Assembly (NCBI GenBank): GCA_020443425.1
Contig: JAGRIE010000012.1
Span: forward strand, 46,285 to 110,284
Length of the DNA stretch: 64,000 nucleotides
From: Halioglobus sp.
GTDB taxonomy: Bacteria; Pseudomonadota; Gammaproteobacteria; Pseudomonadales; Halieaceae
Direction of reading: 5' to 3'
A program made the position numbers and the translations under genes. Below are positions 1 through 64,000 of the stretch, piece by piece (position 1 is the stretch's first letter; every line of letters starts with the position of its first letter). The notes under the pieces are model-generated. The model did no database searches, was not told the DNA's origin, and saw only the letters and a list, made by a program, of their open reading frames with translations.

Positions 1-355
1 GCGGAATACACAGTAACAGCAGCAGTAGCAGTATGAAGGCGGGGATAATGATGATGAAGGCCGCGACCATCACCGCCACTGCCGGCATGCCGTACTTCCA
101 TACCGCACCGGGTGTCTCTCTCAGGGTGATGACACTTTCCAGCCCGGTCGAGGAAAACGACAGGAACGAGTAGCTGTTGGCCATGATCAACAGAATGATG
201 CTCGCGATGGTGAAGGACAGGACGCGGCCGTAGGCATCGGGCAGCCTGCGGGTCAGGAAATGGCCGCAGCGCGGGCAGAACGCGCTTTCACCGTCATTCA
301 GGCCGGCGACGCTGACCAGCTTGTCGCAGCTGTGACAGGCCATCTCCTCCTTCAT
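1..355 (-). CDS. PqiA-family (paraquat-inducible protein A) membrane protein, partial
   Basis: The reading frame runs off the left edge, so only the N-terminal ~118 residues are present. They begin MKEEMACHSCDKL and contain two CxxC pairs (CHSC and CPRC) forming a zinc-ribbon-like domain, followed by hydrophobic segments. That arrangement is typical of the PqiA family, inner-membrane partners of MCE/PqiB lipid-transport proteins. The start ATG directly abuts the stop of the upstream gene (TAAATG), so the two are probably co-transcribed. The family call is good; the substrate and PqiB partner lie outside the window. Confidence 0.75.
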   Translation of the reverse strand, partial: MKEEMACHSCDKLVSVAGLNDGESAFCPRCGHFLTRRLPDAYGRVLSFTIASIILLIMANSYSFLSFSSTGLESVITLRETPGAVWKYGMPAVAVMVAAFIIIIPAFILLLLLLLCIP

Positions 356-727
356 TTAGTGCGGCAGCCCCATGGTGGCGCTGTTGTCCGGGTTGTAGCC
401 CTGCTCCATTTCGGTGATGGTCTTGTTCAACTCCTCGGGCGATTCCGCGCGGATACGCGCCGCCTCAGCGGCCAGGGTGCTTTCCGACTCATCGTCAATG
501 CCGGGCCCGTGGACTTCCTGTGAATAGGTCTGGCCATTCGCATCCAGGCAGGGATCGAGGCCGTCGCCTTCCCCACACACCTCGACAAGGCCGTTCTCGA
601 CGGTTACGCGCTCCTCGACAATATTGGTGGAGGCGTCGGCATCGGGGTTGTCCTGGGCGAACGCGGCGCTCAGGGGCAGGCAAAAAAGCAGTGCCGCAGT
701 GCGGGCAATCTGGCTGGGTGTCATCAT
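356..727 (-). CDS. Hypothetical secreted protein
   Basis: This 123-residue protein has an N-terminal signal peptide (hydrophobic run AALLFCLPLSAAFA, predicted cut before QDNPDA). The mature part is acidic, with two cysteines (VEVC...DPC) and a helical, Glu-rich stretch near residues 85-110. I do not recognise the family. It lies immediately upstream of the PqiA-like gene with no intergenic space, so it may work with that envelope protein. The start ATG at 727 is followed by a second in-frame ATG; either could be used. Confidence 0.6.
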   Translation of the reverse strand: MMTPSQIARTAALLFCLPLSAAFAQDNPDADASTNIVEERVTVENGLVEVCGEGDGLDPCLDANGQTYSQEVHGPGIDDESESTLAAEAARIRAESPEELNKTITEMEQGYNPDNSATMGLPH

Positions 728-1039
728 AGGGCTACCTGGGTTCGTTTACTCGTTATCGGATAGTGGAAAAGAGTAGGTCTCCGGCTCTGGATGCAGGGGC
801 CTATCAAGCGTCCGCTCAGTATAGTGTGGATGATTTCCCGCGACCAGAGCCTATTCCCGCAACAGGGTGGCCCGCTGTGGCAGCGCGTACCGTTATGGCC
901 TGCATCCTCCGGTCGCCGCCGTGCCCCGGTCCGATGGCGTCCCGGCACTATGTCATCCGGCGTCGTTGTGCTGCATACTGGCCGACTGACGCTCTGGCAT
1001 GATCGGTCGTGCCGCCAGCCATTTTGAACCCGAGTTACA
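728..1039. other. Intergenic region between divergent genes
   Basis: These 312 bp separate the leftward secreted-protein gene from the rightward efflux operon. Promoters for both must lie here, but I see no convincing -35/-10 pair, repeat or RNA structure. Short open frames in the region lack any recognisable protein features. Confidence 0.4.
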
Positions 1040-2128
1040 ATGAGTGAATCCGGAACAGCCGCTGCAGCCTCCCGGGCAAAATTACAGTACGCGATAAAAA
1101 CCTCTCTCAGCCTGACGCTCGCCTATCTGTTACCGATGAGCCTGGGGTGGCCCCAGCCGCAGACAGCCGCTACCACGGTGATGTTGATCGCCGCCACCGG
1201 CATGGTATCCGAATCGCTGCAGAAGGGTGTACTGCGGGTGCTGGGTACCGTGCTGGGGGCCGTTCTGGGGCTGTCGCTGATCGCGCTCTTCCCCCAGGAG
1301 CGAATGGTGTATCTGCTGGCGGTCTCCGTGACCGTCGCCGTCGTTGTCTATCTCTACAACGCGTATCAGGGTGACAGTACCGTATTCATGCTCACCGCGG
1401 TGGTGACGCTGATGGTGTTCAACGGCGGCGATGCCGAGGGCGCCTTCCTGTATGGCGCGGATCGCGCCTTCATGACGGCGTTCGGGGTCGTCGTCTACAC
1501 TGCTGTGGCCAGCCTGCTGTGGCCTGTCAGGTCCGTGGACAATACCCGCACCCTGGCTCAGGGTATGGCGCAGCGTTATCAGGCCGCTTTCCGTCGACTG
1601 GTGCAGCGCGCGGATGGCGCGTCGCCGCCGCTGGACGAATTCCTCACGACGCTGCTGGCCGACAGCCAGGCGTTCCAGGCGCAGTTTGCCACCGTTAAAA
1701 ACCACGCCGATGGCGTCACGGACTACCTGCCTGAGTGGAACGCCGTCGTCAGGGCCTGTGAGGACATGGAGGCGCTGCTGCTGCCCGCGTTGAAACAGGT
1801 GTCGAGAAACGCCGTGGAGTGCGACGATTACATTCGCAACTACCAGCCGGCGCTGGATCATGTGGAGCGACTTTTTGGCGAAGTGGATGCCGCCTGGCGG
1901 GGCCAGCGCGGCACGCGGTCGACACAGGCCTGTGCGATCGACCTCAATACCGAGCAGTTGCGCGGGGCAAAACACCTGGAGGTCGCGGCGGTTGTCGCGC
2001 GCGCAGAACTGCTGGAAAAGCTCCAGCGCACACTGCTGGAACTGCTCGCGGCACTGGACAGCCTGCTGTTTGATCGGGGATCGTTCCGCGGCGGCCCCGG
2101 GCCCCGTGTGAAACCCACATTCAACTAG
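1040..2128 (+). CDS. FUSC-family transporter, N-terminal part (cut by in-frame TAG)
   Basis: This 362-residue stretch carries the first membrane block (about residues 20-165, several TM helices) and a cytoplasmic helical region, as in the N-terminal half of AaeB/YccS-type FUSC transporters. These are inner-membrane components of aromatic-acid or toxic-compound efflux. It ends at TAG 2126-2128. The same frame continues past the stop into the second FUSC membrane block, so this is one gene of about 708 codons interrupted by a single amber codon. It heads an operon with an outer membrane channel, DUF1656 and HlyD genes. The break could be a real nonsense mutation, read-through or a sequence error. 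Confidence 0.8.
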   Translation: MSESGTAAAASRAKLQYAIKTSLSLTLAYLLPMSLGWPQPQTAATTVMLIAATGMVSESLQKGVLRVLGTVLGAVLGLSLIALFPQERMVYLLAVSVTVAVVVYLYNAYQGDSTVFMLTAVVTLMVFNGGDAEGAFLYGADRAFMTAFGVVVYTAVASLLWPVRSVDNTRTLAQGMAQRYQAAFRRLVQRADGASPPLDEFLTTLLADSQAFQAQFATVKNHADGVTDYLPEWNAVVRACEDMEALLLPALKQVSRNAVECDDYIRNYQPALDHVERLFGEVDAAWRGQRGTRSTQACAIDLNTEQLRGAKHLEVAAVVARAELLEKLQRTLLELLAALDSLLFDRGSFRGGPGPRVKPTFN

Positions 2129-2155
2129 TTTGACCTGGAAAACCTGAAGACCGCA

Positions 2156-3166
2156 TTGCGCGCATTTGTCACTTTCTGGATCGCAACTGCGATCTGGATC
2201 TGTTTCAACCCCCCAGGCGGTTTCATGTTTGTAACACTGTGTACGATCCTGATTCCCCTGATGTCTTTTACGCCGGTGACGCCAAAACTGCTTTTTATGC
2301 TGCTGACCCTGGGGTTTCTGTTTGCGCTGCCGGCCTATGTCTTGCTGCTGCCGCAACTGACACACTGGCTGGAATTGGCCGCATTCCTGTTCGGTTATGC
2401 CTTCATCGGCTTTTATGTGTTCCAGGGGCCTGTCTCCATCTTTTTCCTGCTCGGGCTGTTTACCCTGGGGATACAGAACACCATGAGCTACCACGTGGAC
2501 GCCATACTGTTGAGCATCCTGATGTTCTACATGGTGTGTGCGACGCTGATCGTTGCGATGTATTTTCCGTTTTCGAGTCGACCCGCGCGCGTTTACGAAA
2601 GTCTGCGGCGCCGTTTTTTCAGGCTCTGTGCCCGCTGGTTGAAGCGCAGCGCCCGCCCGCAGCGCATGGCAAGCTGGGTGCCGCGCAACTTTCTGCTCGG
2701 CGGCGCCGCCCTGCTTGGCAAGATGGAGGCCTGGGGGCCGAGGGTAGATGCCACCGCATTTGCCGATGATGGCGCCAGGCAGGTCGCTGCGCTGAACAGT
2801 TGTTGCGAGCTGCTTTACGCGCAGCTACAGGTGCTGGCTGTGCGCTGTCGGGAATTCAGCGACAATGACCTTATCACCGCGGCAAAACGCAGGGGTGGTG
2901 TGAAAACCATCGCCCACCTGTGCGATAGTCTGGCCCGGTGCGGTCCGGTCGCGAGTGTGCCAGAGGGGCAGGGCCGTTTCACCGACATCGAGGAGCGACT
3001 CGATGAACTGCTGGGCGATGATTACCTGGACCGGTATGATCCACACGAACTGGCGCAATTTTACGTCTACCTGAACCTGCAGGCGTCAATATACCTGGCG
3101 CTGCTCGATTGCGCCGCCGCGCAGCAGGCGATTGACTGGCAACGCATGGGGGAAACACGATTCTAG
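2156..3166 (+). CDS. FUSC-family transporter, C-terminal part (downstream of in-frame TAG)
   Basis: This is the second half of the FUSC protein, with a membrane block over about residues 1-140 and a cytoplasmic tail. It is in the same frame as the part ending at 2128. The codons between (2129-2155: Phe-Asp-Leu-Glu-Asn-Leu-Lys-Thr-Ala) read as normal coding sequence leading into the first helix. The TTG at 2156 is only the first usable start after the stop and has no ribosome binding site, so independent translation is doubtful. Together the halves match the usual length of this family (about 650-720 residues). The next gene begins about 35 bp later. Confidence 0.75.
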   Translation: MRAFVTFWIATAIWICFNPPGGFMFVTLCTILIPLMSFTPVTPKLLFMLLTLGFLFALPAYVLLLPQLTHWLELAAFLFGYAFIGFYVFQGPVSIFFLLGLFTLGIQNTMSYHVDAILLSILMFYMVCATLIVAMYFPFSSRPARVYESLRRRFFRLCARWLKRSARPQRMASWVPRNFLLGGAALLGKMEAWGPRVDATAFADDGARQVAALNSCCELLYAQLQVLAVRCREFSDNDLITAAKRRGGVKTIAHLCDSLARCGPVASVPEGQGRFTDIEERLDELLGDDYLDRYDPHELAQFYVYLNLQASIYLALLDCAAAQQAIDWQRMGETRF

Positions 3167-3201
3167 TATTACCTGGTTTGACGGGCTCGAAAGTGGCCGC
3201 C

Positions 3202-4770
3202 ATGCGTGGGTTATGCGTGTCGGTGCTGCTCGCACTGGTGGCCGGATGTACCGCGGTGGGGCCCGACTACGAGCCGGGAGCGCATCCGGGGCTGCCGTCC
3301 GCGTGGAGTGAGGACGCAGCCGCAGAGGCGTCGAGCCAGGTGGATGCCTGGTGGCAGCTGTTCAACGACCCGGTTTTAAGCCAGCTTGTCGAGCGCGGTG
3401 CGCGGCAGAACCTGGGCGTAGAGGCAGCGGGTCTGCGTATCGTGCAGGCGCGGGCCGCCCTGGGTATCAGTGATGCGCTGCTGTTCCCGCAGCAACAGCA
3501 GCTCGACGGCAATGTCAGCGCCCTTTACCGCAATGAAGACTGGTTCAAGTCTGCCGGTTCCAGCCTGGATGTCGGTTGGGAAATGGATGTCTGGGGTAAG
3601 TATGCCCGCGGCATTGAGTCCAGTGAGGCCAGTCTCTACGCCTCTATCGCCTCCTACCATGATGTGCTGGTGTCAGTCAGCGCCGAGATCGCGCGCAATT
3701 ACATCAACTACCGTACCGCCGAGGAGCGCATGTACCTGTCGCGGCAGAATATCGCGATCCAGCAGCGCGTTGTGGAAATGACCCAGGTCCAGTTTGATGC
3801 CGGCAATGTGTCGGAGCTGGATGTGCAGCAGGCGAAAGCCCAGCTGTTTGCCACACAATCGACGCTGCCCTCACTGAATATTGCCAGGTTGCAGGCGCGC
3901 AATGCGATCGCTGTCCTGCTCGGCACCATCCCCCAGCAGATAGAGCCATTGCTCACTGCAGCTGCCGGGCGCGCTGTGCCCGACTTTGAGAAGCGCCTGG
4001 GTGATGTCCGCCGACCGGGCAATGCCGCAGCGCATTATAGCCAGTACTCAGTGATACCGGTGGCGCCAGAGCTGTCAAACACAGTGGATGCCAGTGTTGT
4101 GATGCGACGACCCGATCTGCAGGTGGCAGAGCTGCAGGCTCGTGCCCAGAGTGCCCGTATCGGCCTGGCTGAGGCGGACCTGTACCCGCAGTTCTTCCTG
4201 TTCGGTTCCGTCGGTGTCAGCCAAACGGTGCGCTCCAGCAACAGTTTTGACCTCTCTGATTCGGTCACCGCGACCATCGGGCCGGGGTTCAGCTGGAACA
4301 TTTTCCAGTACGACCGCATCCGCAATCGCGTGCGAATCGAGGATGCCCTGTTCCAGGAAAGCCTGACCAATTACAACCAGCGTGTGCTGGGGGCGGTCCA
4401 GGAGGTGTCCAATGCGCTCGAGGGCTACCATAACAATGTACAAAAGAGCCAGTTTGACTTCGGTGCGGTGGAAGCGGCGATACGTGCATTCAATATCTCG
4501 TTCAACCAGTACAATAACGGCTTGGTGAGTTACCAGCGTTTGCTGAGCACGGTCGAGACTATGACACTGCGCGAGGATGCGTATGCGCAGACCCGGGGCA
4601 GCATTGCCAACCAGGTTGTCGCGCTGTACAAGGCCATGGGGGGCGGCTGGGAGTCTTTCCGCAACCAGCCGGTGGTGAACCCCGAGACGGTGAAGCAGAT
4701 GGAGTCGCGCACGAACTGGGGCGACTACCTGCAGCCGCAGACACTCAGCGGGGAGGATCGCAGTGAATAG
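3202..4770 (+). CDS. Outer membrane efflux lipoprotein, OprM/NodT family
   Basis: This is a TolC-like outer membrane factor that would give the FUSC/HlyD pump an exit duct. From the chosen ATG at 3202 it has a lipoprotein signal with lipobox LVAGC (Cys16) followed by TAVGPDYEP, the classic start of RND/NodT-type channels. Two repeated OEP domains with long coiled-coil helices cover the rest of its 522 residues. An in-frame TTG at 3178 would add eight polar residues ahead of the signal and is less likely. The 3' end overlaps the DUF1656 gene by 8 bp, which supports an operon. Confidence 0.88.
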   Translation: MRGLCVSVLLALVAGCTAVGPDYEPGAHPGLPSAWSEDAAAEASSQVDAWWQLFNDPVLSQLVERGARQNLGVEAAGLRIVQARAALGISDALLFPQQQQLDGNVSALYRNEDWFKSAGSSLDVGWEMDVWGKYARGIESSEASLYASIASYHDVLVSVSAEIARNYINYRTAEERMYLSRQNIAIQQRVVEMTQVQFDAGNVSELDVQQAKAQLFATQSTLPSLNIARLQARNAIAVLLGTIPQQIEPLLTAAAGRAVPDFEKRLGDVRRPGNAAAHYSQYSVIPVAPELSNTVDASVVMRRPDLQVAELQARAQSARIGLAEADLYPQFFLFGSVGVSQTVRSSNSFDLSDSVTATIGPGFSWNIFQYDRIRNRVRIEDALFQESLTNYNQRVLGAVQEVSNALEGYHNNVQKSQFDFGAVEAAIRAFNISFNQYNNGLVSYQRLLSTVETMTLREDAYAQTRGSIANQVVALYKAMGGGWESFRNQPVVNPETVKQMESRTNWGDYLQPQTLSGEDRSE

Positions 4771-4975
4771 TGTCCCGCACGAGTTGGCGCTAGGTGATGT
4801 GTATCTGTCACCCATGCTGCCGGTGTTCTCACTGGCGCTGCTGGGGGCATGGATAAGTACGATAGTTTTGAACAAATTGCGCCTGAGCCGCTATATCATG
4901 TTCCCTTCGACCACTTTTTTGACGCTGATGCTGTTGTATATGTTGCTGATGAATACCTACTGGATCCGGATATAA
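4763..4975 (+). CDS. DUF1656 small membrane protein (AaeX-like)
   Basis: This 70-residue protein has two predicted TM helices, LPVFSLALLGAWISTIVL and FLTLMLLYMLLMNTYW. Size, motif order and position between efflux genes match DUF1656/AaeX proteins, which accompany AaeA/AaeB-type pumps; their exact role is unknown. It starts at GTG 4763 inside the end of the channel gene, so translation is probably coupled. The HlyD gene follows after 13 bp. Confidence 0.85.
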   Translation: MNSVPHELALGDVYLSPMLPVFSLALLGAWISTIVLNKLRLSRYIMFPSTTFLTLMLLYMLLMNTYWIRI

Positions 4976-4988
4976 AGAGGCGCAATCG

Positions 4989-5867
4989 TTGCAGTTAATC
5001 AAAAAAATCGGCCTGGGCACCATTAACCTGGTGGTGATAGCACTGGTGGGCTGGTATGCCTACCACGCTGTCGATGAATACTTGCATAATCCGTGGACGA
5101 GAGACGGGCAGGTGCGTGGCCATGTCATCCAGATCGCACCACGGGTCTCCGGTATGGTGACGCGTATTGCTGTCATCGACAACCAGTACGTGCGTCGCGG
5201 CGACCTGCTGTTTGAAATCGACAGGGAGCCGTTTGAAATCGCCATCTCGCAGGCCGAGGCGAACCTGGAGCGTGCCCGCATCAGTTCCCGTGCCGCGCGC
5301 ATCGAGTACGATCGGTTACAGGACATTTTCAAGAGGGACCCGGGGGCAGTGTCGCAGAAAGACCTCAATCGCCGCGAAGCCAATTACCAGGAATCGCTTA
5401 GCCAGATCGATGTGGTTACCGAGACCCTGCGCGGTGCCCGGCTCAACCTCGACTACACAAAAATCCATGCGCCGGTAGACGGTTACGTCTCCAATGTGGA
5501 CTTCCAGATCGGCACCCAGGCGGTCGCCAACAGCCCCATACTGGCGCTGGTAGACAGCAACAGCTTCTGGGTGTTCGGTTATTTTCGCGAGAGCCAGATA
5601 GGCAAGTTCAAGATAGGTGACCCGGCGCGGGTAACGTTGATGGCTTATCCGGACACCCCCCTGCAGGGTCGCGTTGAGTCGCTGGGCTGGGGTATAGCGC
5701 CTTCAGACGGCAATACCGGCTTTAACCTGTTGCCCAGCATCAAGCCGGTATTCCAGTGGATACGGCTGGCACAGCGTATCCCCGTGCGCATAAAACTGGA
5801 GCAGGTTCCCGAGAATGTGGAACTGCGCTTTGGTTTGACTGCTTCAGTTATGGTGATGGCGCAGTAG
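4989..5867 (+). CDS. HlyD-family periplasmic adaptor of FUSC efflux pump (AaeA/EmrA-like)
   Basis: This 292-residue membrane fusion protein has an N-terminal anchor (about residues 8-24), then the biotinyl-lipoyl motif region around RVSGMVTRI. An alpha-hairpin (about residues 85-145), a second lipoyl half (YTKIHAPVDGYVSNV) and a beta-barrel follow. It would link the FUSC inner-membrane component to the OprM-like channel. It starts at TTG 4989, with AGAGG 10-14 bp upstream. It is the last recognisable gene of the efflux operon; the pump may not work if the amber codon in the FUSC gene is real. Confidence 0.87.
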   Translation: MQLIKKIGLGTINLVVIALVGWYAYHAVDEYLHNPWTRDGQVRGHVIQIAPRVSGMVTRIAVIDNQYVRRGDLLFEIDREPFEIAISQAEANLERARISSRAARIEYDRLQDIFKRDPGAVSQKDLNRREANYQESLSQIDVVTETLRGARLNLDYTKIHAPVDGYVSNVDFQIGTQAVANSPILALVDSNSFWVFGYFRESQIGKFKIGDPARVTLMAYPDTPLQGRVESLGWGIAPSDGNTGFNLLPSIKPVFQWIRLAQRIPVRIKLEQVPENVELRFGLTASVMVMAQ

Positions 5868-5894
5868 CGCTGATCAGGACCACTAGAGGACGAA

Positions 5895-6557
5895 ATGTTG
5901 GACACTGTCGATTCGCACAATAATTTCTACTATTTCACCGCGAGCCTGGTGATATTGCTACTGTCGTCAGCCTTTGTCAGTTCCACTCCGGACGGCGAGG
6001 GCCACCTACTGTTGCAGGTAGTGATGTTCGTCACTGAACTGGTCGCCTATTTCAGCCTGAATCTCTCCAGGCAGTGGCGGTTCTTTGTGGGCGTGATGCT
6101 GGTTCTGTTGATGATGAGCAATGTGGTGCGTGAATTCACGGATTGGACGGCCGAGCCATTGATAGGCCTGAGCGTCAGCTTGATATTCTACTGTGGCATG
6201 GCCTATGCCGCCGCGCAGCAGGTGCTGTTCTCCGGGCACATTGAGTCCAACACCATTGTCGGCACGATAGCCGTCTATCTGCTGCTGGGTCTTATCTGGA
6301 CGGTACTGTACCTGATCGCACTGGAAATCTGGCCCGAGGGTATCCATGGGATAGAGCATCAGGACTGGCACGACAATTTTGGTGTCACCACCTATTTCAG
6401 CTACGTTACATTGTCGACGGTAGGCTACGGCGATATCTCGCCAGCGATTCCGGTCACCCGGACCCTGGCTTATCTGGAGGCTATCGTCGGTACCTTCTAT
6501 ATGGCGGTGGTTGTAGCCAGTATGATTGGACGGGTCAGCAAGCGCGCGAGGAAGTAG
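5895..6557 (+). CDS. Two-pore-domain-type K+ channel-like protein (Ion_trans_2)
   Basis: This 220-residue membrane protein has about four N-terminal TM helices followed by a pore module. The selectivity filter TVGYGD lies at residues 175-180, with the pore helix TTYFSYVTLS just before it and a final TM helix after it. This is the canonical K+ filter, so K+ selectivity is well supported. There is no cytosolic RCK or cyclic-nucleotide domain, so the gating signal is unknown. The gene is followed within a few bases by the AI-2E-family gene and may share a transcript with it. Confidence 0.85.
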   Translation: MLDTVDSHNNFYYFTASLVILLLSSAFVSSTPDGEGHLLLQVVMFVTELVAYFSLNLSRQWRFFVGVMLVLLMMSNVVREFTDWTAEPLIGLSVSLIFYCGMAYAAAQQVLFSGHIESNTIVGTIAVYLLLGLIWTVLYLIALEIWPEGIHGIEHQDWHDNFGVTTYFSYVTLSTVGYGDISPAIPVTRTLAYLEAIVGTFYMAVVVASMIGRVSKRARK

Positions 6558-6584
6558 AGCATGAACGAAAACAAGGAGAGCAAT

Positions 6585-7664
6585 ATGGATAGCAAGAATT
6601 CTGGTGCGGGGTACGACCCGATATTCGTGCGCAATATGATTGAGTCATTCCTGCGCATCGGGCTGGTGTTGATGCTGCTGACGCTGGCCTACGATATTGT
6701 CAAGCCGTTCACGACGCCTATCCTGTGGGGCGCGATTATCGCGATGGCGGCGTTTCCCCTGGTGAAATGGCTGGAGCCCAAAGTGGGTGGCCGGCGCGGC
6801 CTGGCCTCCACCCTGGTTACGCTGTTTTTCATCGTCGCGCTGGTGGCGCCCACCTGGTCGGTGATGGATGCCACAGTGGGTGCGCTGAAGGAGGCCAGTG
6901 TGGCGCTGGAGGAGGGCCGTTACAAAGTGCCGCCTCCGTCTGCCAAGGTACAGGATTGGCCGCTGATCGGAGAGCGCTTGTACAGTGTCTGGAGCAACGC
7001 CAGCAATGACCTTGAGAAATTTGCGGCGGACAATTCCTCACAGCTGAAAGAGGTGGCCACCGGTGTCGTCAAGCGCATCGGCAGCAGCCTGGTCGGGGTG
7101 CTGATGCTGGTGGCGGCACTGATTATCGCCGGCGGCTTCATGACCTTTGCCGAAAGCTGTGGTTCAGCCGCGCACCGGTTTTTTGTGCGCGTGGGCGGGC
7201 TCAGTCCGGGCGGGGAATGGGCGCCGCTGACAGTGGCAACGGTGCGCAGTGTGCTGCAGGGCGTGGTCGGTGTTGCGGTGATCCAGACCATCATTATTGC
7301 CATCGGCCTGTTTGTGATGGGCGTACCGGCGGCGGCGTTGCTGACGGTCATCATCCTGTTCCTGGCCATAGCCCAGGTGCCGACGCTGATTGTGCTCGCA
7401 CCCATTATGATCTATGTCTTCTCGACGGCGGACACCACCTCGGCGGTGATTTTCACTGTGTACCAACTGGTGGCGGGCGCCAGTGACAATATTCTCAAGC
7501 CGATGCTGATGGGGCGGGGACTGGATATCCCGATGCCGGTGATACTGGTCGGGGCAATCGGCGGCATGATCATGTCCGGCATAGTCGGGTTGTTCGCCGG
7601 TGCAGTGATCCTGTCCATATTCTACAAGCTGCTGATGCTGTGGTTGGAGCAGCAGCCGCATTGA
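6585..7664 (+). CDS. AI-2E family transporter (YdiK/TqsA-like)
   Basis: This protein of about 359 residues has roughly eight TM helices and a central soluble region (about residues 85-175), the AI-2E/UPF0118 arrangement. Family members include quorum-signal exporters and Na+/H+ antiporters, so the substrate cannot be read from sequence. Two starts are possible. ATG 6561 follows an AGGA, and ATG 6585 has AAGGAG at 6573-6578 with six bases of spacing. I prefer 6585. It is downstream of the K+-channel-like gene. Confidence 0.82.
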   Translation: MDSKNSGAGYDPIFVRNMIESFLRIGLVLMLLTLAYDIVKPFTTPILWGAIIAMAAFPLVKWLEPKVGGRRGLASTLVTLFFIVALVAPTWSVMDATVGALKEASVALEEGRYKVPPPSAKVQDWPLIGERLYSVWSNASNDLEKFAADNSSQLKEVATGVVKRIGSSLVGVLMLVAALIIAGGFMTFAESCGSAAHRFFVRVGGLSPGGEWAPLTVATVRSVLQGVVGVAVIQTIIIAIGLFVMGVPAAALLTVIILFLAIAQVPTLIVLAPIMIYVFSTADTTSAVIFTVYQLVAGASDNILKPMLMGRGLDIPMPVILVGAIGGMIMSGIVGLFAGAVILSIFYKLLMLWLEQQPH

Positions 7665-7680
7665 GACCGCGGCGCTGTGC

Positions 7681-8058
7681 ATGGAATACCTGATTATTGC
7701 AGTAGTGTCCGTCTGGGCGGTCGAGGTGTTCCTGCGGCTTCCAGTGCGGCGGGCGGTCGATGATCTCTGGCGCGTGTCGAAGAAGGCGATGCACACGGTT
7801 GCATCCCCGCATATTTCCGATCACTGGAAGGAAAAGGTGATGCTGGCCTATGCGGGAAAGTCGCTCGGCAATACACTGAAGCTGGCGGCCTGGATGCTGG
7901 TGTTTATTGCGCTGGCGCTGCTCCCTGCACTGGTTATCGACTATTTCAGGCTGACCGGCGAGCCTGTGCTCGCGCTGCTTTCATCCCCGCCGGGCTTGAT
8001 CGCCTCGACAGTTTGCGCCATCGCTTACGCCTGGCTCAGGGGGCGTTTTGCTAGGTAG
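7681..8058 (+). CDS. Hypothetical membrane protein
   Basis: This 125-residue protein has three predicted membrane segments: near the N-terminus (YLIIAVVSVWAVEVFL), at about residues 65-85 and near the C-terminus. Between the first two is a charged, helical loop. I do not recognise the family. It overlaps the following sulfotransferase gene by 11 bp, so the two are probably translationally coupled and the protein may hold or support the enzyme at the membrane. Confidence 0.6.
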   Translation: MEYLIIAVVSVWAVEVFLRLPVRRAVDDLWRVSKKAMHTVASPHISDHWKEKVMLAYAGKSLGNTLKLAAWMLVFIALALLPALVIDYFRLTGEPVLALLSSPPGLIASTVCAIAYAWLRGRFAR

Positions 8059-9088
8059 GGAATACTCGCGTTTTGACAGACTGCTGCATGAACTGGCGCT
8101 GGGTTCGTCCGCGGTGGCAGAGATGTCATTCGACATCGAGCAAATGCTGTGTAAACCCGATGTCGAAGGCATGGAAGGTGCGCCGGTGTTCGTCGCCGGC
8201 CTCGCGAGGGCCGGAACGACAATCCTGTTGCGCAGCCTGTACCAGAGCGGGGTATTCCGTTCGCTGACCTACCGCGATATGCCGTTTGTATTGATGCCAA
8301 CCACCTGGCGCAGGCTGTCCGCAAAATTCCGGCAGGATATGCCGGCGACAGAGAGAGCCCATGGCGACTCCATAACCGTTGATTACGACAGCCCGGAGGC
8401 CTTCGAGGAGGTGTTCTGGCGTGTTTTTTATGGCAGGGACTATATTTTTGACGACCACCTGGCCCCGCATCGCCTCAACCCGGCGGCCCGCGAGCAGTTC
8501 AGGCGCTATGTCGCCTCTGTGGTTGGCAGTGTGCAAGGTGATGGCGGTGCCCGCTACCTGTCAAAGAACAATAATAATCTACTGCGTTTGAGCGGGTTGC
8601 AGCAGGCATTCCCGGATGCCACTGTGATTGTCCCGTTCCGGGAGCCGTTACAGCACGCGCTGTCGCTGTGGCGCCAGCACAGGAATTTTTCTGCGATTCA
8701 CACGGCTGATGCGTTTGCGCTGAAATACATGAACTGGCTCGGGCACTACGAGTTTGGCCTGAACCACAAGCCGTTCAGGTTAGCCGGGCAAACCCTGCCG
8801 GCGGCCAGTCCGGACGCCGTTGAGTATTGGCTCGCGCAGTGGATTCATGCGTATAATCACGCCCTTGACTGCGACCAGGGCGGCACCGTTTTCCTGTCGT
8901 ATGAAGACCTCTGTGATGATCCCGACGGAGTGCTCGCCAGGCTGATGACCTTGCTGGACGCGCCATACAGGGAATCGATAGGCAGCCGCATCGCGCCGCT
9001 TGCGGGTCACGCGGCAGAGGCTGTGGATGAGCCAGTGCTGGTCGCCGCCCGACAGACTTACCAGCGGTTGCTGGCCGCCAAATTCTGA
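8048..9088 (+). CDS. Sulfotransferase family protein (PAPS-dependent)
   Basis: This 346-residue enzyme would move a sulfuryl group from PAPS to an unidentified acceptor in the cytoplasm. The 5'-phosphosulfate loop VFVAGLARAGTT (about residues 48-58) and the later 3'-phosphate region with IVPFREPLQHALSL identify the fold. The start is TTG 8048, inside the previous gene; no other early start keeps the region before the P-loop. An arylsulfotransferase-like gene and a small membrane protein follow, suggesting a sulfation module. The acceptor cannot be predicted. Confidence 0.82.
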   Translation: MLGREYSRFDRLLHELALGSSAVAEMSFDIEQMLCKPDVEGMEGAPVFVAGLARAGTTILLRSLYQSGVFRSLTYRDMPFVLMPTTWRRLSAKFRQDMPATERAHGDSITVDYDSPEAFEEVFWRVFYGRDYIFDDHLAPHRLNPAAREQFRRYVASVVGSVQGDGGARYLSKNNNNLLRLSGLQQAFPDATVIVPFREPLQHALSLWRQHRNFSAIHTADAFALKYMNWLGHYEFGLNHKPFRLAGQTLPAASPDAVEYWLAQWIHAYNHALDCDQGGTVFLSYEDLCDDPDGVLARLMTLLDAPYRESIGSRIAPLAGHAAEAVDEPVLVAARQTYQRLLAAKF

Positions 9089-9146
9089 CGCAGTTGCATC
9101 AGCCCCGCGGTAGGCAAACCAACCCTGATATAGCGATAGTGTGTTT

Positions 9147-10490
9147 ATGAATACAGTCCAGAAGCTTGCCGTCGCCTATCTTGCCTGTGTTGCCATGCTG
9201 GCGCTTGGCTTTGCTGTGGGCGAGTACAAGATTTTTCCCTATCACTACATCGTGCAACTCCGGGACTTTGTGACGTGGGAGCCGCCGGCCGCCACCAGTG
9301 AGACCTCAACCCAGAAGAAATTGCTGAGCCAACTCGGTTTCGCCGATGCACTTTTTGTCTATGACTCCAAAATTCCCGTGGCCATCACCGAGCTTGCGCG
9401 GCCACTGGTTCTGCCGGATGCCGGCACGGCGCGCGAGAACCCGCAGGTGTATATCCGGCCCGGGCAGCAGGCGGGCTATCGGGCCGTTTTCGGCGCGATG
9501 GATTTCGAGCAGTCCTTTTGGGGCGGGGTATTGATAGGGCCGGCGGGCGATGTCGTGCATAGCTGGAAACTCTCCACCGAGCATCTGCCGCAGAATACCA
9601 AGCCGGACCGCGCCAAGAATATGTACGGGCTGGCCTTGCTGCCGGATGGCTCGGTGATCTACGTGATGGGCGAGGAGGGCGGTGGTATTGTCAGGGTCGA
9701 TGCCTGTGGCAGCATTGTGTGGAACCTCGAGGGTCTGTACCACCACACGGTATCCATGACGGCGGACAATGCCTTTTTCTGGACATGGGAAGGGGTCCAT
9801 ACCGCGACGTTCCCGAGGCTGCAGAAAGTCGATGCGACTACCGGCGCGGTTGTTCAGTCCATCGATATGAAAGATGTGATGCTGGAAAATGATTCCGTGC
9901 ACCTGTTTGATATCCGGCAGAATGCGCTGACACTCAAGTATGTGTACGACGCCTCTCACGCCAATGATATCGACGAGTTGTCTGTGTCACAGGCGTCACA
10001 GTTCCCGGCTTTCAGCGCCGGTGACCTGCTGCTGAGTTATCGCAACCTCAACCTGGTTTTCGTGCTTGACCCCCAGACGCTGCAGATTAAGTGGTGGCGT
10101 GTGGGTGCGGCCAACCGCCAGCACGATCCCGACTGGGAAAACGGCGCGATAACGACCTTCAGCAATAATATGTCGGGCGCCAGGGAGGGGCATTCAGATA
10201 TTGTCCGAATTGACCCGGATACCCTGCAGCACGAGATCATTGTTGACGGCAGCGAGTACTCGATGTTCTCGATCATCAATGCGCGACAGAACCTGACCGG
10301 CTACGGCACCCGGATGATCACCAGTTCCACGCAGGGCTGGGTCCTGGAGTTGGATGATAGCGGCGAATTGGTGTTTACTTTTATAAACACATACAATGCC
10401 GAGCGGCGTACCACGCTGCATCTGTCGGAGGCCTACAGGTTGGAGCCCGGCTTTTTCAGTCATCAATTCTGGGAGGAGTGTAAACCATGA
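9147..10490 (+). CDS. Arylsulfotransferase-like (ASST-type) membrane-anchored protein
   Basis: This protein of about 447 residues has an N-terminal signal anchor (KLAVAYLACVAMLALGFAV) and a beta-propeller-like body, so it should act outside the cytoplasmic membrane. The stretch DLLLSYRNLNLVFVLDPQT followed by RQHDPDW is characteristic of the Arylsulfotrans families. Classical members transfer sulfate between phenolic esters without PAPS. I chose ATG 9147; an in-frame GTG at 9141 is possible. It overlaps the next gene by four bases (ATGA). Whether it has transferase activity rather than only the fold is not settled. Confidence 0.72.
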   Translation: MNTVQKLAVAYLACVAMLALGFAVGEYKIFPYHYIVQLRDFVTWEPPAATSETSTQKKLLSQLGFADALFVYDSKIPVAITELARPLVLPDAGTARENPQVYIRPGQQAGYRAVFGAMDFEQSFWGGVLIGPAGDVVHSWKLSTEHLPQNTKPDRAKNMYGLALLPDGSVIYVMGEEGGGIVRVDACGSIVWNLEGLYHHTVSMTADNAFFWTWEGVHTATFPRLQKVDATTGAVVQSIDMKDVMLENDSVHLFDIRQNALTLKYVYDASHANDIDELSVSQASQFPAFSAGDLLLSYRNLNLVFVLDPQTLQIKWWRVGAANRQHDPDWENGAITTFSNNMSGAREGHSDIVRIDPDTLQHEIIVDGSEYSMFSIINARQNLTGYGTRMITSSTQGWVLELDDSGELVFTFINTYNAERRTTLHLSEAYRLEPGFFSHQFWEECKP

Positions 10491-10747
10491 GGTCGCTGTC
10501 TGTTCTTGCCCTGGCGCTCGCACTCAGTCCAATGGCGGCTGCCTACACCGGCCCGGGACTTGGCCTGGGTGTTGTCGGTACGGTGATCGGTGTAGTGTTC
10601 TCCCTGCTGCTGGCCCTGCTCGCGGTATTCTGGTACCCCTTGAAGCGCGCCTTGAAGCTCGGCAAGAAACCGGCTGACACCACGGATAGCGAAGCCGCCG
10701 AGGAAAACTCGCAGCCCTCAACCGAGAGCGGTCCTGAGCGCGGCTGA
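10487..10747 (+). CDS. Small secreted/membrane protein coupled to ASST-like gene
   Basis: This 86-residue protein has an N-terminal signal (LALALALSPMAAA), a Gly-rich start to the mature part (YTGPGLGLGVVG), one TM helix (VVFSLLLALLAVFWYPL) and a polar, acidic tail. It overlaps the upstream gene by four bases, so translation is coupled. I do not know the family by function. The tight coupling suggests an accessory subunit of the arylsulfotransferase-like protein. Confidence 0.6.
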   Translation: MRSLSVLALALALSPMAAAYTGPGLGLGVVGTVIGVVFSLLLALLAVFWYPLKRALKLGKKPADTTDSEAAEENSQPSTESGPERG

Positions 10748-10756
10748 CAGCCGCGC
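10738..10756. terminator. Hairpin between convergent genes (possible terminator)
   Basis: The stem GCGCGGCT/AGCCGCGC with a 3-base loop spans the stop codon of the small membrane protein, just before the end of the convergent glycosyltransferase gene. The position fits a bidirectional terminator, but no T-run follows on either strand, so it may not be intrinsic. Confidence 0.35.
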
Positions 10757-10759
10757 CGC

Positions 10760-12085
10760 TCAGCCCTGTGCCCGGCCTTTGGTGGCCAGACGCTGCGCCA
10801 GCGTGACAAGGCCGAAACCCGCGAACACCACGAAGCTCAGATCGGCCATCGTGTGATACCTCGGCTCCCCGAAAAACACGGCGACCACCCCGATCATCAC
10901 CAGAACCGGTACCGCCAGCGGCAGGATATCAATGCCTGAGCGCAATGCCGTGACTATTCCGGGCAGTGCCAGCAGCGCGAGCACCCAGAAGGAGATTACC
11001 CAGGCCCAGACCGGCCATGTCGGGGTGCGGTGCCAGGCAGCGACCTCTGCCACGGTGTGGCTGGTCTGGTAGAGGCCAAATGCGCGACCGTATCGGGCCG
11101 CGATGGTCGATGGGAGTTTGTCCAGATTGCCGCGAATCTCGGCAATGGCCGCGTCCCGGTGCAGCCGGTCGATCACAGAGCGGTCTGCGCCTCCCTCAGG
11201 CGTCTTGACCAGACGCATACACTTGCGGTCGTGGAAGCCTTTGCGCTCGCCCTCAAATGTCGTGCTGCAGTTACCGGTCAGCAGGCTGGTGCCCATATTT
11301 GACGAGATCAGCACCGGCTGCTCAAACCTGCTGGCGTTGTAGATGATCCATGGGCTCATCAGCGCCGCTACGATGGCGACCACAACCAGGCCGAGCAGTG
11401 CCCGCCGCAGCAGGCTCACGGTCCGGGCCCTGAGTAGTATCGGCGCCAGCAATACCAGCAGGGCGACCTGCTCCGGTCGTGTCAGAGCAGTCAACCCCAC
11501 GGCGATGCCGACCAGAATCGCGTTGCGGACATCTGTCTGTCGCGAGAACCGGTAGAACGCGATTATGGAGATACCCAGCATCAACAGGGCGAGCGGCTCT
11601 GACAGTATCTGCGCATCGAGCACCCAAAATCCCGGGTACACGGCCGCCAGCGCGCCGCTGGCCGCACCGGCCAGATCACCAAAGACCATGCGCCCGATGG
11701 TCGCGGCAACGACAATGACCAGCATTCCCAGCGCCACGCCCAGCAATTGGTGCCCGTGAATTGTGTCCAGCCCGAGCGCTGAAAAGCCCGCCAGCACGGT
11801 GACCCATGCCGGTGGATGATGTGCAGTCTGTGCCCCGACATCGATCAGCGCTGAGGTGTAGCCCAGCCCGTTGGCCAGCCGCAGGCTCTCCAGATGGTAT
11901 GCCAGCCCGTCGCCACCGATGATGGGGTCCGGCAAGCCGAGAAAGGTGGAGACATAGAGCAGGCGAATGAGGCCGCCCACCAGCAGCGCGACCGCGAGCG
12001 CGGGGCCAAACCGGATTCGCGCCAGCCAGGGGGGCTCTCGGTGGTTACCGGAGGCGTCAACAGGGGCTGGGGTCGGGGGAGTCAA
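10760..12085 (-). CDS. PMT/ArnT-like glycosyltransferase, multi-pass membrane protein
   Basis: This 441-residue protein has about ten TM helices and a short polar N-terminus. The first extracytoplasmic loop carries GGDGLAYH, where GT-C enzymes keep a catalytic Asp, and the order of TM helices and loops resembles the GT39/GT83 (PMT_2) group. Such enzymes transfer sugars from polyprenyl-phosphate donors. Donor and acceptor are unknown. The gene stands alone and is convergent with the sulfation module. Confidence 0.68.
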   Translation of the reverse strand: MTPPTPAPVDASGNHREPPWLARIRFGPALAVALLVGGLIRLLYVSTFLGLPDPIIGGDGLAYHLESLRLANGLGYTSALIDVGAQTAHHPPAWVTVLAGFSALGLDTIHGHQLLGVALGMLVIVVAATIGRMVFGDLAGAASGALAAVYPGFWVLDAQILSEPLALLMLGISIIAFYRFSRQTDVRNAILVGIAVGLTALTRPEQVALLVLLAPILLRARTVSLLRRALLGLVVVAIVAALMSPWIIYNASRFEQPVLISSNMGTSLLTGNCSTTFEGERKGFHDRKCMRLVKTPEGGADRSVIDRLHRDAAIAEIRGNLDKLPSTIAARYGRAFGLYQTSHTVAEVAAWHRTPTWPVWAWVISFWVLALLALPGIVTALRSGIDILPLAVPVLVMIGVVAVFFGEPRYHTMADLSFVVFAGFGLVTLAQRLATKGRAQG

Positions 12086-12442
12086 AAGAGGCGGCCGCTA
12101 CTCACGTTGTTAGTCCAGTGTGCCTGCAAGCGGTGCATTGGCAGGGCGTGGAACACTAACACACATCACAATACCACTCCATTACCTGGCCGTTTGGTGG
12201 ACAGCGGCAGTGCTCACAGCGGCAGGCCGAAAACTTTTCACGGGGAATAGTGCCATCAAAAAGCAGGCCGGGTCGATGCCAGCCGCTGTGCTGTTGGTGG
12301 TAAAATGCGCGGCCTACGCCCCCGGTGGCTTGCAGTTGCCGGGGCTCACAGCGGTGGTTTAACGGTACCTGCGCAGTATTGCGGTGTTGGCTTTCCGGGT
12401 AAGGCACTGGCTCCTTGAAACAACCGGAGGCTCTGAAGGTTC
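12086..12442. other. Intergenic region between divergent genes
   Basis: This 357 bp stretch lies between the glycosyltransferase and NADH dehydrogenase genes. It should hold promoters for both. A TAAAAT at 12301-12306 could be a -10 element for the rightward gene, but it has no matching -35. I see no coding frame with protein-like features and no RNA gene. Confidence 0.35.
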
Positions 12443-13741
12443 ATGAAAATTGTGATTGTTGGCGGCGGCGCAGGCGGTCTGGAACTGGCGACTTACCTGG
12501 GCAACAAGCTGGGTCGCAAGGGCCGGGCCGAGATCGTGCTCATCGACCAGAACCAGACCCACCTCTGGAAGCCGCTGCTGCACGAAGTTGCCGCGGGCAG
12601 TCTCGATGCCGAAGTCGACTCCCTGAGCTACCGCGCCCACGCGGCGGCGCACGGTTTTGTGTTCAAACTGGGTCGCTTCAGCAGTGTGGACAGGGAGAAA
12701 CGTTGTATTTCCCTGGCCCCGGTCACTGATGCCGACGGGTTCGAGGTACTGCCGCAGCGCAGTGAGCCCTACGATCAGCTGGTTATCGCCATCGGCAGCG
12801 GCTGCAACGATTTCAACACGCCGGGTGTGGCGCAGTTCGCCCAGTTCCTGGAGGGGCCACAGCAGGCCGAGCGCTTCCACAAGCAGCTGGTAAACCATTT
12901 TATCCAGCTCAACCGCAAGCTCATCGATGAGCCCACCAGGACGCTGAGCATCGCAATTGTCGGCGGCGGTGCGACTGGCGTTGAGCTGTCGGCTGAGTTG
13001 TTCAACGCCAGACACTTGTTTGCGCTGTACGGACTGAAGCGGGTCACCAATGAGCACCTGCGCGTGACGCTGCTGGAGGCGGGGCCGCGACTGGTGCCCG
13101 CACTGGCGGAGCAGGTGTCCGAGGCCGTCCGCTCTGAGTTGACCAAGTTGGGTGCGGATATCCGCCTCAACACACAGGTCGCCAGAGCGGAGAAAAACGC
13201 CTTTGTCACAGCCAGTGGCGAGACGGTGAAGGCCGATATGATGCTGTGGGCGGCGGGTGTGAAAGTACCGGATTTTATTGCCGATATCGAGGGCATCGAG
13301 ACCAACCGTATCAACCAGATTCTGGTGCGACCGACCCTGCAGACCACCACCGATGACGCTATTTACGCGATCGGGGACTGTGCTGGCTATGAACTGGGCG
13401 AAGGCCGCTGGGTGCCGCCCCGGGCGCAGTCAGCACACCAGATGGCGAGCCTCGCCGGCAGGAATATCGTCAGGGGTCTGCAGGGCAAACCGCTGAAGGA
13501 GTTCAAGTACCGCGATCACGGCTCCCTGGTGTCGCTGAGCCAGTACACGGCGATAGGGGTGCTGATGGGAAACCTGGGCAAGGGCCAAAGTCTCAATGTG
13601 CGGGGCTGGCTGGCGCGGATGGTGTATATCTCGCTGTATCGCATGCACCAGATAGCGCTGCACGGGTGGTTCAAGGCCTCCCTGCTGGTGGTGGCCGACA
13701 AGATCAACCACATTGTGAAGCCGCGCCTGAAACTGCATTGA
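12443..13741 (+). CDS. ndh: Type II NADH:quinone oxidoreductase (NDH-2)
   Basis: This is a single-subunit, non-proton-pumping FAD enzyme that passes electrons from NADH to the quinone pool on the inner face of the membrane. At 432 residues it matches the usual ~434. The FAD-binding GGGAGG is at residues 7-12, the NADH-binding GGGATGVEL motif near residue 172, and a GDCAG FAD motif near residue 312. The C-terminal amphipathic region would attach it to the membrane. GGAGG lies 10-14 bases upstream of ATG 12443, supporting the start. It is monocistronic. Confidence 0.88.
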   Translation: MKIVIVGGGAGGLELATYLGNKLGRKGRAEIVLIDQNQTHLWKPLLHEVAAGSLDAEVDSLSYRAHAAAHGFVFKLGRFSSVDREKRCISLAPVTDADGFEVLPQRSEPYDQLVIAIGSGCNDFNTPGVAQFAQFLEGPQQAERFHKQLVNHFIQLNRKLIDEPTRTLSIAIVGGGATGVELSAELFNARHLFALYGLKRVTNEHLRVTLLEAGPRLVPALAEQVSEAVRSELTKLGADIRLNTQVARAEKNAFVTASGETVKADMMLWAAGVKVPDFIADIEGIETNRINQILVRPTLQTTTDDAIYAIGDCAGYELGEGRWVPPRAQSAHQMASLAGRNIVRGLQGKPLKEFKYRDHGSLVSLSQYTAIGVLMGNLGKGQSLNVRGWLARMVYISLYRMHQIALHGWFKASLLVVADKINHIVKPRLKLH

Positions 13742-13851
13742 GTCCCGGAGGAAGGCCAGCGCGCCGGTTGGTCTGCTCGAGGTAGCCCGGTTGGGGGTGA
13801 AAGCCATGCCGCTGGCGAAATACCCTTACTCTGGGCTTACCGGCGGGCGAC

Positions 13852-16065
13852 CTACCAGTCCATTTGGATCGATACACCGAAACGGCGCTTGTAGGTGTAG
13901 TCGAGTATCTGTGCCGCCTCCGCACCCACTACCTCCTGGCCTCCGATGCTGGCGACATAGAACTGGTCAAACAGGTTCTGCACATAGAACTGTACCCGGT
14001 AGCTGCCATCCTGCGCGGCGATGCCTGTGTAGAGATCGAAGGTATTGTAGGGGTCGCCCACCAGCAGCGGGTTGTTGGCGGTGTCAAACTGTACCTCGTC
14101 GCGATAAAACACGTTCAGGCTGGCGAAAGCGTCGAACGGCATGGACGGAATGGGCAGGTAGTAGGTGCCAGCGAGATAGGTGGACCACTTCGGGGAGTTC
14201 GGCATGCGCGCGCCCGACAGGTCCTGCGTCCCATTGATGCAGCCCTGGGCCTCGGTCTGGCGTGCGTAACACGGTGCATCCGGCCAGTCGGAGAATGTCG
14301 CGTCGGTGTAGGCCAGCGACCCCTGGACCGCGAAGTTCTCTGTCAGTTGCGCATTGACCTCCAACTCCACCCCCTGGGTTTCCAGTTCACCGGCGTTGGT
14401 CAGGAAAAAAATCGGCGGGAAGGCGCCCGCGACCTGGGCTGAGGCCTGGAAGTCCTTGAAGGTGCTGTAGTAGGCCGCAGCATTCACTCGCAAGCGGTTC
14501 TCGAACCACTGTGATTTGACCCCCAGTTCATAGCTGGTGGGTATTTCGGGGTCGACGAACACTTCACCACTGGTGGGGCCGGAGGGCAGGGAGTTGGAGC
14601 CGGGGCCTTTATAGCCCTTGGCATAGCTGGCATACACCATGGCATCTTCGGCGATGTCGTGTTCGATCATCAGGCGCCAGGAGCCCGCCTGGTCGTGGTC
14701 GTTCTGGTCGATCGAGCCGGGCGGCGCCTCCGGCAGTGTGCCGGGGAAGGAGCCGACTGTCTGCTTGTGGCCCAATTGGTCAAAATTGTATCGCCCGCCC
14801 AGTGACAGGCGGCTGCGATCAGTGATGTTCCAGGTGGCCTGGCCGAAGCCGGCGAAGCTCTCGTTATCGGTTTTGCTGAGATTGGTCACGGACAGCGCGC
14901 CTGAGGCGGCCAGGTCAAGGCCGTAAAGATCGATGTAGCGATAGAACTCGCGATCAACTTTCTTGTAGAAATAATAGAGGCCGGCGACATAGGTGATGGT
15001 GCCGTCGGCGGGCGAGGTCAGGCGCAGTTCCTGTGTGTACTGCTCGTATTTCTCGAAGCTGTCATTGAGTGGCAGCGCCGTGCGCACATAGTCGTCGGCG
15101 CGGGCGGCACCGTAGACGTTCTCATTGGTGTAGGCCGAAATCGAGGTCAGCAAATAGTCGCCGAGCGAATAGTTCAGCTCCATGCTGTAGATGTCGACCT
15201 TGGTCTCGCCCTTGGAGGTATCATTGTCCAGTACCTTGTCGTTCTTGGGGCCCACCGGCCCGCCCTCGCGGTCGGCGACGCTACCCGGGGTCACCTGGCG
15301 CAGTGCGGCGACACAGCAGGTGTGCTTGCGCTCGATATGGGTGTAGTTGAACTGGGCATCAAAATCGTCAGTGATCAACCAGCGCAGCTTGCCCCTGCCG
15401 CCCCATTCATCGCGGTCGTTGAAATCGTCGCCGCCGGGGTACTGGTTGTCGATAATCGGGTCCATGGTGTTGCTGTACATCGAAATACGCCCCAGCAGGG
15501 TGTCCTCCACAATTGGTCCGGAGGCGTAACCGTACAGGTTGACCAGGTCGTTGCTGCCGTAGCTGGTGCGAAAACCCGCGGTGAGCTCCGGTGTGGGGTT
15601 ATAGGTTGTGATGTTCAGCAGGCCGGCGCTGGAGTTTTTGCCGAACAGCATCCCCTGCGGGCCGCGCAGCACTTCCACGCGCTGCACATCGCTGAAGTCC
15701 AGCACAGAGCCTGACAGGCTGCCGGAGGCGACGTTGTCGACCACGGTGCCCACTGACAGGTCCACCGAGCGACTGAAACTGTTGGTGCCGATACCGCGGA
15801 TGAGGATGTTGCGCCCGGCATCACTGGTGCCCTCGGAAAAGGTAAAGCCCGGCACCAGCCGCGACAGGTCGGCGATCTGGGTCTTATTCAGGTCTGCCAG
15901 TTCGGCACCACTGACAACGGCGATGGAAATCGCGACATCCTGCAGGCTTTCTGACCGCTTCTGTGCGGTGACCACCACTTCCTCCAGCTGTTGTGCCTGC
16001 GCGTTGGCCACGGGCAGGATGAGAAGCAGTGCGCCTAGATGACGTGCGAATCGAGAGGTGTTCAT
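13852..16065 (-). CDS. TonB-dependent receptor
   Basis: This 737-residue outer-membrane receptor has a signal peptide ending AQAQQ, a TonB-box-like LEEVVVTAQKR, a plug domain (about residues 50-160, with VEVLRGPQG), and a 22-strand-type barrel ending in an aromatic residue. It lacks siderophore-specific features and belongs to the broad iron-complex/carbohydrate class common in marine bacteria. A second receptor lies 175 bp upstream on the same strand, and I find no AraC site in that gap, so they may be co-transcribed. AAGGA precedes the ATG. The substrate is inferred from context to be a sulfated organic molecule. Confidence 0.85.
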   Translation of the reverse strand: MNTSRFARHLGALLLILPVANAQAQQLEEVVVTAQKRSESLQDVAISIAVVSGAELADLNKTQIADLSRLVPGFTFSEGTSDAGRNILIRGIGTNSFSRSVDLSVGTVVDNVASGSLSGSVLDFSDVQRVEVLRGPQGMLFGKNSSAGLLNITTYNPTPELTAGFRTSYGSNDLVNLYGYASGPIVEDTLLGRISMYSNTMDPIIDNQYPGGDDFNDRDEWGGRGKLRWLITDDFDAQFNYTHIERKHTCCVAALRQVTPGSVADREGGPVGPKNDKVLDNDTSKGETKVDIYSMELNYSLGDYLLTSISAYTNENVYGAARADDYVRTALPLNDSFEKYEQYTQELRLTSPADGTITYVAGLYYFYKKVDREFYRYIDLYGLDLAASGALSVTNLSKTDNESFAGFGQATWNITDRSRLSLGGRYNFDQLGHKQTVGSFPGTLPEAPPGSIDQNDHDQAGSWRLMIEHDIAEDAMVYASYAKGYKGPGSNSLPSGPTSGEVFVDPEIPTSYELGVKSQWFENRLRVNAAAYYSTFKDFQASAQVAGAFPPIFFLTNAGELETQGVELEVNAQLTENFAVQGSLAYTDATFSDWPDAPCYARQTEAQGCINGTQDLSGARMPNSPKWSTYLAGTYYLPIPSMPFDAFASLNVFYRDEVQFDTANNPLLVGDPYNTFDLYTGIAAQDGSYRVQFYVQNLFDQFYVASIGGQEVVGAEAAQILDYTYKRRFGVSIQMDW

Positions 16066-16240
16066 AGAGTGTCCTTTGCTATTTTATTATTGCATGGCGC
16101 CACTGGGTGGCGCGGCTTATGTCGGTGCGGCAGGCCTACACATTTATCAAGGATTGAGCGGGCTGGCAAGTTGCGCGAGGACCGCAATCGCGGCACCGCG
16201 GCCACGGCGAGCGGGGACCCATACACGCCGTGTGCTGCCG

Positions 16241-18574
16241 CTACCAGAGGTAGCGGGCTTCCACGCCGAAGGTGCGCTCGGCGTAGCGCGGCACCTGATG
16301 GCCGTAGCCATTGGGTGTGAAGTTGCCGGGCAGGGACATGATGCCGGAGACGTACCACTCGTCAAACACGTTTTTCGCGAACAGCGTCAGCGTGTAGCGA
16401 TCCTCGTGGTCCAGTGCCACCAGTGACAGGTCGAGAATCCCGTAGTCGTCCTCGGTCGTGTACTGATCCTGTTCTATGGTGTACTGCACCTCGTCCTGGT
16501 AGCGATAGTTGCCGTTGACCGACAGGTCGAACGGCATGCTCTGCAACGGGATCAGGTAGCTGGCTGCCAGCGTGAATTTCCACTCCGGTGTCGACGGCAA
16601 GTCGCCGCCGCCGAGGTTCTGCGTCGCCGGGCTGTCGGCACAGGTGGTCTGCCCCTTGTAGCCCACACCCCGGAAGCTCTGGCCGAACGAGCAGCCCGCG
16701 CCCAGGAACTCGTTGATCTGCGCATCCACGTAGGCGATGCCGCCGGTCACGGTCAGGTTCTCCATCGGCAGGGCGGTGAAGTCCACCTCAACACCCTGGG
16801 TTTCCACCTTGCCGACATTGGCCAGTACGAAAGCGAAAACACCGTCGTTCTGTCCGTCGCCGTCCTCATCAACGGGGTTGCCGTTCTCATCCAGCTTCGG
16901 GGTGAACTCGGCGGCGCTGGCCTGGAAGTCGTCGAACTTGGTGTGGAATACCGCCACGTTCAAAATCAGTCGGTCATCAAACCAGGTGGATTTCAGGCCC
17001 AGTTCATAGGCGTGGCTGGTCTCGGGGTCGACCGGATCGGTGTTGTCTGGCGTGGAGCCGAAGCCGACGTTGAATGCGGGACCTTTATAGCCCTGGGCGT
17101 AGCTGAAGTACGTCATCGCGGTATCAGTGACATCCCATTCCAGCGCGATTCTTCCCGTCCATTTACTTTCATCGGTGTCGCGCTGGAAATACGGTTGCGG
17201 CTCGGCACCCAGTGTGCTGCCGACGCGCTCGTAGTCAAACTTGAGGTCGTCGTGGGTCCAGCGCAGACCGGTGACGAGGCGCCAGCGCTCTGCAAAATGC
17301 GTGACAGCCTCGCCGAATGCGGCGTAGTTGAGGGAGTCGACACTGAAATCGGCGGCTGATTCAGTGCGGTTGCTGCCGGTGACATCGAAGGAGCGATCAA
17401 ACTTGCGGTCGACGGTCTGGTCAAAATAATACAGGCCCGCCACATAGGTAATGAACTGGTCGGCGGGGGATGTCAGCCGAAGTTCCTGTGAGTACTGGTG
17501 CTGCTTGGACTTGCCGCCCTGCAGGAACCCGAGCGCATCGATGGGCAACTGGTCGTTGTCGCCGCGCGAGTTCTGCGACCAGTCGCGGTAGGCGCTGATC
17601 GAAGTGACGGTGTGTTCGCCCACATCCCAGTTCACTTCCAGCGAATGGCCGGAGGCGTCCGTATCTGTGGTGAGGTCGCCGTTCAGGTTGACCTTGCGGT
17701 TTTCATCGCCCGGTACCACCGGGGCCAGCTGCGCCAGGATGTTGTCTACCTGCGCCTGGTTGTTCGGTGGCTGCGCGGGGTAGACATCCATCGAGCGCAG
17801 GGCCACCACGCAGCAGTGGGACTTGAATTCACTGTAATCGCTGCTCCACTTGAACTGCAGGGTGTCGGTGGGCTCCCACATCAGTTTGCCGCGGATGCCC
17901 CAGTCGTCGGAGTCATTCACGGAGTCGCCGTCGTAGACATTTTCTATCCAGCCCTCGTCCTTGTTGAAGTAGCCGGTCAGCCGTCCCGAGAGATTGTCCA
18001 CAATGCGGTCAGACACGGTGAAGCTGGAGCGGTATTCCTCATCCTCGGTGGCGTAGCCGCGCACTTCTGCCTCAAACTCATCGGTGGGATCGCGAGTGAT
18101 GAAATGCACGACGCCGCCGGAGGCGTTTTTGCCGAACAGGGTGCCCTGCGGGCCGCGCAGTACCTCCACCCGCTGCATATCGACCAGCTGTGCAAACGCC
18201 ATGCCGGACTGTCCCATGACCACGCCGTCCAGCATGGTTGAGATGCTCGGCTCGATACCGGAACTGAATGTCACGGTGCCGATGCCGCGGATACTGAAGG
18301 AGGTCTGTCGCGGGTTGATGCCTTTGTTGAGGTTCAGCGACGGAACCAGCTGGGCCAGGTCTTCCGAACTACCCACCAGCGCATTGACCAGTTCCCGGTT
18401 GGACAGCGCCGTGACGGCTATCGGCACATCCTGCAGGTTGGATGCGCGCTTGGTGGCAGTGACGATCACCTCCTCCAGCCTGAGTGGCGCCTCACTCGCT
18501 GCCGCGCCAATGGTGGCGCTGCCGAGGAGAATGAGACCTGTGGAAAGCAGTGTCCGTCGTGCGATTGTTTTCAT
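16241..18574 (-). CDS. TonB-dependent receptor under AraC-type promoter
   Basis: This 777-residue receptor has a signal peptide, the TonB-box-like LEEVIVTATKR, a plug with VEVLRGPQGTLFGKNASGG, and a barrel ending in ...YLW. It resembles the neighbouring receptor, as expected of a duplicated pair. Upstream is a promoter with two AraC half-sites (18678-18715) that nearly duplicates the one before the sulfatase at 20280. Uptake and desulfation are therefore probably induced together. The chosen ATG is the only start that gives a complete signal peptide. Confidence 0.87.
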   Translation of the reverse strand: MKTIARRTLLSTGLILLGSATIGAAASEAPLRLEEVIVTATKRASNLQDVPIAVTALSNRELVNALVGSSEDLAQLVPSLNLNKGINPRQTSFSIRGIGTVTFSSGIEPSISTMLDGVVMGQSGMAFAQLVDMQRVEVLRGPQGTLFGKNASGGVVHFITRDPTDEFEAEVRGYATEDEEYRSSFTVSDRIVDNLSGRLTGYFNKDEGWIENVYDGDSVNDSDDWGIRGKLMWEPTDTLQFKWSSDYSEFKSHCCVVALRSMDVYPAQPPNNQAQVDNILAQLAPVVPGDENRKVNLNGDLTTDTDASGHSLEVNWDVGEHTVTSISAYRDWSQNSRGDNDQLPIDALGFLQGGKSKQHQYSQELRLTSPADQFITYVAGLYYFDQTVDRKFDRSFDVTGSNRTESAADFSVDSLNYAAFGEAVTHFAERWRLVTGLRWTHDDLKFDYERVGSTLGAEPQPYFQRDTDESKWTGRIALEWDVTDTAMTYFSYAQGYKGPAFNVGFGSTPDNTDPVDPETSHAYELGLKSTWFDDRLILNVAVFHTKFDDFQASAAEFTPKLDENGNPVDEDGDGQNDGVFAFVLANVGKVETQGVEVDFTALPMENLTVTGGIAYVDAQINEFLGAGCSFGQSFRGVGYKGQTTCADSPATQNLGGGDLPSTPEWKFTLAASYLIPLQSMPFDLSVNGNYRYQDEVQYTIEQDQYTTEDDYGILDLSLVALDHEDRYTLTLFAKNVFDEWYVSGIMSLPGNFTPNGYGHQVPRYAERTFGVEARYLW

Positions 18575-18650
18575 TATAGATTCTCGCTGAGATTTTCTGT
18601 CTGGATTGGCGCCGGATTATTGTATGGAGCGTACGCCTGTTCGCCGCACC

Positions 18651-18679
18651 AAGTTAGGCGTTACCGCCGCAGAAATGAA
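18651..18679 (-). promoter_or_regulatory. Predicted promoter of TonB-dependent receptor gene
   Basis: On the minus strand, TTCATT (18679-18674) and TAACTT (18656-18651) are separated by 17 bp. The same elements with the same spacing (TTCACT/TACCTT) occur before the sulfatase gene at 20068-20096, which is what makes this weak promoter credible. The -35 overlaps the proximal AraC half-site by 2 bp. Predicted leader is about 70 bases. Confidence 0.6.
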
Positions 18680-18715
18680 TGCGCCAAGCTGCTACATACT
18701 TGACTTTTCCTGCTA
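18678..18715 (-). promoter_or_regulatory. Predicted AraC-type operator (two direct half-sites)
   Basis: On the minus strand there are two 17-bp half-sites, each starting TAGCAG, at 18715-18699 and 18694-18678. Their TAGC starts are 21 bp apart. The 31-bp core 18686-18716 matches 20031-20061 (opposite strand) at 28 of 31 positions. The 21-bp direct-repeat layout next to the -35 is that of araI1-I2 in E. coli. The AraC-type gene starts about 1.2 kb away. Confidence 0.72.
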
Positions 18716-18732
18716 TGTTTCGGCAGCGCTGG

Positions 18733-19935
18733 TCAGCGATTGCCGCTGCTCGCCGCGACAGCGGCCACCGTGTTGTTCGCCGTCTCTGGCCTTGGCTGGC
18801 GGCCAAATAACTGGCGAAACTCCCGAGGGCTGCAGCCTATGCTCTTCTTGAAGTAGCGGCTGAACTGTGAAGGATCTTCATAGCCAACCCGCCTGGCGAC
18901 GAGGTTGATGTCATCGTTGTTTGCCAACAGCAGTTTGCGCGCCTGCTGCAGCCGCATATTGTTGCTCCAGGATTTCGGGCTGATGCCCATACGCTCCCTG
19001 AACAGGTGTGCCAGTCGCGATGTGGAGAGGTTGCAAGCGGCGGCCACCTCATCCAGCCGGAATCCCGCTGCGATGTTGCGGCGCATATAATCGCAGGCTT
19101 TCTGGATGCGCCTGTCGACAGCATCATCCAGCGGTGTACTCAGCCCCCGGGCGCGTATCAACAGCTCCTCCAGCCGGTTGTACTGCAGGTCTGTCTGGAT
19201 GGGTGAAGATTCCTGGCTGACCTCCACCAATTCCTCAAACACGCTTTGTATTTTCGCCAGGGACCGGGTGTCGTTTCGTGCCGCATGGTAGACGCCGGTG
19301 TCCAGCGGTCGCCACTCCAGCAGGTCGCCCCAGTGCAGCTGTGGCTGGAACAGGGCCCAGTGATGTGACCAGTGACGGGCGCCCGGGTGCCGGCCACAGT
19401 GAAACGTTGCCTCCGGGCCGAACAACACAAGGTCGCCCGGCCCCGCCTCCAACTCGAAATGGTCGCTCAGGTAAAGTGCCCTGCCTGCGGTCGTCAGGTG
19501 GAGGGTCCAGCAGGGCATGGTCCCCGCATAGTAAGTGCGGCTGTCACTGACTTTGCCGCGCTCGATGACTGTGCAGTTCGCGCTCACGTTGTGCTGGAAC
19601 AGCAGGTTGTGATCAAACGAGACAAACAGTTCCTGCAGGAAAGCCTGTGCGTCGCTCTCGCCCAGCACGGCGGCGCTGTCAAAACGGTGTTTCCAGCGCG
19701 CCACAATCTCTGACTGCAAGTCGCGAAAACTGTCGTCCCGCTGCATGCGGTTAGCGATCTGCTGTACCTGTTGCCGGGTCAAGGGTGAGCCGAACACATC
19801 GCCAATGGCCAGCAACCCCGCCTCGTCCACGGCATTTCCGGTATGCCAGCGGTAACACAGCCTGGCGGCTTCCTCGATCGGGCCGATCTCTGTCAATTTC
19901 CCCATACTGTTCGCTGTTTCCTGCATGCACTGCAT
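18733..19935 (-). CDS. AraC-family transcriptional regulator with AraC-like sugar-binding cupin
   Basis: The central cupin (about residues 145-215) contains GDLVLFGPE...CGRHPGARHWSHHW, a close match to the arabinose-binding domain of E. coli AraC. The C-terminal ~100 residues carry two helix-turn-helix motifs ending SQFSRYFKKSIGCSPREFR. The residue aligned with Arg in AraC's LTIRG is Ala (LTTAG), so the ligand probably is not arabinose. Unlike AraC, it has an extra ~100-residue N-terminal region. Starts at 19935, 19926 or 19905 are possible; further upstream the frame is not protein-like. It lies between its two predicted target promoters and is divergent from the sulfatase gene. Confidence 0.85.
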   Translation of the reverse strand: MQCMQETANSMGKLTEIGPIEEAARLCYRWHTGNAVDEAGLLAIGDVFGSPLTRQQVQQIANRMQRDDSFRDLQSEIVARWKHRFDSAAVLGESDAQAFLQELFVSFDHNLLFQHNVSANCTVIERGKVSDSRTYYAGTMPCWTLHLTTAGRALYLSDHFELEAGPGDLVLFGPEATFHCGRHPGARHWSHHWALFQPQLHWGDLLEWRPLDTGVYHAARNDTRSLAKIQSVFEELVEVSQESSPIQTDLQYNRLEELLIRARGLSTPLDDAVDRRIQKACDYMRRNIAAGFRLDEVAAACNLSTSRLAHLFRERMGISPKSWSNNMRLQQARKLLLANNDDINLVARRVGYEDPSQFSRYFKKSIGCSPREFRQLFGRQPRPETANNTVAAVAASSGNR

Positions 19936-20031
19936 TATTGTTGTGTGGTGGCTGCGCGGCAGCAGGCCGGGGCGCGGTCGTCTCCTATGGCCGACAGTGG
20001 CTGCGCGCAGCGTGGCAGATATCCGAAAGAA

Positions 20032-20069
20032 TAGCAGAAAAAGCCAATTATGTAGCAGCTTCGCACCTT
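20032..20069 (+). promoter_or_regulatory. Predicted AraC-type operator (two direct half-sites)
   Basis: The half-sites TAGCAGAAAAAGCCAAT (20032-20048) and TAGCAGCTTCGCACCTT (20053-20069) begin exactly 21 bp apart. The first follows the TAGC-N8-CCA pattern of E. coli araI1. The second overlaps the -35 by 2 bp. An almost identical site occurs before the receptor gene at 18678-18715, in the same orientation relative to its gene. Confidence 0.75.
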
Positions 20070-20096
20070 CACTTCGAGTGCGGGGGAACCTACCTT
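20068..20096 (+). promoter_or_regulatory. Predicted promoter of sulfatase operon
   Basis: TTCACT (20068-20073), a 17-bp spacer and TACCTT (20091-20096) match the receptor-gene promoter in elements and spacing. Both hexamers are far from consensus, as expected for an activator-dependent promoter. Predicted transcription start is near 20103. Confidence 0.6.
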
Positions 20097-20279
20097 GGCG
20101 GCAAAAATGTACGCGCAGTGCTGGCGGGGCAGTTCCTGAGCCACTGCCTGTGCGGCATGCCGGTGCGGTGAAAAACAGATAATACTCGCGTCGCACACGT
20201 CGTGATCTGCCTGGCAGGTCGCATGCCGAACGGGTGGTTGGTGCGCGCCGCAATCGATAACAATCAGAAGGACAGTACG

Positions 20280-21854
20280 ATGTGGAATGGATCTATGCCG
20301 CGAATCGCCTGTGTCAGTGCGGCACTGGCGATTGCCTGTTGCAGTGTACCCGCCAGTGCTGGCGAGCGCCCGAATATTGTATTCATCTTCTCCGACGACC
20401 ACGCGGTGCGGGCGGTCAGTGCCTATGGCGACAGCCTCGTGAAGACGCCGAACATCGACCGGATAGCGGCCAGTGGTGTGCGGTTCGATCGCGCCTATGT
20501 CGGCAATGCCATCTGTGGTCCCAGCCGGGCGACACTGCTGACCGGTATGCACAGCCACGCCAATGGCTTCTACAGCAACGAGTGGTCCGGCCCCTTCGAC
20601 GGCGAGCAGCAAACGCTGTCAAACCTGCTGCAGGGTGCCGGCTACCAGACAGCGGTGATCGGCAAGTGGCACCTGTACAGTGATCCAGTGGGCTTTGATC
20701 ACTGGGAGGTTATCGACAATCTGTTCGAGCAGGGCTCCTATTACAACCCCACGTTCAGGAGCCCTGCCGGTGTGGAGGAGGCAACCGGTTACGTCGCCGA
20801 TCTGGTGACCGATAAATCCATCGCCTGGTTGCAGCAGGCGAAGGCCGGGGACAGGCCGTTTTTCCTGCTGTACAACCACAAGACACCACACCGCGACTGG
20901 CTGCCCGGCCCCCAGGAGTTGCGTGACTGGGACGAGGATGCGCGTATGGAGGAACCGGATACCCTGTTCCGTGACCTCGGTGACCAGACGCGGGCGCGGC
21001 GTGAAGCGCGTATGCGCATCGAAGACTATATGACCGATATGGATGTCAAGCTCAGCATGGGGGGGAGCCTGACGCCGGAGCAGGAGGCGCTGTGGCAGCA
21101 GGCGTTTGCCGAGGGCAATCAGCAGTACGAGTCGTCTGATCTGACGCCGGAGCAGGACCTGCGCTGGAAGTACCAGCGTTATATCAAGACCTATGCCGCC
21201 TCTGTGAAAAGCATGGATCGCCAGATCGGGCGACTGCTGGATTACCTTGAGTCAAGCGGCTTGATGGAGAATACCATTGTCCTGTACAGCTCTGACCAGG
21301 GCTTTTTCCTTGGCGAAAATGGCTGGTTCGATAAGCGCTGGATGGACGAGGTGTCCTCCCGGGTGCCGCTGCTGATGGCGTGGCGCGGACACATACAGCC
21401 GGGTTCCACCTCGGACGCGCTGGTGCAGAATATCGATTTTGCGCCCACCCTGCTTGACGCTGCTGGAGTCACACCGAAACAACCGATGCACGGTGTCAGC
21501 CTGCTGCCACTGGTCGAGGAAAATCCGCCGCCGTGGCAGCGCGATCTGTACTATCATTTTTATGAGAATCCCGGCTTCCACGGCGTTGCGCGGCACTACG
21601 GTATTCGCACGGAGCGCTACAAGCTGGTGTACTACTACCAGAACAATGAATGGGAATTGTTCGACCTGGTGACGGACCCGGAGGATCAGGTGAACCTCTA
21701 CGGCAAGCCGGGCTACGAGGCGATTACTGCGGACCTGAAACTGCGGCTGCAGCAATTACGCACGCAGTACCAGGTGCCGGAGACCGACCCCGAGGTGCCC
21801 TGGTACCACGGCCTGCTGATACGGGCGTTCGAGCGTTTGATGATGTGGCTGTGA
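20280..21854 (+). CDS. Sulfatase (S1, formylglycine type)
   Basis: This is a periplasmic sulfate-ester hydrolase of 524 residues. The signal peptide ends near ASAGERPNI. The metal-binding FSDDH is at about residues 37-41. The signature CGPSR is at Cys79, the residue converted to formylglycine. ATG 20280 is preceded by AGAAGGA (20267-20273); the frame is open further upstream but that part is not protein-like. It is the first gene after the AraC-type promoter, followed by a second sulfatase, DUF3604 and SDR genes. No formylglycine-generating enzyme is in the window. The substrate is unknown. Confidence 0.88.
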   Translation: MWNGSMPRIACVSAALAIACCSVPASAGERPNIVFIFSDDHAVRAVSAYGDSLVKTPNIDRIAASGVRFDRAYVGNAICGPSRATLLTGMHSHANGFYSNEWSGPFDGEQQTLSNLLQGAGYQTAVIGKWHLYSDPVGFDHWEVIDNLFEQGSYYNPTFRSPAGVEEATGYVADLVTDKSIAWLQQAKAGDRPFFLLYNHKTPHRDWLPGPQELRDWDEDARMEEPDTLFRDLGDQTRARREARMRIEDYMTDMDVKLSMGGSLTPEQEALWQQAFAEGNQQYESSDLTPEQDLRWKYQRYIKTYAASVKSMDRQIGRLLDYLESSGLMENTIVLYSSDQGFFLGENGWFDKRWMDEVSSRVPLLMAWRGHIQPGSTSDALVQNIDFAPTLLDAAGVTPKQPMHGVSLLPLVEENPPPWQRDLYYHFYENPGFHGVARHYGIRTERYKLVYYYQNNEWELFDLVTDPEDQVNLYGKPGYEAITADLKLRLQQLRTQYQVPETDPEVPWYHGLLIRAFERLMMWL

Positions 21855-21997
21855 GCCTGTGCGCGGGGCCCCGCGGTCAATAGGAGACAGCGGGCCAGGC
21901 GGTGCTGTATTGGCGACATTGCGAGGCCCGGAAACGACTGGCCGTAAGAGGCGGAACCGCGTGCGTGGACCTCACCTATTTTCCTGGAGTATCGCTG

Positions 21998-23653
21998 ATG
22001 CGTAAATGGCTGGCCTGTATCGCCCTGCTGGTCGCGCAATGCGCAGCCGCGCAAACACCGCGACCCAATATTCTGCTGTTAATGGCCGAGGATATGAGCG
22101 CCAGGGTGGGGGCGTTTGGCGATACCGTGGCCGCTACGCCCAACCTCGATGGGCTTGCCGCCGAGGGTGTGCGCTATACCAACACCTTCACCTCGGCGGG
22201 TGTCTGTGCGCCGAGCCGGGCGGCACATATCCTCGGTATGCACCAGATCTCCACCGGCACACAGCATATGCGCAGCAGCACCAGGCCCGAGGGCGGCTAC
22301 TACTCGGTGCCTCCGGCCGAGGCCAAGGCCTATCCTGAACTGCTGCGGGCGGCGGGCTACTACACCTATACGGACAACAAGCTGGACTACCAGTTCAGCG
22401 ATGTGTTTGCGCACAGCGGCCCGACCACGATCTGGGACACTGAGGGCGCTGCCGCAACAGACTGGGACGGGCGTGCGCAGGGCCAGCCCTTCTTCGGCTT
22501 TACCAGTTTCATGGTGACGCATGAAAGCGGGGTATTTCCCGGCCTGGGTGAAATGCCCAACAGCGCAGTCAACCTGGTGATGCAGTTGATGCGCTGGTAC
22601 CTGCGGGACGGCCCGTTGCCCGATGTCGTGACCCCGCAGGACATAGTGCTGCCGCCATACTATCCCGACACCGGGACCGTGCGCGCCGATATGGCGCGAC
22701 ACTACAACAATATCGCCTACATGGATGCCGAGGTCGGTGCCATTCTCCGGCAGTTGGATGCCGCCGGGCTGGCGGACTCCACGATAGTGATATGGACGAC
22801 GGATCACGGCGATGGCTTGCCGCGCGCCAAACGCGAGCTGTTTGATTCTGGTATCAGGGTGCCGATGATTATCCGCTGGCCACCGGCGTTCAGGCCCGAC
22901 GGGGTAGAGCCCGGTACTGTGGATGAAAGATTGATCAGTTTTGTCGATCTGGGCCCGACGATACTGTCGCTGGCGGGGGTGCCGGTGCCGGCCACTATGC
23001 AGGGGCGCGACTTTGCCGGCAGTGATGCGGTACCCAATGAGTATATTTATGCATCCCGCGACCGGATTGATGAGCAGATCGACCGTCAACGGGCTGTCAG
23101 GGATACGCGCTACAAGTATATTCGCAGCTGGTATCCGGATCTCCCCGGCGGCAGCGATCTGGCATTCCGCAATAATAGCAATATGGTGCGGGAGATGCGT
23201 GCGATGTACGACGCCGGGCGGTTGAATGCGGTGCAACAGCAGTGGTATCAGCCGCCGGGCGGTGAGCGCCTGTTTGATCTGGCGCGGGACCCATTCGAGA
23301 TACGCGATGTCAGTGATGATCCGCACTACCGGGACGTGCTGCAGCGCATGCGGGGTGAGATGACCGACTGGCTGGCGCGTGTGGGCGACTGGAGCGAAGA
23401 GGCTGAATCCGCTATGGTCGCCAGGTTCGCACCGGATGGACAGAGGCAGGTCACGCCGGCCCCGACCGTGGTGCTGGCGTCGGGCAGGCTGGTGCTGACG
23501 CCGGTTGCGGCAGGGTCGTCGCTGGAGTACCGCATCGATGGCGGTGATTGGCAGCTCTATACCGCGCCGGTCAGCGTCGACAGGGGCAGTGAGATAGAGG
23601 CCAGGGCAGTGCGCTATGGCTGGGAGGAGAGTGAAATTGTCAGTGGTACATGA
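21998..23653 (+). CDS. Sulfatase (S1) with chitobiase-type C-terminal domain
   Basis: This 551-residue exported sulfatase has a signal peptide (MRKWLACIALLVAQCAAA), the signature CAPSR at Cys70 and the active-site stretch TTDHGDG. The first metal motif reads AED rather than the usual ADD. The last ~65 residues (from about VVLASGRLVL, with LEYRIDGGDWQLYT) look like a chitobiase/beta-hexosaminidase C-terminal module, which may help bind a glycan. ATG 21998 has GGAGT just upstream. The end overlaps the start of the DUF3604 gene. Confidence 0.86.
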   Translation: MRKWLACIALLVAQCAAAQTPRPNILLLMAEDMSARVGAFGDTVAATPNLDGLAAEGVRYTNTFTSAGVCAPSRAAHILGMHQISTGTQHMRSSTRPEGGYYSVPPAEAKAYPELLRAAGYYTYTDNKLDYQFSDVFAHSGPTTIWDTEGAAATDWDGRAQGQPFFGFTSFMVTHESGVFPGLGEMPNSAVNLVMQLMRWYLRDGPLPDVVTPQDIVLPPYYPDTGTVRADMARHYNNIAYMDAEVGAILRQLDAAGLADSTIVIWTTDHGDGLPRAKRELFDSGIRVPMIIRWPPAFRPDGVEPGTVDERLISFVDLGPTILSLAGVPVPATMQGRDFAGSDAVPNEYIYASRDRIDEQIDRQRAVRDTRYKYIRSWYPDLPGGSDLAFRNNSNMVREMRAMYDAGRLNAVQQQWYQPPGGERLFDLARDPFEIRDVSDDPHYRDVLQRMRGEMTDWLARVGDWSEEAESAMVARFAPDGQRQVTPAPTVVLASGRLVLTPVAAGSSLEYRIDGGDWQLYTAPVSVDRGSEIEARAVRYGWEESEIVSGT

Positions 23654-25781
23654 TACGGCAGGACGCGGGCGAACAACCGCTGTGGGGCGGGCGGGTGCGG
23701 CGGCCGCACTGTGCGGTGCACTGTCGCTGTTCACGGTCGCGACACTGGCGCAATCCGGCGCGGAAGGGGAGCCACTGGCGCCCTCCGGAGCCGCGACTGG
23801 CGTTGAAGTCGCCACCGCGACGGAGGGCGCACAGGCAGCCGCTGAAGCGGGCGCTGGTGGTGACGTCGAAGCTGCAGAAGTGGTGGAAGTCGAAGTCGTG
23901 CCGGTGCCGATCCCGGAACAGCGGTACTCAGAAGCGCGCGCGCCCTGTGCGACCCGAGCGCCCCTGAAACAGGCGTTCTTCGGGGATCTGCATGTGCACA
24001 CTCGCTACTCGCTGGATGCCAGTACACAGGGCACGCGCACAACCCCCGCCCAGGCCTACCAGTTCGCGCGCGGCGAGCGGGTCGGCATCCAGCCGTGGAC
24101 TGAGGATGGCCAGGCGCTGCGCTCCCTGCAGCTGGCGCGACCGCTGGATTTTGCGATGGTCTCGGATCACGCGGAACTGATCGGCGAAGTTTACATGTGC
24201 AATACCCCGGAGTATGAGGGATACAGCTCCTGGCAGTGCATCCTGTACCGCAACTGGTCGCGCGGGGCGTTCTACCTGTTCAATTTCTGGGCCACCATGC
24301 AGCAGGATCACCTGGGGCAGTGCGGTGAGAACGGCGAGCTGTGCCTGGCCGCAGCCCTGCAGCCCTGGCAGGAGATGCAGGAGGCGGCCGAGCGCTATTA
24401 CGATCGCAGCGAAGCGTGTGAGTTCACCACCTTTGTCGGCTACGAGTGGACTGGCATGGATTCCTCCAACGGCGGCAACCTGCACCGCAATATTGTGTTC
24501 CGCAATGCCGAGGTGCCATACCTGCCCACCAGTTTCATCGATGCCCCCGCGGCACATCTGCTGTGGGATTCCCTCGAGGAGCAGTGCAACGGGCTGGACA
24601 ATACCTGCGAGTCCCTCGTGATCCCGCACAACTCCAATTACAGTGCCGGCTCAATGTTTACCGGGCTGGCGGACGATGGCTCGCCGATGAGCGCCGAATA
24701 CGCGGCCTCGCGCGCGTACTTCGAACCACTGGTAGAGGTGATGCAGCACAAAGGGGCTTCGGAGTGCTATTTCGAGGCCGGTGTCACAGAAGACGAACTG
24801 TGCGCGTTTGAGCAGTTACCCCAGGACAACATCGCCGGCTTTGATGAGCCCCCCAAGCCGGATACCGGCTTTGTGCGCCGGGTGCTGGCGGACGGTCTTG
24901 TCATCGAGGGTGACGTGGGCGTCAACCCCTACCAGTTCGGCCTGATTGCCAGTACTGACACCCACCTGGGCACGCCCGGGGCCGCGCGCGAGGACCTGTT
25001 CCTGGGGCATGGCGGTGCCGGGGTGTCGGCGGAGACAGAGGTGCCGCCCGGGCTGCCCGATGAGCTCGAGTACAACCCGGGTGGGCTGGCCGTACTGTGG
25101 GCCCATGAGAACAGCCGCGATGCGCTGTTCGATGCCATGCGCCGCCGCGAGGCCTATGCCACCAGCGGGCCGCGTATTACCAGCCGTTTTTTTGCCGGCT
25201 GGGATTTCCCGGCTGACCTGTGCGCGGCGCCGGATCGTATTGAGCGCGGCTATGCCGACGGTGTGCCGATGGGCTCGATACTGGCCGGCCCTGCTGCAGA
25301 GGGACGCCGCCCCACCTTTCTTGTCGCAGCGAGCCAGGATGCCGGTACGCCGGACCAGCCCGGCACCCCGCTGCAGCGGCTGCAGGTCATCAAGGGCTGG
25401 GTCGATGCCGACGGCGAGCGCCATGAACGCGTGATCGATGTGGCGGGCGATGCCGACAACGGCGCCTCGGTCGACCTGCAGTCCTGCGTCACCAGTGGTA
25501 GCGGCTTCGCCGACCTCTGTGCCGTCTGGGAAGACAGGGACTTCGATCCCAACCAGCGCGCCTACTACTATTCACGCGCAGTGGAAAATCCCACCTGCCG
25601 CTGGAGCCAGCGCATGTGCGCCGCCGCAGGTGTGAACTGTGCGGACCCCGAGACTATTGCCAAGGGGTATGAGGGCTGCTGCGTGGCGGAACATCGACCG
25701 GTGGTGCAGGAGCGCGCATGGACCTCCCCGGTGTGGTACAGCCCGGCCACGGGTGCGGGCCCCACGGCGGCGCTGCACTGA
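23616..25781 (+). CDS. DUF3604 domain exported protein (PHP-like fold)
   Basis: This 721-residue protein has an N-terminal hydrophobic export segment (about residues 28-47), an Ala/Glu-rich linker (50-100), and a DUF3604 domain beginning FFGDLHVHT. His126 and His128 there form a metal motif like that of PHP phosphoesterases; further His/Asp ligands occur in VSDHAEL and STDTHLG. It is rich in cysteine (many in pairs), fitting a periplasmic location. Start choice is uncertain among ATG 23616, GTG 23631 and TTG 23637. GGAGGAG lies just before the latter two. All overlap the upstream sulfatase gene. The activity is not established for this family; context suggests a hydrolase acting on the sulfatases' products. 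Confidence 0.8.
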   Translation: MAGRRVKLSVVHDTAGRGRTTAVGRAGAAAALCGALSLFTVATLAQSGAEGEPLAPSGAATGVEVATATEGAQAAAEAGAGGDVEAAEVVEVEVVPVPIPEQRYSEARAPCATRAPLKQAFFGDLHVHTRYSLDASTQGTRTTPAQAYQFARGERVGIQPWTEDGQALRSLQLARPLDFAMVSDHAELIGEVYMCNTPEYEGYSSWQCILYRNWSRGAFYLFNFWATMQQDHLGQCGENGELCLAAALQPWQEMQEAAERYYDRSEACEFTTFVGYEWTGMDSSNGGNLHRNIVFRNAEVPYLPTSFIDAPAAHLLWDSLEEQCNGLDNTCESLVIPHNSNYSAGSMFTGLADDGSPMSAEYAASRAYFEPLVEVMQHKGASECYFEAGVTEDELCAFEQLPQDNIAGFDEPPKPDTGFVRRVLADGLVIEGDVGVNPYQFGLIASTDTHLGTPGAAREDLFLGHGGAGVSAETEVPPGLPDELEYNPGGLAVLWAHENSRDALFDAMRRREAYATSGPRITSRFFAGWDFPADLCAAPDRIERGYADGVPMGSILAGPAAEGRRPTFLVAASQDAGTPDQPGTPLQRLQVIKGWVDADGERHERVIDVAGDADNGASVDLQSCVTSGSGFADLCAVWEDRDFDPNQRAYYYSRAVENPTCRWSQRMCAAAGVNCADPETIAKGYEGCCVAEHRPVVQERAWTSPVWYSPATGAGPTAALH

Positions 25782-25825
25782 GGTGGCGAGCGCAGCGGAT
25801 TTTGATAACAACGAGAGGCACTGCA

Positions 25826-26599
25826 GTGGCTGATACAGGAAAAGTGGTACTGATAACCGGTGGCGGCAGTGGTATGGGGCGTGAGGCCGCGCGGCGCTTC
25901 GCCGCCGAGGGAGCCACCGTCGCGCTGTTCGACGTGAATACCGCAGGCATGGCGGAGACCGTCGGCACTTTTGACAGCATTCACAGCTGGACGGTGGACA
26001 TGACCGATTTCCCGGCGGTCTGTGCGGCGGTGCGGGAGGTCGAGGAACAACTCGGCCCGGTCGAGCGACTGTATAACTGCGCGGCGATCATGCCCTTCGG
26101 CAAGCTGGTTGAGCAGGACAATGCCATCATTCACAAGCAGATGGCGATCAACTACGGCGGCCTGGTCAATATTACACAGGCGGTATTGCCGGGCATGCTG
26201 CAGCGCGGCCGGGGCGATTTTGTCAGTTTTGCCTCGATGGCAGGCCTGATCCCGATGCTGCTGACCGGCGCCTACACTGCCTCCAAGTTTGCCGTGGTCG
26301 CATTCACGGAGACGCTGTACCACGAGAACAGGGACTCCGGTGTCCGTTTTGCCTGCGTCTGCCCGCCCGCTGTCGCCACGCCGCTGCTGCAACAGGGCAA
26401 AGACACAGCCTGGCCGCGGATGCTGGACAGCCAGAGCGCACCCATCAAACCCAGGATTGTCATCGAAGCGGTGGAAGACGGCCTCAAAAGAGGCAAGTTT
26501 TTTATATTCCCGACACGCGATTCAAAGATCGGAGCCCTGATGCGACGCCTGCTGCCAGGTCTCATCTGGAAGCAGGTACACCAGGTCGAGGGCTTCTAG
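25826..26599 (+). CDS. Short-chain dehydrogenase/reductase (SDR)
   Basis: This 257-residue NAD(P)-dependent oxidoreductase has the cofactor motif TGGGSGMG (residues 11-18), NCAA in place of NNAG, a catalytic Ser in FASMAG and the YTASK catalytic pair. It starts at GTG 25826 with GAGAGG seven bases upstream; the longer open frame upstream has no SDR features. It closes the sulfatase/DUF3604 operon, 44 bp after DUF3604. It is probably cytoplasmic, oxidising or reducing an alcohol or sugar derived from the imported substrate. Confidence 0.85.
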   Translation: MADTGKVVLITGGGSGMGREAARRFAAEGATVALFDVNTAGMAETVGTFDSIHSWTVDMTDFPAVCAAVREVEEQLGPVERLYNCAAIMPFGKLVEQDNAIIHKQMAINYGGLVNITQAVLPGMLQRGRGDFVSFASMAGLIPMLLTGAYTASKFAVVAFTETLYHENRDSGVRFACVCPPAVATPLLQQGKDTAWPRMLDSQSAPIKPRIVIEAVEDGLKRGKFFIFPTRDSKIGALMRRLLPGLIWKQVHQVEGF

Positions 26600-26636
26600 C
26601 CCCGCCACTCGCAGCCCGGCTGTGCGCTCACTGCGC

Positions 26637-26665
26637 TTGACAGTTACCGGCGTTGTCTCTAAATT
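26637..26665 (+). promoter_or_regulatory. Predicted sigma70 promoter for Gfo/Idh/MocA operon
   Basis: A perfect TTGACA (26637-26642), a 17-bp spacer and TAAATT (26660-26665) lie 90 bp upstream of the oxidoreductase start. This suggests the 26.7-34.4 kb block can be transcribed independently of the AraC-controlled operon before it. Confidence 0.6.
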
Positions 26666-26755
26666 GGCCTGACCACTTTTTCGGGCCATTTATTTTTGCT
26701 CTTACTGACCCGGATTGGCAGGGAAATCCGGCGATGCGAGAGGTGAACACAGCCG

Positions 26756-27910
26756 ATGGGGCAGAACAGCGTAGTGCGACTGGGCGTAATTGGCCTGGGC
26801 AATATCGCCAGACAACATATTCAAAACCTGGCTGGCGGGCAGGTTGCGGACTGTGAGCTCGCGGCGACCTGCGCGCGCCAGGCGCCGGCGGCCGCAGACG
26901 CGTTCGGAGTCCCTCATTTCACGGATTACGCCGAGTTGGTGCACAGTGGTACCTGTGATGCCGTGGTGGTGGCGACGCCGACATTCACCCACTTCGACAT
27001 CGGCGCCTGTGCACTGCGCGCTGGCCTGCATGTGCTGATGGAGAAGCCCATCGGGCTCTCCACCCAGGAGGGCGAGCAACTGCTGGCCCTGCAGCGCCCG
27101 GGACAGGCGTTTGCCCTGATGCTGAACCAGCGCTGTGATCCACTGTTTGTCACCATGCGGGAGCTGATTGAGAAGGGTGTGCTGGGGCAGATCACGCGGA
27201 CACACTGGACGATGACCAACTGGTTCCGGCCCGAGGTGTATTTCCAGGTCAGTGACTGGCGTGCCACCTGGCGCGGCGAGGGCGGCGGCCTGCTGCTGAA
27301 CCAATGTATTCACAACCTGGATATATTCCAGTGGCTGTGTGGTATGCCGGCATCGGTGCAGGCGTTCTGCGAGTTCGGTCGCTACCACGACATAGAAGTG
27401 GAGGATGAAGCGACCGCGTATTTCCGCTATGCCAACGGTGCTACGGGTGTCTTTGTGGGTTCCACCGGCGAGGCGCCGGGCGTGAATCGATTCGACATCA
27501 TCGGTGATCGCGGTGCTCTGGCATTCGACGGCCAGCGCCTGACCCTGAGTGAAAACGAACCCGGCACCCAGGCGTTCAGCCGGGATACACGGGAGATGTT
27601 TGGTATGCCCGTGACCACGGTGAGCGACATCACCCCGGAGCGCGCTGTCAACCAGCACGCGGCGGTGATGGGCAACTTCGCGGCAGCGATCCTGCGCGGT
27701 GAGGAACTGCTGGCACCGGCCGCGGCGGGACTGGACTCGCTGGCCCTTGCCAACGCCATGCTGCTTTCCACTTGGGAGGCGCGCACAGTGGATCTGCCGC
27801 TGGACAGCGGCCACTACCAGCAGCAATTGGCACAGCGTATTGCGACCTCGTCACTGCGCCGTAAAGCGGATATTCAAGCCAGTATAGATATGAGTGCCTC
27901 CTACCGATGA
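26756..27910 (+). CDS. Gfo/Idh/MocA family oxidoreductase
   Basis: This 384-residue NAD(P)-dependent sugar-type dehydrogenase has the Rossmann motif GVIGLGNIARQH (residues 10-21), the cofactor-proximal MEKPIG, and the catalytic-helix region GGGLLLNQCIHNLD. Related enzymes oxidise sugars or cyclitols, often at C3 (as in ThuB, inositol dehydrogenases). A promoter precedes it and an ATGA overlap joins it to the transporter gene. No signal peptide is visible, so it is cytoplasmic. The exact substrate is unknown. Confidence 0.85.
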   Translation: MGQNSVVRLGVIGLGNIARQHIQNLAGGQVADCELAATCARQAPAAADAFGVPHFTDYAELVHSGTCDAVVVATPTFTHFDIGACALRAGLHVLMEKPIGLSTQEGEQLLALQRPGQAFALMLNQRCDPLFVTMRELIEKGVLGQITRTHWTMTNWFRPEVYFQVSDWRATWRGEGGGLLLNQCIHNLDIFQWLCGMPASVQAFCEFGRYHDIEVEDEATAYFRYANGATGVFVGSTGEAPGVNRFDIIGDRGALAFDGQRLTLSENEPGTQAFSRDTREMFGMPVTTVSDITPERAVNQHAAVMGNFAAAILRGEELLAPAAAGLDSLALANAMLLSTWEARTVDLPLDSGHYQQQLAQRIATSSLRRKADIQASIDMSASYR

Positions 27911-29286
27911 CAACAACCGCAGATACCGCAGTCGAACTGGAAGCCAGGGAACTGGCGGTACTGGCGCAAAGGCCGCTGCGCCAGCGCCTACCCACCTACC
28001 TGCGCCTCAGCGGCCCCGGCTGGCTGCAGGGCGCGATGACCCTCGGCGGCGGCAGCGCGATCACCTCGCTGACCATCGGCGCCGTGTACGGCTATGAGCT
28101 GCTGTGGGTGCAGCCCCTGTCGATGTTGATCGGCTGCATCATGCTGTTTGCACTGTCGCACCAGACCTTGAGTACCGGTGAGCGACCGTTCGCCGCGATG
28201 CGCGATCACGTACATCCCTCGGTCGCCTGGCTGTGGGCCATCGCGGCCCTGGCTTCAAGTATTATCTGGGGCTTTTCACACTATCCCCTGAGCGCCGGCA
28301 TGCTGGAGGAAATCATCGCGGTCAGCGGCGGTTTGGACCTGCAGGACCAGCCCGGAATGGCGCGTGAGTTCTACCTGTTTGGACTGGCGGTTCTGGTCTG
28401 GATGGTGTGTGCCTACACCGCCTGGCACTACGGCGCCGGTGGACGTGCCGTGAAGGTATTCGAGACGGCCATCAAGGTGCTGAGCGGCATGATCATCCTG
28501 GCGTTCCTGTGGGTGGTGCTGGCGGCGACCGCCAATGGCCAGGTCGACTGGGGTGCGGTACTGGCCGGCTACATTCCCGGCAGTTTGCCGAGCGATGCAG
28601 CCGGTGTGACCACTATCATGGCAGCGCTCGGCACCGCGGTCGGCATCAATATGACATTCGTCTACGGCTATACGCTGCTGGATCGCGGGTGGGGCCCCGC
28701 CCACCGGGAGCTGTCGCGCTACGATATCGTGATCGGGCTGGTGCTGCCGTATGTGCTGGTAACCGGCCTCATCTCCATAGCCGCCGCCGGTGCATTCTAC
28801 GGCTCGGATTTCACCATCAGCGGCACGCTCAGCCCGGCGCAGGCGGGTGCGATGTTCAGCGACGCCGGCATGGGTGCCATCACTGGTCGCCTTGTCTTTG
28901 CGGTGGGTATCCTGGGGATGGCGGTGGGATCGCTGGTGATGCATATGTTGTGCTGCGGTGCCGCCGCCGGCGCCATGTTCAACTGGGAACCGCATTCGCG
29001 ACAGTATCGGCTCGCCCTGCTGCTGCCGACACCCGCTGTGCTGGGGGTGTTCCTGTGGTCGTCGATGGGGGCCTACGTGATTCTTCCCACCTCTGCGATC
29101 TGCGGTTTCCTGTTGCCCATCGCCTATCTCGGCTGGCTGTTCCTGAACAACAGTAAAACCTACCTGGGGGCGGATCGTCCGGAGGGCGCACGCCGCGTCT
29201 GCTACAACCTCGCGATGGTGTTGTGTATCCTCACTGTGCTGGCCAGTGTCACCTACAGCACTGGCGTCAAGCTGAACTGGTTCTGA
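27907..29286 (+). CDS. Nramp-like transporter lacking metal-binding motifs
   Basis: This 459-residue protein has about eleven TM helices and an Nramp-like N-terminal signature (SGPGWLQGAMTLGGGS, residues 35-50). Classical Nramp metal transporters have DPGN in helix 1 and MPH in helix 6. Here the helix 1 site reads TLGGGS, and the helix 6 region reads GINMTFVYGY (from residue 246). The family fold is recognisable but the metal ligands are missing, so an organic or other substrate is likely. It sits between two Gfo/Idh/MocA genes, with a 4-bp overlap upstream and 10 bp downstream. Confidence 0.75.
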   Translation: MTTTADTAVELEARELAVLAQRPLRQRLPTYLRLSGPGWLQGAMTLGGGSAITSLTIGAVYGYELLWVQPLSMLIGCIMLFALSHQTLSTGERPFAAMRDHVHPSVAWLWAIAALASSIIWGFSHYPLSAGMLEEIIAVSGGLDLQDQPGMAREFYLFGLAVLVWMVCAYTAWHYGAGGRAVKVFETAIKVLSGMIILAFLWVVLAATANGQVDWGAVLAGYIPGSLPSDAAGVTTIMAALGTAVGINMTFVYGYTLLDRGWGPAHRELSRYDIVIGLVLPYVLVTGLISIAAAGAFYGSDFTISGTLSPAQAGAMFSDAGMGAITGRLVFAVGILGMAVGSLVMHMLCCGAAAGAMFNWEPHSRQYRLALLLPTPAVLGVFLWSSMGAYVILPTSAICGFLLPIAYLGWLFLNNSKTYLGADRPEGARRVCYNLAMVLCILTVLASVTYSTGVKLNWF

Positions 29287-29296
29287 GGGTATAGCC

Positions 29297-30367
29297 GTGG
29301 CAGATATAGGGGATGGTGCGAACTACGCGCCAAGTGCAGAGGCGGAGCAGGTCGTCGCCCCCGGGGAGTTTTGTTTCGCTGTGGCGTATCTCGATCACGG
29401 GCATATCTACGGCCAGACCAACGGCTTGCGGGACGCCGGTGCGACGCTGCGGTACGTGTACGATCCGGAACCGGCGCGTGTGGCAAAGTTCGTCGAGACC
29501 TACCCCGGTGTCACTGTTGCCGCGAGCCTGGAGCAGATCCTGCAGGATCCGGCGATCAAGTTGGTCGCCGCCGCTGCTGTGCCCGACCAGCGCGCTGCGC
29601 TGGGCATACAGGTGATGGAGTCAGGTCGCGATTACTTTACAGACAAATCGCCCTTTACCAGTCTTGAACAACTTGAGGCGGCCCGTGACACTGTCGCCCG
29701 CACCGGCCAAAAGTACGCTGTTTACTACGCTGAAAGACTGCATAATGACGCCGCCTGGTACGCTGGCGAACTGATTGCACAGGGCGCGGTGGGACGCGTG
29801 TTGCAGGTGTTGAACCTGGCGCCGCACCGTCTGGCGAAGGCAACGCGGCCGGCGTGGTTTTTTGACAAGGCCCGCTACGGCGGTATCCTCACCGATATCG
29901 GCTCGCACCAGGTGGAACAATTCCTGACCTATGCCGGTTGTGCCGATGCAGAGATTAATTTTGCGCGTGTGGCCAACTTCAGTCACCCGGATAAACCGGG
30001 CCTGGAAGATTTTGGCGAGGTGTCGATGACCGGTGACAATGGCGCGTCCTTCTACAGCCGTGTCGATTGGTATACCCCCGATGGCCTGCGTACCTGGGGT
30101 GATGGCCGCACGTTTATTGTCGGCACTACGGGCAGCATCGAGCTGCGCAAATACCTCGATGTCGCCCGGGTCGCGCCCGCGGCAAAGCTCATTCTGGTTG
30201 ACGGTGAGCAGGAGCGGGAAATTGACTGCCTGAACCGCAGCGGTTTCCCGTTTTTTGGCCAGTTGATACGCGATTGTATCGAGCGAACGGAAACGGCAAT
30301 GACACAGTCCCATGTGTTCAAGGCCGCTGAGTTGAGTATGCGAGCACAGGCGTTGGCAGAGCAGTAG
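29297..30367 (+). CDS. Gfo/Idh/MocA family oxidoreductase (atypical cofactor loop)
   Basis: This 356-residue protein has the fold order of Gfo/Idh/MocA enzymes: an N-terminal Rossmann part, DKSPF in place of EKP, and the GGILTDIGSHQVEQF helix with a likely catalytic His. The usual GxGxxG near the N-terminus is replaced by LDHGHIYG, which alters the dinucleotide loop. It starts at GTG 29297, close behind the transporter gene. The pair of different Gfo enzymes suggests successive steps on one sugar, but that is inference. Confidence 0.8.
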   Translation: MADIGDGANYAPSAEAEQVVAPGEFCFAVAYLDHGHIYGQTNGLRDAGATLRYVYDPEPARVAKFVETYPGVTVAASLEQILQDPAIKLVAAAAVPDQRAALGIQVMESGRDYFTDKSPFTSLEQLEAARDTVARTGQKYAVYYAERLHNDAAWYAGELIAQGAVGRVLQVLNLAPHRLAKATRPAWFFDKARYGGILTDIGSHQVEQFLTYAGCADAEINFARVANFSHPDKPGLEDFGEVSMTGDNGASFYSRVDWYTPDGLRTWGDGRTFIVGTTGSIELRKYLDVARVAPAAKLILVDGEQEREIDCLNRSGFPFFGQLIRDCIERTETAMTQSHVFKAAELSMRAQALAEQ

Positions 30368-30449
30368 GGTGGGACACCGCCGCTCGCGGCAGGTGCGTCC
30401 GGTGACGCTTATCCCGAATCGAAATATTGTCAGGAATACAGGTCTTTAG

Positions 30450-33400
30450 ATGAAGAAGTTTTTGTTGCTGTTAGTGCTGGTCGCGGTAGCCGGTGGTGCC
30501 TATTTTCTGTGGAAGCCGGCCCCTGAACCGACGTTCACACTGGAGGAGGGGTATCACTACCTTTACGACGGGGAAACGCTCGCCGGGTGGCACTCTGTCG
30601 GTGGGGAATCCACGTTTGAGGCCGAGGGCGAAGACATTGTCGGCTACCATGGTCCTGGCGATAACACCTTCCTGCGCACCGATAAGACCTTCGGTGACTT
30701 CTCCCTGAAAATGCAGATGCGCTGGGATGAGCCCGGCAACTCGGGCGTGATGTTCCGCGCCAACCAGCGTGAGGATGATGGCCGTGTATACGGCTACCAG
30801 TTTGAGCTCGACGATTCCGATCGCTCCTGGAGCGGCGGTATTTACGATGAGGCGCGTCGCGGTTGGCTGGCGGATCTGGCGGAAAAGCCCGAGGCGCGGG
30901 CCGCCATAAGCCGGGACGGCTGGAACGATATCGAGATTGAGGCCCGCGGTGCGCGCATCAAGACCTGGATCAACGGTGTGCTGGCAGCGGATATTGTCGA
31001 CGGCCTGGATGCGGAGGGCTTTATCGCCCTGCAGGTGCACAAGGGCGACAAGGGCGTGATGCGCTGGCGGCGCATTCGCCTGAAGGAACTGCCCGGTATG
31101 GCCAAGCCCGGCGACAGCCTGCTGGCCCCGGACGAGTGGCGCCCCGGGAGTAATGACGACAGCCTGGAGTTCACTGAAACGGCGATCACCGGGGCATTGC
31201 CCGAGGGTGACTTCTGGCTGACGGCGCGACGCCAGTTCAATGAGGCGATGGTCAGTATGACAGTGCCCGCCTGTGAAGAACCGACCATTATCCGCATGCG
31301 CTATCTCGCCGCTGACAGTGGCACCGAGCCGAGTTTTGCCGAAGTGAAAATCTATGCGGATCGCGCCGAGGGCCGCGTGGTGATGCCGTCGGGTGAACAG
31401 AAAAGTGATCCGGTCGATCTCAAGGAGGCGTCACACCACCGTTTCGTGGGCGTCACCATGGATGGCGCAATCACCCTGACCGTCGATGAAGCCGATGCGC
31501 TGCGCGTATACGATACCGGCCTGCCCGAGCGCGGACAGCTGCGCATCCAGCCTGCGCGCTGTGGCGATGACTTCCAGGTTTCCGACCTCAGCTGGTTCGC
31601 GCTCACCCACAGCGACGGCAAGCCGCTGTTCTACCAGACCCTGGATAACGAGCCCGCTCCTGTGTTGTCACCCGAGGAAGCGCAGGCGGCATTCAGTATC
31701 GCTCCGGGCTTTGAAATTGAGCTGGTGGCCGCCGAGCCGCTGGTGGAGGACCCGGTGGCGATGAGCTGGGATGAGTACGGCCGGCTCTACGTTGTGGAGA
31801 TGCGCGGCTATATGCGCGATGCCTACGGCACCGGCAGTGAAGAGCCGGTGGGCCAGGTGGTGCGCCTGGAGGATACCGACGGTGACGGGCGCATGGATAC
31901 CAGCGAGGTCTTTCTTGGCGAACTGGTCAACCCGCGCGCTGTGGCGGTGGTCAATGAGGGGGTGTTGATCGGTGTGCCGCCGGACCTGTGGCTGTGTGAG
32001 CTGCCCGAAAAGGGCTCGCTCTGCGAGAACAAGCGCCGTCTCGGCAGTTTTGCCACGGCGGTACAGGACGCCAATGTGGAACACCGGGAGAACGGCCTCA
32101 TGCTGGGTCTCGACAACTGGATCTACAACTCCAAGTCGTCGCGCAGCCTGCGGATCGAAGACGGTGAACTGGTTGAGCGGGAAGGCTTGAACCGCGGCCA
32201 GTGGGGAATCACCCGCGACAATGTCGGCCGCCTGCTATACAACCACAACTCCACCTGGGTACAGGCCGATTTCTTCGCTGCCGAGGACCTGGTCCGCCCG
32301 GGGGTGGAGGAGCGCACCACAGGTCTGGGCGTCAACCTGACAGACCCCGCCGAGGTGTACTCGGTGCGCGTCAATCCGGGCGTCAACCGCGCCTACCTGG
32401 ACAATACCCTGCGCGAGGACGGTCGCCTGCGACACGCGACCGCTGCCAGCGGGCTGGTCTCCTACCGCGGCGACCAGTTCCCCGCAAGGTACCAGTCCGA
32501 TGTCTTCGTGCCCGAAGCGGCCGGTAACGTCGTGGCCCAGTTTGCCATCAGCGAGGACGGTCTGGCACTGACGGCCACACAGCGCCTCTACGATGATGAG
32601 AAATGGGGGCAGCGTGATTTCCTCGGCTCAACGGACGAGCGCTTCCGCCCTGTGGATGCCACCAACGGCCCCGATGGTGCACTCTATATCGTCGATATGT
32701 ACCGCGGTATCGCTCAGGATGTCTACTACATGACCGACGAGTTGCGCGAGCAGGTTTTCCAGCGCGACCTGGAGTCACCGGTCGGGCTGGGCAGGATCTG
32801 GCGTGTCAGGCACACCGAAGGTAAAGCCGAGCGCGGCTTTCCCAATCTGTCTGCGGCCAGCAATCAGGAGCTGGTGGCGGCCCTGGCCAGCCCCAACGGC
32901 TGGATACGGGATACCGCGCAACGCCTGTTACTGGTTCGCGAGGGTGACCTGGCGGCGCCTCTGTCCGATGTGGCGCGGTCTGCCCAGACGAGTGACGACA
33001 ACACGGTAGCCGCCCTGCACGCATTGTGGACACTGGAAGGTCGCGGGGAGCTGGACCGTGAGCTGGTACTGGCGCTGGTCGACAGTGCACCGCTGCAGGT
33101 GCGGATGCAGGCGCTGCGCGCCGGCCACTCGCTGCTGCAAGTGGCAGACCTGCTGAGTTTGCAGGCCGCCCTGGGCGCGGCCGGTGGCGGGAGCGACACG
33201 CCAGATGTGGAGGCGATGTCCATGCAGCTCGCGTTTGCCATGACCGACCACGCCGACGACGCGCGTGTGCGCGAGGCGCTGGCCAGACTGCTGACGGCTG
33301 ATCTCGACAGCGCCTATGTGCGCCAGGCCGTGGTGCGGGCTGTGGATGGACAGGAACTGGACTTCCTCGAGGAGATTCTCGCCTCCGGGCAACTGGCACA

Positions 33401-34409
33401 GCCCAGCGATGCGGCCCGGGAAGTGCTGGTGGTGCTGTCCGGCAACGCCTACCGCACCCTGCGGGGGGACCTCACTTCCGACGCGGCGGCCAACCCCCGG
33501 TTGCTGGACCTGTTGGCGCTCGCGGCCTCGCGCACCGGCGACGCCGCGTGGCAGCAGGTGGCCCTCCTGAACGGCATGGAGTATGTCGCCTACAGCTCGG
33601 ATTTCGTCGCGGCCAAACTGGATGGTGCACCGCCAATTTTTGCCGACGGCTCAGTCGGTGAAGACGATCCGCTGTGGGGAGCCAGGCTGGCGGCGCGTCC
33701 CGCTTTTACCTGGCCGGGTGACGAACTGGCGCTGGGAATCACGCCGCTCAGCCCGGAACAGCTTGAGATGGTGGCGCTGGGTGAGCATTTCTATGCGCAG
33801 TGCGCCACCTGCCATGGCAGCGACGGGGCGGGAACGGCAGGGCTGGCACCACCGCTGGCAGGTGCCTCCTGGGTGACGGGTCCGCCGGAGTGGCTTGCGC
33901 GTATCATCCTGCAGGGTATGACGGGGCCGGTGACGGTGCTGGACACAACCTTTAACGGCGTGATGCCGCCGCACGGGCACATGAAGGAGTTGGATGACAC
34001 CACGCTTGCAGGCCTGATGACCTACATGCGCCGCAGCTGGGGTAACAAGGCGGATGCGGTCAGTGTGGAAACCGTGGCGGACATCCGGGCTGCCAGTGCG
34101 GAGCGCAGCCAGCCCTGGACTGTCGAGGAGCTGCAAGCGGTGCCGGTCGATCGCGGTTTCAAAAAGTACGAGGGAGAGTTCTCCATCAGTTTTGTGACCT
34201 TCACATTTGAGGAGAAGTCCGACGGCCTGCATGCCCATGTCCCGATGTATGGCTCCGGTAAGATGACCCAGTTGAACGACACGACATTTGGCGCGGCGGC
34301 CGGTGGAGAGGACGTCAAATTCGAGTTTGTTGTCGAAGATGACGGGACGGTGAACCATCTGATCCTGCACCGCAAGGGTGAGAAAATTCGCGTCAAACGC
34401 AAAAAGTGA
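30450..34409 (+). CDS. Multidomain DUF1080 + PVC-type membrane-bound dehydrogenase + cytochrome c protein
   Basis: This is a 1319-residue exported, probably membrane-anchored protein with an N-terminal anchor at residues 1-22. A DUF1080 domain (3-keto-disaccharide hydrolase family) covers about 35-205 with LYDGETLAGWH and GNSGVMFR. A linker beta-domain extends to about 400. A glucose/sorbosone-dehydrogenase-like propeller of the PVC type (from VEDPVAMSWDEYGRLYVVEMRGY) covers about 430-790, then HEAT-like helices. A c-type cytochrome has CATCH at Cys1118-His1122, and a C-terminal beta-domain ends the protein. It could oxidise a sugar or glycoside, send electrons to the respiratory chain and cleave the product. 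Such fusions are best known from Planctomycetes and Verrucomicrobia. Confidence 0.82.
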   Translation: MKKFLLLLVLVAVAGGAYFLWKPAPEPTFTLEEGYHYLYDGETLAGWHSVGGESTFEAEGEDIVGYHGPGDNTFLRTDKTFGDFSLKMQMRWDEPGNSGVMFRANQREDDGRVYGYQFELDDSDRSWSGGIYDEARRGWLADLAEKPEARAAISRDGWNDIEIEARGARIKTWINGVLAADIVDGLDAEGFIALQVHKGDKGVMRWRRIRLKELPGMAKPGDSLLAPDEWRPGSNDDSLEFTETAITGALPEGDFWLTARRQFNEAMVSMTVPACEEPTIIRMRYLAADSGTEPSFAEVKIYADRAEGRVVMPSGEQKSDPVDLKEASHHRFVGVTMDGAITLTVDEADALRVYDTGLPERGQLRIQPARCGDDFQVSDLSWFALTHSDGKPLFYQTLDNEPAPVLSPEEAQAAFSIAPGFEIELVAAEPLVEDPVAMSWDEYGRLYVVEMRGYMRDAYGTGSEEPVGQVVRLEDTDGDGRMDTSEVFLGELVNPRAVAVVNEGVLIGVPPDLWLCELPEKGSLCENKRRLGSFATAVQDANVEHRENGLMLGLDNWIYNSKSSRSLRIEDGELVEREGLNRGQWGITRDNVGRLLYNHNSTWVQADFFAAEDLVRPGVEERTTGLGVNLTDPAEVYSVRVNPGVNRAYLDNTLREDGRLRHATAASGLVSYRGDQFPARYQSDVFVPEAAGNVVAQFAISEDGLALTATQRLYDDEKWGQRDFLGSTDERFRPVDATNGPDGALYIVDMYRGIAQDVYYMTDELREQVFQRDLESPVGLGRIWRVRHTEGKAERGFPNLSAASNQELVAALASPNGWIRDTAQRLLLVREGDLAAPLSDVARSAQTSDDNTVAALHALWTLEGRGELDRELVLALVDSAPLQVRMQALRAGHSLLQVADLLSLQAALGAAGGGSDTPDVEAMSMQLAFAMTDHADDARVREALARLLTADLDSAYVRQAVVRAVDGQELDFLEEILASGQLAQPSDAAREVLVVLSGNAYRTLRGDLTSDAAANPRLLDLLALAASRTGDAAWQQVALLNGMEYVAYSSDFVAAKLDGAPPIFADGSVGEDDPLWGARLAARPAFTWPGDELALGITPLSPEQLEMVALGEHFYAQCATCHGSDGAGTAGLAPPLAGASWVTGPPEWLARIILQGMTGPVTVLDTTFNGVMPPHGHMKELDDTTLAGLMTYMRRSWGNKADAVSVETVADIRAASAERSQPWTVEELQAVPVDRGFKKYEGEFSISFVTFTFEEKSDGLHAHVPMYGSGKMTQLNDTTFGAAAGGEDVKFEFVVEDDGTVNHLILHRKGEKIRVKRKK

Positions 34410-34436
34410 CCGCGAAAGCGCCCACGGCGGTAAGCG

Positions 34437-34796
34437 TTATTCAGGTCGGTGCTGGCGGTAACTGAGTACGCCGGCCCACAGGCTGATGAGGAGGAGGCCG
34501 CCGATTTCACGGGCCTCTTCCACGGCCTGTGTCCGCATGCTGATGGAGGCGAAAATTTCTTCTGGCGATACCTGCCCGACAATGCTGGGCAGTAGCGCGA
34601 TGCTCCAGGCCACGCTGACCGCCAGCAGGATTCGAGGGAGCCAGCGCGGAGGGTGTTGACGATATTGTGCTGCGCACATCATCGCTGCCGCCAGGTATAT
34701 GAGCAACCACAGCAGGGCGTCCGGGTCGTTGTACTGGACTGCTGCAGACAGCAGGTAGATGACCAGGAAGAAGGTATTGCTGATTGTCATTGCCAT
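34437..34796 (-). CDS. TMEM220-family small membrane protein
   Basis: This 119-residue protein has about four hydrophobic segments. The motif QYNDPDALLWLLIY in the first loop and second helix is the hallmark of the transmembrane 220 family, which has no known function. It is divergent from the BtuB-like receptor and convergent with the giant dehydrogenase gene. A second ATG two codons in (34790) is possible. Confidence 0.75.
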   Translation of the reverse strand: MAMTISNTFFLVIYLLSAAVQYNDPDALLWLLIYLAAAMMCAAQYRQHPPRWLPRILLAVSVAWSIALLPSIVGQVSPEEIFASISMRTQAVEEAREIGGLLLISLWAGVLSYRQHRPE

Positions 34797-34909
34797 GTTC
34801 AGGTAGCATTCCTTTTATAATCCACCAGCTGGAATGAGTGGCCACAGCGCCGTATCGACGACGCTATCTCGGCCCAACACTAAGAAAGCGCACAAAGGTA
34901 CAGTAGTCA

Positions 34910-36790
34910 ATGCAATACAGGGTTTTCGCAATACTGGTGATGACGGTGCTGGCAGTTGCCAGTGCCGCGGCCTCCGAGGCCGTGATTGAAGATGTGCTGG
35001 TGACCGGCACCTTCGCACCGCAACCGGCACTGACGGCATCGGTGTCGGTGCTGGACTCCAGCCAGATACAGGCCCTGAACAAAACCACGGTCGCCGACCT
35101 GCTGAAGACGCTGCCGGGATTGCTGGTGGAAAAGCAGGGCGGGCCGGGCGGCCTGACGGCGGTGTCCATACGCGGCGGCGAAGCCAATTTTACCCTGGTA
35201 CTGATCGATGGTGTGGCGGTGAATGACCCGACCAATTTTCGCGGTGGCGGCTTCGATTTCGCCAATCTCAATCCGAATATGGTGGATCGTATCGAGGTGG
35301 TGCGTGGTGCACAGTCGGCCATTTACGGCTCTGATGCGCTTGCAGGTGTGATCAATATTATCACCCGGCGCCCGCAGGAGGGTCATCAGCAGCAGGTGTC
35401 CGTAGAGGGCGGGCAGGACGATTACAGTGATGTTGGCGCGAGCGCGCTGGGCAGTGTCGGCGCTTTTACGTACACCGTGGAACTGGCCAGCCGCGATGAC
35501 GGCGAACCGACGCCGGGCAGCACACGTGACAGCGACAGTGCCCATCTGCGACTCGGTTGGCGGCCCTCCAGTGCGCAGGAGCTGAGCATCAGTTACCGGT
35601 ATCTCGATGGCAAACGCAGCTCCTACCCGGAGCAGAGCGGCGGGCCACGCTACGCGCTGTACGACGCGCTGGATAATAGCAAATACACGCAGGACATTAT
35701 CGCATTTGACTGGGGCGCGCAGCTGTCTGCGGACTGGCGCAGCACCCTGACGGCTAATCGCTTCGAGCAGGACGAGCACTACTGTTCACCGGGGATTCCG
35801 CCCTATTTTGAGGTGCCGCCCAACGGTGCCGATACCGACTTTACCCGCGATCAGCTGCGCTGGATCAACACCGTGCAACTGGCGCCGGGGTATGAAGCCA
35901 ATATTGGCGCGGAGTATCGTCACGAAGAGGGCAAAAGCGACGGCTATATAGAGTTTTTTGGCGACTCGCTGCCCTCCGATTTTGAACTGGATCGCGACAC
36001 GCGCAGTGCCTTCGCGGATATCTCCGCAAGCCCTCTGGCCGACCTGCTGCTGCATGCCAGCCTGCGTTACGATGACCCGGAGGAGTTCGACAGCGAAACC
36101 TCGGGCCAGTTCGGTGCCAGGTACGCTGTCGGCGGCGGTGTCACACTGGCCGCCAACTGGGGTGAGGCGTATAAGCTGCCCAGCTTTTTCGCGCTCGGTC
36201 ACGCTCTTGTCGGCAACCCGGAGTTACAGCCGGAGAAAGGTGAGAGCTGGGACCTGGGTGCCACCTGGCAGGCGCATGAGACGCTGATGCTCAACGCCAC
36301 CTGGTTCGAGAATGACTTCCGCGACCTGGTGGATTTTGACGATGAGACCTTCCGTAACGTCAACCGTAAGAATGTGCAGACCAGCGGAGTCGAGTTGCAG
36401 GCCGACTGGCGGCCGCTGCCCGCGTTGAGCCTGCGCAGCCAGGGTACGTATACCGATATCGATGTCAGGAACGAGGATACCGTGCTCACCGGACGGCCCG
36501 AGTGGACCGCCAGCGTGGTTGCGCAGTGGCAGATACGGGAACAGTGGGATACCGCGCTGGACTATCTTTACGCCGGCAAGGCCTGGTCTGCCTCCCGCCA
36601 TACCGGTGAATTGGTGAACGAAAAGCTGGGGGATTACCACCGGGTAGACTGGGTGTTGCGCTGGCAACTGGCCCGCGCCTGGCAAATACAGGCGTCGGTG
36701 GACAATGTGCTCGACGAAAACTATGAAACGGCGGTGGGGTTCAGCGGGCCGGGGCGGGAGTTCCGCCTCGGCGTCACTTTCAGCAACTAG
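34910..36790 (+). CDS. BtuB-like TonB-dependent receptor
   Basis: This 626-residue receptor has a signal peptide ending ASA/ASE, a TonB-box-like IEDVLVTG, a plug with DRIEVVRGAQSAIYGSDALAGVINIIT (typical of the BtuB/CirA group) and a barrel ending RLGVTFSN. BtuB-type length (~600) and motifs suggest a cobalamin or similar complex. The 113-bp upstream gap is too short for a full cobalamin riboswitch and I see no B12 box, so the ligand is open. The next gene downstream is a sulfatase with its own promoter. Confidence 0.82.
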   Translation: MQYRVFAILVMTVLAVASAAASEAVIEDVLVTGTFAPQPALTASVSVLDSSQIQALNKTTVADLLKTLPGLLVEKQGGPGGLTAVSIRGGEANFTLVLIDGVAVNDPTNFRGGGFDFANLNPNMVDRIEVVRGAQSAIYGSDALAGVINIITRRPQEGHQQQVSVEGGQDDYSDVGASALGSVGAFTYTVELASRDDGEPTPGSTRDSDSAHLRLGWRPSSAQELSISYRYLDGKRSSYPEQSGGPRYALYDALDNSKYTQDIIAFDWGAQLSADWRSTLTANRFEQDEHYCSPGIPPYFEVPPNGADTDFTRDQLRWINTVQLAPGYEANIGAEYRHEEGKSDGYIEFFGDSLPSDFELDRDTRSAFADISASPLADLLLHASLRYDDPEEFDSETSGQFGARYAVGGGVTLAANWGEAYKLPSFFALGHALVGNPELQPEKGESWDLGATWQAHETLMLNATWFENDFRDLVDFDDETFRNVNRKNVQTSGVELQADWRPLPALSLRSQGTYTDIDVRNEDTVLTGRPEWTASVVAQWQIREQWDTALDYLYAGKAWSASRHTGELVNEKLGDYHRVDWVLRWQLARAWQIQASVDNVLDENYETAVGFSGPGREFRLGVTFSN

Positions 36791-36863
36791 TGGCTGCAGC
36801 GGGTAATACAGTGCCGCTTGCTGCGGCCAGCGCCAGTGTGCCGGTAGAGTGTGCTCACGCTGA

Positions 36864-36891
36864 TTGAACTTTAACGAGAATGCGCCATACT
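36864..36891 (+). promoter_or_regulatory. Possible promoter of third sulfatase gene
   Basis: TTGAAC (36864-36869), a 16-bp spacer and CATACT (36886-36891) lie about 95 bp before the sulfatase start. The match is fair, not strong. No AraC-type half-sites were seen here. Confidence 0.4.
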
Positions 36892-36985
36892 GACCGCTCT
36901 GATCGGGTTTTCTCGGGGGTGGGCTCCAGTGCCGCCGCAGCCGATCAAACCGCACCCATGACATGATCTAATAAAGGAACAACGC

Positions 36986-38515
36986 ATGAGCTATCCGAAA
37001 ATCATCATGCCATTGCTGTTATTGCTGGGCACTGTCCTGGCGACGGCGGCCAAGGCCGAAGACAAACCCAATATCCTGGTCATCTGGGGTGACGATATTG
37101 GTATTACCAATATCAGCGCTTACAGTGATGGCATAATGGGTTACCACACGCCCAATATCGATCGCATCGCCGACGAGGGCATCCGTTTTACCGACTACTA
37201 CGGCGACCAGAGCTGTACTGCCGGTCGCTCTACGTTCATTACCGGCCAGTCCGGTTTGCGTACAGGCCTCACCAAAGTCGGACTGCCCGGTGCTGAACTG
37301 GGCTTGCAGGATCGCGATATCACCATTGCAGAAGTGCTGAAAACCCACGGCTACGCCACCGGCCAGTTCGGCAAGAACCACCTCGGGGACCAGGATATCT
37401 TCCTGCCGACCAACCACGGCTTTGACGAGTTTTTTGGCAATCTTTACCACCTGAATGCCGAGGAAGAGCCGGAAGATCCTGACTACCCCACCGATCCCGC
37501 CTTCCGCAAAATGTTCGGGCCGCGCGGTGTGATCCACTCCTACGCGGATGGCCGTATCGAGGATACCGGTCCCCTGACACGCAAGCGCATGGAAACAGCG
37601 GACGAAGAGTTTGTGGCGGCCGCGCAGAAGTTCATCGACAAGGCGGTGAAAGAGGACAAGCCCTTCTTCGTCTGGCTGAATACCACCGGTATGCATTTCC
37701 GCACCCATATCGCCGAGAAAAATGTCGGGCTGTCCGGCCAGGGCTTCTACAACGATGTGATGGTCGCGCACGACAAGTTGGTGGGCGAGATGCTGGAACA
37801 GCTGGATGAACTGGACATCGCCGATAATACCATCGTGTTCTACTCAACCGATAACGGCGTGCATTTCAACACCTGGCCGGATGCCGGTATCACGCCTTTC
37901 CGCAGTGAGAAAAACACCAACTGGGAGGGTGCTTACCGTGTGCCGGCCATGGTGCGCTGGCCTGCCAGGATCAAGCCCAACCAGATATCCAACCAGGTGA
38001 TGTCGCACCTGGACTGGATGCCGACGTTTGCAGCGGTTGCCGGCGACCCCAACCTGAAGCAGGATCTGCTCAAGGGTAAGCAGGTCGGCAGCAAGAGCGC
38101 CAAGCTGCATCTGGACGGCTACAACTTCCTGCCCTACCTGACAGGAGAGGTGGAAACCGCGCCGCGTCGAGAGTATATCTATCTGGAGGACAGTGGCATG
38201 CCAGTGGGTATCCGGGTTGATGACTGGAAACTGGTGTTTGCCGAGAACCGGGCCAAGACTATGGCGCTGTGGGCGGAACCCTTCGTCACGCTGCGTATGT
38301 TCAAGATTTTCAACCTGCGTCGCGACCCTTACGAGCGCGCTGATCACAACTCCAACACCTACTGGGACTGGATGATTGACAAGGCGCCACAGGGTTACAG
38401 GGGTATGGCTGTGATGGCCCAGTTCCTCTCCACCTTCAAGGAGTACCCGCCCAGCCAGAAACCAGACTCCTGGTCGATCGACAAGCTGACCGAGCGCTAT
38501 CTGGACGTAGAGTAA
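36986..38515 (+). CDS. Sulfatase (S1, arylsulfatase-like)
   Basis: This 509-residue exported sulfatase has a signal peptide ending AAKAED, a metal site WGDD, and the signature CTAGR with Cys77 as the formylglycine precursor. Later motifs are YSTDNG and TNWEGAYRVP. This resembles arylsulfatases of the type found widely in marine bacteria. AAAGGAA precedes the ATG. It appears monocistronic, ending at a strong hairpin. It could remove sulfate from a different position than the two sulfatases at 20-24 kb. Confidence 0.87.
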   Translation: MSYPKIIMPLLLLLGTVLATAAKAEDKPNILVIWGDDIGITNISAYSDGIMGYHTPNIDRIADEGIRFTDYYGDQSCTAGRSTFITGQSGLRTGLTKVGLPGAELGLQDRDITIAEVLKTHGYATGQFGKNHLGDQDIFLPTNHGFDEFFGNLYHLNAEEEPEDPDYPTDPAFRKMFGPRGVIHSYADGRIEDTGPLTRKRMETADEEFVAAAQKFIDKAVKEDKPFFVWLNTTGMHFRTHIAEKNVGLSGQGFYNDVMVAHDKLVGEMLEQLDELDIADNTIVFYSTDNGVHFNTWPDAGITPFRSEKNTNWEGAYRVPAMVRWPARIKPNQISNQVMSHLDWMPTFAAVAGDPNLKQDLLKGKQVGSKSAKLHLDGYNFLPYLTGEVETAPRREYIYLEDSGMPVGIRVDDWKLVFAENRAKTMALWAEPFVTLRMFKIFNLRRDPYERADHNSNTYWDWMIDKAPQGYRGMAVMAQFLSTFKEYPPSQKPDSWSIDKLTERYLDVE

Positions 38516-38524
38516 CTCGCTACA

Positions 38525-38550
38525 GTGGCTGCCCGCTCGCGGGCAGCCAC
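38525..38550 (+). terminator. Predicted terminator after sulfatase gene
   Basis: A perfect 11-bp stem (GTGGCTGCCCG/CGGGCAGCCAC) with a 4-base CTCG loop begins 9 bp after the sulfatase stop. A T-run (GTTTTT) follows about eight bases later, so this is an intrinsic-like terminator with a displaced T-tract. Confidence 0.6.
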
Positions 38551-38736
38551 CTTCGCTGTTTTTGCAATGTCCTGTTTTACCCGCCGCCAGATGTAGTAAC
38601 CTATGGTGACTGAGCCCCGTCCCCGGCGGCGCAGGGCGGCTCATCACTGTTTAGTAGCTACCGGCTCACTCGAGTCGTGTATGTCGCATGCAATCAAATA
38701 CGAGGTGACAAGACGCTAATTGCGGGAGGTTGTGCA

Positions 38737-39213
38737 ATGAAACTCTTCTTACAACAATTCAGCAACGGAATGCGTTTGATACTGCTGAGCTCTGTCTGGA
38801 TTACAGGCACGCAGGCCACGGCAGCGCCGGTGGACAGCCGGTCCCACAACTGTACATTTGTCAATGCTGTGGTCAGTGAAGCAGAGGTGTTCGGCAGCGG
38901 CACTGATGGCGGAATTGCGATTGCGGCGAGTCCCGCTTCCAGCGTCCCTATTCCAGGCAGGGCGGTCGCCCCGTCCGGGTGTGATCTCGTGCGTTTCTCC
39001 AGCGAGACGGTCGCTGTCGGCGGGTCGGGTTACCGCGGCAGCACCACGCAGGCGTTTCTGCAAATGGCCACGATTTTTGACGGCCAGCAGGAAGCGGATT
39101 TCGACCTCGTCAGTATTTTCGACTTCTTGCTGCCGCAGAGCGGGCTGGCGACGCTGGAGGAGCGACTGCCGCGCGTCAGAGCCGGGGCGGGCGGTCAAAT
39201 CCTCGGCCATTGA
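38737..39213 (+). CDS. Hypothetical secreted protein
   Basis: From ATG 38737 this is a 158-residue protein with a signal peptide (MRLILLSSVWITGTQATA) and a small, Gly/Ser/Ala-rich mature part with two cysteines. GGGAGG lies 10-15 bases before the ATG. I recognise no family. It is isolated between the sulfatase and the convergent P450 gene. Confidence that it is expressed is moderate. Confidence 0.5.
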   Translation: MKLFLQQFSNGMRLILLSSVWITGTQATAAPVDSRSHNCTFVNAVVSEAEVFGSGTDGGIAIAASPASSVPIPGRAVAPSGCDLVRFSSETVAVGGSGYRGSTTQAFLQMATIFDGQQEADFDLVSIFDFLLPQSGLATLEERLPRVRAGAGGQILGH

Positions 39214-39276
39214 GGTAGCTGCCGGTCGAGGCGGAATAGGGATCGGCGAGTGGGCAGTCGGCGGCTGCCACCCCGG

Positions 39277-40533
39277 TTATTTCTCGAAGATAACCGGCAG
39301 TTTTTCCAGTCCGCGCAACAGGATGTTGGGCATGTATTCCAGCGCCTGTGGGTCACAGTCCAACCGAATGCGGCTGGTACCGGCGAATAGTTTCTCCCAG
39401 GCCTCATGCATTTCGAGTCGCGACAGGTGCTGGCCGATACACACATGGGTACCGAAACCGAACGCGATATGGCGCTTGGCGTTGTCGCGTGTCACATCGA
39501 ACTCCAGCGGGGCGGGGAACAGGGTCTCATCGTGGTTGGCGGAGAAATACTTCAGCAGCACCATGGCACCTTTCGGCAGCGTCACACCGCCCAGCGTGTA
39601 GTCCTGCTTGGTGATGCGCCACATATTCGAGGTGGGTGTGGCCAGGCGCAGTGTCTCTTCCACGAGGTTGGGGATCAGTGACGGGTCGGCGCGGACCGCG
39701 GCCTCCTGCTCCGGGTTCAGGCAGAGCTGCCGTATACCCTCAGCCAGTGTCGCCGTTGTGGTTTCATTGCCGGCCACCAGGAACTGCGTACAGTGGCCCA
39801 GTTGTTCCTCAATGGTCAGCGGGCGGCCATCGATCTGTGCATGTGCAATCAGGTTCAGCAGGTCATCCCGCGGTGCCGCGCGCCGTTCGTCCAGGGCGGT
39901 CACAAACCAGTCGTACTCTTCCTTCACAGCGGCGTGCGCGTCCAGCAGGGTCTGCTTGTCGGACACCTGTGACAATACGGTGACGTTGGCGACGGTCCAG
40001 CGGAATGCCTCCTCCATCATTTCCAGTGGCACACCCAGCACATGCATGATGACGGACAGCGGCAGCGGACGGGAAAATTTCTCGATAAAATCGAAGGGCT
40101 GCCCGTAGGGCAGTTCGCTGACAAGTCGCCCGGCCAGGTCGCTCACCCAGGGGCGATAGCGCTCGACATTCCTGGCCAGGAAGAAATCCCTGACAGTATC
40201 GCGATAGGCTTTGTGCTCCGGGTCATCCACTGTCAACAGTGTGCCTTTGCCGAGGTTGTAGGTCCTGTCCATCGCGGCTTTGACATCGGCATCCAGTTCC
40301 GTGGCCGAGCCCAGCGCCAGTGTGAACTCATTGGAGAACACCGCGTCGTTCTTGTGCGCTTCGCGCACCAGTTCATAGCTGGATACCACGAACACGCCGG
40401 ATGCCGGGTCCTGGTAGACCGGGTGTTGCTCGCGCAGGGTTTTATCGTAGTGGTAGGGGCACTTCAACGTGTCGCTGTCGAACAGCGGCATGTCCGCCAG
40501 TGAGCGAGTGTCATTATGGGTGGGAGCGGTCAC
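39277..40533 (-). CDS. Cytochrome P450
   Basis: This 418-residue soluble bacterial P450 has the oxygen-activating I-helix motif AGNETT, an ETLRL (ExxR) K-helix motif and the heme loop FGFGTHVCIG with the thiolate Cys365. It would hydroxylate a hydrophobic organic molecule using electrons from a ferredoxin, which is not encoded nearby. GTG 40533 has AGGGGA upstream. Steroid, terpene or fatty-acid substrates are all possible. The ThuA-domain gene lies 108 bp upstream on the same strand. Confidence 0.88.
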   Translation of the reverse strand: MTAPTHNDTRSLADMPLFDSDTLKCPYHYDKTLREQHPVYQDPASGVFVVSSYELVREAHKNDAVFSNEFTLALGSATELDADVKAAMDRTYNLGKGTLLTVDDPEHKAYRDTVRDFFLARNVERYRPWVSDLAGRLVSELPYGQPFDFIEKFSRPLPLSVIMHVLGVPLEMMEEAFRWTVANVTVLSQVSDKQTLLDAHAAVKEEYDWFVTALDERRAAPRDDLLNLIAHAQIDGRPLTIEEQLGHCTQFLVAGNETTTATLAEGIRQLCLNPEQEAAVRADPSLIPNLVEETLRLATPTSNMWRITKQDYTLGGVTLPKGAMVLLKYFSANHDETLFPAPLEFDVTRDNAKRHIAFGFGTHVCIGQHLSRLEMHEAWEKLFAGTSRIRLDCDPQALEYMPNILLRGLEKLPVIFEK

Positions 40534-40641
40534 GGTGTATCCCCTGCATACAGTAAGTATGGGGGATTATGGGTGCTCAAAATAAAACAGTCAAACCTGA
40601 TTTTATTGTGCGCGCTTGCCCTGGGGTGCCTGCCGCGCCGC

Positions 40642-41802
40642 TCAGAGTGTCGGCGAGCAGGCTTTGATCAATGCAGTGGAGGGCGGTATGTTGACCTCGC
40701 AGGCGGTCTTGCAGGCGCGGGCCGCCTCACCCCATTCAAAGGGATTCAGCACACAGCCGATGTAGCAGGGTGCGACCGCCAAGGCGATTTTACGCAGTGC
40801 GCAGTCCTGGCCTTCCCGGCCGAGGAATTTCACCCCTTCGGGGGCGGAAAAACTGTCGAAGATGTCCATGCCGTCACCGGTCGGGCCCATACCGGGTGAG
40901 GGTTGCCCGTCGCTGGTCAGGTTGCCGGTGACAAACAGCACAGCGTTGGCGATGAGTTGCCGGTAGGCTGTGTTTTTCATGGTCTCCTCGGTGTGGCCCA
41001 GCGTGGTACCGAACACGGGCGTCAGGCCCTTGTAGTCGATCCAGGCGGTGGTATGGGCCTTGCCGTCCTCGCCAACGGTCGACAGCAGGCTTTGTCCGGT
41101 AAATTCGAGGTTGATATACAACTCGTCGTCGGTGAGCACCCAGTCTTCCGGAATACCGGTGAGAACCGGGTGCTGGCCATTCTGTACCTGCCGCAGTGCG
41201 CGTTCCGGTTCATGTGCTTTGGACTTCAACCCGACCAGCGGCCACCACAGGTCGGTGTCCCGGAACGAGTGCATGGAGCAGTGGATGAACACGGCCGGAA
41301 CGCCCAACTCTTCGGTCTGGCGCCGCATATTGGCGATCAACGCGGGATCCTGGTTGTCCGCCATGCAGATATTGTAGATCAGTACATCGTAGCCCTCGGA
41401 GTAATCCGTGGTTTTCCAGCGCTCCGGCTCCGCCAGTGAGACGTCGAAGCGGACGTTCGCGCGTTCGACAATACCGTGGCCGATATCCCAGGTCTGCTGC
41501 TCATAGTTGTGATACACGCCGGGGCTGGTGAGAATCAGCGCCTTGAGGGGAGGGTGGACCGGCTCTGTCACAGGTTCTGTGACCGGCTCCTCGGCGCCGG
41601 ATTCCGCCTCCTCGGCGGTGAGGGTCCCGGTCACGCCGACGGCATCGACGAAATCGTCGGCCGGGAGATCGGTAAGTGCGGGACTAGCGGAGACCGGGTC
41701 GGGTGCGACGGCCGGGTCAAGCGCCGATTCATCGAGGCCGTAACCGCCCATAGACGACACCAGAAGAACCAGAGACACGCAGAACGGTATAGCACGATGC
41801 AT
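40642..41802 (-). CDS. ThuA-domain secreted protein
   Basis: This 386-residue protein has a signal peptide, a Pro/Glu/Thr-rich linker (about residues 25-85), and a ThuA (glutamine-amidotransferase-like) domain starting KALILTSPGVYHNYEQ. A His/Cys site follows at FIHCSMHSFRDT. The C-terminal ~60 residues carry several cysteines. ThuA relatives take part in 3-keto-disaccharide metabolism (Sinorhizobium thuAB) and in Planctomycete sugar operons. AAGGAAA precedes the ATG. Confidence 0.78.
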   Translation of the reverse strand: MHRAIPFCVSLVLLVSSMGGYGLDESALDPAVAPDPVSASPALTDLPADDFVDAVGVTGTLTAEEAESGAEEPVTEPVTEPVHPPLKALILTSPGVYHNYEQQTWDIGHGIVERANVRFDVSLAEPERWKTTDYSEGYDVLIYNICMADNQDPALIANMRRQTEELGVPAVFIHCSMHSFRDTDLWWPLVGLKSKAHEPERALRQVQNGQHPVLTGIPEDWVLTDDELYINLEFTGQSLLSTVGEDGKAHTTAWIDYKGLTPVFGTTLGHTEETMKNTAYRQLIANAVLFVTGNLTSDGQPSPGMGPTGDGMDIFDSFSAPEGVKFLGREGQDCALRKIALAVAPCYIGCVLNPFEWGEAARACKTACEVNIPPSTALIKACSPTL

Positions 41803-41994
41803 CGACGTTTCCTTTTTTTACCTGGGCTCTGTGATCCAGACATTCGGTGCGCTGCCTCCCGCTGCGCGAGTAACGCTTTGAATACTCACCCTGAACGCTT
41901 ACAGTATCGGGAAAAATGCGGCATCTATCAATCGCCAATGCACCCCGTCGAGCGGGCGATGACGATGGCGTTGGCTGCAGCGCCTGCCGTCCGC

Positions 41995-43554
41995 CTAAAA
42001 CGGCGCCGGCCCGGGGAATCGCTTGCGCAATTCAGGCTTGAGCAGTTTTCCGGACGGATTGCGCGGCAGGGTGTCCACCAGTTCATAGAGCTGCGGCACC
42101 TTGTATCCGGCCAGATGCGCTTTGCAGTAGGCCTTGAGGGATTCCGGTGTCGGCGCGGCGCCCGGTGCGGGAACGACGATCGCGAGGGGAGTCTCACCCC
42201 ATTTTTGTGAGGGGATGCCGATTACCGCTGCCTCCTGGACCTCGCTGCAGGCGGCCAGTGTGTTTTCCAGTTCTGCCGGATAGATGTTCTCGCCACCAGA
42301 GATGATCATGTCTTTCATGCGGTCACAGATAGTCACAAAACCTTCGCTGTCCCAGCTGCAGATGTCACCCGTATGCAGCCAGCCATCGCGCAGTGTCTCG
42401 GCGGTGGCCTCGGGGTTGTTCCAGTAACCTTTCATCAGGTGGCGACCGCCGATCAATAGCTCGCCAGCCTGCCCGGAGCCCATGGGGATGGTATTGCCGG
42501 CGCTGTCCACGATCTTGATCTCGGTGTGCATCTGTGGGCGACCGCAGGATCCCGCCCTGGCCTGCGCATCCTCCGGCAGTAACAGCGTGCCGGGGCCGCA
42601 GGACTCAGTCAGGCCGTAGGCCTGGAACAGGCGAATCCCCAGCGCCTCGTATTCGTGCAGCAGTGATACCGGCACCGGAGCCGCACCGGTCGCAATCCAG
42701 CGCACCGAGGAGATATCGTTCTGCTCGCGTTCCGGCGCTATCAACATGAATTGCAACAGGGCGGGCACCGCCATAAAGATAGTCACTCTCTCCTGCTCGA
42801 TGCAGTGGAACATGCCGCCGATATCCAGCTCGCGCATGATAATGCCGGTGCCGCCGCGGTGGACCAGCAGTGATGCGGGGCTGAGACAGCCGACATGAAA
42901 CATCGGCAGCGCCAGCAGCCAGCGGTCGCCATCTCGCATATCGGAGGTACTCATACTGGTCAATTGCGCCCACAGCATTCCTTCATGGCTGTGCACGGCA
43001 CCTTTGGGGCGCCCGGTGGTACCCGAGGTGTACATGATGAACAGGTTGTCATCGTCCCAGGCACCAGTGGCCGGTTCGGCATCGCTGGCGGCCGCGCAGA
43101 ATGCGTCGTAGTCACGGGCCCATCCAGGTGCCCCGGCCTCGCCGTTTTCACGGCGCAACCACAGCTCGACGGCGAGCGCGCCTTTGCTGCCAGCGTGCAG
43201 CGCTTGGGCGGCCTCGTCAAAATCGGAGTCGTAGACCAGCACCCTGGCGCCTGAGTCGGTGAGGATATAAGCGATCTCGGCCGCCACCAGGCGCCAGTTC
43301 ACCGGTACCATCACCGCGCCAATTTTGGCGACAGCGAAATAGGTCTCGATAAATTCCACGCTGTTCTTGAGCAGGACGGCGACCCTGTCTCCCGGCGTCA
43401 CGCCCGTGGCCAGCAAGGCGTTGGCCATGCGGTTGGCGCGCGCATTGAGTTCAGCAAAGGTGAAGCGGCGACCGCGTTCGTATTCGACGCAAGCCTCGCG
43501 GTCCGGGCAAATTTGCGCGCGTTTGGTCAGCAACAGGCCGATGTTTGTCTGCAT
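41995..43554 (-). CDS. AMP-dependent acyl-CoA synthetase/ligase
   Basis: This 519-residue adenylate-forming enzyme activates a carboxylic acid with ATP and CoA. The P-loop MYTSGTTGRPKG, the GLTES motif (YGLTES), the hinge GWLHTGDIC and the C-terminal catalytic Lys in NPSGKLLK are all present. Length and motifs fit a fatty- or aromatic-acid ligase. It follows the amidohydrolase gene by 83 bp on the same strand; the two may act in one catabolic path. Acid chain length or class cannot be told. Confidence 0.87.
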   Translation of the reverse strand: MQTNIGLLLTKRAQICPDREACVEYERGRRFTFAELNARANRMANALLATGVTPGDRVAVLLKNSVEFIETYFAVAKIGAVMVPVNWRLVAAEIAYILTDSGARVLVYDSDFDEAAQALHAGSKGALAVELWLRRENGEAGAPGWARDYDAFCAAASDAEPATGAWDDDNLFIMYTSGTTGRPKGAVHSHEGMLWAQLTSMSTSDMRDGDRWLLALPMFHVGCLSPASLLVHRGGTGIIMRELDIGGMFHCIEQERVTIFMAVPALLQFMLIAPEREQNDISSVRWIATGAAPVPVSLLHEYEALGIRLFQAYGLTESCGPGTLLLPEDAQARAGSCGRPQMHTEIKIVDSAGNTIPMGSGQAGELLIGGRHLMKGYWNNPEATAETLRDGWLHTGDICSWDSEGFVTICDRMKDMIISGGENIYPAELENTLAACSEVQEAAVIGIPSQKWGETPLAIVVPAPGAAPTPESLKAYCKAHLAGYKVPQLYELVDTLPRNPSGKLLKPELRKRFPGPAPF

Positions 43555-43637
43555 AAGTCAACGTCGATGTTGGAGGGGAGGCGCGTAGTATTTCACCAAA
43601 CCGGTACCGATGGTAGCGCGGCGGACCGCGCACAGGG

Positions 43638-44828
43638 CTACACCGGCTGCGGTGTGTTCAGGAAGCGCGCATTGTCACGCATGATCAACTGCCGGTCGTG
43701 ATCGCTGAACGCAGCGAGTTCGCCGACGTACTCCAGCGGTGTCGGCAGCCCCTCGATATGCGGCCAGTCGGAGCCGAAGATAACCCGATCGGTCCCCATG
43801 AAGTGTGCCACCTCATTCACGTCGTCCTCCCAGAACGGGTTGATCCATACGTGTCGCCGAAACAGCTCGGCGGGATCTTCGCTGTAGTACTGCCGCATGC
43901 GGTCCCTGGATTGTCGCAGCTTGCGAAACAGGTCTGGCAGGTATTCGGCACCGTTCTCGATGGAGGCTATGCGCAGGTTGGGAAAGCGCTCGAACAGCTT
44001 CTCGTAGCAGAGCGTGATAAGGAAGTCATAGGCCGCGCGCTCGATATTGAAGTGCTTGATATTGGGAGAGAACACCCCGCCGTTAAAATCGGCGGAAAAG
44101 CCGTCCTTGACGTAGCCATGGGTGGTGTAGCCGGAGTCCGAGGCGTGCACCACCATGGTGATGCCCGCTTCGTTGAGGCGTGCCCAGAACGGATCGAATA
44201 CGGGGTCGCCCGGTGAGCGGGTGGACCCGTCAGCGAGGGTGATGGCCGCCGGGCGCATGCAAACAACCCGGGCGCCGCGCTCCAGCGCCCACTCCAGCTC
44301 GCGGCACGCCCAGTCGACATCGCACAGGGAGATGTAGGGCGCGGCAAATATCTTGTCCTGGAAGTTGCAACCCCAGTCTTCATCCAGCCAGCGATTGAAT
44401 GCGGTGAACTGTGTAGTGACAGCCTCGGTGTCATGTTTCAGCAACTCCTCGTAGAGGACGCCCAGCGTCGGAAACAGCCAGGCCGCCTCCAGGCCCTGTT
44501 GTTCCAGCTTGGTGACCCTGGCGGCGCTGTTCAGGTAGTAGTCCGGCAGTGGTTCGCGGGTCTTCATCACCGCGATATCCTCTGCCGTCAGCTGCTTGCC
44601 GTGCAGAAAGGGGGCGATGGAGCCGGGCAGGGATATCGGGTTCCAGGTCGGGTTCTTGACCGCGCGGGCAAGCTTGCCGGCGACCAGGTGATGTTGCCGG
44701 CCATCAATGGTCACCCACTGCACACAGCGTGCCCGCATGTCCGCGGGCATGTGACGGGTGAAAGCATCGTGTGCCTCGTAATAGTGGTTGTCTGCATCAA
44801 AGGCACGGTAATTCAGTGGCTCGGTCAT
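43638..44828 (-). CDS. Amidohydrolase-2 family (ACMSD-like) metal hydrolase/decarboxylase
   Basis: This is a ~396-residue protein with the family's N-terminal FDADNHYYE in place of HxH, VVHASD in mid-protein, and GSDWPHIEGLP near the C-terminus with the metal-binding Asp and a His. Members hydrolyse or decarboxylate aromatic or dicarboxylic substrates. I chose ATG 44828 (MTEPLNYRAFDADNH); an upstream TTG would add 19 unlikely residues. It leads a two-gene unit with the acyl-CoA ligase. Confidence 0.8.
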   Translation of the reverse strand: MTEPLNYRAFDADNHYYEAHDAFTRHMPADMRARCVQWVTIDGRQHHLVAGKLARAVKNPTWNPISLPGSIAPFLHGKQLTAEDIAVMKTREPLPDYYLNSAARVTKLEQQGLEAAWLFPTLGVLYEELLKHDTEAVTTQFTAFNRWLDEDWGCNFQDKIFAAPYISLCDVDWACRELEWALERGARVVCMRPAAITLADGSTRSPGDPVFDPFWARLNEAGITMVVHASDSGYTTHGYVKDGFSADFNGGVFSPNIKHFNIERAAYDFLITLCYEKLFERFPNLRIASIENGAEYLPDLFRKLRQSRDRMRQYYSEDPAELFRRHVWINPFWEDDVNEVAHFMGTDRVIFGSDWPHIEGLPTPLEYVGELAAFSDHDRQLIMRDNARFLNTPQPV

Positions 44829-45092
44829 GGCGCTTTCCCGGTTGTTTACTCCAGCTATCCTAGGCCGGTTGCAATCCGGCGCCAATGACCGAGTCTGCCA
44901 TTTTTATAGGTTGAAGTTACCACCTTGCGGTGTCGCGCTCACCTGCCACGGCCGGGACCGGACAAAATGACGCGGGTACCCACTGTTGTGCCCGGGTATA
45001 ATGCGGGCCTCTCTCATGGCAAAAAGGCAGGCGTGCGGTTTTACTCGTGTGGCCTCGATACTGCCGGCGGACCGGACACTGGAATCGATAGC

Positions 45093-45473
45093 ATGACCCG
45101 GATAGCGGCACTGGTACTGGCGTATTTTTTCCTCGCTCTCGCGCTGGTGGGCGTGGTGCTGCCCGGTGTGCCGACAGTGCCCTTCCTGTTGCTGGCGGCC
45201 TGGTTTGCCGGGAAAGGGTCCGAGCGTTTGCACCGCTGGTTGTACCAGCACCCGCATTTCGGAAAATTGCTGATCGACTGGGAGACGCAGCGCGCGATCT
45301 CCCGCAACAGCAAGGTGGTGGCGGTGTTGATGCTGGTCGCCAGCTGGATTGCGATGTGGTACCGGTTGGAGAATCACTGGGTGCTGGCCGCCATCACGGC
45401 GCTGTTCATCGCGCTGGTGGTATTTCTGGTAAGTCGACCGGAGCCGCAATCACCGCCCGATGGTCACCGCTGA
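45093..45473 (+). CDS. DUF454 (YbaN-like) inner-membrane protein
   Basis: This 126-residue protein has an N-terminal membrane pair (MTRIAALVLAYFFLALALVGVVLPGVPTVPF is one long hydrophobic stretch; VLPGVPT is the DUF454 hallmark) and a further TM pair near the C-terminus. Function is unknown. The ATG at 45093 is preferred because the open frame before it is not protein-like. It is convergent with the M13 peptidase gene. Confidence 0.8.
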   Translation: MTRIAALVLAYFFLALALVGVVLPGVPTVPFLLLAAWFAGKGSERLHRWLYQHPHFGKLLIDWETQRAISRNSKVVAVLMLVASWIAMWYRLENHWVLAAITALFIALVVFLVSRPEPQSPPDGHR

Positions 45474-45518
45474 TGTGGCAGCGGCTGCGCGCTTGCGAAT
45501 CAAACGCGCCGCCCGCCG

Positions 45519-47576
45519 TTACCAGATCTGGACACGCCGCTCCGGTGGCAGGAACAGATCGTGTTCCGGGGTGACCGCAAACGCCTCATACCAGGCATCC
45601 AGGTTGCGCACGATACCGTTGACGCGGTAGGCGCCGGGGCTGTGCGGATCTGTCAGCAGTTTGCTCCTGAGAAAATCGTCGGTCTGTATACCGCGCCACA
45701 CCTGCGCCCAGGCAAGGAAAAAGCGCTGGTCACCGGTCATGCCATCAATAACGGGTGCCTGGCCGTCGTGGGTGTCGTCGAGATAGTTGTGATAGGCGTG
45801 GTAGGCGATCGTCAATCCGCCCAGGTCGCCGATATTCTCGCCCAGTGTCAGCTGGCCGTCTATGCGGGCGCCAGGGAGCGGCTCATAGGCGTTAAACTGC
45901 TCAACCAGCACCGCAGTCTGTGCCTCGAAGTGCGCGCGGGACTCCTCGGTCCACCAGTCCCGCAACATGCCGCTGCCATCTGAGCGGCTGCCCTGATCGT
46001 CGAAGCCGTGGCCCATCTCGTGCCCGATAACGGCGCCGATCGCGGCGAAATTGACTGCGGGGTCGGCGTGTGGATCGAAAAAAGGCGGCTGCAGGATGGC
46101 GGCGGGAAAGACAATCTCGTTGCTGGTCGATGAGTAATACGCGTTGACAACCTGGGGGCTCAGCGCCCACTCCCAGACGCGACGGGGTTCGCCCAGCTTG
46201 GCCAGCGCGTCATTCATATACCACTCCTGAATGCGCCGGTTGTTGCCGAGCAGGTCATCGGCCTTGATCTCAATGCTGCCGAGATCACGCCATTTATCCG
46301 GGTAGCCGACTTTGGCGACAAAGGCGTCCAGCTTGGCAAAGGCCTCCTTCCGCGTCGCCTCGTCCATCCAGGTATTTTGCGCAAGACGCTGGCGAAATGC
46401 CTTGCGGATGAAGTGAATGTACTCCTCCATTGAGGCCTTGTAGTCGGCGGGGAAATAGCGATCGACATAGAGTCGGCCAAGGACTTCCCCGAGGTTGGCG
46501 CTGACATACTGCAGGGCATTCAGGCTTCGTGCGCGCTGCTGCTCAATGCCGTAGAGGGTGCGCTTATAAAAATCGAAGTTGGCGGCCTGGTAGGCTTCCG
46601 GCAGGTAGGGCGCCTGGTTGTCGATGAAATGGAAGACCAGGTAGGAGCGCAACACGTCCACCGGCGTTTCCCCTATCAGCGCCGCTGTTTTCTGTATCGC
46701 AGTGTCGTTGGTCACTATCATGCTGTCGATATCCCCAACCCGGCTCTCGTCGAGAAACGACTGCCATTCGAAACCGGGCGCGAACTCCCGCAGTTCCGCC
46801 GCGGTCATCGGGTGGTAGTTTTTCAGGCGGTCGCGCTCCTGTGCGGGTGTCCAGTGGCGCTGTGCAATATCAGTCTCAAACGCCAGGATATCGCGCGCCC
46901 GCTGTTGCGGGCGGTCGATGCCGGCGCGGCTGAGCACACCCTCGATGTAGGCCAGGTAGGCATTGCGTATCGCGGGGAATTTGGCCTCATCGCTCAGGTA
47001 GTAGTCCCGGCCTGGCAGCCCCAGCCCACTCTGTCCGAGGTACAGGGTATAGACATCGGGGTTTTTCTGGTCCAGGGCCACGCCCATGCCGATAGCGGAT
47101 TCCTGCAGTGGCCGCGCCATCCAGCGGGCAATCCCCGCCGGCGTCTCGGTCGCGAGGATGGCGTCGATCGCCGGTTGCAGCGGCGCCAGCCCGAGCGCCT
47201 CGATACGCTTTACATCCATATAACTGCGGTAGAGCGCTGCCAATTGCGCGGCGTCGCCGCTGAGTTCCCCGTCGCTGGCCAGTATCTCGTCTACAATGGC
47301 CTGTATCTGGTCTTCGCTGCGCAGAAACACCTCGGTGAAGGAGTCCATCCTGGGCATGCCCTCGGGAAATTGCGCCTGCGCCAGCCAGCCCTCATTCACA
47401 TACGTGAAGAAGTCGTCGCCGGGCGACACCTCTGGCGACAAATACCGGGTTTCGATGCCCCATTCGCCCAGCATGGCGCTGCCACTTTCTGCGGCCAGCG
47501 CGCTGTTGGCCTGGAAGGCGAAGGGGACTGCCAGCAGGGCAGCAATGGTCAAAACGCGGTGTCGCAGGGTGTGCAT
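45519..47576 (-). CDS. M13-family metallopeptidase (PepO/neprilysin-like)
   Basis: This 685-residue zinc endopeptidase is exported by an N-terminal signal (ALLAVPFAFQANSALA). The zinc motif HEMGH is in VIGHEMGHGFDDQGS, the third ligand motif is ENIGDLGG, and the family's C-terminal ends in ...PPERRVQIW, where CxxW is common in eukaryotes and here is VQIW. It probably degrades oligopeptides in the periplasm. AGGAA lies before ATG 47576. It is divergent from the OmpA-like gene and likely monocistronic. Confidence 0.88.
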   Translation of the reverse strand: MHTLRHRVLTIAALLAVPFAFQANSALAAESGSAMLGEWGIETRYLSPEVSPGDDFFTYVNEGWLAQAQFPEGMPRMDSFTEVFLRSEDQIQAIVDEILASDGELSGDAAQLAALYRSYMDVKRIEALGLAPLQPAIDAILATETPAGIARWMARPLQESAIGMGVALDQKNPDVYTLYLGQSGLGLPGRDYYLSDEAKFPAIRNAYLAYIEGVLSRAGIDRPQQRARDILAFETDIAQRHWTPAQERDRLKNYHPMTAAELREFAPGFEWQSFLDESRVGDIDSMIVTNDTAIQKTAALIGETPVDVLRSYLVFHFIDNQAPYLPEAYQAANFDFYKRTLYGIEQQRARSLNALQYVSANLGEVLGRLYVDRYFPADYKASMEEYIHFIRKAFRQRLAQNTWMDEATRKEAFAKLDAFVAKVGYPDKWRDLGSIEIKADDLLGNNRRIQEWYMNDALAKLGEPRRVWEWALSPQVVNAYYSSTSNEIVFPAAILQPPFFDPHADPAVNFAAIGAVIGHEMGHGFDDQGSRSDGSGMLRDWWTEESRAHFEAQTAVLVEQFNAYEPLPGARIDGQLTLGENIGDLGGLTIAYHAYHNYLDDTHDGQAPVIDGMTGDQRFFLAWAQVWRGIQTDDFLRSKLLTDPHSPGAYRVNGIVRNLDAWYEAFAVTPEHDLFLPPERRVQIW

Positions 47577-47820
47577 GTGTGTTCCTCGGGGTCGGCGGCC
47601 AGGTTAGTGTCTGGAGCCGGGGCAGTATCGGGTATTGGAGAGGGTGGTAGTGTAGCGAGTGCAGATGCCAAAACGTACCCCTTTTTTGCCAGCGCAGGAC
47701 ACGTTAGGGTAGCCGGTGAGCAGCACAGTCGGTGGCAGCGCGGTAAAGCGGGTCGGCAGCCGGCGGTTTGTATAGTGGTGTCGGATGGGTAAGAATGAGA
47801 TGAAACTGGAGGTTCGCGCT

Positions 47821-48807
47821 ATGCTTCGCACAGGACTGGTTTTATTGGCATTACTGTGGAGTGCCGGTTTTATTGGCACCTCCCAGGCGGAAGATATCGA
47901 GGGCGTCAAGGAGCACGGGTTGGTCTCCCGCTATCCCGGCCAGGAAATCCGCTGGCAGCAGATTGAGAACTACATGCCGTTTCGGGTGCCGGTGGGCGAG
48001 GTGACCGGTTACCGGGCCATAGGTGACTGGATTGATACCGAGGGCCGCGTCACCCGCACCTTCTACCGCTACCAGGGTACTGATCGCACGTACGCCGAAT
48101 TCTACCTGAACTACCTCAGGGCGCTGCAGGAACAGGATTTCGAGATTCTTGGCAAAGGCGTCTCGACGTCCCGCAAAGGTGTCGAAGTGGGCAGCCGCAG
48201 CTGGACTGAAGTCTACGGGCTCGCCAACCCGGTCAGCAAGCCGGGTGAGATGGGCACCTTTTTTGCCGGCACTGCCTCCTCGGGTGGGGCAGGTGCCATA
48301 GTGGCTCGCAAGGAGCGCGCGGCAGGCACGGTGTACGTGGTCATCGGAGTGGAGCAGCACGCGACGGACTACGTCGGTACACTGATCGATATTGTCGAGG
48401 TCGAGGCGGCAGAGACGGGCCTGGTGGTGGTCGATGCGGAGGCGATGGGCACAGATTTACAGGAGTACGGGCGGGTAGTGCTGGACGGCCTCGTATTCGA
48501 TTTTGACAAGGCGACACTGAAGCCGGAGTCCGATGCCGCGCTGGAGGTGATCGCCGGTTTTCTCAGGGACAACCCTGGCAAAGCCTTTTATGTCGTGGGG
48601 CACACTGACTCGGTTGGGACCTTCGCCTACAACGCGAAATTGTCCTCGGATCGGGCCGCCGCTGTGGTCGCGGCGCTGACAGACCGGTATGGTATCGCCG
48701 CCGACCGACTGGAGCCACACGGGGTCGGTCCGCTGTCGCCGGTGTTCTCAAACGGGCAGGAGTCCGGCAAGGAAAAAAATCGTCGCGTGGAACTGGTGGA
48801 GCGTTGA
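47821..48807 (+). CDS. OmpA-family protein with DUF4892-like N-terminal domain
   Basis: This is a 328-residue exported protein with a signal peptide MLRTGLVLLALLWSAGFIG... ending near SQAED. An N-terminal domain of about 190 residues (GYRAIGDWIDTEGRVTRTFYRYQ) resembles DUF4892, and a C-terminal OmpA peptidoglycan-binding domain contains the motif VGHTDSVG. I chose ATG 47821 because CTGGAGG (47806-47812) sits eight bases upstream. In-frame ATGs at 47785 and 47800 are less likely. It is divergent from the peptidase gene and precedes the ATP-grasp trio by 160 bp. Confidence 0.8.
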   Translation: MLRTGLVLLALLWSAGFIGTSQAEDIEGVKEHGLVSRYPGQEIRWQQIENYMPFRVPVGEVTGYRAIGDWIDTEGRVTRTFYRYQGTDRTYAEFYLNYLRALQEQDFEILGKGVSTSRKGVEVGSRSWTEVYGLANPVSKPGEMGTFFAGTASSGGAGAIVARKERAAGTVYVVIGVEQHATDYVGTLIDIVEVEAAETGLVVVDAEAMGTDLQEYGRVVLDGLVFDFDKATLKPESDAALEVIAGFLRDNPGKAFYVVGHTDSVGTFAYNAKLSSDRAAAVVAALTDRYGIAADRLEPHGVGPLSPVFSNGQESGKEKNRRVELVER

Positions 48808-48968
48808 AGCTGCAGCGTCAGGGTCTTTTGCCAAGTTGTTCACTGTTTCACTGGTAGGCGGGCGACTGCACTGTGGCATAGGATGCATTATCCGCGAGCG
48901 GTCCTGCCGGGACTCGCCGGATACCAGCGCGCGTCGACAGTAGTCAAGCGCAGGAGGTAACCGTAGTA

Positions 48969-50474
48969 ATGGCTCAACCCAAGATCACTTCCCCGAAGCC
49001 CTACACCCGTGCGCGGCCCCGCGCGACTATCGACTGGACCAACTATGTGCCGGGCGAATTCTACGATGAAATCATCAGCTCTCCCGGGCGGGCCCGTCCC
49101 GCCACCCGCAGCCTGGCCGCGTTCATGCGCAAGCAGACGATCAAGCACCTGATCTCCAGGCAGCAGGCGGCAGACCTGGCCATCCAGGAAATGGGTATCA
49201 CGTTTACCGTCTACAGCGAGGGCCAGAATATCGATCGCTCCTGGCCGATGGATATCATCCCGCGCATCATTCCCCTCAAGGAGTGGCAGGTGCTGGAGCG
49301 CGGCCTGATCCAGCGCCTGACGGCGCTGAACCTGTTTATTGACGATATCTACAACAAACAGAAAATCCTGAAAGACGGGGTGGTGCCAAGGGAGATCATC
49401 GACAGTTCGCCGGAGTTCCTGAAACAGTGTGTGGGCGCGAAACCGCGCTACGGCGTCTGGTCCCACGTCTGTGGGTCCGACCTGGTGCGCGATGCCGACG
49501 GCACTGTCTACGTGCTGGAGGATAACCTCCGGGTGCCATCGGGCGTATCCTACATGCTGGAGAATCGGGCGATTTCAAAACGGGTGCTGCCGCAGCTGTT
49601 CGAACGCAACTCTATCCTGCCGGTGGCCGACTACCCCTCACAGCTGTTCGATATGCTGACATCGCTGTCGCCGCGGCGCGTGGCCCATCCGGAGATCGTG
49701 GTGATGACCCCCGGTATCTTCAATTCAGCCTACTTCGAGCACGCCTATCTCGCACAGCGCATGGGCGCTGAACTGGTCGAGGGGGCCGACCTGGTCGTGG
49801 GCAGTGATGACAAGGTGTACATGAAGACCATCCGCGGGCTGTCACAGGTGGATGTTATCTACCGGCGTATCAACGACGACTACCTCGATCCGGAGGTGTT
49901 CCGCCCCGATTCCGCGCTCGGGACGCCGGGTCTGTTCCGCGCCTGGCGCAAGGGCAATGTCGGGCTCGCCAATGCACCCGGTGCGGGTGTGGCCGACGAC
50001 AAGGTGATCTATACCTTTGTGCCCGCTATCATCAAGTACTACCTGGGCGAGGACCCCATTATCCCCAATGTGCCTTCCTTCCTGTGTGTCGATCCCAGGC
50101 AGCGGCAGCATGTGCTGGAGAATCTCGCCACCATGGTGGTGAAACCGGCCAACGAATCCGGTGGCTACGGTATGTTGATAGGCCCTGCCGCCACCAGGAA
50201 GGAGCTGGCACTGTTCGCTGACCTGATCAAGAAAAACCCGCGCAACTACATGGCGCAGCCAGCGCTGAAACTGTCCACGGCGCCAACGCTCTGCGGGAAC
50301 AACATCGAACCGAGGCATCTGGATTTGCGACCGTTTATCCTGCAGGGCAAGAAGCACTATGTCACCCCGGGTGGTTTGACGCGGGTGGCGCTGCGCAAGG
50401 GTTCACTGGTGGTGAATTCATCCCAGGGCGGTGGCAGCAAAGATACCTGGATCGTCGATTCGGAGGGCAGCTGA
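48969..50474 (+). CDS. Circularly permuted type 2 ATP-grasp protein
   Basis: This 501-residue enzyme belongs to the circularly permuted ATP-grasp group (COG2308), recognisable from YVLEDNLRVPSGVSYMLENR, YRRINDDYLDPEVF and VVKPANESGGYGM. Such enzymes form amide or peptide bonds, and this family is proposed to make an unidentified peptide-like product with alpha-E and transglutaminase-like partners. GGAGGT lies upstream of ATG 48969. The stop shares a base with the next gene's start, so translation is coupled. Confidence 0.88.
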   Translation: MAQPKITSPKPYTRARPRATIDWTNYVPGEFYDEIISSPGRARPATRSLAAFMRKQTIKHLISRQQAADLAIQEMGITFTVYSEGQNIDRSWPMDIIPRIIPLKEWQVLERGLIQRLTALNLFIDDIYNKQKILKDGVVPREIIDSSPEFLKQCVGAKPRYGVWSHVCGSDLVRDADGTVYVLEDNLRVPSGVSYMLENRAISKRVLPQLFERNSILPVADYPSQLFDMLTSLSPRRVAHPEIVVMTPGIFNSAYFEHAYLAQRMGAELVEGADLVVGSDDKVYMKTIRGLSQVDVIYRRINDDYLDPEVFRPDSALGTPGLFRAWRKGNVGLANAPGAGVADDKVIYTFVPAIIKYYLGEDPIIPNVPSFLCVDPRQRQHVLENLATMVVKPANESGGYGMLIGPAATRKELALFADLIKKNPRNYMAQPALKLSTAPTLCGNNIEPRHLDLRPFILQGKKHYVTPGGLTRVALRKGSLVVNSSQGGGSKDTWIVDSEGS

Positions 50475-51409
50475 TGTTATCGAGAGTCGCGGAACGCGTC
50501 TACTGGCTCGGGCGCCTGATGGAGCGCACCGAGAATACCGCGCGCCTGCTGCTGGTGCGCCACAATGCAGTGCTGGATCTCCCCAAGGAGGTGCAGCCCG
50601 GCTGGGACCTGCTGCTGCAGGTACTCGGTGCCGAGGAGACATTTGCAAGGCTGTCGGGAGCGGCCACGGAAAAAAATATTATCAGCTTTGTGTTTGGTGA
50701 GCGGGAGAATCCCTCCTCGATTATCTCCTCACTCGCCGGCGCACGGGAGAATATGCGCACAACACGGGAGATACTGCCCAGTGAGACCTGGGAGCGCGTG
50801 AACAGCCTCTACCTGAGTGTGGCCAGGCGCAGCAACAAGGACCTGCCGCGCAGCATGCGTCACTCTGTATTGAACAATATTGTGCAGTCCTGCCAGCAGG
50901 TCACAGGGATGCTCGCCGGCTCCATGAACCAGGATGCGGCATACCAGTTCATTCGACTCGGTCGAAACCTGGAGCGCGCTGATATGAGCACGCGAATAAT
51001 CGATGCCGCCGCAGCGGGCCTGATGGGCAATGTTGACGAGACGTCACCGTTTCGCAATGTACTGTGGATCAGTGTCCTGCAATCGCTCAGTGCCTATCAG
51101 ATGTATCGGTTAAACGTCAGGCGCAGCGTGGATAGAGAGGGTGTGCTGGCGTTTCTGTTCCAGAGTACGGTATTCCCGCGAGCCGTGGCACATTCGCTCC
51201 AGCAGATCGAGGACAGTATGAAATTGCTCCCCGAACACAAGAAGGCGTCAGACGTTGTCGTTAACCTGAGGCGACAGCTTCGCGAGACCGATTTCAGCAC
51301 GCTGGCAGGGCCCGACCTGCACCTCTATATCGATGCGCTGCAACTGCAGTTTATATCGGTACACAGTGCCATCGGTGTGTCCTGGTTTGCACACGAAAGC
51401 CAACAATAA
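50474..51409 (+). CDS. Alpha-E domain protein
   Basis: This 311-residue, mostly alpha-helical protein begins MLSRVAERVYWLGRLMERTENTAR, the typical opening of the alpha-E family (COG2307). The remainder has conserved helical stretches (RNLERADMSTRI). It overlaps the ATP-grasp gene by one base and precedes the transglutaminase-like gene by 28 bp. In many bacteria the three are neighbours; no biochemical role is established. It is probably cytoplasmic. Confidence 0.87.
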   Translation: MLSRVAERVYWLGRLMERTENTARLLLVRHNAVLDLPKEVQPGWDLLLQVLGAEETFARLSGAATEKNIISFVFGERENPSSIISSLAGARENMRTTREILPSETWERVNSLYLSVARRSNKDLPRSMRHSVLNNIVQSCQQVTGMLAGSMNQDAAYQFIRLGRNLERADMSTRIIDAAAAGLMGNVDETSPFRNVLWISVLQSLSAYQMYRLNVRRSVDREGVLAFLFQSTVFPRAVAHSLQQIEDSMKLLPEHKKASDVVVNLRRQLRETDFSTLAGPDLHLYIDALQLQFISVHSAIGVSWFAHESQQ

Positions 51410-51437
51410 CGCCAGTCAGGCAGATGCCGGGTGAACC

Positions 51438-52289
51438 ATGCAGTGCTATAGAATCGTTCACCATACCTACTACAATTTTTCGGCCGGGGTGACGCTGGGC
51501 GGGCACGAGCTGTTGTTGCGCCCGCGAGAGGATCACACGCAGAGAATACAGTCGTTTACCCTGCGCATCCGTCCCGACGCATCGCTGCTGTGGCACCGCG
51601 ATGTTGAGGGCAACTCTGTGGCCGTGGCCACCTTCGGGGCCACCGCTGTGCAGCAGCTGGCGATAGAGAGTGAAGTTGTCATCCAGCAGTACAACGAAGA
51701 TCCGCTGGACTTCATCGTGGCGGATTACGCAGTGAATTTCCCCTTCCGTTACCAGCCTGAGGACGCTGTATTACTGGCTCCCTACCGGCGAGCTGAGCGC
51801 AGCCCGGTCGACAGTGAGTTACAGGTGTGGATACAGGGGCTGTGGAGGGAGGGGGAAGCGATACAGACGTATGCGCTGCTGCTGCGCATGGCGCAGCACA
51901 TAAACGCCACATGTACCTACCGTGTGCGCGAGGAGCCGGGTGTGCAGACGGCCCGGAAGACCCTCAGCAGTGGTGCCGGTTCCTGCCGGGATTTTGCCTT
52001 TCTGTTCATGCAGGGCGCCCAGAGCCTCGGCCTGGCAGCCCGGTTTGTCAGCGGCTACCTCCACGCGCCCTACGCAACGGAGATTGGCTCCACCCATGCC
52101 TGGGCCGAGATTTACCTGCCCGGAGCGGGGTGGCTCGGCTTTGACCCCACCATCGGCGATATCGTCGGGGCCGACCATTTTCCGGTAGCCGTAGCCCATT
52201 TGCCGGAATCTGTACCCCCGGTGTCCGGCACCTTCCGGGGTGCGGCACAATCCACACTTGAGGTCGGTGTCTGGGTCAGCCGCTGCTAG
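51438..52289 (+). CDS. Transglutaminase-like cysteine peptidase/ligase of ATP-grasp cluster
   Basis: This 283-residue protein has an N-terminal beta region (about residues 1-130) and a transglutaminase-like core with catalytic Cys in GAGSCRDFA, His in STHAWAEIY and Asp in FDPTIGD. That triad is complete, so it should be active as a peptidase or transferase. It has no signal peptide. It is the third gene of the ATP-grasp/alpha-E set and ends convergently with purT. Confidence 0.87.
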   Translation: MQCYRIVHHTYYNFSAGVTLGGHELLLRPREDHTQRIQSFTLRIRPDASLLWHRDVEGNSVAVATFGATAVQQLAIESEVVIQQYNEDPLDFIVADYAVNFPFRYQPEDAVLLAPYRRAERSPVDSELQVWIQGLWREGEAIQTYALLLRMAQHINATCTYRVREEPGVQTARKTLSSGAGSCRDFAFLFMQGAQSLGLAARFVSGYLHAPYATEIGSTHAWAEIYLPGAGWLGFDPTIGDIVGADHFPVAVAHLPESVPPVSGTFRGAAQSTLEVGVWVSRC

Positions 52290-52326
52290 CCCGGCCGCTT
52301 GTGCCGGGTCAGCGATAGACGACTCG

Positions 52327-53511
52327 CTACAGCGTTATCGTCACCGCCGCGGCGCAGGCATTGGCCATATCCCTGGCCCGGTCTGTGGAGTCTGCCACGG
52401 CCAGCGCGACACCCATCCGGCGTGAGCCCGAAACGGCCGGCTTGCCGAACAGGCGCAACTGCGTGTCTGCGGTCGCGAGTGCCTGGTCGAGATTGCCAAA
52501 CGCCACATTACTGCTCTCACCCGATACCAGAATGACGCTTGAAGCGCTGGGACCATTCTGGCGAATGGCGGGGATGGGCAGCCCCAGGATGGCCCTGGCG
52601 TGCAGCGCAAACTCGGATAAATCCTGGGATACCAGGGTCACCAGCCCGGTGTCGTGCGGACGCGGTGACACCTCGCTGAAGATGACATCATCACCTTTGA
52701 CAAAAAATTCGACGCCAAAAAGACCCCAGCCCCCGAGCGCTGTCGTGACGTTCTCGGCCATTGCCTGTGCGGATGACAGCGCTGTGGCCGACATCGCCTG
52801 TGGCTGCCAGGATTCGCGGTAGTCACCGGCCTCCTGGCGGTGCCCGATGGGGGCGCAGAACGAGGTGCCGTCGCGATGACGGACCGTCAGCAGGGTGATT
52901 TCGAAATCGAAATCCACAAAGCCCTCAACGATGACTTTGCCTTTGCCGGCGCGCCCGCCCGCCTGGGCGTAATCCCAGGCCTGTTCGATCTCGCTTTCCT
53001 CCCTGACCAGCGACTGCCCTTTACCGGACGAGCTCATGATCGGTTTTATCACACAGGGCAGGCCGATCACTTTGACTGCCGCGAGGTACTCGTCCCGGGT
53101 CTGTGCAAAGCGATAGGCGCCGGTCTGCAGCCCGAGTTCCTCCGCAGCCAGGCGTCGAATGCCCTCGCGGTTCATGGTGAGCTGTGTGGCTTTGGCAGTG
53201 GGGATGACGGTGAAGCCTTCCGTTTCCAGCTCGGCCAGTGCATCGGTGGCGATCGCCTCTATCTCAGGGACGATCAGATCTGGCTTCTCGGCCTCAATCA
53301 CCGCGCGCAGGGCGGTGCCGTCCAGCATGTTCACGACATGGGAGCGGTGGGCCACCTGCATCGCCGGGGCGTTGGCGTAACGATCCACGGCGATTACCTC
53401 GACCCCCAGGCGTTGCAGTTCGATTGCAACTTCCTTGCCCAGCTCGCCAGCACCACAAAATAGGACTCTTTTGGCGCCGGGACTGAGAGGGGTTCCCAGC
53501 GTGACTGACAT
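52327..53511 (-). CDS. purT: Formate-dependent phosphoribosylglycinamide formyltransferase PurT
   Basis: This 394-residue ATP-grasp enzyme makes formyl-GAR from GAR, formate and ATP in purine synthesis. The N-terminal [11 protein letters not shown] (about residues 19-29), the ATP-grasp strand [30 protein letters not shown] and [12 protein letters not shown] are all PurT hallmarks, and the length matches the usual ~390. ATG 53511 is used; a TTG one codon upstream is not needed. It is convergent with the transglutaminase gene. Confidence 0.93.
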
Positions 53512-53527
53512 CAATACCGCCTGTTAC

Positions 53528-53860
53528 TTACTGTATGGAGTCGACGCGCGAGGCGCCGGCGAAACAGGACTTGTCGCCGTTGTCAGGACAGATGACAACA
53601 TAGCTGTTGCGTTTGCCACAGCCGCTGACGCCAATTGTGTACTCGGCGCGCTCGTATCCGAAGCGGAACGATATCGGTTGCAGGGTCTCCCTGGACAGCA
53701 GTTCACCTTTGGCCTCGGGGCAGTTCATTTCAAACGCGCCGCGTCGCTCCGCCATATCAATGGCGGTCGGCTGCATCTGGTCGATGAAGGGTGGGCCGGA
53801 GGCGCAGCCGGACAACAGCACAGGAACGGCGATAAAAAGTGACGCGCGCAAGTTCAGCAT
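53528..53860 (-). CDS. Hypothetical lipoprotein
   Basis: This 110-residue protein has a lipoprotein signal with lipobox LLSGC (Cys19), then a small domain with further cysteines (MNCPE, SGCGK, VICPD, KSCF) that may form disulfides. I do not recognise the family. GAGGAC precedes the ATG. It lies just upstream of purT on the same strand, 16 bp away, but functional linkage is doubtful. Confidence 0.65.
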   Translation of the reverse strand: MLNLRASLFIAVPVLLSGCASGPPFIDQMQPTAIDMAERRGAFEMNCPEAKGELLSRETLQPISFRFGYERAEYTIGVSGCGKRNSYVVICPDNGDKSCFAGASRVDSIQ

Positions 53861-53967
53861 AACAAAGTCCTCATGTGTATCCCGCTATTGGGGGAAAAGA
53901 CAGCGAATCGCCCAATCTTAGTAGAAGACAGGAATCAGCGCCAAGAGTTTTTCCCGGCGCTGTAGTT

Positions 53968-55749
53968 TTACTGTTTTCTGGCCCGGTACAGCAGGTAAAA
54001 GGGCAGTAGCACCACAATGGCCAGTACGCCCAGCAGGAGCTGCTTGCCGAAGCGGTCGAGCATCCCGTTGGCGATGCCCTGGAACACCGGGTCGTAGTTT
54101 GCCGGCAGCGGCAACACATTGTTGTCGGCCGCGTACTGCCGGTAGTGGTGCAGCATCTGTTGGAAGCGTTCAGGCATGCGCTCTTTCAGGTCACTGGTCT
54201 CCCCGGGGTCTTTCACAATGTTGTAAAGATGCCACTCATTGTCGCCCACGGGAGGAATGTTCAGGACGATTTTGTAGTCGCCCTGGAATAGCGCGGCATT
54301 GCCCCCGAGTTCATAACCGATGGTGTCGGTAGCAGAGTACACCCGCTCGACCTGCCCGCGCACCAGTGGTAACAGGCTGCGACCCACGATGGCTTCAACC
54401 GGGCGGCCGCCGAAGCGCCCGCTGGGAGGGCTGACGCCCGTCAGGTCGAGAATGGTGGGGGTGATGTCGGTGACCCAGGCCAGTGCGTTGGTCGGGCGGG
54501 GGCTGGTCGGGATGGTCTCGCCGGCAATGATCAGCGGTACGCGCATGCCGCCTTCGCCGGCATAGAACTTGTAGAAGTCCAGCGGAGATGCCGCCGCACT
54601 GGCAAAGCTCGGGCCGATGGTGTTAAAGCTGCCTTTCAGGCCGAGTGTGTCGTAGTCATTCACATAGCCCTGGTTCCACAGTGCGATTCGCATCGCCAGA
54701 CTGCGTGGGTCATCACCTCCCGAGGCCTCGCTGCCGTTATCGGATGTGAAGATGAAGACCGTGTTGTCATACTGCCCGCTCTCCTTCAGGTAGCTGACCA
54801 ACCGTCCGATATGGTGGTCCATCGCATCGATCATGCCGGCATAGACGGCCATGCGCTTGGCGTGATAGCGCTGTTCTTCCGCTGAATAGGCATCCCAGTC
54901 TCCGGTGGTGGACATTGTCACCATTGCGGTATCGGGTGGGATGATACCCAGGTGCTCGGCGCGTTCCCGGCGCTGCTGGCGCAGTACATCCCAGCCACTG
55001 TCGTAGGTACCCATGTACTTGTCGGTGAACGCCTGCGGTGCCTGTACCGGGATGTGAACGGCCTGGAATGGGATGTAGGCGAAGAAGGGCTTGCCGTCGC
55101 CGGCGTTGGAAGCGATGAACTCGATGGTTTTATCGACGAGGAAACGCGAGGAGTAGAAGTCCTCGGGAAGCTCAAACACCTCGCCGTCGGCGAACCAGTT
55201 GGCTTTCTCGTAGATCGCGAGATAGGGTTTTTGCTCCCAGTTATCGGCGCCGGTATCGGCCATGGTGACGGTGCGCTCGAAGCCGCGGCGGAAGGGCAGC
55301 TGATCGGGCTCTTTGCCCAGGTGCCATTTGCCCGCCATATAAGTATGGTAACCGGCACCCTGTAGCAGGCTGGCGACCGTCACTACATTGTGGCCCAGGG
55401 TACCGCGGTAGTTTGCATGTTGCGCTTGCTCCGGTGGTATGGTCTCCGGGATGTTTGGCACGCCGTTGCGGTGACTGTCGACACCAGTCAGCAGCATGCC
55501 ACGGGTCGGTGCGCAACTGGCCGCAGTGTGATAGTTGGTAAAGCGAATGCCAGTGTCAGCCAGCGCAGACAGGGTGGGTGTCTCGATCTCGCTGCCGTAA
55601 GGCGCGATGTCACTGAAGCCGAGGTCATCGGCGATGATCAGCACAACATTGGGGCGTGCTGCCGGGGTCGGCGCACTCCAACACAACGCTGTAGCGGCCA
55701 TCAGCACGGGCATCAACAGTGCGGCGGTCCTGCAGCTGTGTCGGTGCAT
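53968..55749 (-). CDS. Membrane-anchored sulfatase (S1)
   Basis: This 593-residue sulfatase has an N-terminal signal, the metal motif IADDLGFSD, the signature CAPTR with Cys79 as the formylglycine precursor, and TSDNGSE in the active site. Unlike the other three sulfatases in the window, it ends in a C-terminal TM helix (LLLGVLAIVVLLPFYLLY) plus a basic tail, so it should be tethered to the inner membrane with the catalytic domain outside. It is co-transcribed with the small membrane protein upstream, three bases apart. Confidence 0.88.
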   Translation of the reverse strand: MHRHSCRTAALLMPVLMAATALCWSAPTPAARPNVVLIIADDLGFSDIAPYGSEIETPTLSALADTGIRFTNYHTAASCAPTRGMLLTGVDSHRNGVPNIPETIPPEQAQHANYRGTLGHNVVTVASLLQGAGYHTYMAGKWHLGKEPDQLPFRRGFERTVTMADTGADNWEQKPYLAIYEKANWFADGEVFELPEDFYSSRFLVDKTIEFIASNAGDGKPFFAYIPFQAVHIPVQAPQAFTDKYMGTYDSGWDVLRQQRRERAEHLGIIPPDTAMVTMSTTGDWDAYSAEEQRYHAKRMAVYAGMIDAMDHHIGRLVSYLKESGQYDNTVFIFTSDNGSEASGGDDPRSLAMRIALWNQGYVNDYDTLGLKGSFNTIGPSFASAAASPLDFYKFYAGEGGMRVPLIIAGETIPTSPRPTNALAWVTDITPTILDLTGVSPPSGRFGGRPVEAIVGRSLLPLVRGQVERVYSATDTIGYELGGNAALFQGDYKIVLNIPPVGDNEWHLYNIVKDPGETSDLKERMPERFQQMLHHYRQYAADNNVLPLPANYDPVFQGIANGMLDRFGKQLLLGVLAIVVLLPFYLLYRARKQ

Positions 55750-55752
55750 CGC

Positions 55753-56130
55753 TTATCCCTCCCGGGTGAGTCTGGACGAGGCCAGCAGCAGCACTGTGGC
55801 CATGACCACCTCCACAATAATCATCGGCAGAGCCAGGGCGGCATCGTGTACCAACCAGGCCAGCAAGCGGAATACCGCGGCCAGACCCAGCATCAGGGCA
55901 GGTGCCTGGAACCAGCTCGCTGTTGCCGTGATCAGGCCAATCAGCATCATCATACCCATACCCAGGAAGAAGGCGCCGACATCGGCGATCTGGGAGCTGA
56001 GTCCAACGCCCTCCATCAGTGTCATGCCGAGGCCGGGCGCCGCGCCTGCGGGATCAACGGCCCAGCGCAGACCCATCACCACGAACAGTATGGCGGGCAG
56101 GGCCACCAGTACGCGAAATACGGTCTTCAT
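55753..56130 (-). CDS. Hypothetical four-helix membrane protein, operon partner of sulfatase
   Basis: This 125-residue protein has about four TM helices (first: FRVLVALPAILFVVMGLRWAV) and a GVGLSSQIADVGAFFLG stretch reminiscent of the DUF4345-type families. I am not sure of the family. AAGGAG sits nine bases before ATG 56130. The membrane-anchored sulfatase gene follows after only three bases, so the two are probably a unit. Confidence 0.6.
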   Translation of the reverse strand: MKTVFRVLVALPAILFVVMGLRWAVDPAGAAPGLGMTLMEGVGLSSQIADVGAFFLGMGMMMLIGLITATASWFQAPALMLGLAAVFRLLAWLVHDAALALPMIIVEVVMATVLLLASSRLTREG

Positions 56131-56248
56131 TCAAAATACTCCTTATCGTTGAGAATACAGTTTTCAAACAACAACAGCCGGTGACCATACCTTGCGGTGC
56201 AGGGTCGGGGATTGCTGTTGTCCCACAGCAGATACCGGTGACAGCGGC

Positions 56249-56929
56249 CTACGGTGCGGCCCACATGCGGACGAGGTTGTGGTACACCGCAGTCAGGCGC
56301 TGTACCTGCGGGCACTGAAGGCCGCGCTCCTGCGTCAGGCTCTGGATAGCCTGGTCCAACTCAAACAGTTGCTCGCGCTGCTGTGCGTCGGCCAGCAGGC
56401 TCTGCACCCAGAAACAGGCGGCGATACGACTGCCGCTGACCACCGGGTTAACGCAGTGCAGGCTGCTGCTGGGATACAGCACCATGTCACCGGCCTCCAG
56501 TTTGATACTCTGCGCACCAAAGCTGCTTTCGATCACCAGATCGCCGCCACTGTAGTCCTGTGGCGCTGTCAGGAATACGGTTGCCGAGAGGTCGCTGCGC
56601 ATCGGGGTGCCGTCACCCAGTGTCATCACTGCGCTGTCGGTGTGCAGACCATACTCGCCGCCGTCGCGATGGCAGTTGACCAGAGGCGGGAATATATGGC
56701 GCGGCAGGGCAGCGGATTGGAACAGCACCGACGCCTGCAGTCGCCGTAGAACCACGCTGCGTATAGCGGCCATTGCGGTGCTGTCCGGGTCGAGTTGAAG
56801 GTTGTGCTTCACCTGCTGGGCCGGCCCAGCGGCCGTTTCCCTGCCGTCGCGCCAGCGGGCGCCCTCAAGGTGTGTGGCAATGTGCAGCAGATCGCTGTCA
56901 CTCAGTACTCGCTCAATGGTAATCAGCAT
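56249..56929 (-). CDS. PKHD-type Fe(II)/2-oxoglutarate hydroxylase, PiuC/YbiX-like
   Basis: This 226-residue dioxygenase of the PiuC family (E. coli YbiX, 225 residues) has the metal-binding HTD at residues 96-98, His158 in LHCVNP and Arg168 for 2-oxoglutarate. It starts at ATG 56929, overlapping the previous gene by 7 bp; the longer frame upstream is out of register with real coding. In E. coli this gene follows the catecholate receptor gene fiu, and here it is the last gene of an iron operon with a Fiu-like receptor. Function in siderophore handling is inferred. Confidence 0.88.
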   Translation of the reverse strand: MLITIERVLSDSDLLHIATHLEGARWRDGRETAAGPAQQVKHNLQLDPDSTAMAAIRSVVLRRLQASVLFQSAALPRHIFPPLVNCHRDGGEYGLHTDSAVMTLGDGTPMRSDLSATVFLTAPQDYSGGDLVIESSFGAQSIKLEAGDMVLYPSSSLHCVNPVVSGSRIAACFWVQSLLADAQQREQLFELDQAIQSLTQERGLQCPQVQRLTAVYHNLVRMWAAP

Positions 56930-58047
56930 TGATGTCGCGGCTCCTCGCGGTGAAGGCAATCGGGCTGTATGGCCGCTATGGTCGCACAGCCGGTCAAAGC
57001 CATCGCTATTTCCAGTTCCTCGCGCAGTAAACGCAGCATATGGGCGACACCGAGGGCGCCCGCCACGGCCAGCGAGAATACCTGGGGTCGTCCGATCAGC
57101 ACGGCGTCTGCACCCAGCGCGATTGCTTTGACGATATCCGTGCCCCTTCTCACACCGCTGTCCAGCAGCACAGGGAACGCCTCGCCAACGGCTGCCCTGA
57201 CCGCGGGCAGCGAGTCGATGCTCGCCGGCAGGCTGTCGAGCGTGCGGCCGCCATGGTTTGACACGATAATGGCATCTGCTCCAGCAGACCGGGCCTGCAG
57301 GGCATCCTGTGGATGTGATATGCCTTTGACGATCACAGGCAGCGAAGTCTGGGCGCGCAACCACTCCAGGTCCGGCCACTGCGGCGCCTGCGCCATAATA
57401 CCGTTCAGTATCACGCTGTCACCGCCTCGCAGTGCCATGTCAACGCTTTCGAAGTCTCTGCAGTTTACCGCCTCAATATCAGCCGGCAGTGCAAACCCGG
57501 CCCGTTGCGCGCGATTGCGCAAACCACTGACGGCGGCGTCCACCGTTACCACAACCGTGTCGTACCCGGCCTGTTCTGCGCGTTTGACAAGCGTGAGCGT
57601 ATCCTCGCGTTTTGCCTGCGGGTACAGCTGGAACCAGTTGCCAGCGCCGTTGCAATCAGCGATCTCGCGCAGCGCCACTGAGGACAGTGTGCTGGTAACC
57701 ATCGGCGTACCCATGGCATCCGCCGCCAGTGCTGTCGCCTTTTCCCCATCCGGATGCACCAGGCGCTGGTAGGCTACCGGCGCGAGGATTATCGGGGTGG
57801 CGTACTCCCGGCCCAGCAGGTGTATGCCGGTCGAGGCGTGACTGAAATCTCTCAGCACCCGACTTTGTAGTGTGATGTCCTGGAATCGCTGTGTGTTGCG
57901 GTGCAGGGTAATGTCATCCGCGACGCCAGCGGCGATGTATTCGTAGATGGCTTCTGACAGGTGTCCTCTGGCATGGCGCTGGTAGTCATCCAGGCTGACG
58001 ATGTCACGGGGAATCGCCGACAACTTTTTGCTATAGGTAATCTTCAT
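56923..58047 (-). CDS. FMN-dependent alpha-hydroxy acid oxidase/dehydrogenase
   Basis: This 374-residue TIM-barrel flavoprotein of the lactate oxidase/glycolate oxidase/LldD group has ILAPVAYQRLVHPDGE near the N-terminus, VIVKGISHPQDA, and the catalytic-His motif VSNHGGRTLD followed by LLDSGVRRGTD. It should oxidise an alpha-hydroxy acid such as lactate. Its presence between a siderophore receptor and a PiuC gene is unusual. It might act on an alpha-hydroxycarboxylate siderophore fragment or simply supply reducing power; neither is shown. Confidence 0.87.
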   Translation of the reverse strand: MKITYSKKLSAIPRDIVSLDDYQRHARGHLSEAIYEYIAAGVADDITLHRNTQRFQDITLQSRVLRDFSHASTGIHLLGREYATPIILAPVAYQRLVHPDGEKATALAADAMGTPMVTSTLSSVALREIADCNGAGNWFQLYPQAKREDTLTLVKRAEQAGYDTVVVTVDAAVSGLRNRAQRAGFALPADIEAVNCRDFESVDMALRGGDSVILNGIMAQAPQWPDLEWLRAQTSLPVIVKGISHPQDALQARSAGADAIIVSNHGGRTLDSLPASIDSLPAVRAAVGEAFPVLLDSGVRRGTDIVKAIALGADAVLIGRPQVFSLAVAGALGVAHMLRLLREELEIAMALTGCATIAAIQPDCLHREEPRHQC

Positions 58048-58174
58048 TGGCGGGTGCCATCGGGTGAAAAAAAACGCGTCGCTGTGCCTCTGCGAACTGC
58101 GCAGCCAGGGAGAGGTGAAGTGCGCGAACCCGACGATAGCAAAATCGTGCGGATCCGCGCAATATCAGTACGGG

Positions 58175-60499
58175 TTAAAACTCGTACGTCAGGTACAGCT
58201 GCACATTGCGTGCATCGCCGATATATGTGAAGGCGCCGCTGCGATAGGAGGCCAGGTAGTAGTTGTTGTCCATGATGTTACCGACATTCAGTCGCGCATT
58301 GAGCTTTTCGGTGAACATATAGGTGGCGAAGAGGTCATAGACGGTGTAGGCGGGAACCTCGTAGGAGTACTTCCCTGTTTCCGGGTCGAAACTTGCGGCC
58401 GAGTCCGGTTGCCCCGCATACATTTCACTGGAGTAGGTCGCCGTGCCGCCAAAGGCAAATTTGGGAGTGGCCTGGTAGCGCAGTTGCAGATACGCACTGT
58501 CATCGGCGAAGTTACTCAGCCGGTTACCTTCGCTGGGCTCGTCATAGGATTGCAGGATGTCGGAGTGCATAAAACTGGCACCCGCCAACACACTCAGTTC
58601 CTCTGTGAGGTTGCCCGACAGTGAGAACTCGACCCCCGTGACCCTGTTCTTACCGGTATTCAGTGTTCCCAGTGTTTCATAGTCATCGCCGACACTCTCC
58701 ATGACATCGTTCTTGGTGATCTGGAATACCGCTGCAGTCGCCAGCAGTTTCTCATTGAAGATATTCCACTTGGTGCCCAGTTCAAGGTTCTCGGTTTTCT
58801 CTGGCTTGCTGTTTGTCACCTGTGTGGCGTCGCCGCAAATTCCGCCGTAACCACAGTTTCCACCGAGGTCAGACTCACCGCCGTTTATGTTCGATGAGGT
58901 GCTGTAGGTAAAATAGACGTTGCCCTGTGGCGTCACGTTATAGACGATGCCGATGTGGCCGTTCCACAGGCCATCAGAATAGCTGTACTTGGTCGTCTCG
59001 CCACCGCTGATTACGTCGTTATCGTAGTCAAAATCGTCGTAGCGAATGCCGGCGAACAAGGTCCAGTAGTCATTGATGTCAACGGTGTCCATGATGGAGA
59101 GCGATGTGGTTTCAATCTTGTAGTGTGAATCCCACGCCCCTTTGGTGATTTCCCGACCCATCAGGTGTTGCAGGTTGCCGACCTGGTTGCCATTGGCATC
59201 GTAGATACAATACCCCGGTGAATCACCACGGCGACCGCTGGTGACACAGTTGGTCGCGCCGGTGTCGGTGACATCGTAGACGCCATTTTTCACCTTCAGG
59301 TCTGAGTACTCAAGGCTGAACACGAATTCGTTCTGGTAGCCGGCAATATCCTGGTCGAGGTAGACATTAAAGCGATCTACAAAGTAGTCCACATCCTGCC
59401 AGCCCTGGTGGGTGCTGAGCGATACGTTTGATGAGCCGGGCGCAACCGGGTCGGAGTCTGCGAGGGTGGTGCCGCGAGCACCGGTAGTGACATAACCGTT
59501 GTTGGTTTCGCCGTAGCGCATTGCATTGTCCAGGCGGAGCTTGCTGCTCATCTCATAGTTCGCGCGCAGCGTGAAGGTGTTGGTCTCGGACTTGAGGAAA
59601 TCCTGCGACTGCAGGTAGACGGGGATATCAGACACCGGGCCGCCGCCGTCTGGAACGATATAGGTGCCCAGGTCCGGCTTGTCCTTGGCGTCCAGGTAGT
59701 AGTAGTCGCCGAGGAGGTTGAACTTGTCCGTGACATCGTAGGAAGTCGACAGTGCCACGCCTTTCCGCTCGCGGTCCGCAGGGTGCCGGCTGGGCACATC
59801 CTCGGTGCTGTAGACACCGTTCACACGCACAGCCAGATCGTCGTTCAGCGCGGTGTTGCTGTCCACCGTCACGCGCCCGAAATCACTGCTGCCGAATCCA
59901 CCCTCAACCTTGTTGAAGTTGTATTCAGTGCTGGCTTGTTTGGTAATGCTGTTTATCGCGCCGCCGGTGGAGCCGCGCCCGGCGAAGGTGGAGCTGGGCC
60001 CCTTGGTGATTTCGACCTGCTCCGTGGCGAAGCTCTCCCGCGTGGTCATGCCGGGGTCGCGCAGGCCATCGACAAAAACGTCTGATCGCGCCTCGTGACC
60101 GCGGATGATATAGCGATCGCCAAAGGCGTTGCCGTTCTCACCGGTACCCAGTGTGATGCCGGGTTGTGCGGCGACAATATCCTTCAGGTCGGTTTTGCCC
60201 GAGTCCTTGATTTCCGTCTGCGTCAAAACCGAGATGATCTGTGGAGTATCTGCAATCGGGCGGGTGTGGCGCGCGTCACCCGATATCTTCGCCTTGTAGG
60301 GGGCGCCCGGCTCTGCGTAGGGGTTGGTATCTACTGTTCGCTCTTCAATCTGCAAGGTATCCAGCACGATGGGCTCTTCCGCCTGCGCGAAAGCCTGTCC
60401 GGACAGCAGCAGGGTAGGCAGTGTTATGCCCAGTGTGCCGCTGCTGCTGAATGCAGGACGGCGCAGGGAGAGCGGTTTGCGGGTGACGTTCTTCTTCAC
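58175..60499 (-). CDS. TonB-dependent catecholate siderophore receptor (Fiu-like)
   Basis: This 774-residue receptor has a signal peptide ending QAFAQAEE, the plug with DVFVDGLRDPGMTTRESFATEQVEITKGPSS and a barrel ending in YLTYEF. Motifs match the Fiu/catecholate-siderophore group, in keeping with the PiuC gene downstream. It starts at GTG 60499, with AAGGAG inside the last codons of tonB, four bases after the tonB stop. Translation is coupled and the energy machinery is therefore dedicated to this receptor. The operon is Fur-controlled as judged by a box upstream of exbB. Confidence 0.9.
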   Translation of the reverse strand: MKKNVTRKPLSLRRPAFSSSGTLGITLPTLLLSGQAFAQAEEPIVLDTLQIEERTVDTNPYAEPGAPYKAKISGDARHTRPIADTPQIISVLTQTEIKDSGKTDLKDIVAAQPGITLGTGENGNAFGDRYIIRGHEARSDVFVDGLRDPGMTTRESFATEQVEITKGPSSTFAGRGSTGGAINSITKQASTEYNFNKVEGGFGSSDFGRVTVDSNTALNDDLAVRVNGVYSTEDVPSRHPADRERKGVALSTSYDVTDKFNLLGDYYYLDAKDKPDLGTYIVPDGGGPVSDIPVYLQSQDFLKSETNTFTLRANYEMSSKLRLDNAMRYGETNNGYVTTGARGTTLADSDPVAPGSSNVSLSTHQGWQDVDYFVDRFNVYLDQDIAGYQNEFVFSLEYSDLKVKNGVYDVTDTGATNCVTSGRRGDSPGYCIYDANGNQVGNLQHLMGREITKGAWDSHYKIETTSLSIMDTVDINDYWTLFAGIRYDDFDYDNDVISGGETTKYSYSDGLWNGHIGIVYNVTPQGNVYFTYSTSSNINGGESDLGGNCGYGGICGDATQVTNSKPEKTENLELGTKWNIFNEKLLATAAVFQITKNDVMESVGDDYETLGTLNTGKNRVTGVEFSLSGNLTEELSVLAGASFMHSDILQSYDEPSEGNRLSNFADDSAYLQLRYQATPKFAFGGTATYSSEMYAGQPDSAASFDPETGKYSYEVPAYTVYDLFATYMFTEKLNARLNVGNIMDNNYYLASYRSGAFTYIGDARNVQLYLTYEF

Positions 60500-60503
60500 G
60501 GTA

Positions 60504-61355
60504 TTACTCCTTGTAGCGCTGATTGGTTATTAAAGAAAACTCGATAGGTATGACCAGGGTGACCTGCTCGCGATTCATTGATGCGGGAAGTGCCGGCAGC
60601 GGCGCGGCGCGCACCAGCATGTCGAGCGCGGCCTGGTCCAGCAGGGTGTAGCCGGAGCCCTTCTTGATACTGCTCGCCAGTACCGTGCCATCCCGGTGCA
60701 AAGTGAACTGCAACTCGACAATGCCCTGCTGCTTTTCCTTCTTGGCCTCGCGGGGATACTGTTTGTGCCGATTCAACCAGGCCATCAACTCGGCAAAATA
60801 GTTTTTGCTGTCGCCCGGTTTGCCGCCCGCAGAGCGATCACCGCCGGTGCCGGTGGCGCGCTGCTGTGCCGCGGACGGTTTGGCAGCCTCGGGCGGTGTC
60901 TGCTCGGCTGTTGCTGCCTCGTCCTTGCGGGCGGGTTCGGGTTCCTGTACCGGTGGCTGCTCGGCGCTGGGTTGCCGCTCCACCTCCCTGGTGGAATCGA
61001 GTGTTGCCGCAGTGTTATCCGGCTCGGCGACGGCCTGCACAGGTTCCTCGGTGATATCGGTTTCTGGTGGCACGGGTTCCGGCGGCGGCGTGGGCTCAAC
61101 CGTGTCAGCGATAGGGTCTTCACGGGGTTTGACCGGCTCCGCTGCTGGCGGCTCCTCCGTAATCTCGTCCTCAGTAAGCTGTGCAATGGTGTCGGTATAG
61201 CTGCCGGCCAGCCCGAGGCCGATCTCCAGGCCCGCGTCACCGCTGCCCGCGGCGGAAGATGCAGACGCAGGCGTCGTATCCTGCAGCGCCAGTGCCAGTG
61301 CGATATGAAGCAGAAGCGCTACACACAGTGCAGCGAGCAGGCGGAGGGTGCGCAT
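60504..61355 (-). CDS. tonB: Energy transducer TonB
   Basis: This 283-residue protein has an N-terminal TM helix with a His ([11 protein letters not shown], His17) that pairs with ExbD. A long Pro/Glu-rich periplasmic linker covers about residues 55-185, and a C-terminal TonB domain contains [20 protein letters not shown] and a final beta region. It transmits the proton-motive force to the Fiu-like receptor. Its start abuts the stop of the second ExbD (TAGATG). Confidence 0.9.
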
Positions 61356-61793
61356 CTATGAATCCTCCGCAACCTTGCGCTGCACATACAATGTGATGTC
61401 AGAAATCCGGTGTTCTCGCAGTACCGACAGTACCGGGGACAGCGCTGCGGCCGTCACGTGTCGGTCCGCTTGCAGGGAAATCTTCGTATCGTAGAAGGCG
61501 GTACCCTGCGCCTCTATCCAGGTGCCCAGTTGTGCCAGGTCGACGGCGCGCTCGTCCAGGAAGATGTCGCCGGAAGCGGCCACCACGATAGAGACATCCG
61601 GAACTGCGGCCTGGTCAGTCGCCGCTATTTCAGGCAGCACAACATTCGCTGGCCGGAAGGCGGCGATCTGGCTCGCGACCATGAAAAAAATCAGCAGCAG
61701 GAACACAATATTGATCAGCGGGATCATATTGTCATCACTGGTTCGGCGGAGTCGCAGCGGTGCTGCCAGCATATTGCCGTCAGTCAAGTTCAC
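61356..61793 (-). CDS. ExbD-family protein with Asn in place of the channel Asp
   Basis: This 145-residue ExbD/TolR-type protein has an N-terminal TM helix and a periplasmic domain. In canonical ExbD a TM Asp (PFIDV in E. coli) is needed for proton use; here the aligned residue is Asn28 (PLINIVFLLL, codon AAT). The neighbouring ExbD keeps the Asp. The pair may form a mixed ExbD dimer with one inactive strand. It overlaps the first ExbD by 14 bp and joins tonB end to end. Confidence 0.85.
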   Translation of the reverse strand: MNLTDGNMLAAPLRLRRTSDDNMIPLINIVFLLLIFFMVASQIAAFRPANVVLPEIAATDQAAVPDVSIVVAASGDIFLDERAVDLAQLGTWIEAQGTAFYDTKISLQADRHVTAAALSPVLSVLREHRISDITLYVQRKVAEDS

Positions 61794-62190
61794 CTCCCCA
61801 TGCCTCGCCCAGCGTCAGCTGTGCCGCACCGCGGGCCTGCAACATCTCGAATACCGACAAGATGGTTTGCAGGTCGACATCGGCATGCGGCAGCAGGATG
61901 ACAGGGGCTTCGGGATCAAGCCCGGCAATGGCGTCCTGCAAATCCAGCGGTGCGCCACCGTCGCTGCCGAGAACGGTTACCTGCCGGTCCGCTGACAGTC
62001 GCAGGATTTGCGGGCTGTCGTTGACGGTGTGTTCGCTGGCTGTCGGAGTGTTCAGTGTCGATTCGGCATACTGCGTGAACGATGCCGTCAGCATGAAGAA
62101 CATCAGGAGTATGAACACCACATCGATCAGCGCTGTGAGGCTGATTTTGCGTCGCGCAGGTGACGCCAGCAGTGTCTGGGAGGCTGTCAT
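61780..62190 (-). CDS. exbD: ExbD, TonB-system proton channel subunit
   Basis: This 136-residue protein has a basic cytoplasmic N-terminus, one TM helix (ALIDVVFILLMFFML, with the essential Asp23) and a periplasmic domain. It couples the proton gradient to TonB. It overlaps exbB by 4 bp (ATGA) and the second ExbD by 14 bp. Confidence 0.9.
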   Translation of the reverse strand: MTASQTLLASPARRKISLTALIDVVFILLMFFMLTASFTQYAESTLNTPTASEHTVNDSPQILRLSADRQVTVLGSDGGAPLDLQDAIAGLDPEAPVILLPHADVDLQTILSVFEMLQARGAAQLTLGEAWGGELD

Positions 62191-62858
62191 GCGTGTTTGC
62201 TACGCGCTCTGGCAGCGGTTGAACCGGCCGGGTCGGCACAGTAGAGCGTCATCAGTCGCTCCAGTTTGTCCTGCATGCTGGACGCTTCCACTTCTACACG
62301 CCGTTCCAGCCAGCTGTGTGCGATGGATACCGGTATCGCGACGCCAAGACCTACGGCGGTGGTCAGCAGTGCCTGCCAGATGCCGCCGGAAAGGATGGAG
62401 GGGTCAACCCTGGCGCCCGCTGCCTCCATGGCGCGAAAGGCTTCTATCATCCCCAGCACGGTGCCGAACAAGCCGAGTAGGGGCGCGAGATTGGCAATAA
62501 CCTCGAGTGCGCGCAGTGAGCGACTGAGCTCACCGATTTCGGCCCGCGCGCAACGCCAGGTTTCAGCGCGGGCATCGTCCAGTGTCAGTACGTCATCATC
62601 GTGCAACTGCACAGCCCGCAGCAGGACTCGAGACTGCGGGTTGCGACTGCCCTGCAGCAGTAACCTGGCCTGAGCCGGGGAGTGTTGCTCCAGCGCGTCC
62701 AGCGCGCGCGCCGCTTCGCTGGAATTGAGGCGCTGGTCGCCCCAGAACTGCCAGATTTTCAGCAGGATAATGGTAGTGGCAATGACCGAGAACAGCGCCA
62801 GCAGCCAGACGACCGGGCCGCCGGTCAGCAAAAAGGACATAATCATGAGTGTGCGCAC
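62187..62858 (-). CDS. exbB: ExbB/TolQ/MotA-family proton channel subunit
   Basis: This 223-residue inner-membrane protein has three TM helices, with LAPLLGLFGTVLGMIEAF and TTAVGLGVAIPVSIAHSWLERR as family signatures. It surrounds ExbD and powers TonB. The GTG start at 62858 gives MRTLMIMSFLL; an ATG at 62846 is possible. It is the first gene of the iron operon exbB-exbD-exbD-tonB-receptor-oxidase-piuC, and a Fur box lies just upstream. Confidence 0.88.
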   Translation of the reverse strand: MRTLMIMSFLLTGGPVVWLLALFSVIATTIILLKIWQFWGDQRLNSSEAARALDALEQHSPAQARLLLQGSRNPQSRVLLRAVQLHDDDVLTLDDARAETWRCARAEIGELSRSLRALEVIANLAPLLGLFGTVLGMIEAFRAMEAAGARVDPSILSGGIWQALLTTAVGLGVAIPVSIAHSWLERRVEVEASSMQDKLERLMTLYCADPAGSTAARARSKHA

Positions 62859-62892
62859 AATATTAAATGAGAAACAATATCATCATACAAAT

Positions 62893-62911
62893 GATAATGA
62901 ATATCAATAAG
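62893..62911 (-). promoter_or_regulatory. Predicted Fur box of exbB operon
   Basis: GATAATGAATATCAATAAG matches the 19-bp Fur consensus at 14 of 19 positions (counted on the plus strand), about 35 bp before the exbB start. A second, weaker match (12 of 19) lies at 62869-62887. AT-rich sequence fits a promoter region. Expected effect: repression under iron-rich conditions. Confidence 0.65.
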
Positions 62912-63101
62912 GTTTTTTGAAGAGTGTGAAAAATAAGCCCAATTGCTGCGGGCTATGCGCTCGCTGGATCGCCTGAAGCTGCGGAACGTCCGGCGATAGC
63001 GTTGATCGAAGGAGCCATGCCGTTGCTATGCGGCTATACTGGGCGACATTGATCGATACCGCAGCGACTTGGTGTGCGGTGGTTACAGAGGAGGCTTGCC
63101 G

Positions 63102-63467
63102 GTGCTAACCAGAATGATTTCGATGGGTTTTGATATCGCCACCATGCCCGCCAGGATGACGGTCAGGGGCGCGAAGGCCGTTGTCGATATGCCGGGCGAT
63201 ATCGGGCACCTGATGCAGGAACTCCGGTCCGTGTCTGACGAGGTGGCGCGGGAAATCCAGCTGGTGCTGGACAGTGTCGAATCGGAAATGCGTGTGAAGG
63301 CGTCCCACCTGGACCCGCAGCAGAAGGAGCAGGCAGCAGAGCTGGCACTGGCTGCCGCAGGCCAGCACCTGGGTATGGCCGCCATCAATATCCTGCGCGC
63401 CCTGTGGCTGACGGGAGAGGCCAGTCGCGACCGGGAGGAGAGCGGTAAACGGATCGTCGAGCGCTAG
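63102..63467 (+). CDS. Hypothetical protein
   Basis: This 121-residue, mostly helical protein has short hydrophobic stretches near the start (MISMGFDIATMPARM) and near the C-terminus. I do not recognise the family. GTG 63102 has GAGGAGG seven bases upstream (63088-63094), so I prefer it to the upstream in-frame start. It is divergent from the iron operon and convergent with the truncated retropepsin remnant. Confidence 0.55.
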   Translation: MLTRMISMGFDIATMPARMTVRGAKAVVDMPGDIGHLMQELRSVSDEVAREIQLVLDSVESEMRVKASHLDPQQKEQAAELALAAAGQHLGMAAINILRALWLTGEASRDREESGKRIVER

Positions 63468-63490
63468 CGCCCGGCGCCGCTGGCTGGCAC

Positions 63491-63670
63491 TCAGGGGCGG
63501 GGCTGCAGGTGCAGGAGGCTGTGCTCCTGGTCTATCTCAAACCGGTAGTTGCGCAATACATTCATTCCCAGTAACCCGTCAACGCCCTCGCCGGGTTCAA
63601 AATCCAGCACGGCGATTTCAATGCCGGACAGCCGCAGCTGACCCAGCGCCAGCGACGAGACCCGGTAAAC
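63491..63670 (-). pseudogene. Retropepsin-like aspartic protease, C-terminal remnant
   Basis: The minus strand carries VYRVSSLALGQLRLSGIEI followed by a DGLLGMNVLRNYRF stretch and a stop, which is the C-terminal end of a small clan AA (retropepsin-like) protease. The coding sequence stops abruptly at about 63670, where an IS3-family element begins, so the N-terminal part with the first catalytic Asp has been separated from this end. It is too short to function. Confidence 0.7.
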
Positions 63671-64000
63671 TGATCCTGCCCACCACTGATGGACACCGAC
63701 TGAAGCGAGTAAACTACGCTACAGAGGTGAAACATGACAAAGCAAACAGGAAAGAAGCCCGCCCCACGGCGGAAACACGCCCCGGAGTTCCGAGCCGAGG
63801 CACTGGCCCTAGCGGAAAAAGTCGGGGTAACCAAGGCAGCCAAGGAGCTTGGTCTGCACGAATCACAGCTGTATAGCTGGAGAACTAAGGCTCGCGCGGC
63901 CAAGGACCGGAGTGAGGTCGAGCAGCAACAGGCTGTCGAGATTGCCCGCCTCAAGCGCCAGCTGGCCGAGCAGGCAGAGGAGCTCGCCATAGTAAAAAAG
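63671..64000 (+). mobile_element. IS3-family insertion sequence, left end (partial)
   Basis: The element begins near TGATCCTGCCCACC at 63671, directly after the retropepsin remnant, and contains an orfA start at 63734. It continues past the window edge, so right inverted repeat and target duplication cannot be checked. The exact first base is uncertain by a few nucleotides. Confidence 0.7.
63734..64000 (+). CDS. IS3-family transposase OrfA, partial
   Basis: These 89 residues (to the window edge) contain an N-terminal helix-turn-helix (FRAEALALAEKVGVTKAAKELG then ESQLYSWR) and a leucine-zipper-like region (IARLKRQLAEQAEEL), the standard OrfA layout. The frame ends in GTAAAAAAG at the edge, an A6G run typical of the -1 frameshift into OrfB. 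GAGG lies eight bases before the ATG. Confidence 0.85.
   Translation, partial: MTKQTGKKPAPRRKHAPEFRAEALALAEKVGVTKAAKELGLHESQLYSWRTKARAAKDRSEVEQQQAVEIARLKRQLAEQAEELAIVKK

Follow-up and report, generated by a model that had tools for sequence, protein, structure and literature searches.

Two AraC-type operator-promoter modules flank a regulator gene in Halioglobus and are predicted to co-induce TonB receptor and sulfatase genes

A report on the Escherichia coli arabinose system describes how AraC recruits RNA polymerase when it occupies araI1 and araI2, and how it loops between operators (PMC4760080). A second point of reference is the lac cluster of Caulobacter, for which the published account lists the glycoside 3-dehydrogenase LacABC, a DUF1080 3-ketoglycoside hydrolase, epimerases and a reductase (PMC9007349). 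For the Halieaceae, 87 sulfatases in six strains are reported in PMC10100682. Marine sulfated-glycan utilisation loci combine a TonB receptor with several sulfatases, and the locus described here does the same. Unlike those loci, it carries a single AraC-type activator with a located, predicted site; unlike the Caulobacter lac cluster, it joins sulfatases to an AraC-type activator. No description of sulfated-glycan loci under an AraC-type activator with a located site was found among the papers searched.

The stretch of DNA analysed (the window) comprises 64,000 nucleotides of a Halioglobus genome; its contig measures 110 kb, and the assembly of 4.33 Mb is 94% complete. An AraC-type regulator gene (18733-19905, minus strand) is flanked by one operator-promoter module on each side. 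Both modules follow the same 65-bp plan, with a half-site I1, a half-site I2 starting 21 bp further on, a -35-like TTCAYT and, after 17 bp, a -10-like TAMCTT. Module 1 (18651-18715, minus strand) faces a TonB receptor gene (16241-18574) and has I1 at 18715-18699, I2 from 18694, TTCATT at 18679-18674 and TAACTT at 18656-18651; from 18715 to 18651 it reads TAGCAGGAAAAGTCAAG tatg TAGCAGCTTGGCGCA TTCATT-17-TAACTT. Module 2 (20032-20096, plus strand) faces the sulfatase operon, with I1 at 20032-20048, I2 from 20053, TTCACT at 20068-20073 and TACCTT at 20091-20096, and reads TAGCAGAAAAAGCCAAT tatg TAGCAGCTTCGCACC TTCACT-17-TACCTT from 20032 to 20096. The -35 and -10 elements are putative assignments made by consensus reasoning. 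A first-pass annotation of the same DNA had given these coordinates, TAGC half-sites 21 bp apart and TTCAYT-17-TAMCTT, all of which were found as described. Its core agreement at 28 of 31 positions was reproduced as the best ungapped 31-mer match between the two intergenic stretches; in 60 shuffles of two-base blocks the maximum was 21. Over 42 bp the modules are 83% identical, against 28-38% in their surroundings. When a 27-bp core pattern was searched with up to three mismatches, the whole 4.33-Mb assembly yielded two matches, modules 1 and 2. Rfam gave no match in the window at the gathering threshold.

The modules were compared with araI1-araI2 of pBAD in E. coli MG1655 (NC_000913.3). In both systems head-to-tail TAGC half-sites adjoin a weak promoter, and araI1 and I1 share CA at half-site positions 14-15. 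The operators had been proposed to resemble araI1-I2, and their 21-bp half-site spacing is indeed that of MG1655. The further statement that the arrangement reproduces pBAD is exact for this spacing but not for the -10, which lies one base farther from the start of I2 (38 bp here, 37 bp in E. coli). The two systems also differ in that two modules surround the regulator gene here and in that no conserved araO2-like distal half-site was found around the regulator in the nine loci compared. A lone extra half-site, TAGCAGTTTTAGTCAAT, was seen at 10364 in locus L030 of genome G057, 63 bp upstream of I1; it is a possible looping site.

The regulator is predicted to have 390 residues, and its coding sequence most likely starts at 19905 because its orthologues align there. 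An N-terminal region of about 100 residues precedes an AraC-like cupin and a double helix-turn-helix (HTH). The earlier proposal of an AraC-like cupin and DNA-binding domain was borne out by Pfam matches to AraC_binding, HTH_18 and HTH_AraC: the cupin matched AraC_binding (PF02311) with 35 bits against a cut-off of 21, and the C-terminal double HTH matched HTH_18 with 85 bits and HTH_AraC in two stretches. Both parts are matched in all nine orthologues, the cupin at E values up to 1. By sequence the protein aligns with the AraC cupin (PDB 1xja and 2arc) and with the AraC DNA-binding domain (2k9s), and its cupin and double HTH are homologous to those of AraC. The motif SRxxHLF, which we take to be part of the first recognition helix of E. 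coli AraC, is common to that protein and all nine orthologues. The extra N-terminal region likewise occurs in all nine orthologues but is absent from E. coli AraC, and in the window's regulator it had no Pfam match at E values up to 1. Close relatives of the regulator among named records come from Halioglobus japonicus BC5_1 and a Halioglobus metagenome genome.

The first-pass annotation had staked its reading on conservation of the sites in related genomes, and a module was found at nine of nine orthologous regulators with readable upstream DNA (four of the nine come from genomes less than 94% complete). This count leaves out G150, in which the regulator, with 38% identity, begins where its contig ends; the genome's six pattern matches with two mismatches all lie on contigs other than that of the regulator. 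Two Halioglobus relatives, G001 and G002, with regulators 67 and 69% identical to that of the window, retain the two modules at the corresponding positions. Compared with these relatives, the 42-bp core is 83-93% identical, whereas identity falls to 23-42% in the 65 bp on its upstream side and to 49-60% in the 65 bp on its downstream side. Taken singly, module 1 has a core identity of 90-93% and an upstream identity of 31-42%, and module 2 has values of 83-86% and 23-25%. Because the core is retained between diverged flanks, its conservation is a footprint and not the result of simple recent kinship.

One module each was found with five further regulators of the family (41-45% identical; G057, G004, G013, G003 and G011), in every case with the regulator on one side and a divergently oriented GH3 gene on the other. 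The GH3 assignment comes from Pfam in G013, and the genes of the other four loci share 67-70% identity with the G013 gene. In G057, G004, G013 and G003, the four of the five loci with readable downstream genes, GH3 is followed by a TonB receptor and sulfatases; the G003 contig stops 48 codons into its sulfatase match, and the 6.5-kb contig of G011 stops just after GH3. G672, from another family of the same order, has a regulator 48% identical to that of the window and one exact module about 140 bp upstream. This module faces, on one strand, genes for a sulfatase, gluconate-2-dehydrogenase subunit 3, a frame fragment of an FAD-type oxidoreductase, ThuA, a TonB receptor and a second sulfatase. 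The sulfatases and receptor of G672 are not clear orthologues of those in the window, since their longest aligned pieces are only 29-31% identical.

How closely the site keeps to this regulator is evident from scans with a 25-base core pattern drawn from the first 11 sites. It matched 9 of 140 family genomes, namely the eight source genomes, which match by construction, and one stray, G031. Of the 140, 120 were searched for the regulator, and no genome besides the same eight has one that reaches 41% identity. Where a family genome has only a regulator of at most 33% identity, the site is absent except in G031; there no regulator match lies within 9 kb around the site, and only a 26% match to a TonB receptor was detected. 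In the order, 9 of 390 genomes matched (that of the window, G672 and seven others), and a reversed control pattern matched one. None of the seven strays has both the TT of the -35 and the TA...T of the -10 in register, one of them has the TT, and no regulator match was found on the 2.3-3.0 kb around them. Orthologues of the regulator at E 1e-55 or better were found in 1 of 369 genomes of the class (the window's own), in 3 of 390 of the order (the same genome, G150 and G672) and in 1 of 10 of G672's family (G672 itself).

All 12 regulator-adjoining sites show the pBAD-type plan, in which direct half-sites lie 21 bp apart and the downstream one touches the -35. They also carry TT at columns 37-38 and TA...T at columns 60-65 in the same register, and these columns lie outside the search pattern; at no other column from 29 to 130 does TA...T reach 6 of 12. 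The register had been noticed on inspection of the first 11 sites and was counted afterwards, and G672 is the one fully out-of-sample case. Agreement with consensus is low in all 12 promoters, with 2-4 of 6 positions matched in the -35 and 3-4 of 6 in the -10. A weight matrix of the 12 sites was run over the window and 16 loci; among the best four places in each, nothing scored above 3.4 besides the 12 sites themselves (at least 47.6). The same matrix failed to pick the E. coli promoter, its best place in that locus scoring -7.2 and lying elsewhere.

Because the -35 and -10 are weak in 12 of 12 cases, activator-dependent promoters would be expected. The shared geometry, the weak promoters, the AraC-homologous domains and the retained SRxxHLF argue for AraC-like activation at both modules. 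We consider it very probable that the regulator activates both in the manner of AraC and thereby induces receptor and sulfatases together; co-activation of the receptor and sulfatase units by an AraC homologue, as one predicted regulon, is well supported by the genomic evidence. A ligand-responsive activator encoded at 18733-19905 would bind head-to-tail half-sites of approximately TAGCA(G/A)-N7-CA, 21 bp apart. With the downstream half-site abutting the weak -35, the bound dimer would recruit RNA polymerase in the way known for AraC at pBAD. Induction from module 1 would reach TonB receptor 1 and perhaps receptor 2 as well; from module 2 it would reach both sulfatases (A and B), the DUF3604 protein and a short-chain dehydrogenase (SDR). 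Substrate uptake and desulfation would in this way be induced jointly.

The regulator might instead be a repressor, or a dual regulator that loops between operators 1.3 kb apart over its own gene and keeps both promoters shut until an inducer arrives. Two full sites flank the gene in all three genomes of the window's clade, and looping by AraC itself is described in PMC4760080. Six of the nine orthologues, however, have a single exact site, so the family as a whole cannot depend on a loop between two full sites for its core mechanism, and the weak -35 and -10 of all 12 promoters fit activation. Such a role seems unlikely to us.

It is still less probable that the protein is an L-arabinose regulator, the name that NCBI's AraC model would give it. 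Eight of the nine orthologues pass the equivalog cut-off of NCBIfam PRK10572 (208 bits), the window's regulator with 213; that of G004 scores 201.7. E. coli AraC, in contrast, reaches 512 bits on the same model. The arabinose isomerase family PF02610 had no match in any of the nine genomes (74-99% complete), as against 5 of 14 control genomes; araA was the one arabinose gene searched for. The neighbouring genes encode sulfatases, TonB receptors and sugar-oxidation enzymes and not arabinose catabolism. Arabinose was rejected as the ligand on these grounds, and because araA is unmatched in nine of nine genomes and the gene neighbourhood is different, the regulator probably responds to another compound. 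The first-pass annotation had also excluded arabinose, and that conclusion stands; its reason, that the Arg of LTIRG in AraC is replaced by Ala, does not, for this position is A, R, A, G, A, G, A, R and Q in the nine orthologues and was discarded as a ligand signature. The arabinose-contacting residue of AraC is presumably Arg38 in IDRPLG; the window's regulator has Tyr at the aligned position.

That both sites are a functionless repeat or the remnant of a mobile element is hardly credible: the two copies do stand out from their surroundings (83% over 42 bp against 28-38%), but the genome holds only two of them, the site lies beside nine of nine testable orthologues, the flanks have diverged in two close relatives and the promoter register is kept in 12 of 12.

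AraC-like activation at both modules thus being the preferred reading, the predicted target of module 1 is TonB-dependent receptor 1 (16241-18574, minus strand), which has the Pfam Plug and barrel domains. This gene had been described as ending at 18574; it is on the minus strand, and 18574 is its start. Relatives of the receptor, 46-50% identical, occur in the single-site loci of G057, G004, G013 and G003. TonB-dependent receptor 2 (13852-16065, minus strand) lies downstream as a possible second gene of the unit, in an order that is the same in G001 and G002. Because both genes are on the same strand and no terminator-like site is listed on the minus strand in the 175-bp gap between them, receptor 2 may be co-transcribed with receptor 1.

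On the plus strand, the predicted sulfatase unit consists of sulfatase A (20280-21854; Pfam Sulfatase and SGSH_C), sulfatase B (21998-23653; Pfam Sulfatase), a DUF3604 protein (23616-25781; assigned by Pfam) and, as its last gene, the SDR (25820-26599). The leader from the putative module 2 promoter would measure about 180 nt. Sulfatase A contains CGPSR and sulfatase B CAPSR, in agreement with C-x-P-S-R, which we take to be the formylglycine sulfatase motif. Matches to PF03781, a family that includes other enzymes besides the sulfatase maturation enzyme, occur in all nine genomes; that of the window has two, in frames of 709 and 452 residues. Sulfatase A is 82-83% identical in G001 and G002, 70-74% in G057, G004 and G013 and 83% over the 48 readable codons of G003. 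No literature linking DUF3604 with sulfatase was found. In locus L039 of G002 (4353-11002), a block comprising a TetR regulator, a TonB receptor 83% identical to receptor 1, a sulfatase-like gene and DUF3604 stands between sulfatases A and B.

Between the SDR gene and a Gfo/Idh gene, a promoter-like TTGACA-17-TAAATT (26637-26665, plus strand) overlaps a hairpin with a T-rich tail (26665-26688). The stretch 26637-26688 probably separates the sulfatase unit from the genes after it, which lends support to 26599, proposed earlier as the end of that unit. Since such sites are common by chance (the same scans found 6 promoters with 4.8 expected and 19 terminators with 11.8 expected), conservation is the better argument: G001 keeps both hexamers, their spacing and the hairpin stem, with a loop one base shorter and a less T-rich tail. 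The available stretch of G002 ends within the SDR gene and lies outside this comparison. Beyond the SDR follow genes for two Gfo/Idh oxidoreductases, an Nramp-like transporter and a protein of 1319 residues, an arrangement that suggests a promoter of their own. The Nramp-like protein (27907-29286), encoded between the two Gfo/Idh/MocA oxidoreductases, scores above the Pfam Nramp cut-off and below that of NCBIfam (37 against 50 bits), and its substrate may be other than a metal. The 1319-residue protein (30450-34409) unites a 3-keto-disaccharide hydrolase domain (DUF1080, PF06439) with DUF7133 and cytochrome c; in the corresponding neighbourhood, G001 has a frame of 1321 residues whose start is similar. 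Farther on, the stretch 34910-43554 holds a third TonB receptor and a third sulfatase and then, on the opposite strand, a cytochrome P450 gene and an AMP-binding (acyl-CoA-ligase-like) gene, which perhaps hint at a lipid-linked substrate.

The inducer, if not arabinose, would probably be formed from a sulfated glycoside. Among the proteins encoded at the loci of related regulators are GH3, GMC oxidoreductase, gluconate-2-dehydrogenase subunit 3, ThuA and xylose-isomerase-like proteins. By protein families alone, several of these recall the lactose 3-oxidation cluster of Caulobacter (PMC9007349): a GMC oxidoreductase with a xylose-isomerase-like protein in G013, gluconate-2-dehydrogenase subunit 3 with ThuA in G672 and the DUF1080 domain at 30450-34409 in the window. 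The substrate could be a sulfated glycoside that enters by way of the TonB receptor and loses its sulfate before 3-keto chemistry or GH3 opens it, a proposal to which we give roughly an even chance.

A single module is found with six of the nine orthologues, in three genera and two families, and two modules are confined to three close relatives. Position 7 of I1 is G in module 1 and A in module 2 in all three two-module genomes, which implies that the module was copied before these genomes diverged. The GH3 gene of the window's genome, 71% identical to that of G013, lies on another contig beside a GMC-type gene cluster and has no module. The regulon is thus not conserved as a whole, because GH3, the gene opposite the module in five relatives, is found here at a site-less place on another contig. 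The simplest account, its direction read from this distribution alone, is that an ancestor had one module driving one operon and that in the window's lineage the operon was divided so that the regulator stood between its parts, the module was copied and GH3 left the regulon. We lean slightly towards a more general proposal, in which a whole lineage of regulators that the standard model would name arabinose AraC would be sulfated-glycoside sensors with an added N-terminal domain, one branch having split its operon and copied the module so that both halves would remain under one signal.

The regulators described here form a naming trap: eight of nine pass the arabinose-AraC cut-off, araA is unmatched in all nine genomes, and automatic naming may mislead. 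Here the pBAD geometry, with a deviation of no more than one base, serves a system that probably has another ligand, and the locus is a clear candidate for an operon split with its promoter copied. For Halioglobus and its kin it provides a defined, testable candidate regulon for the use of sulfated substrates.
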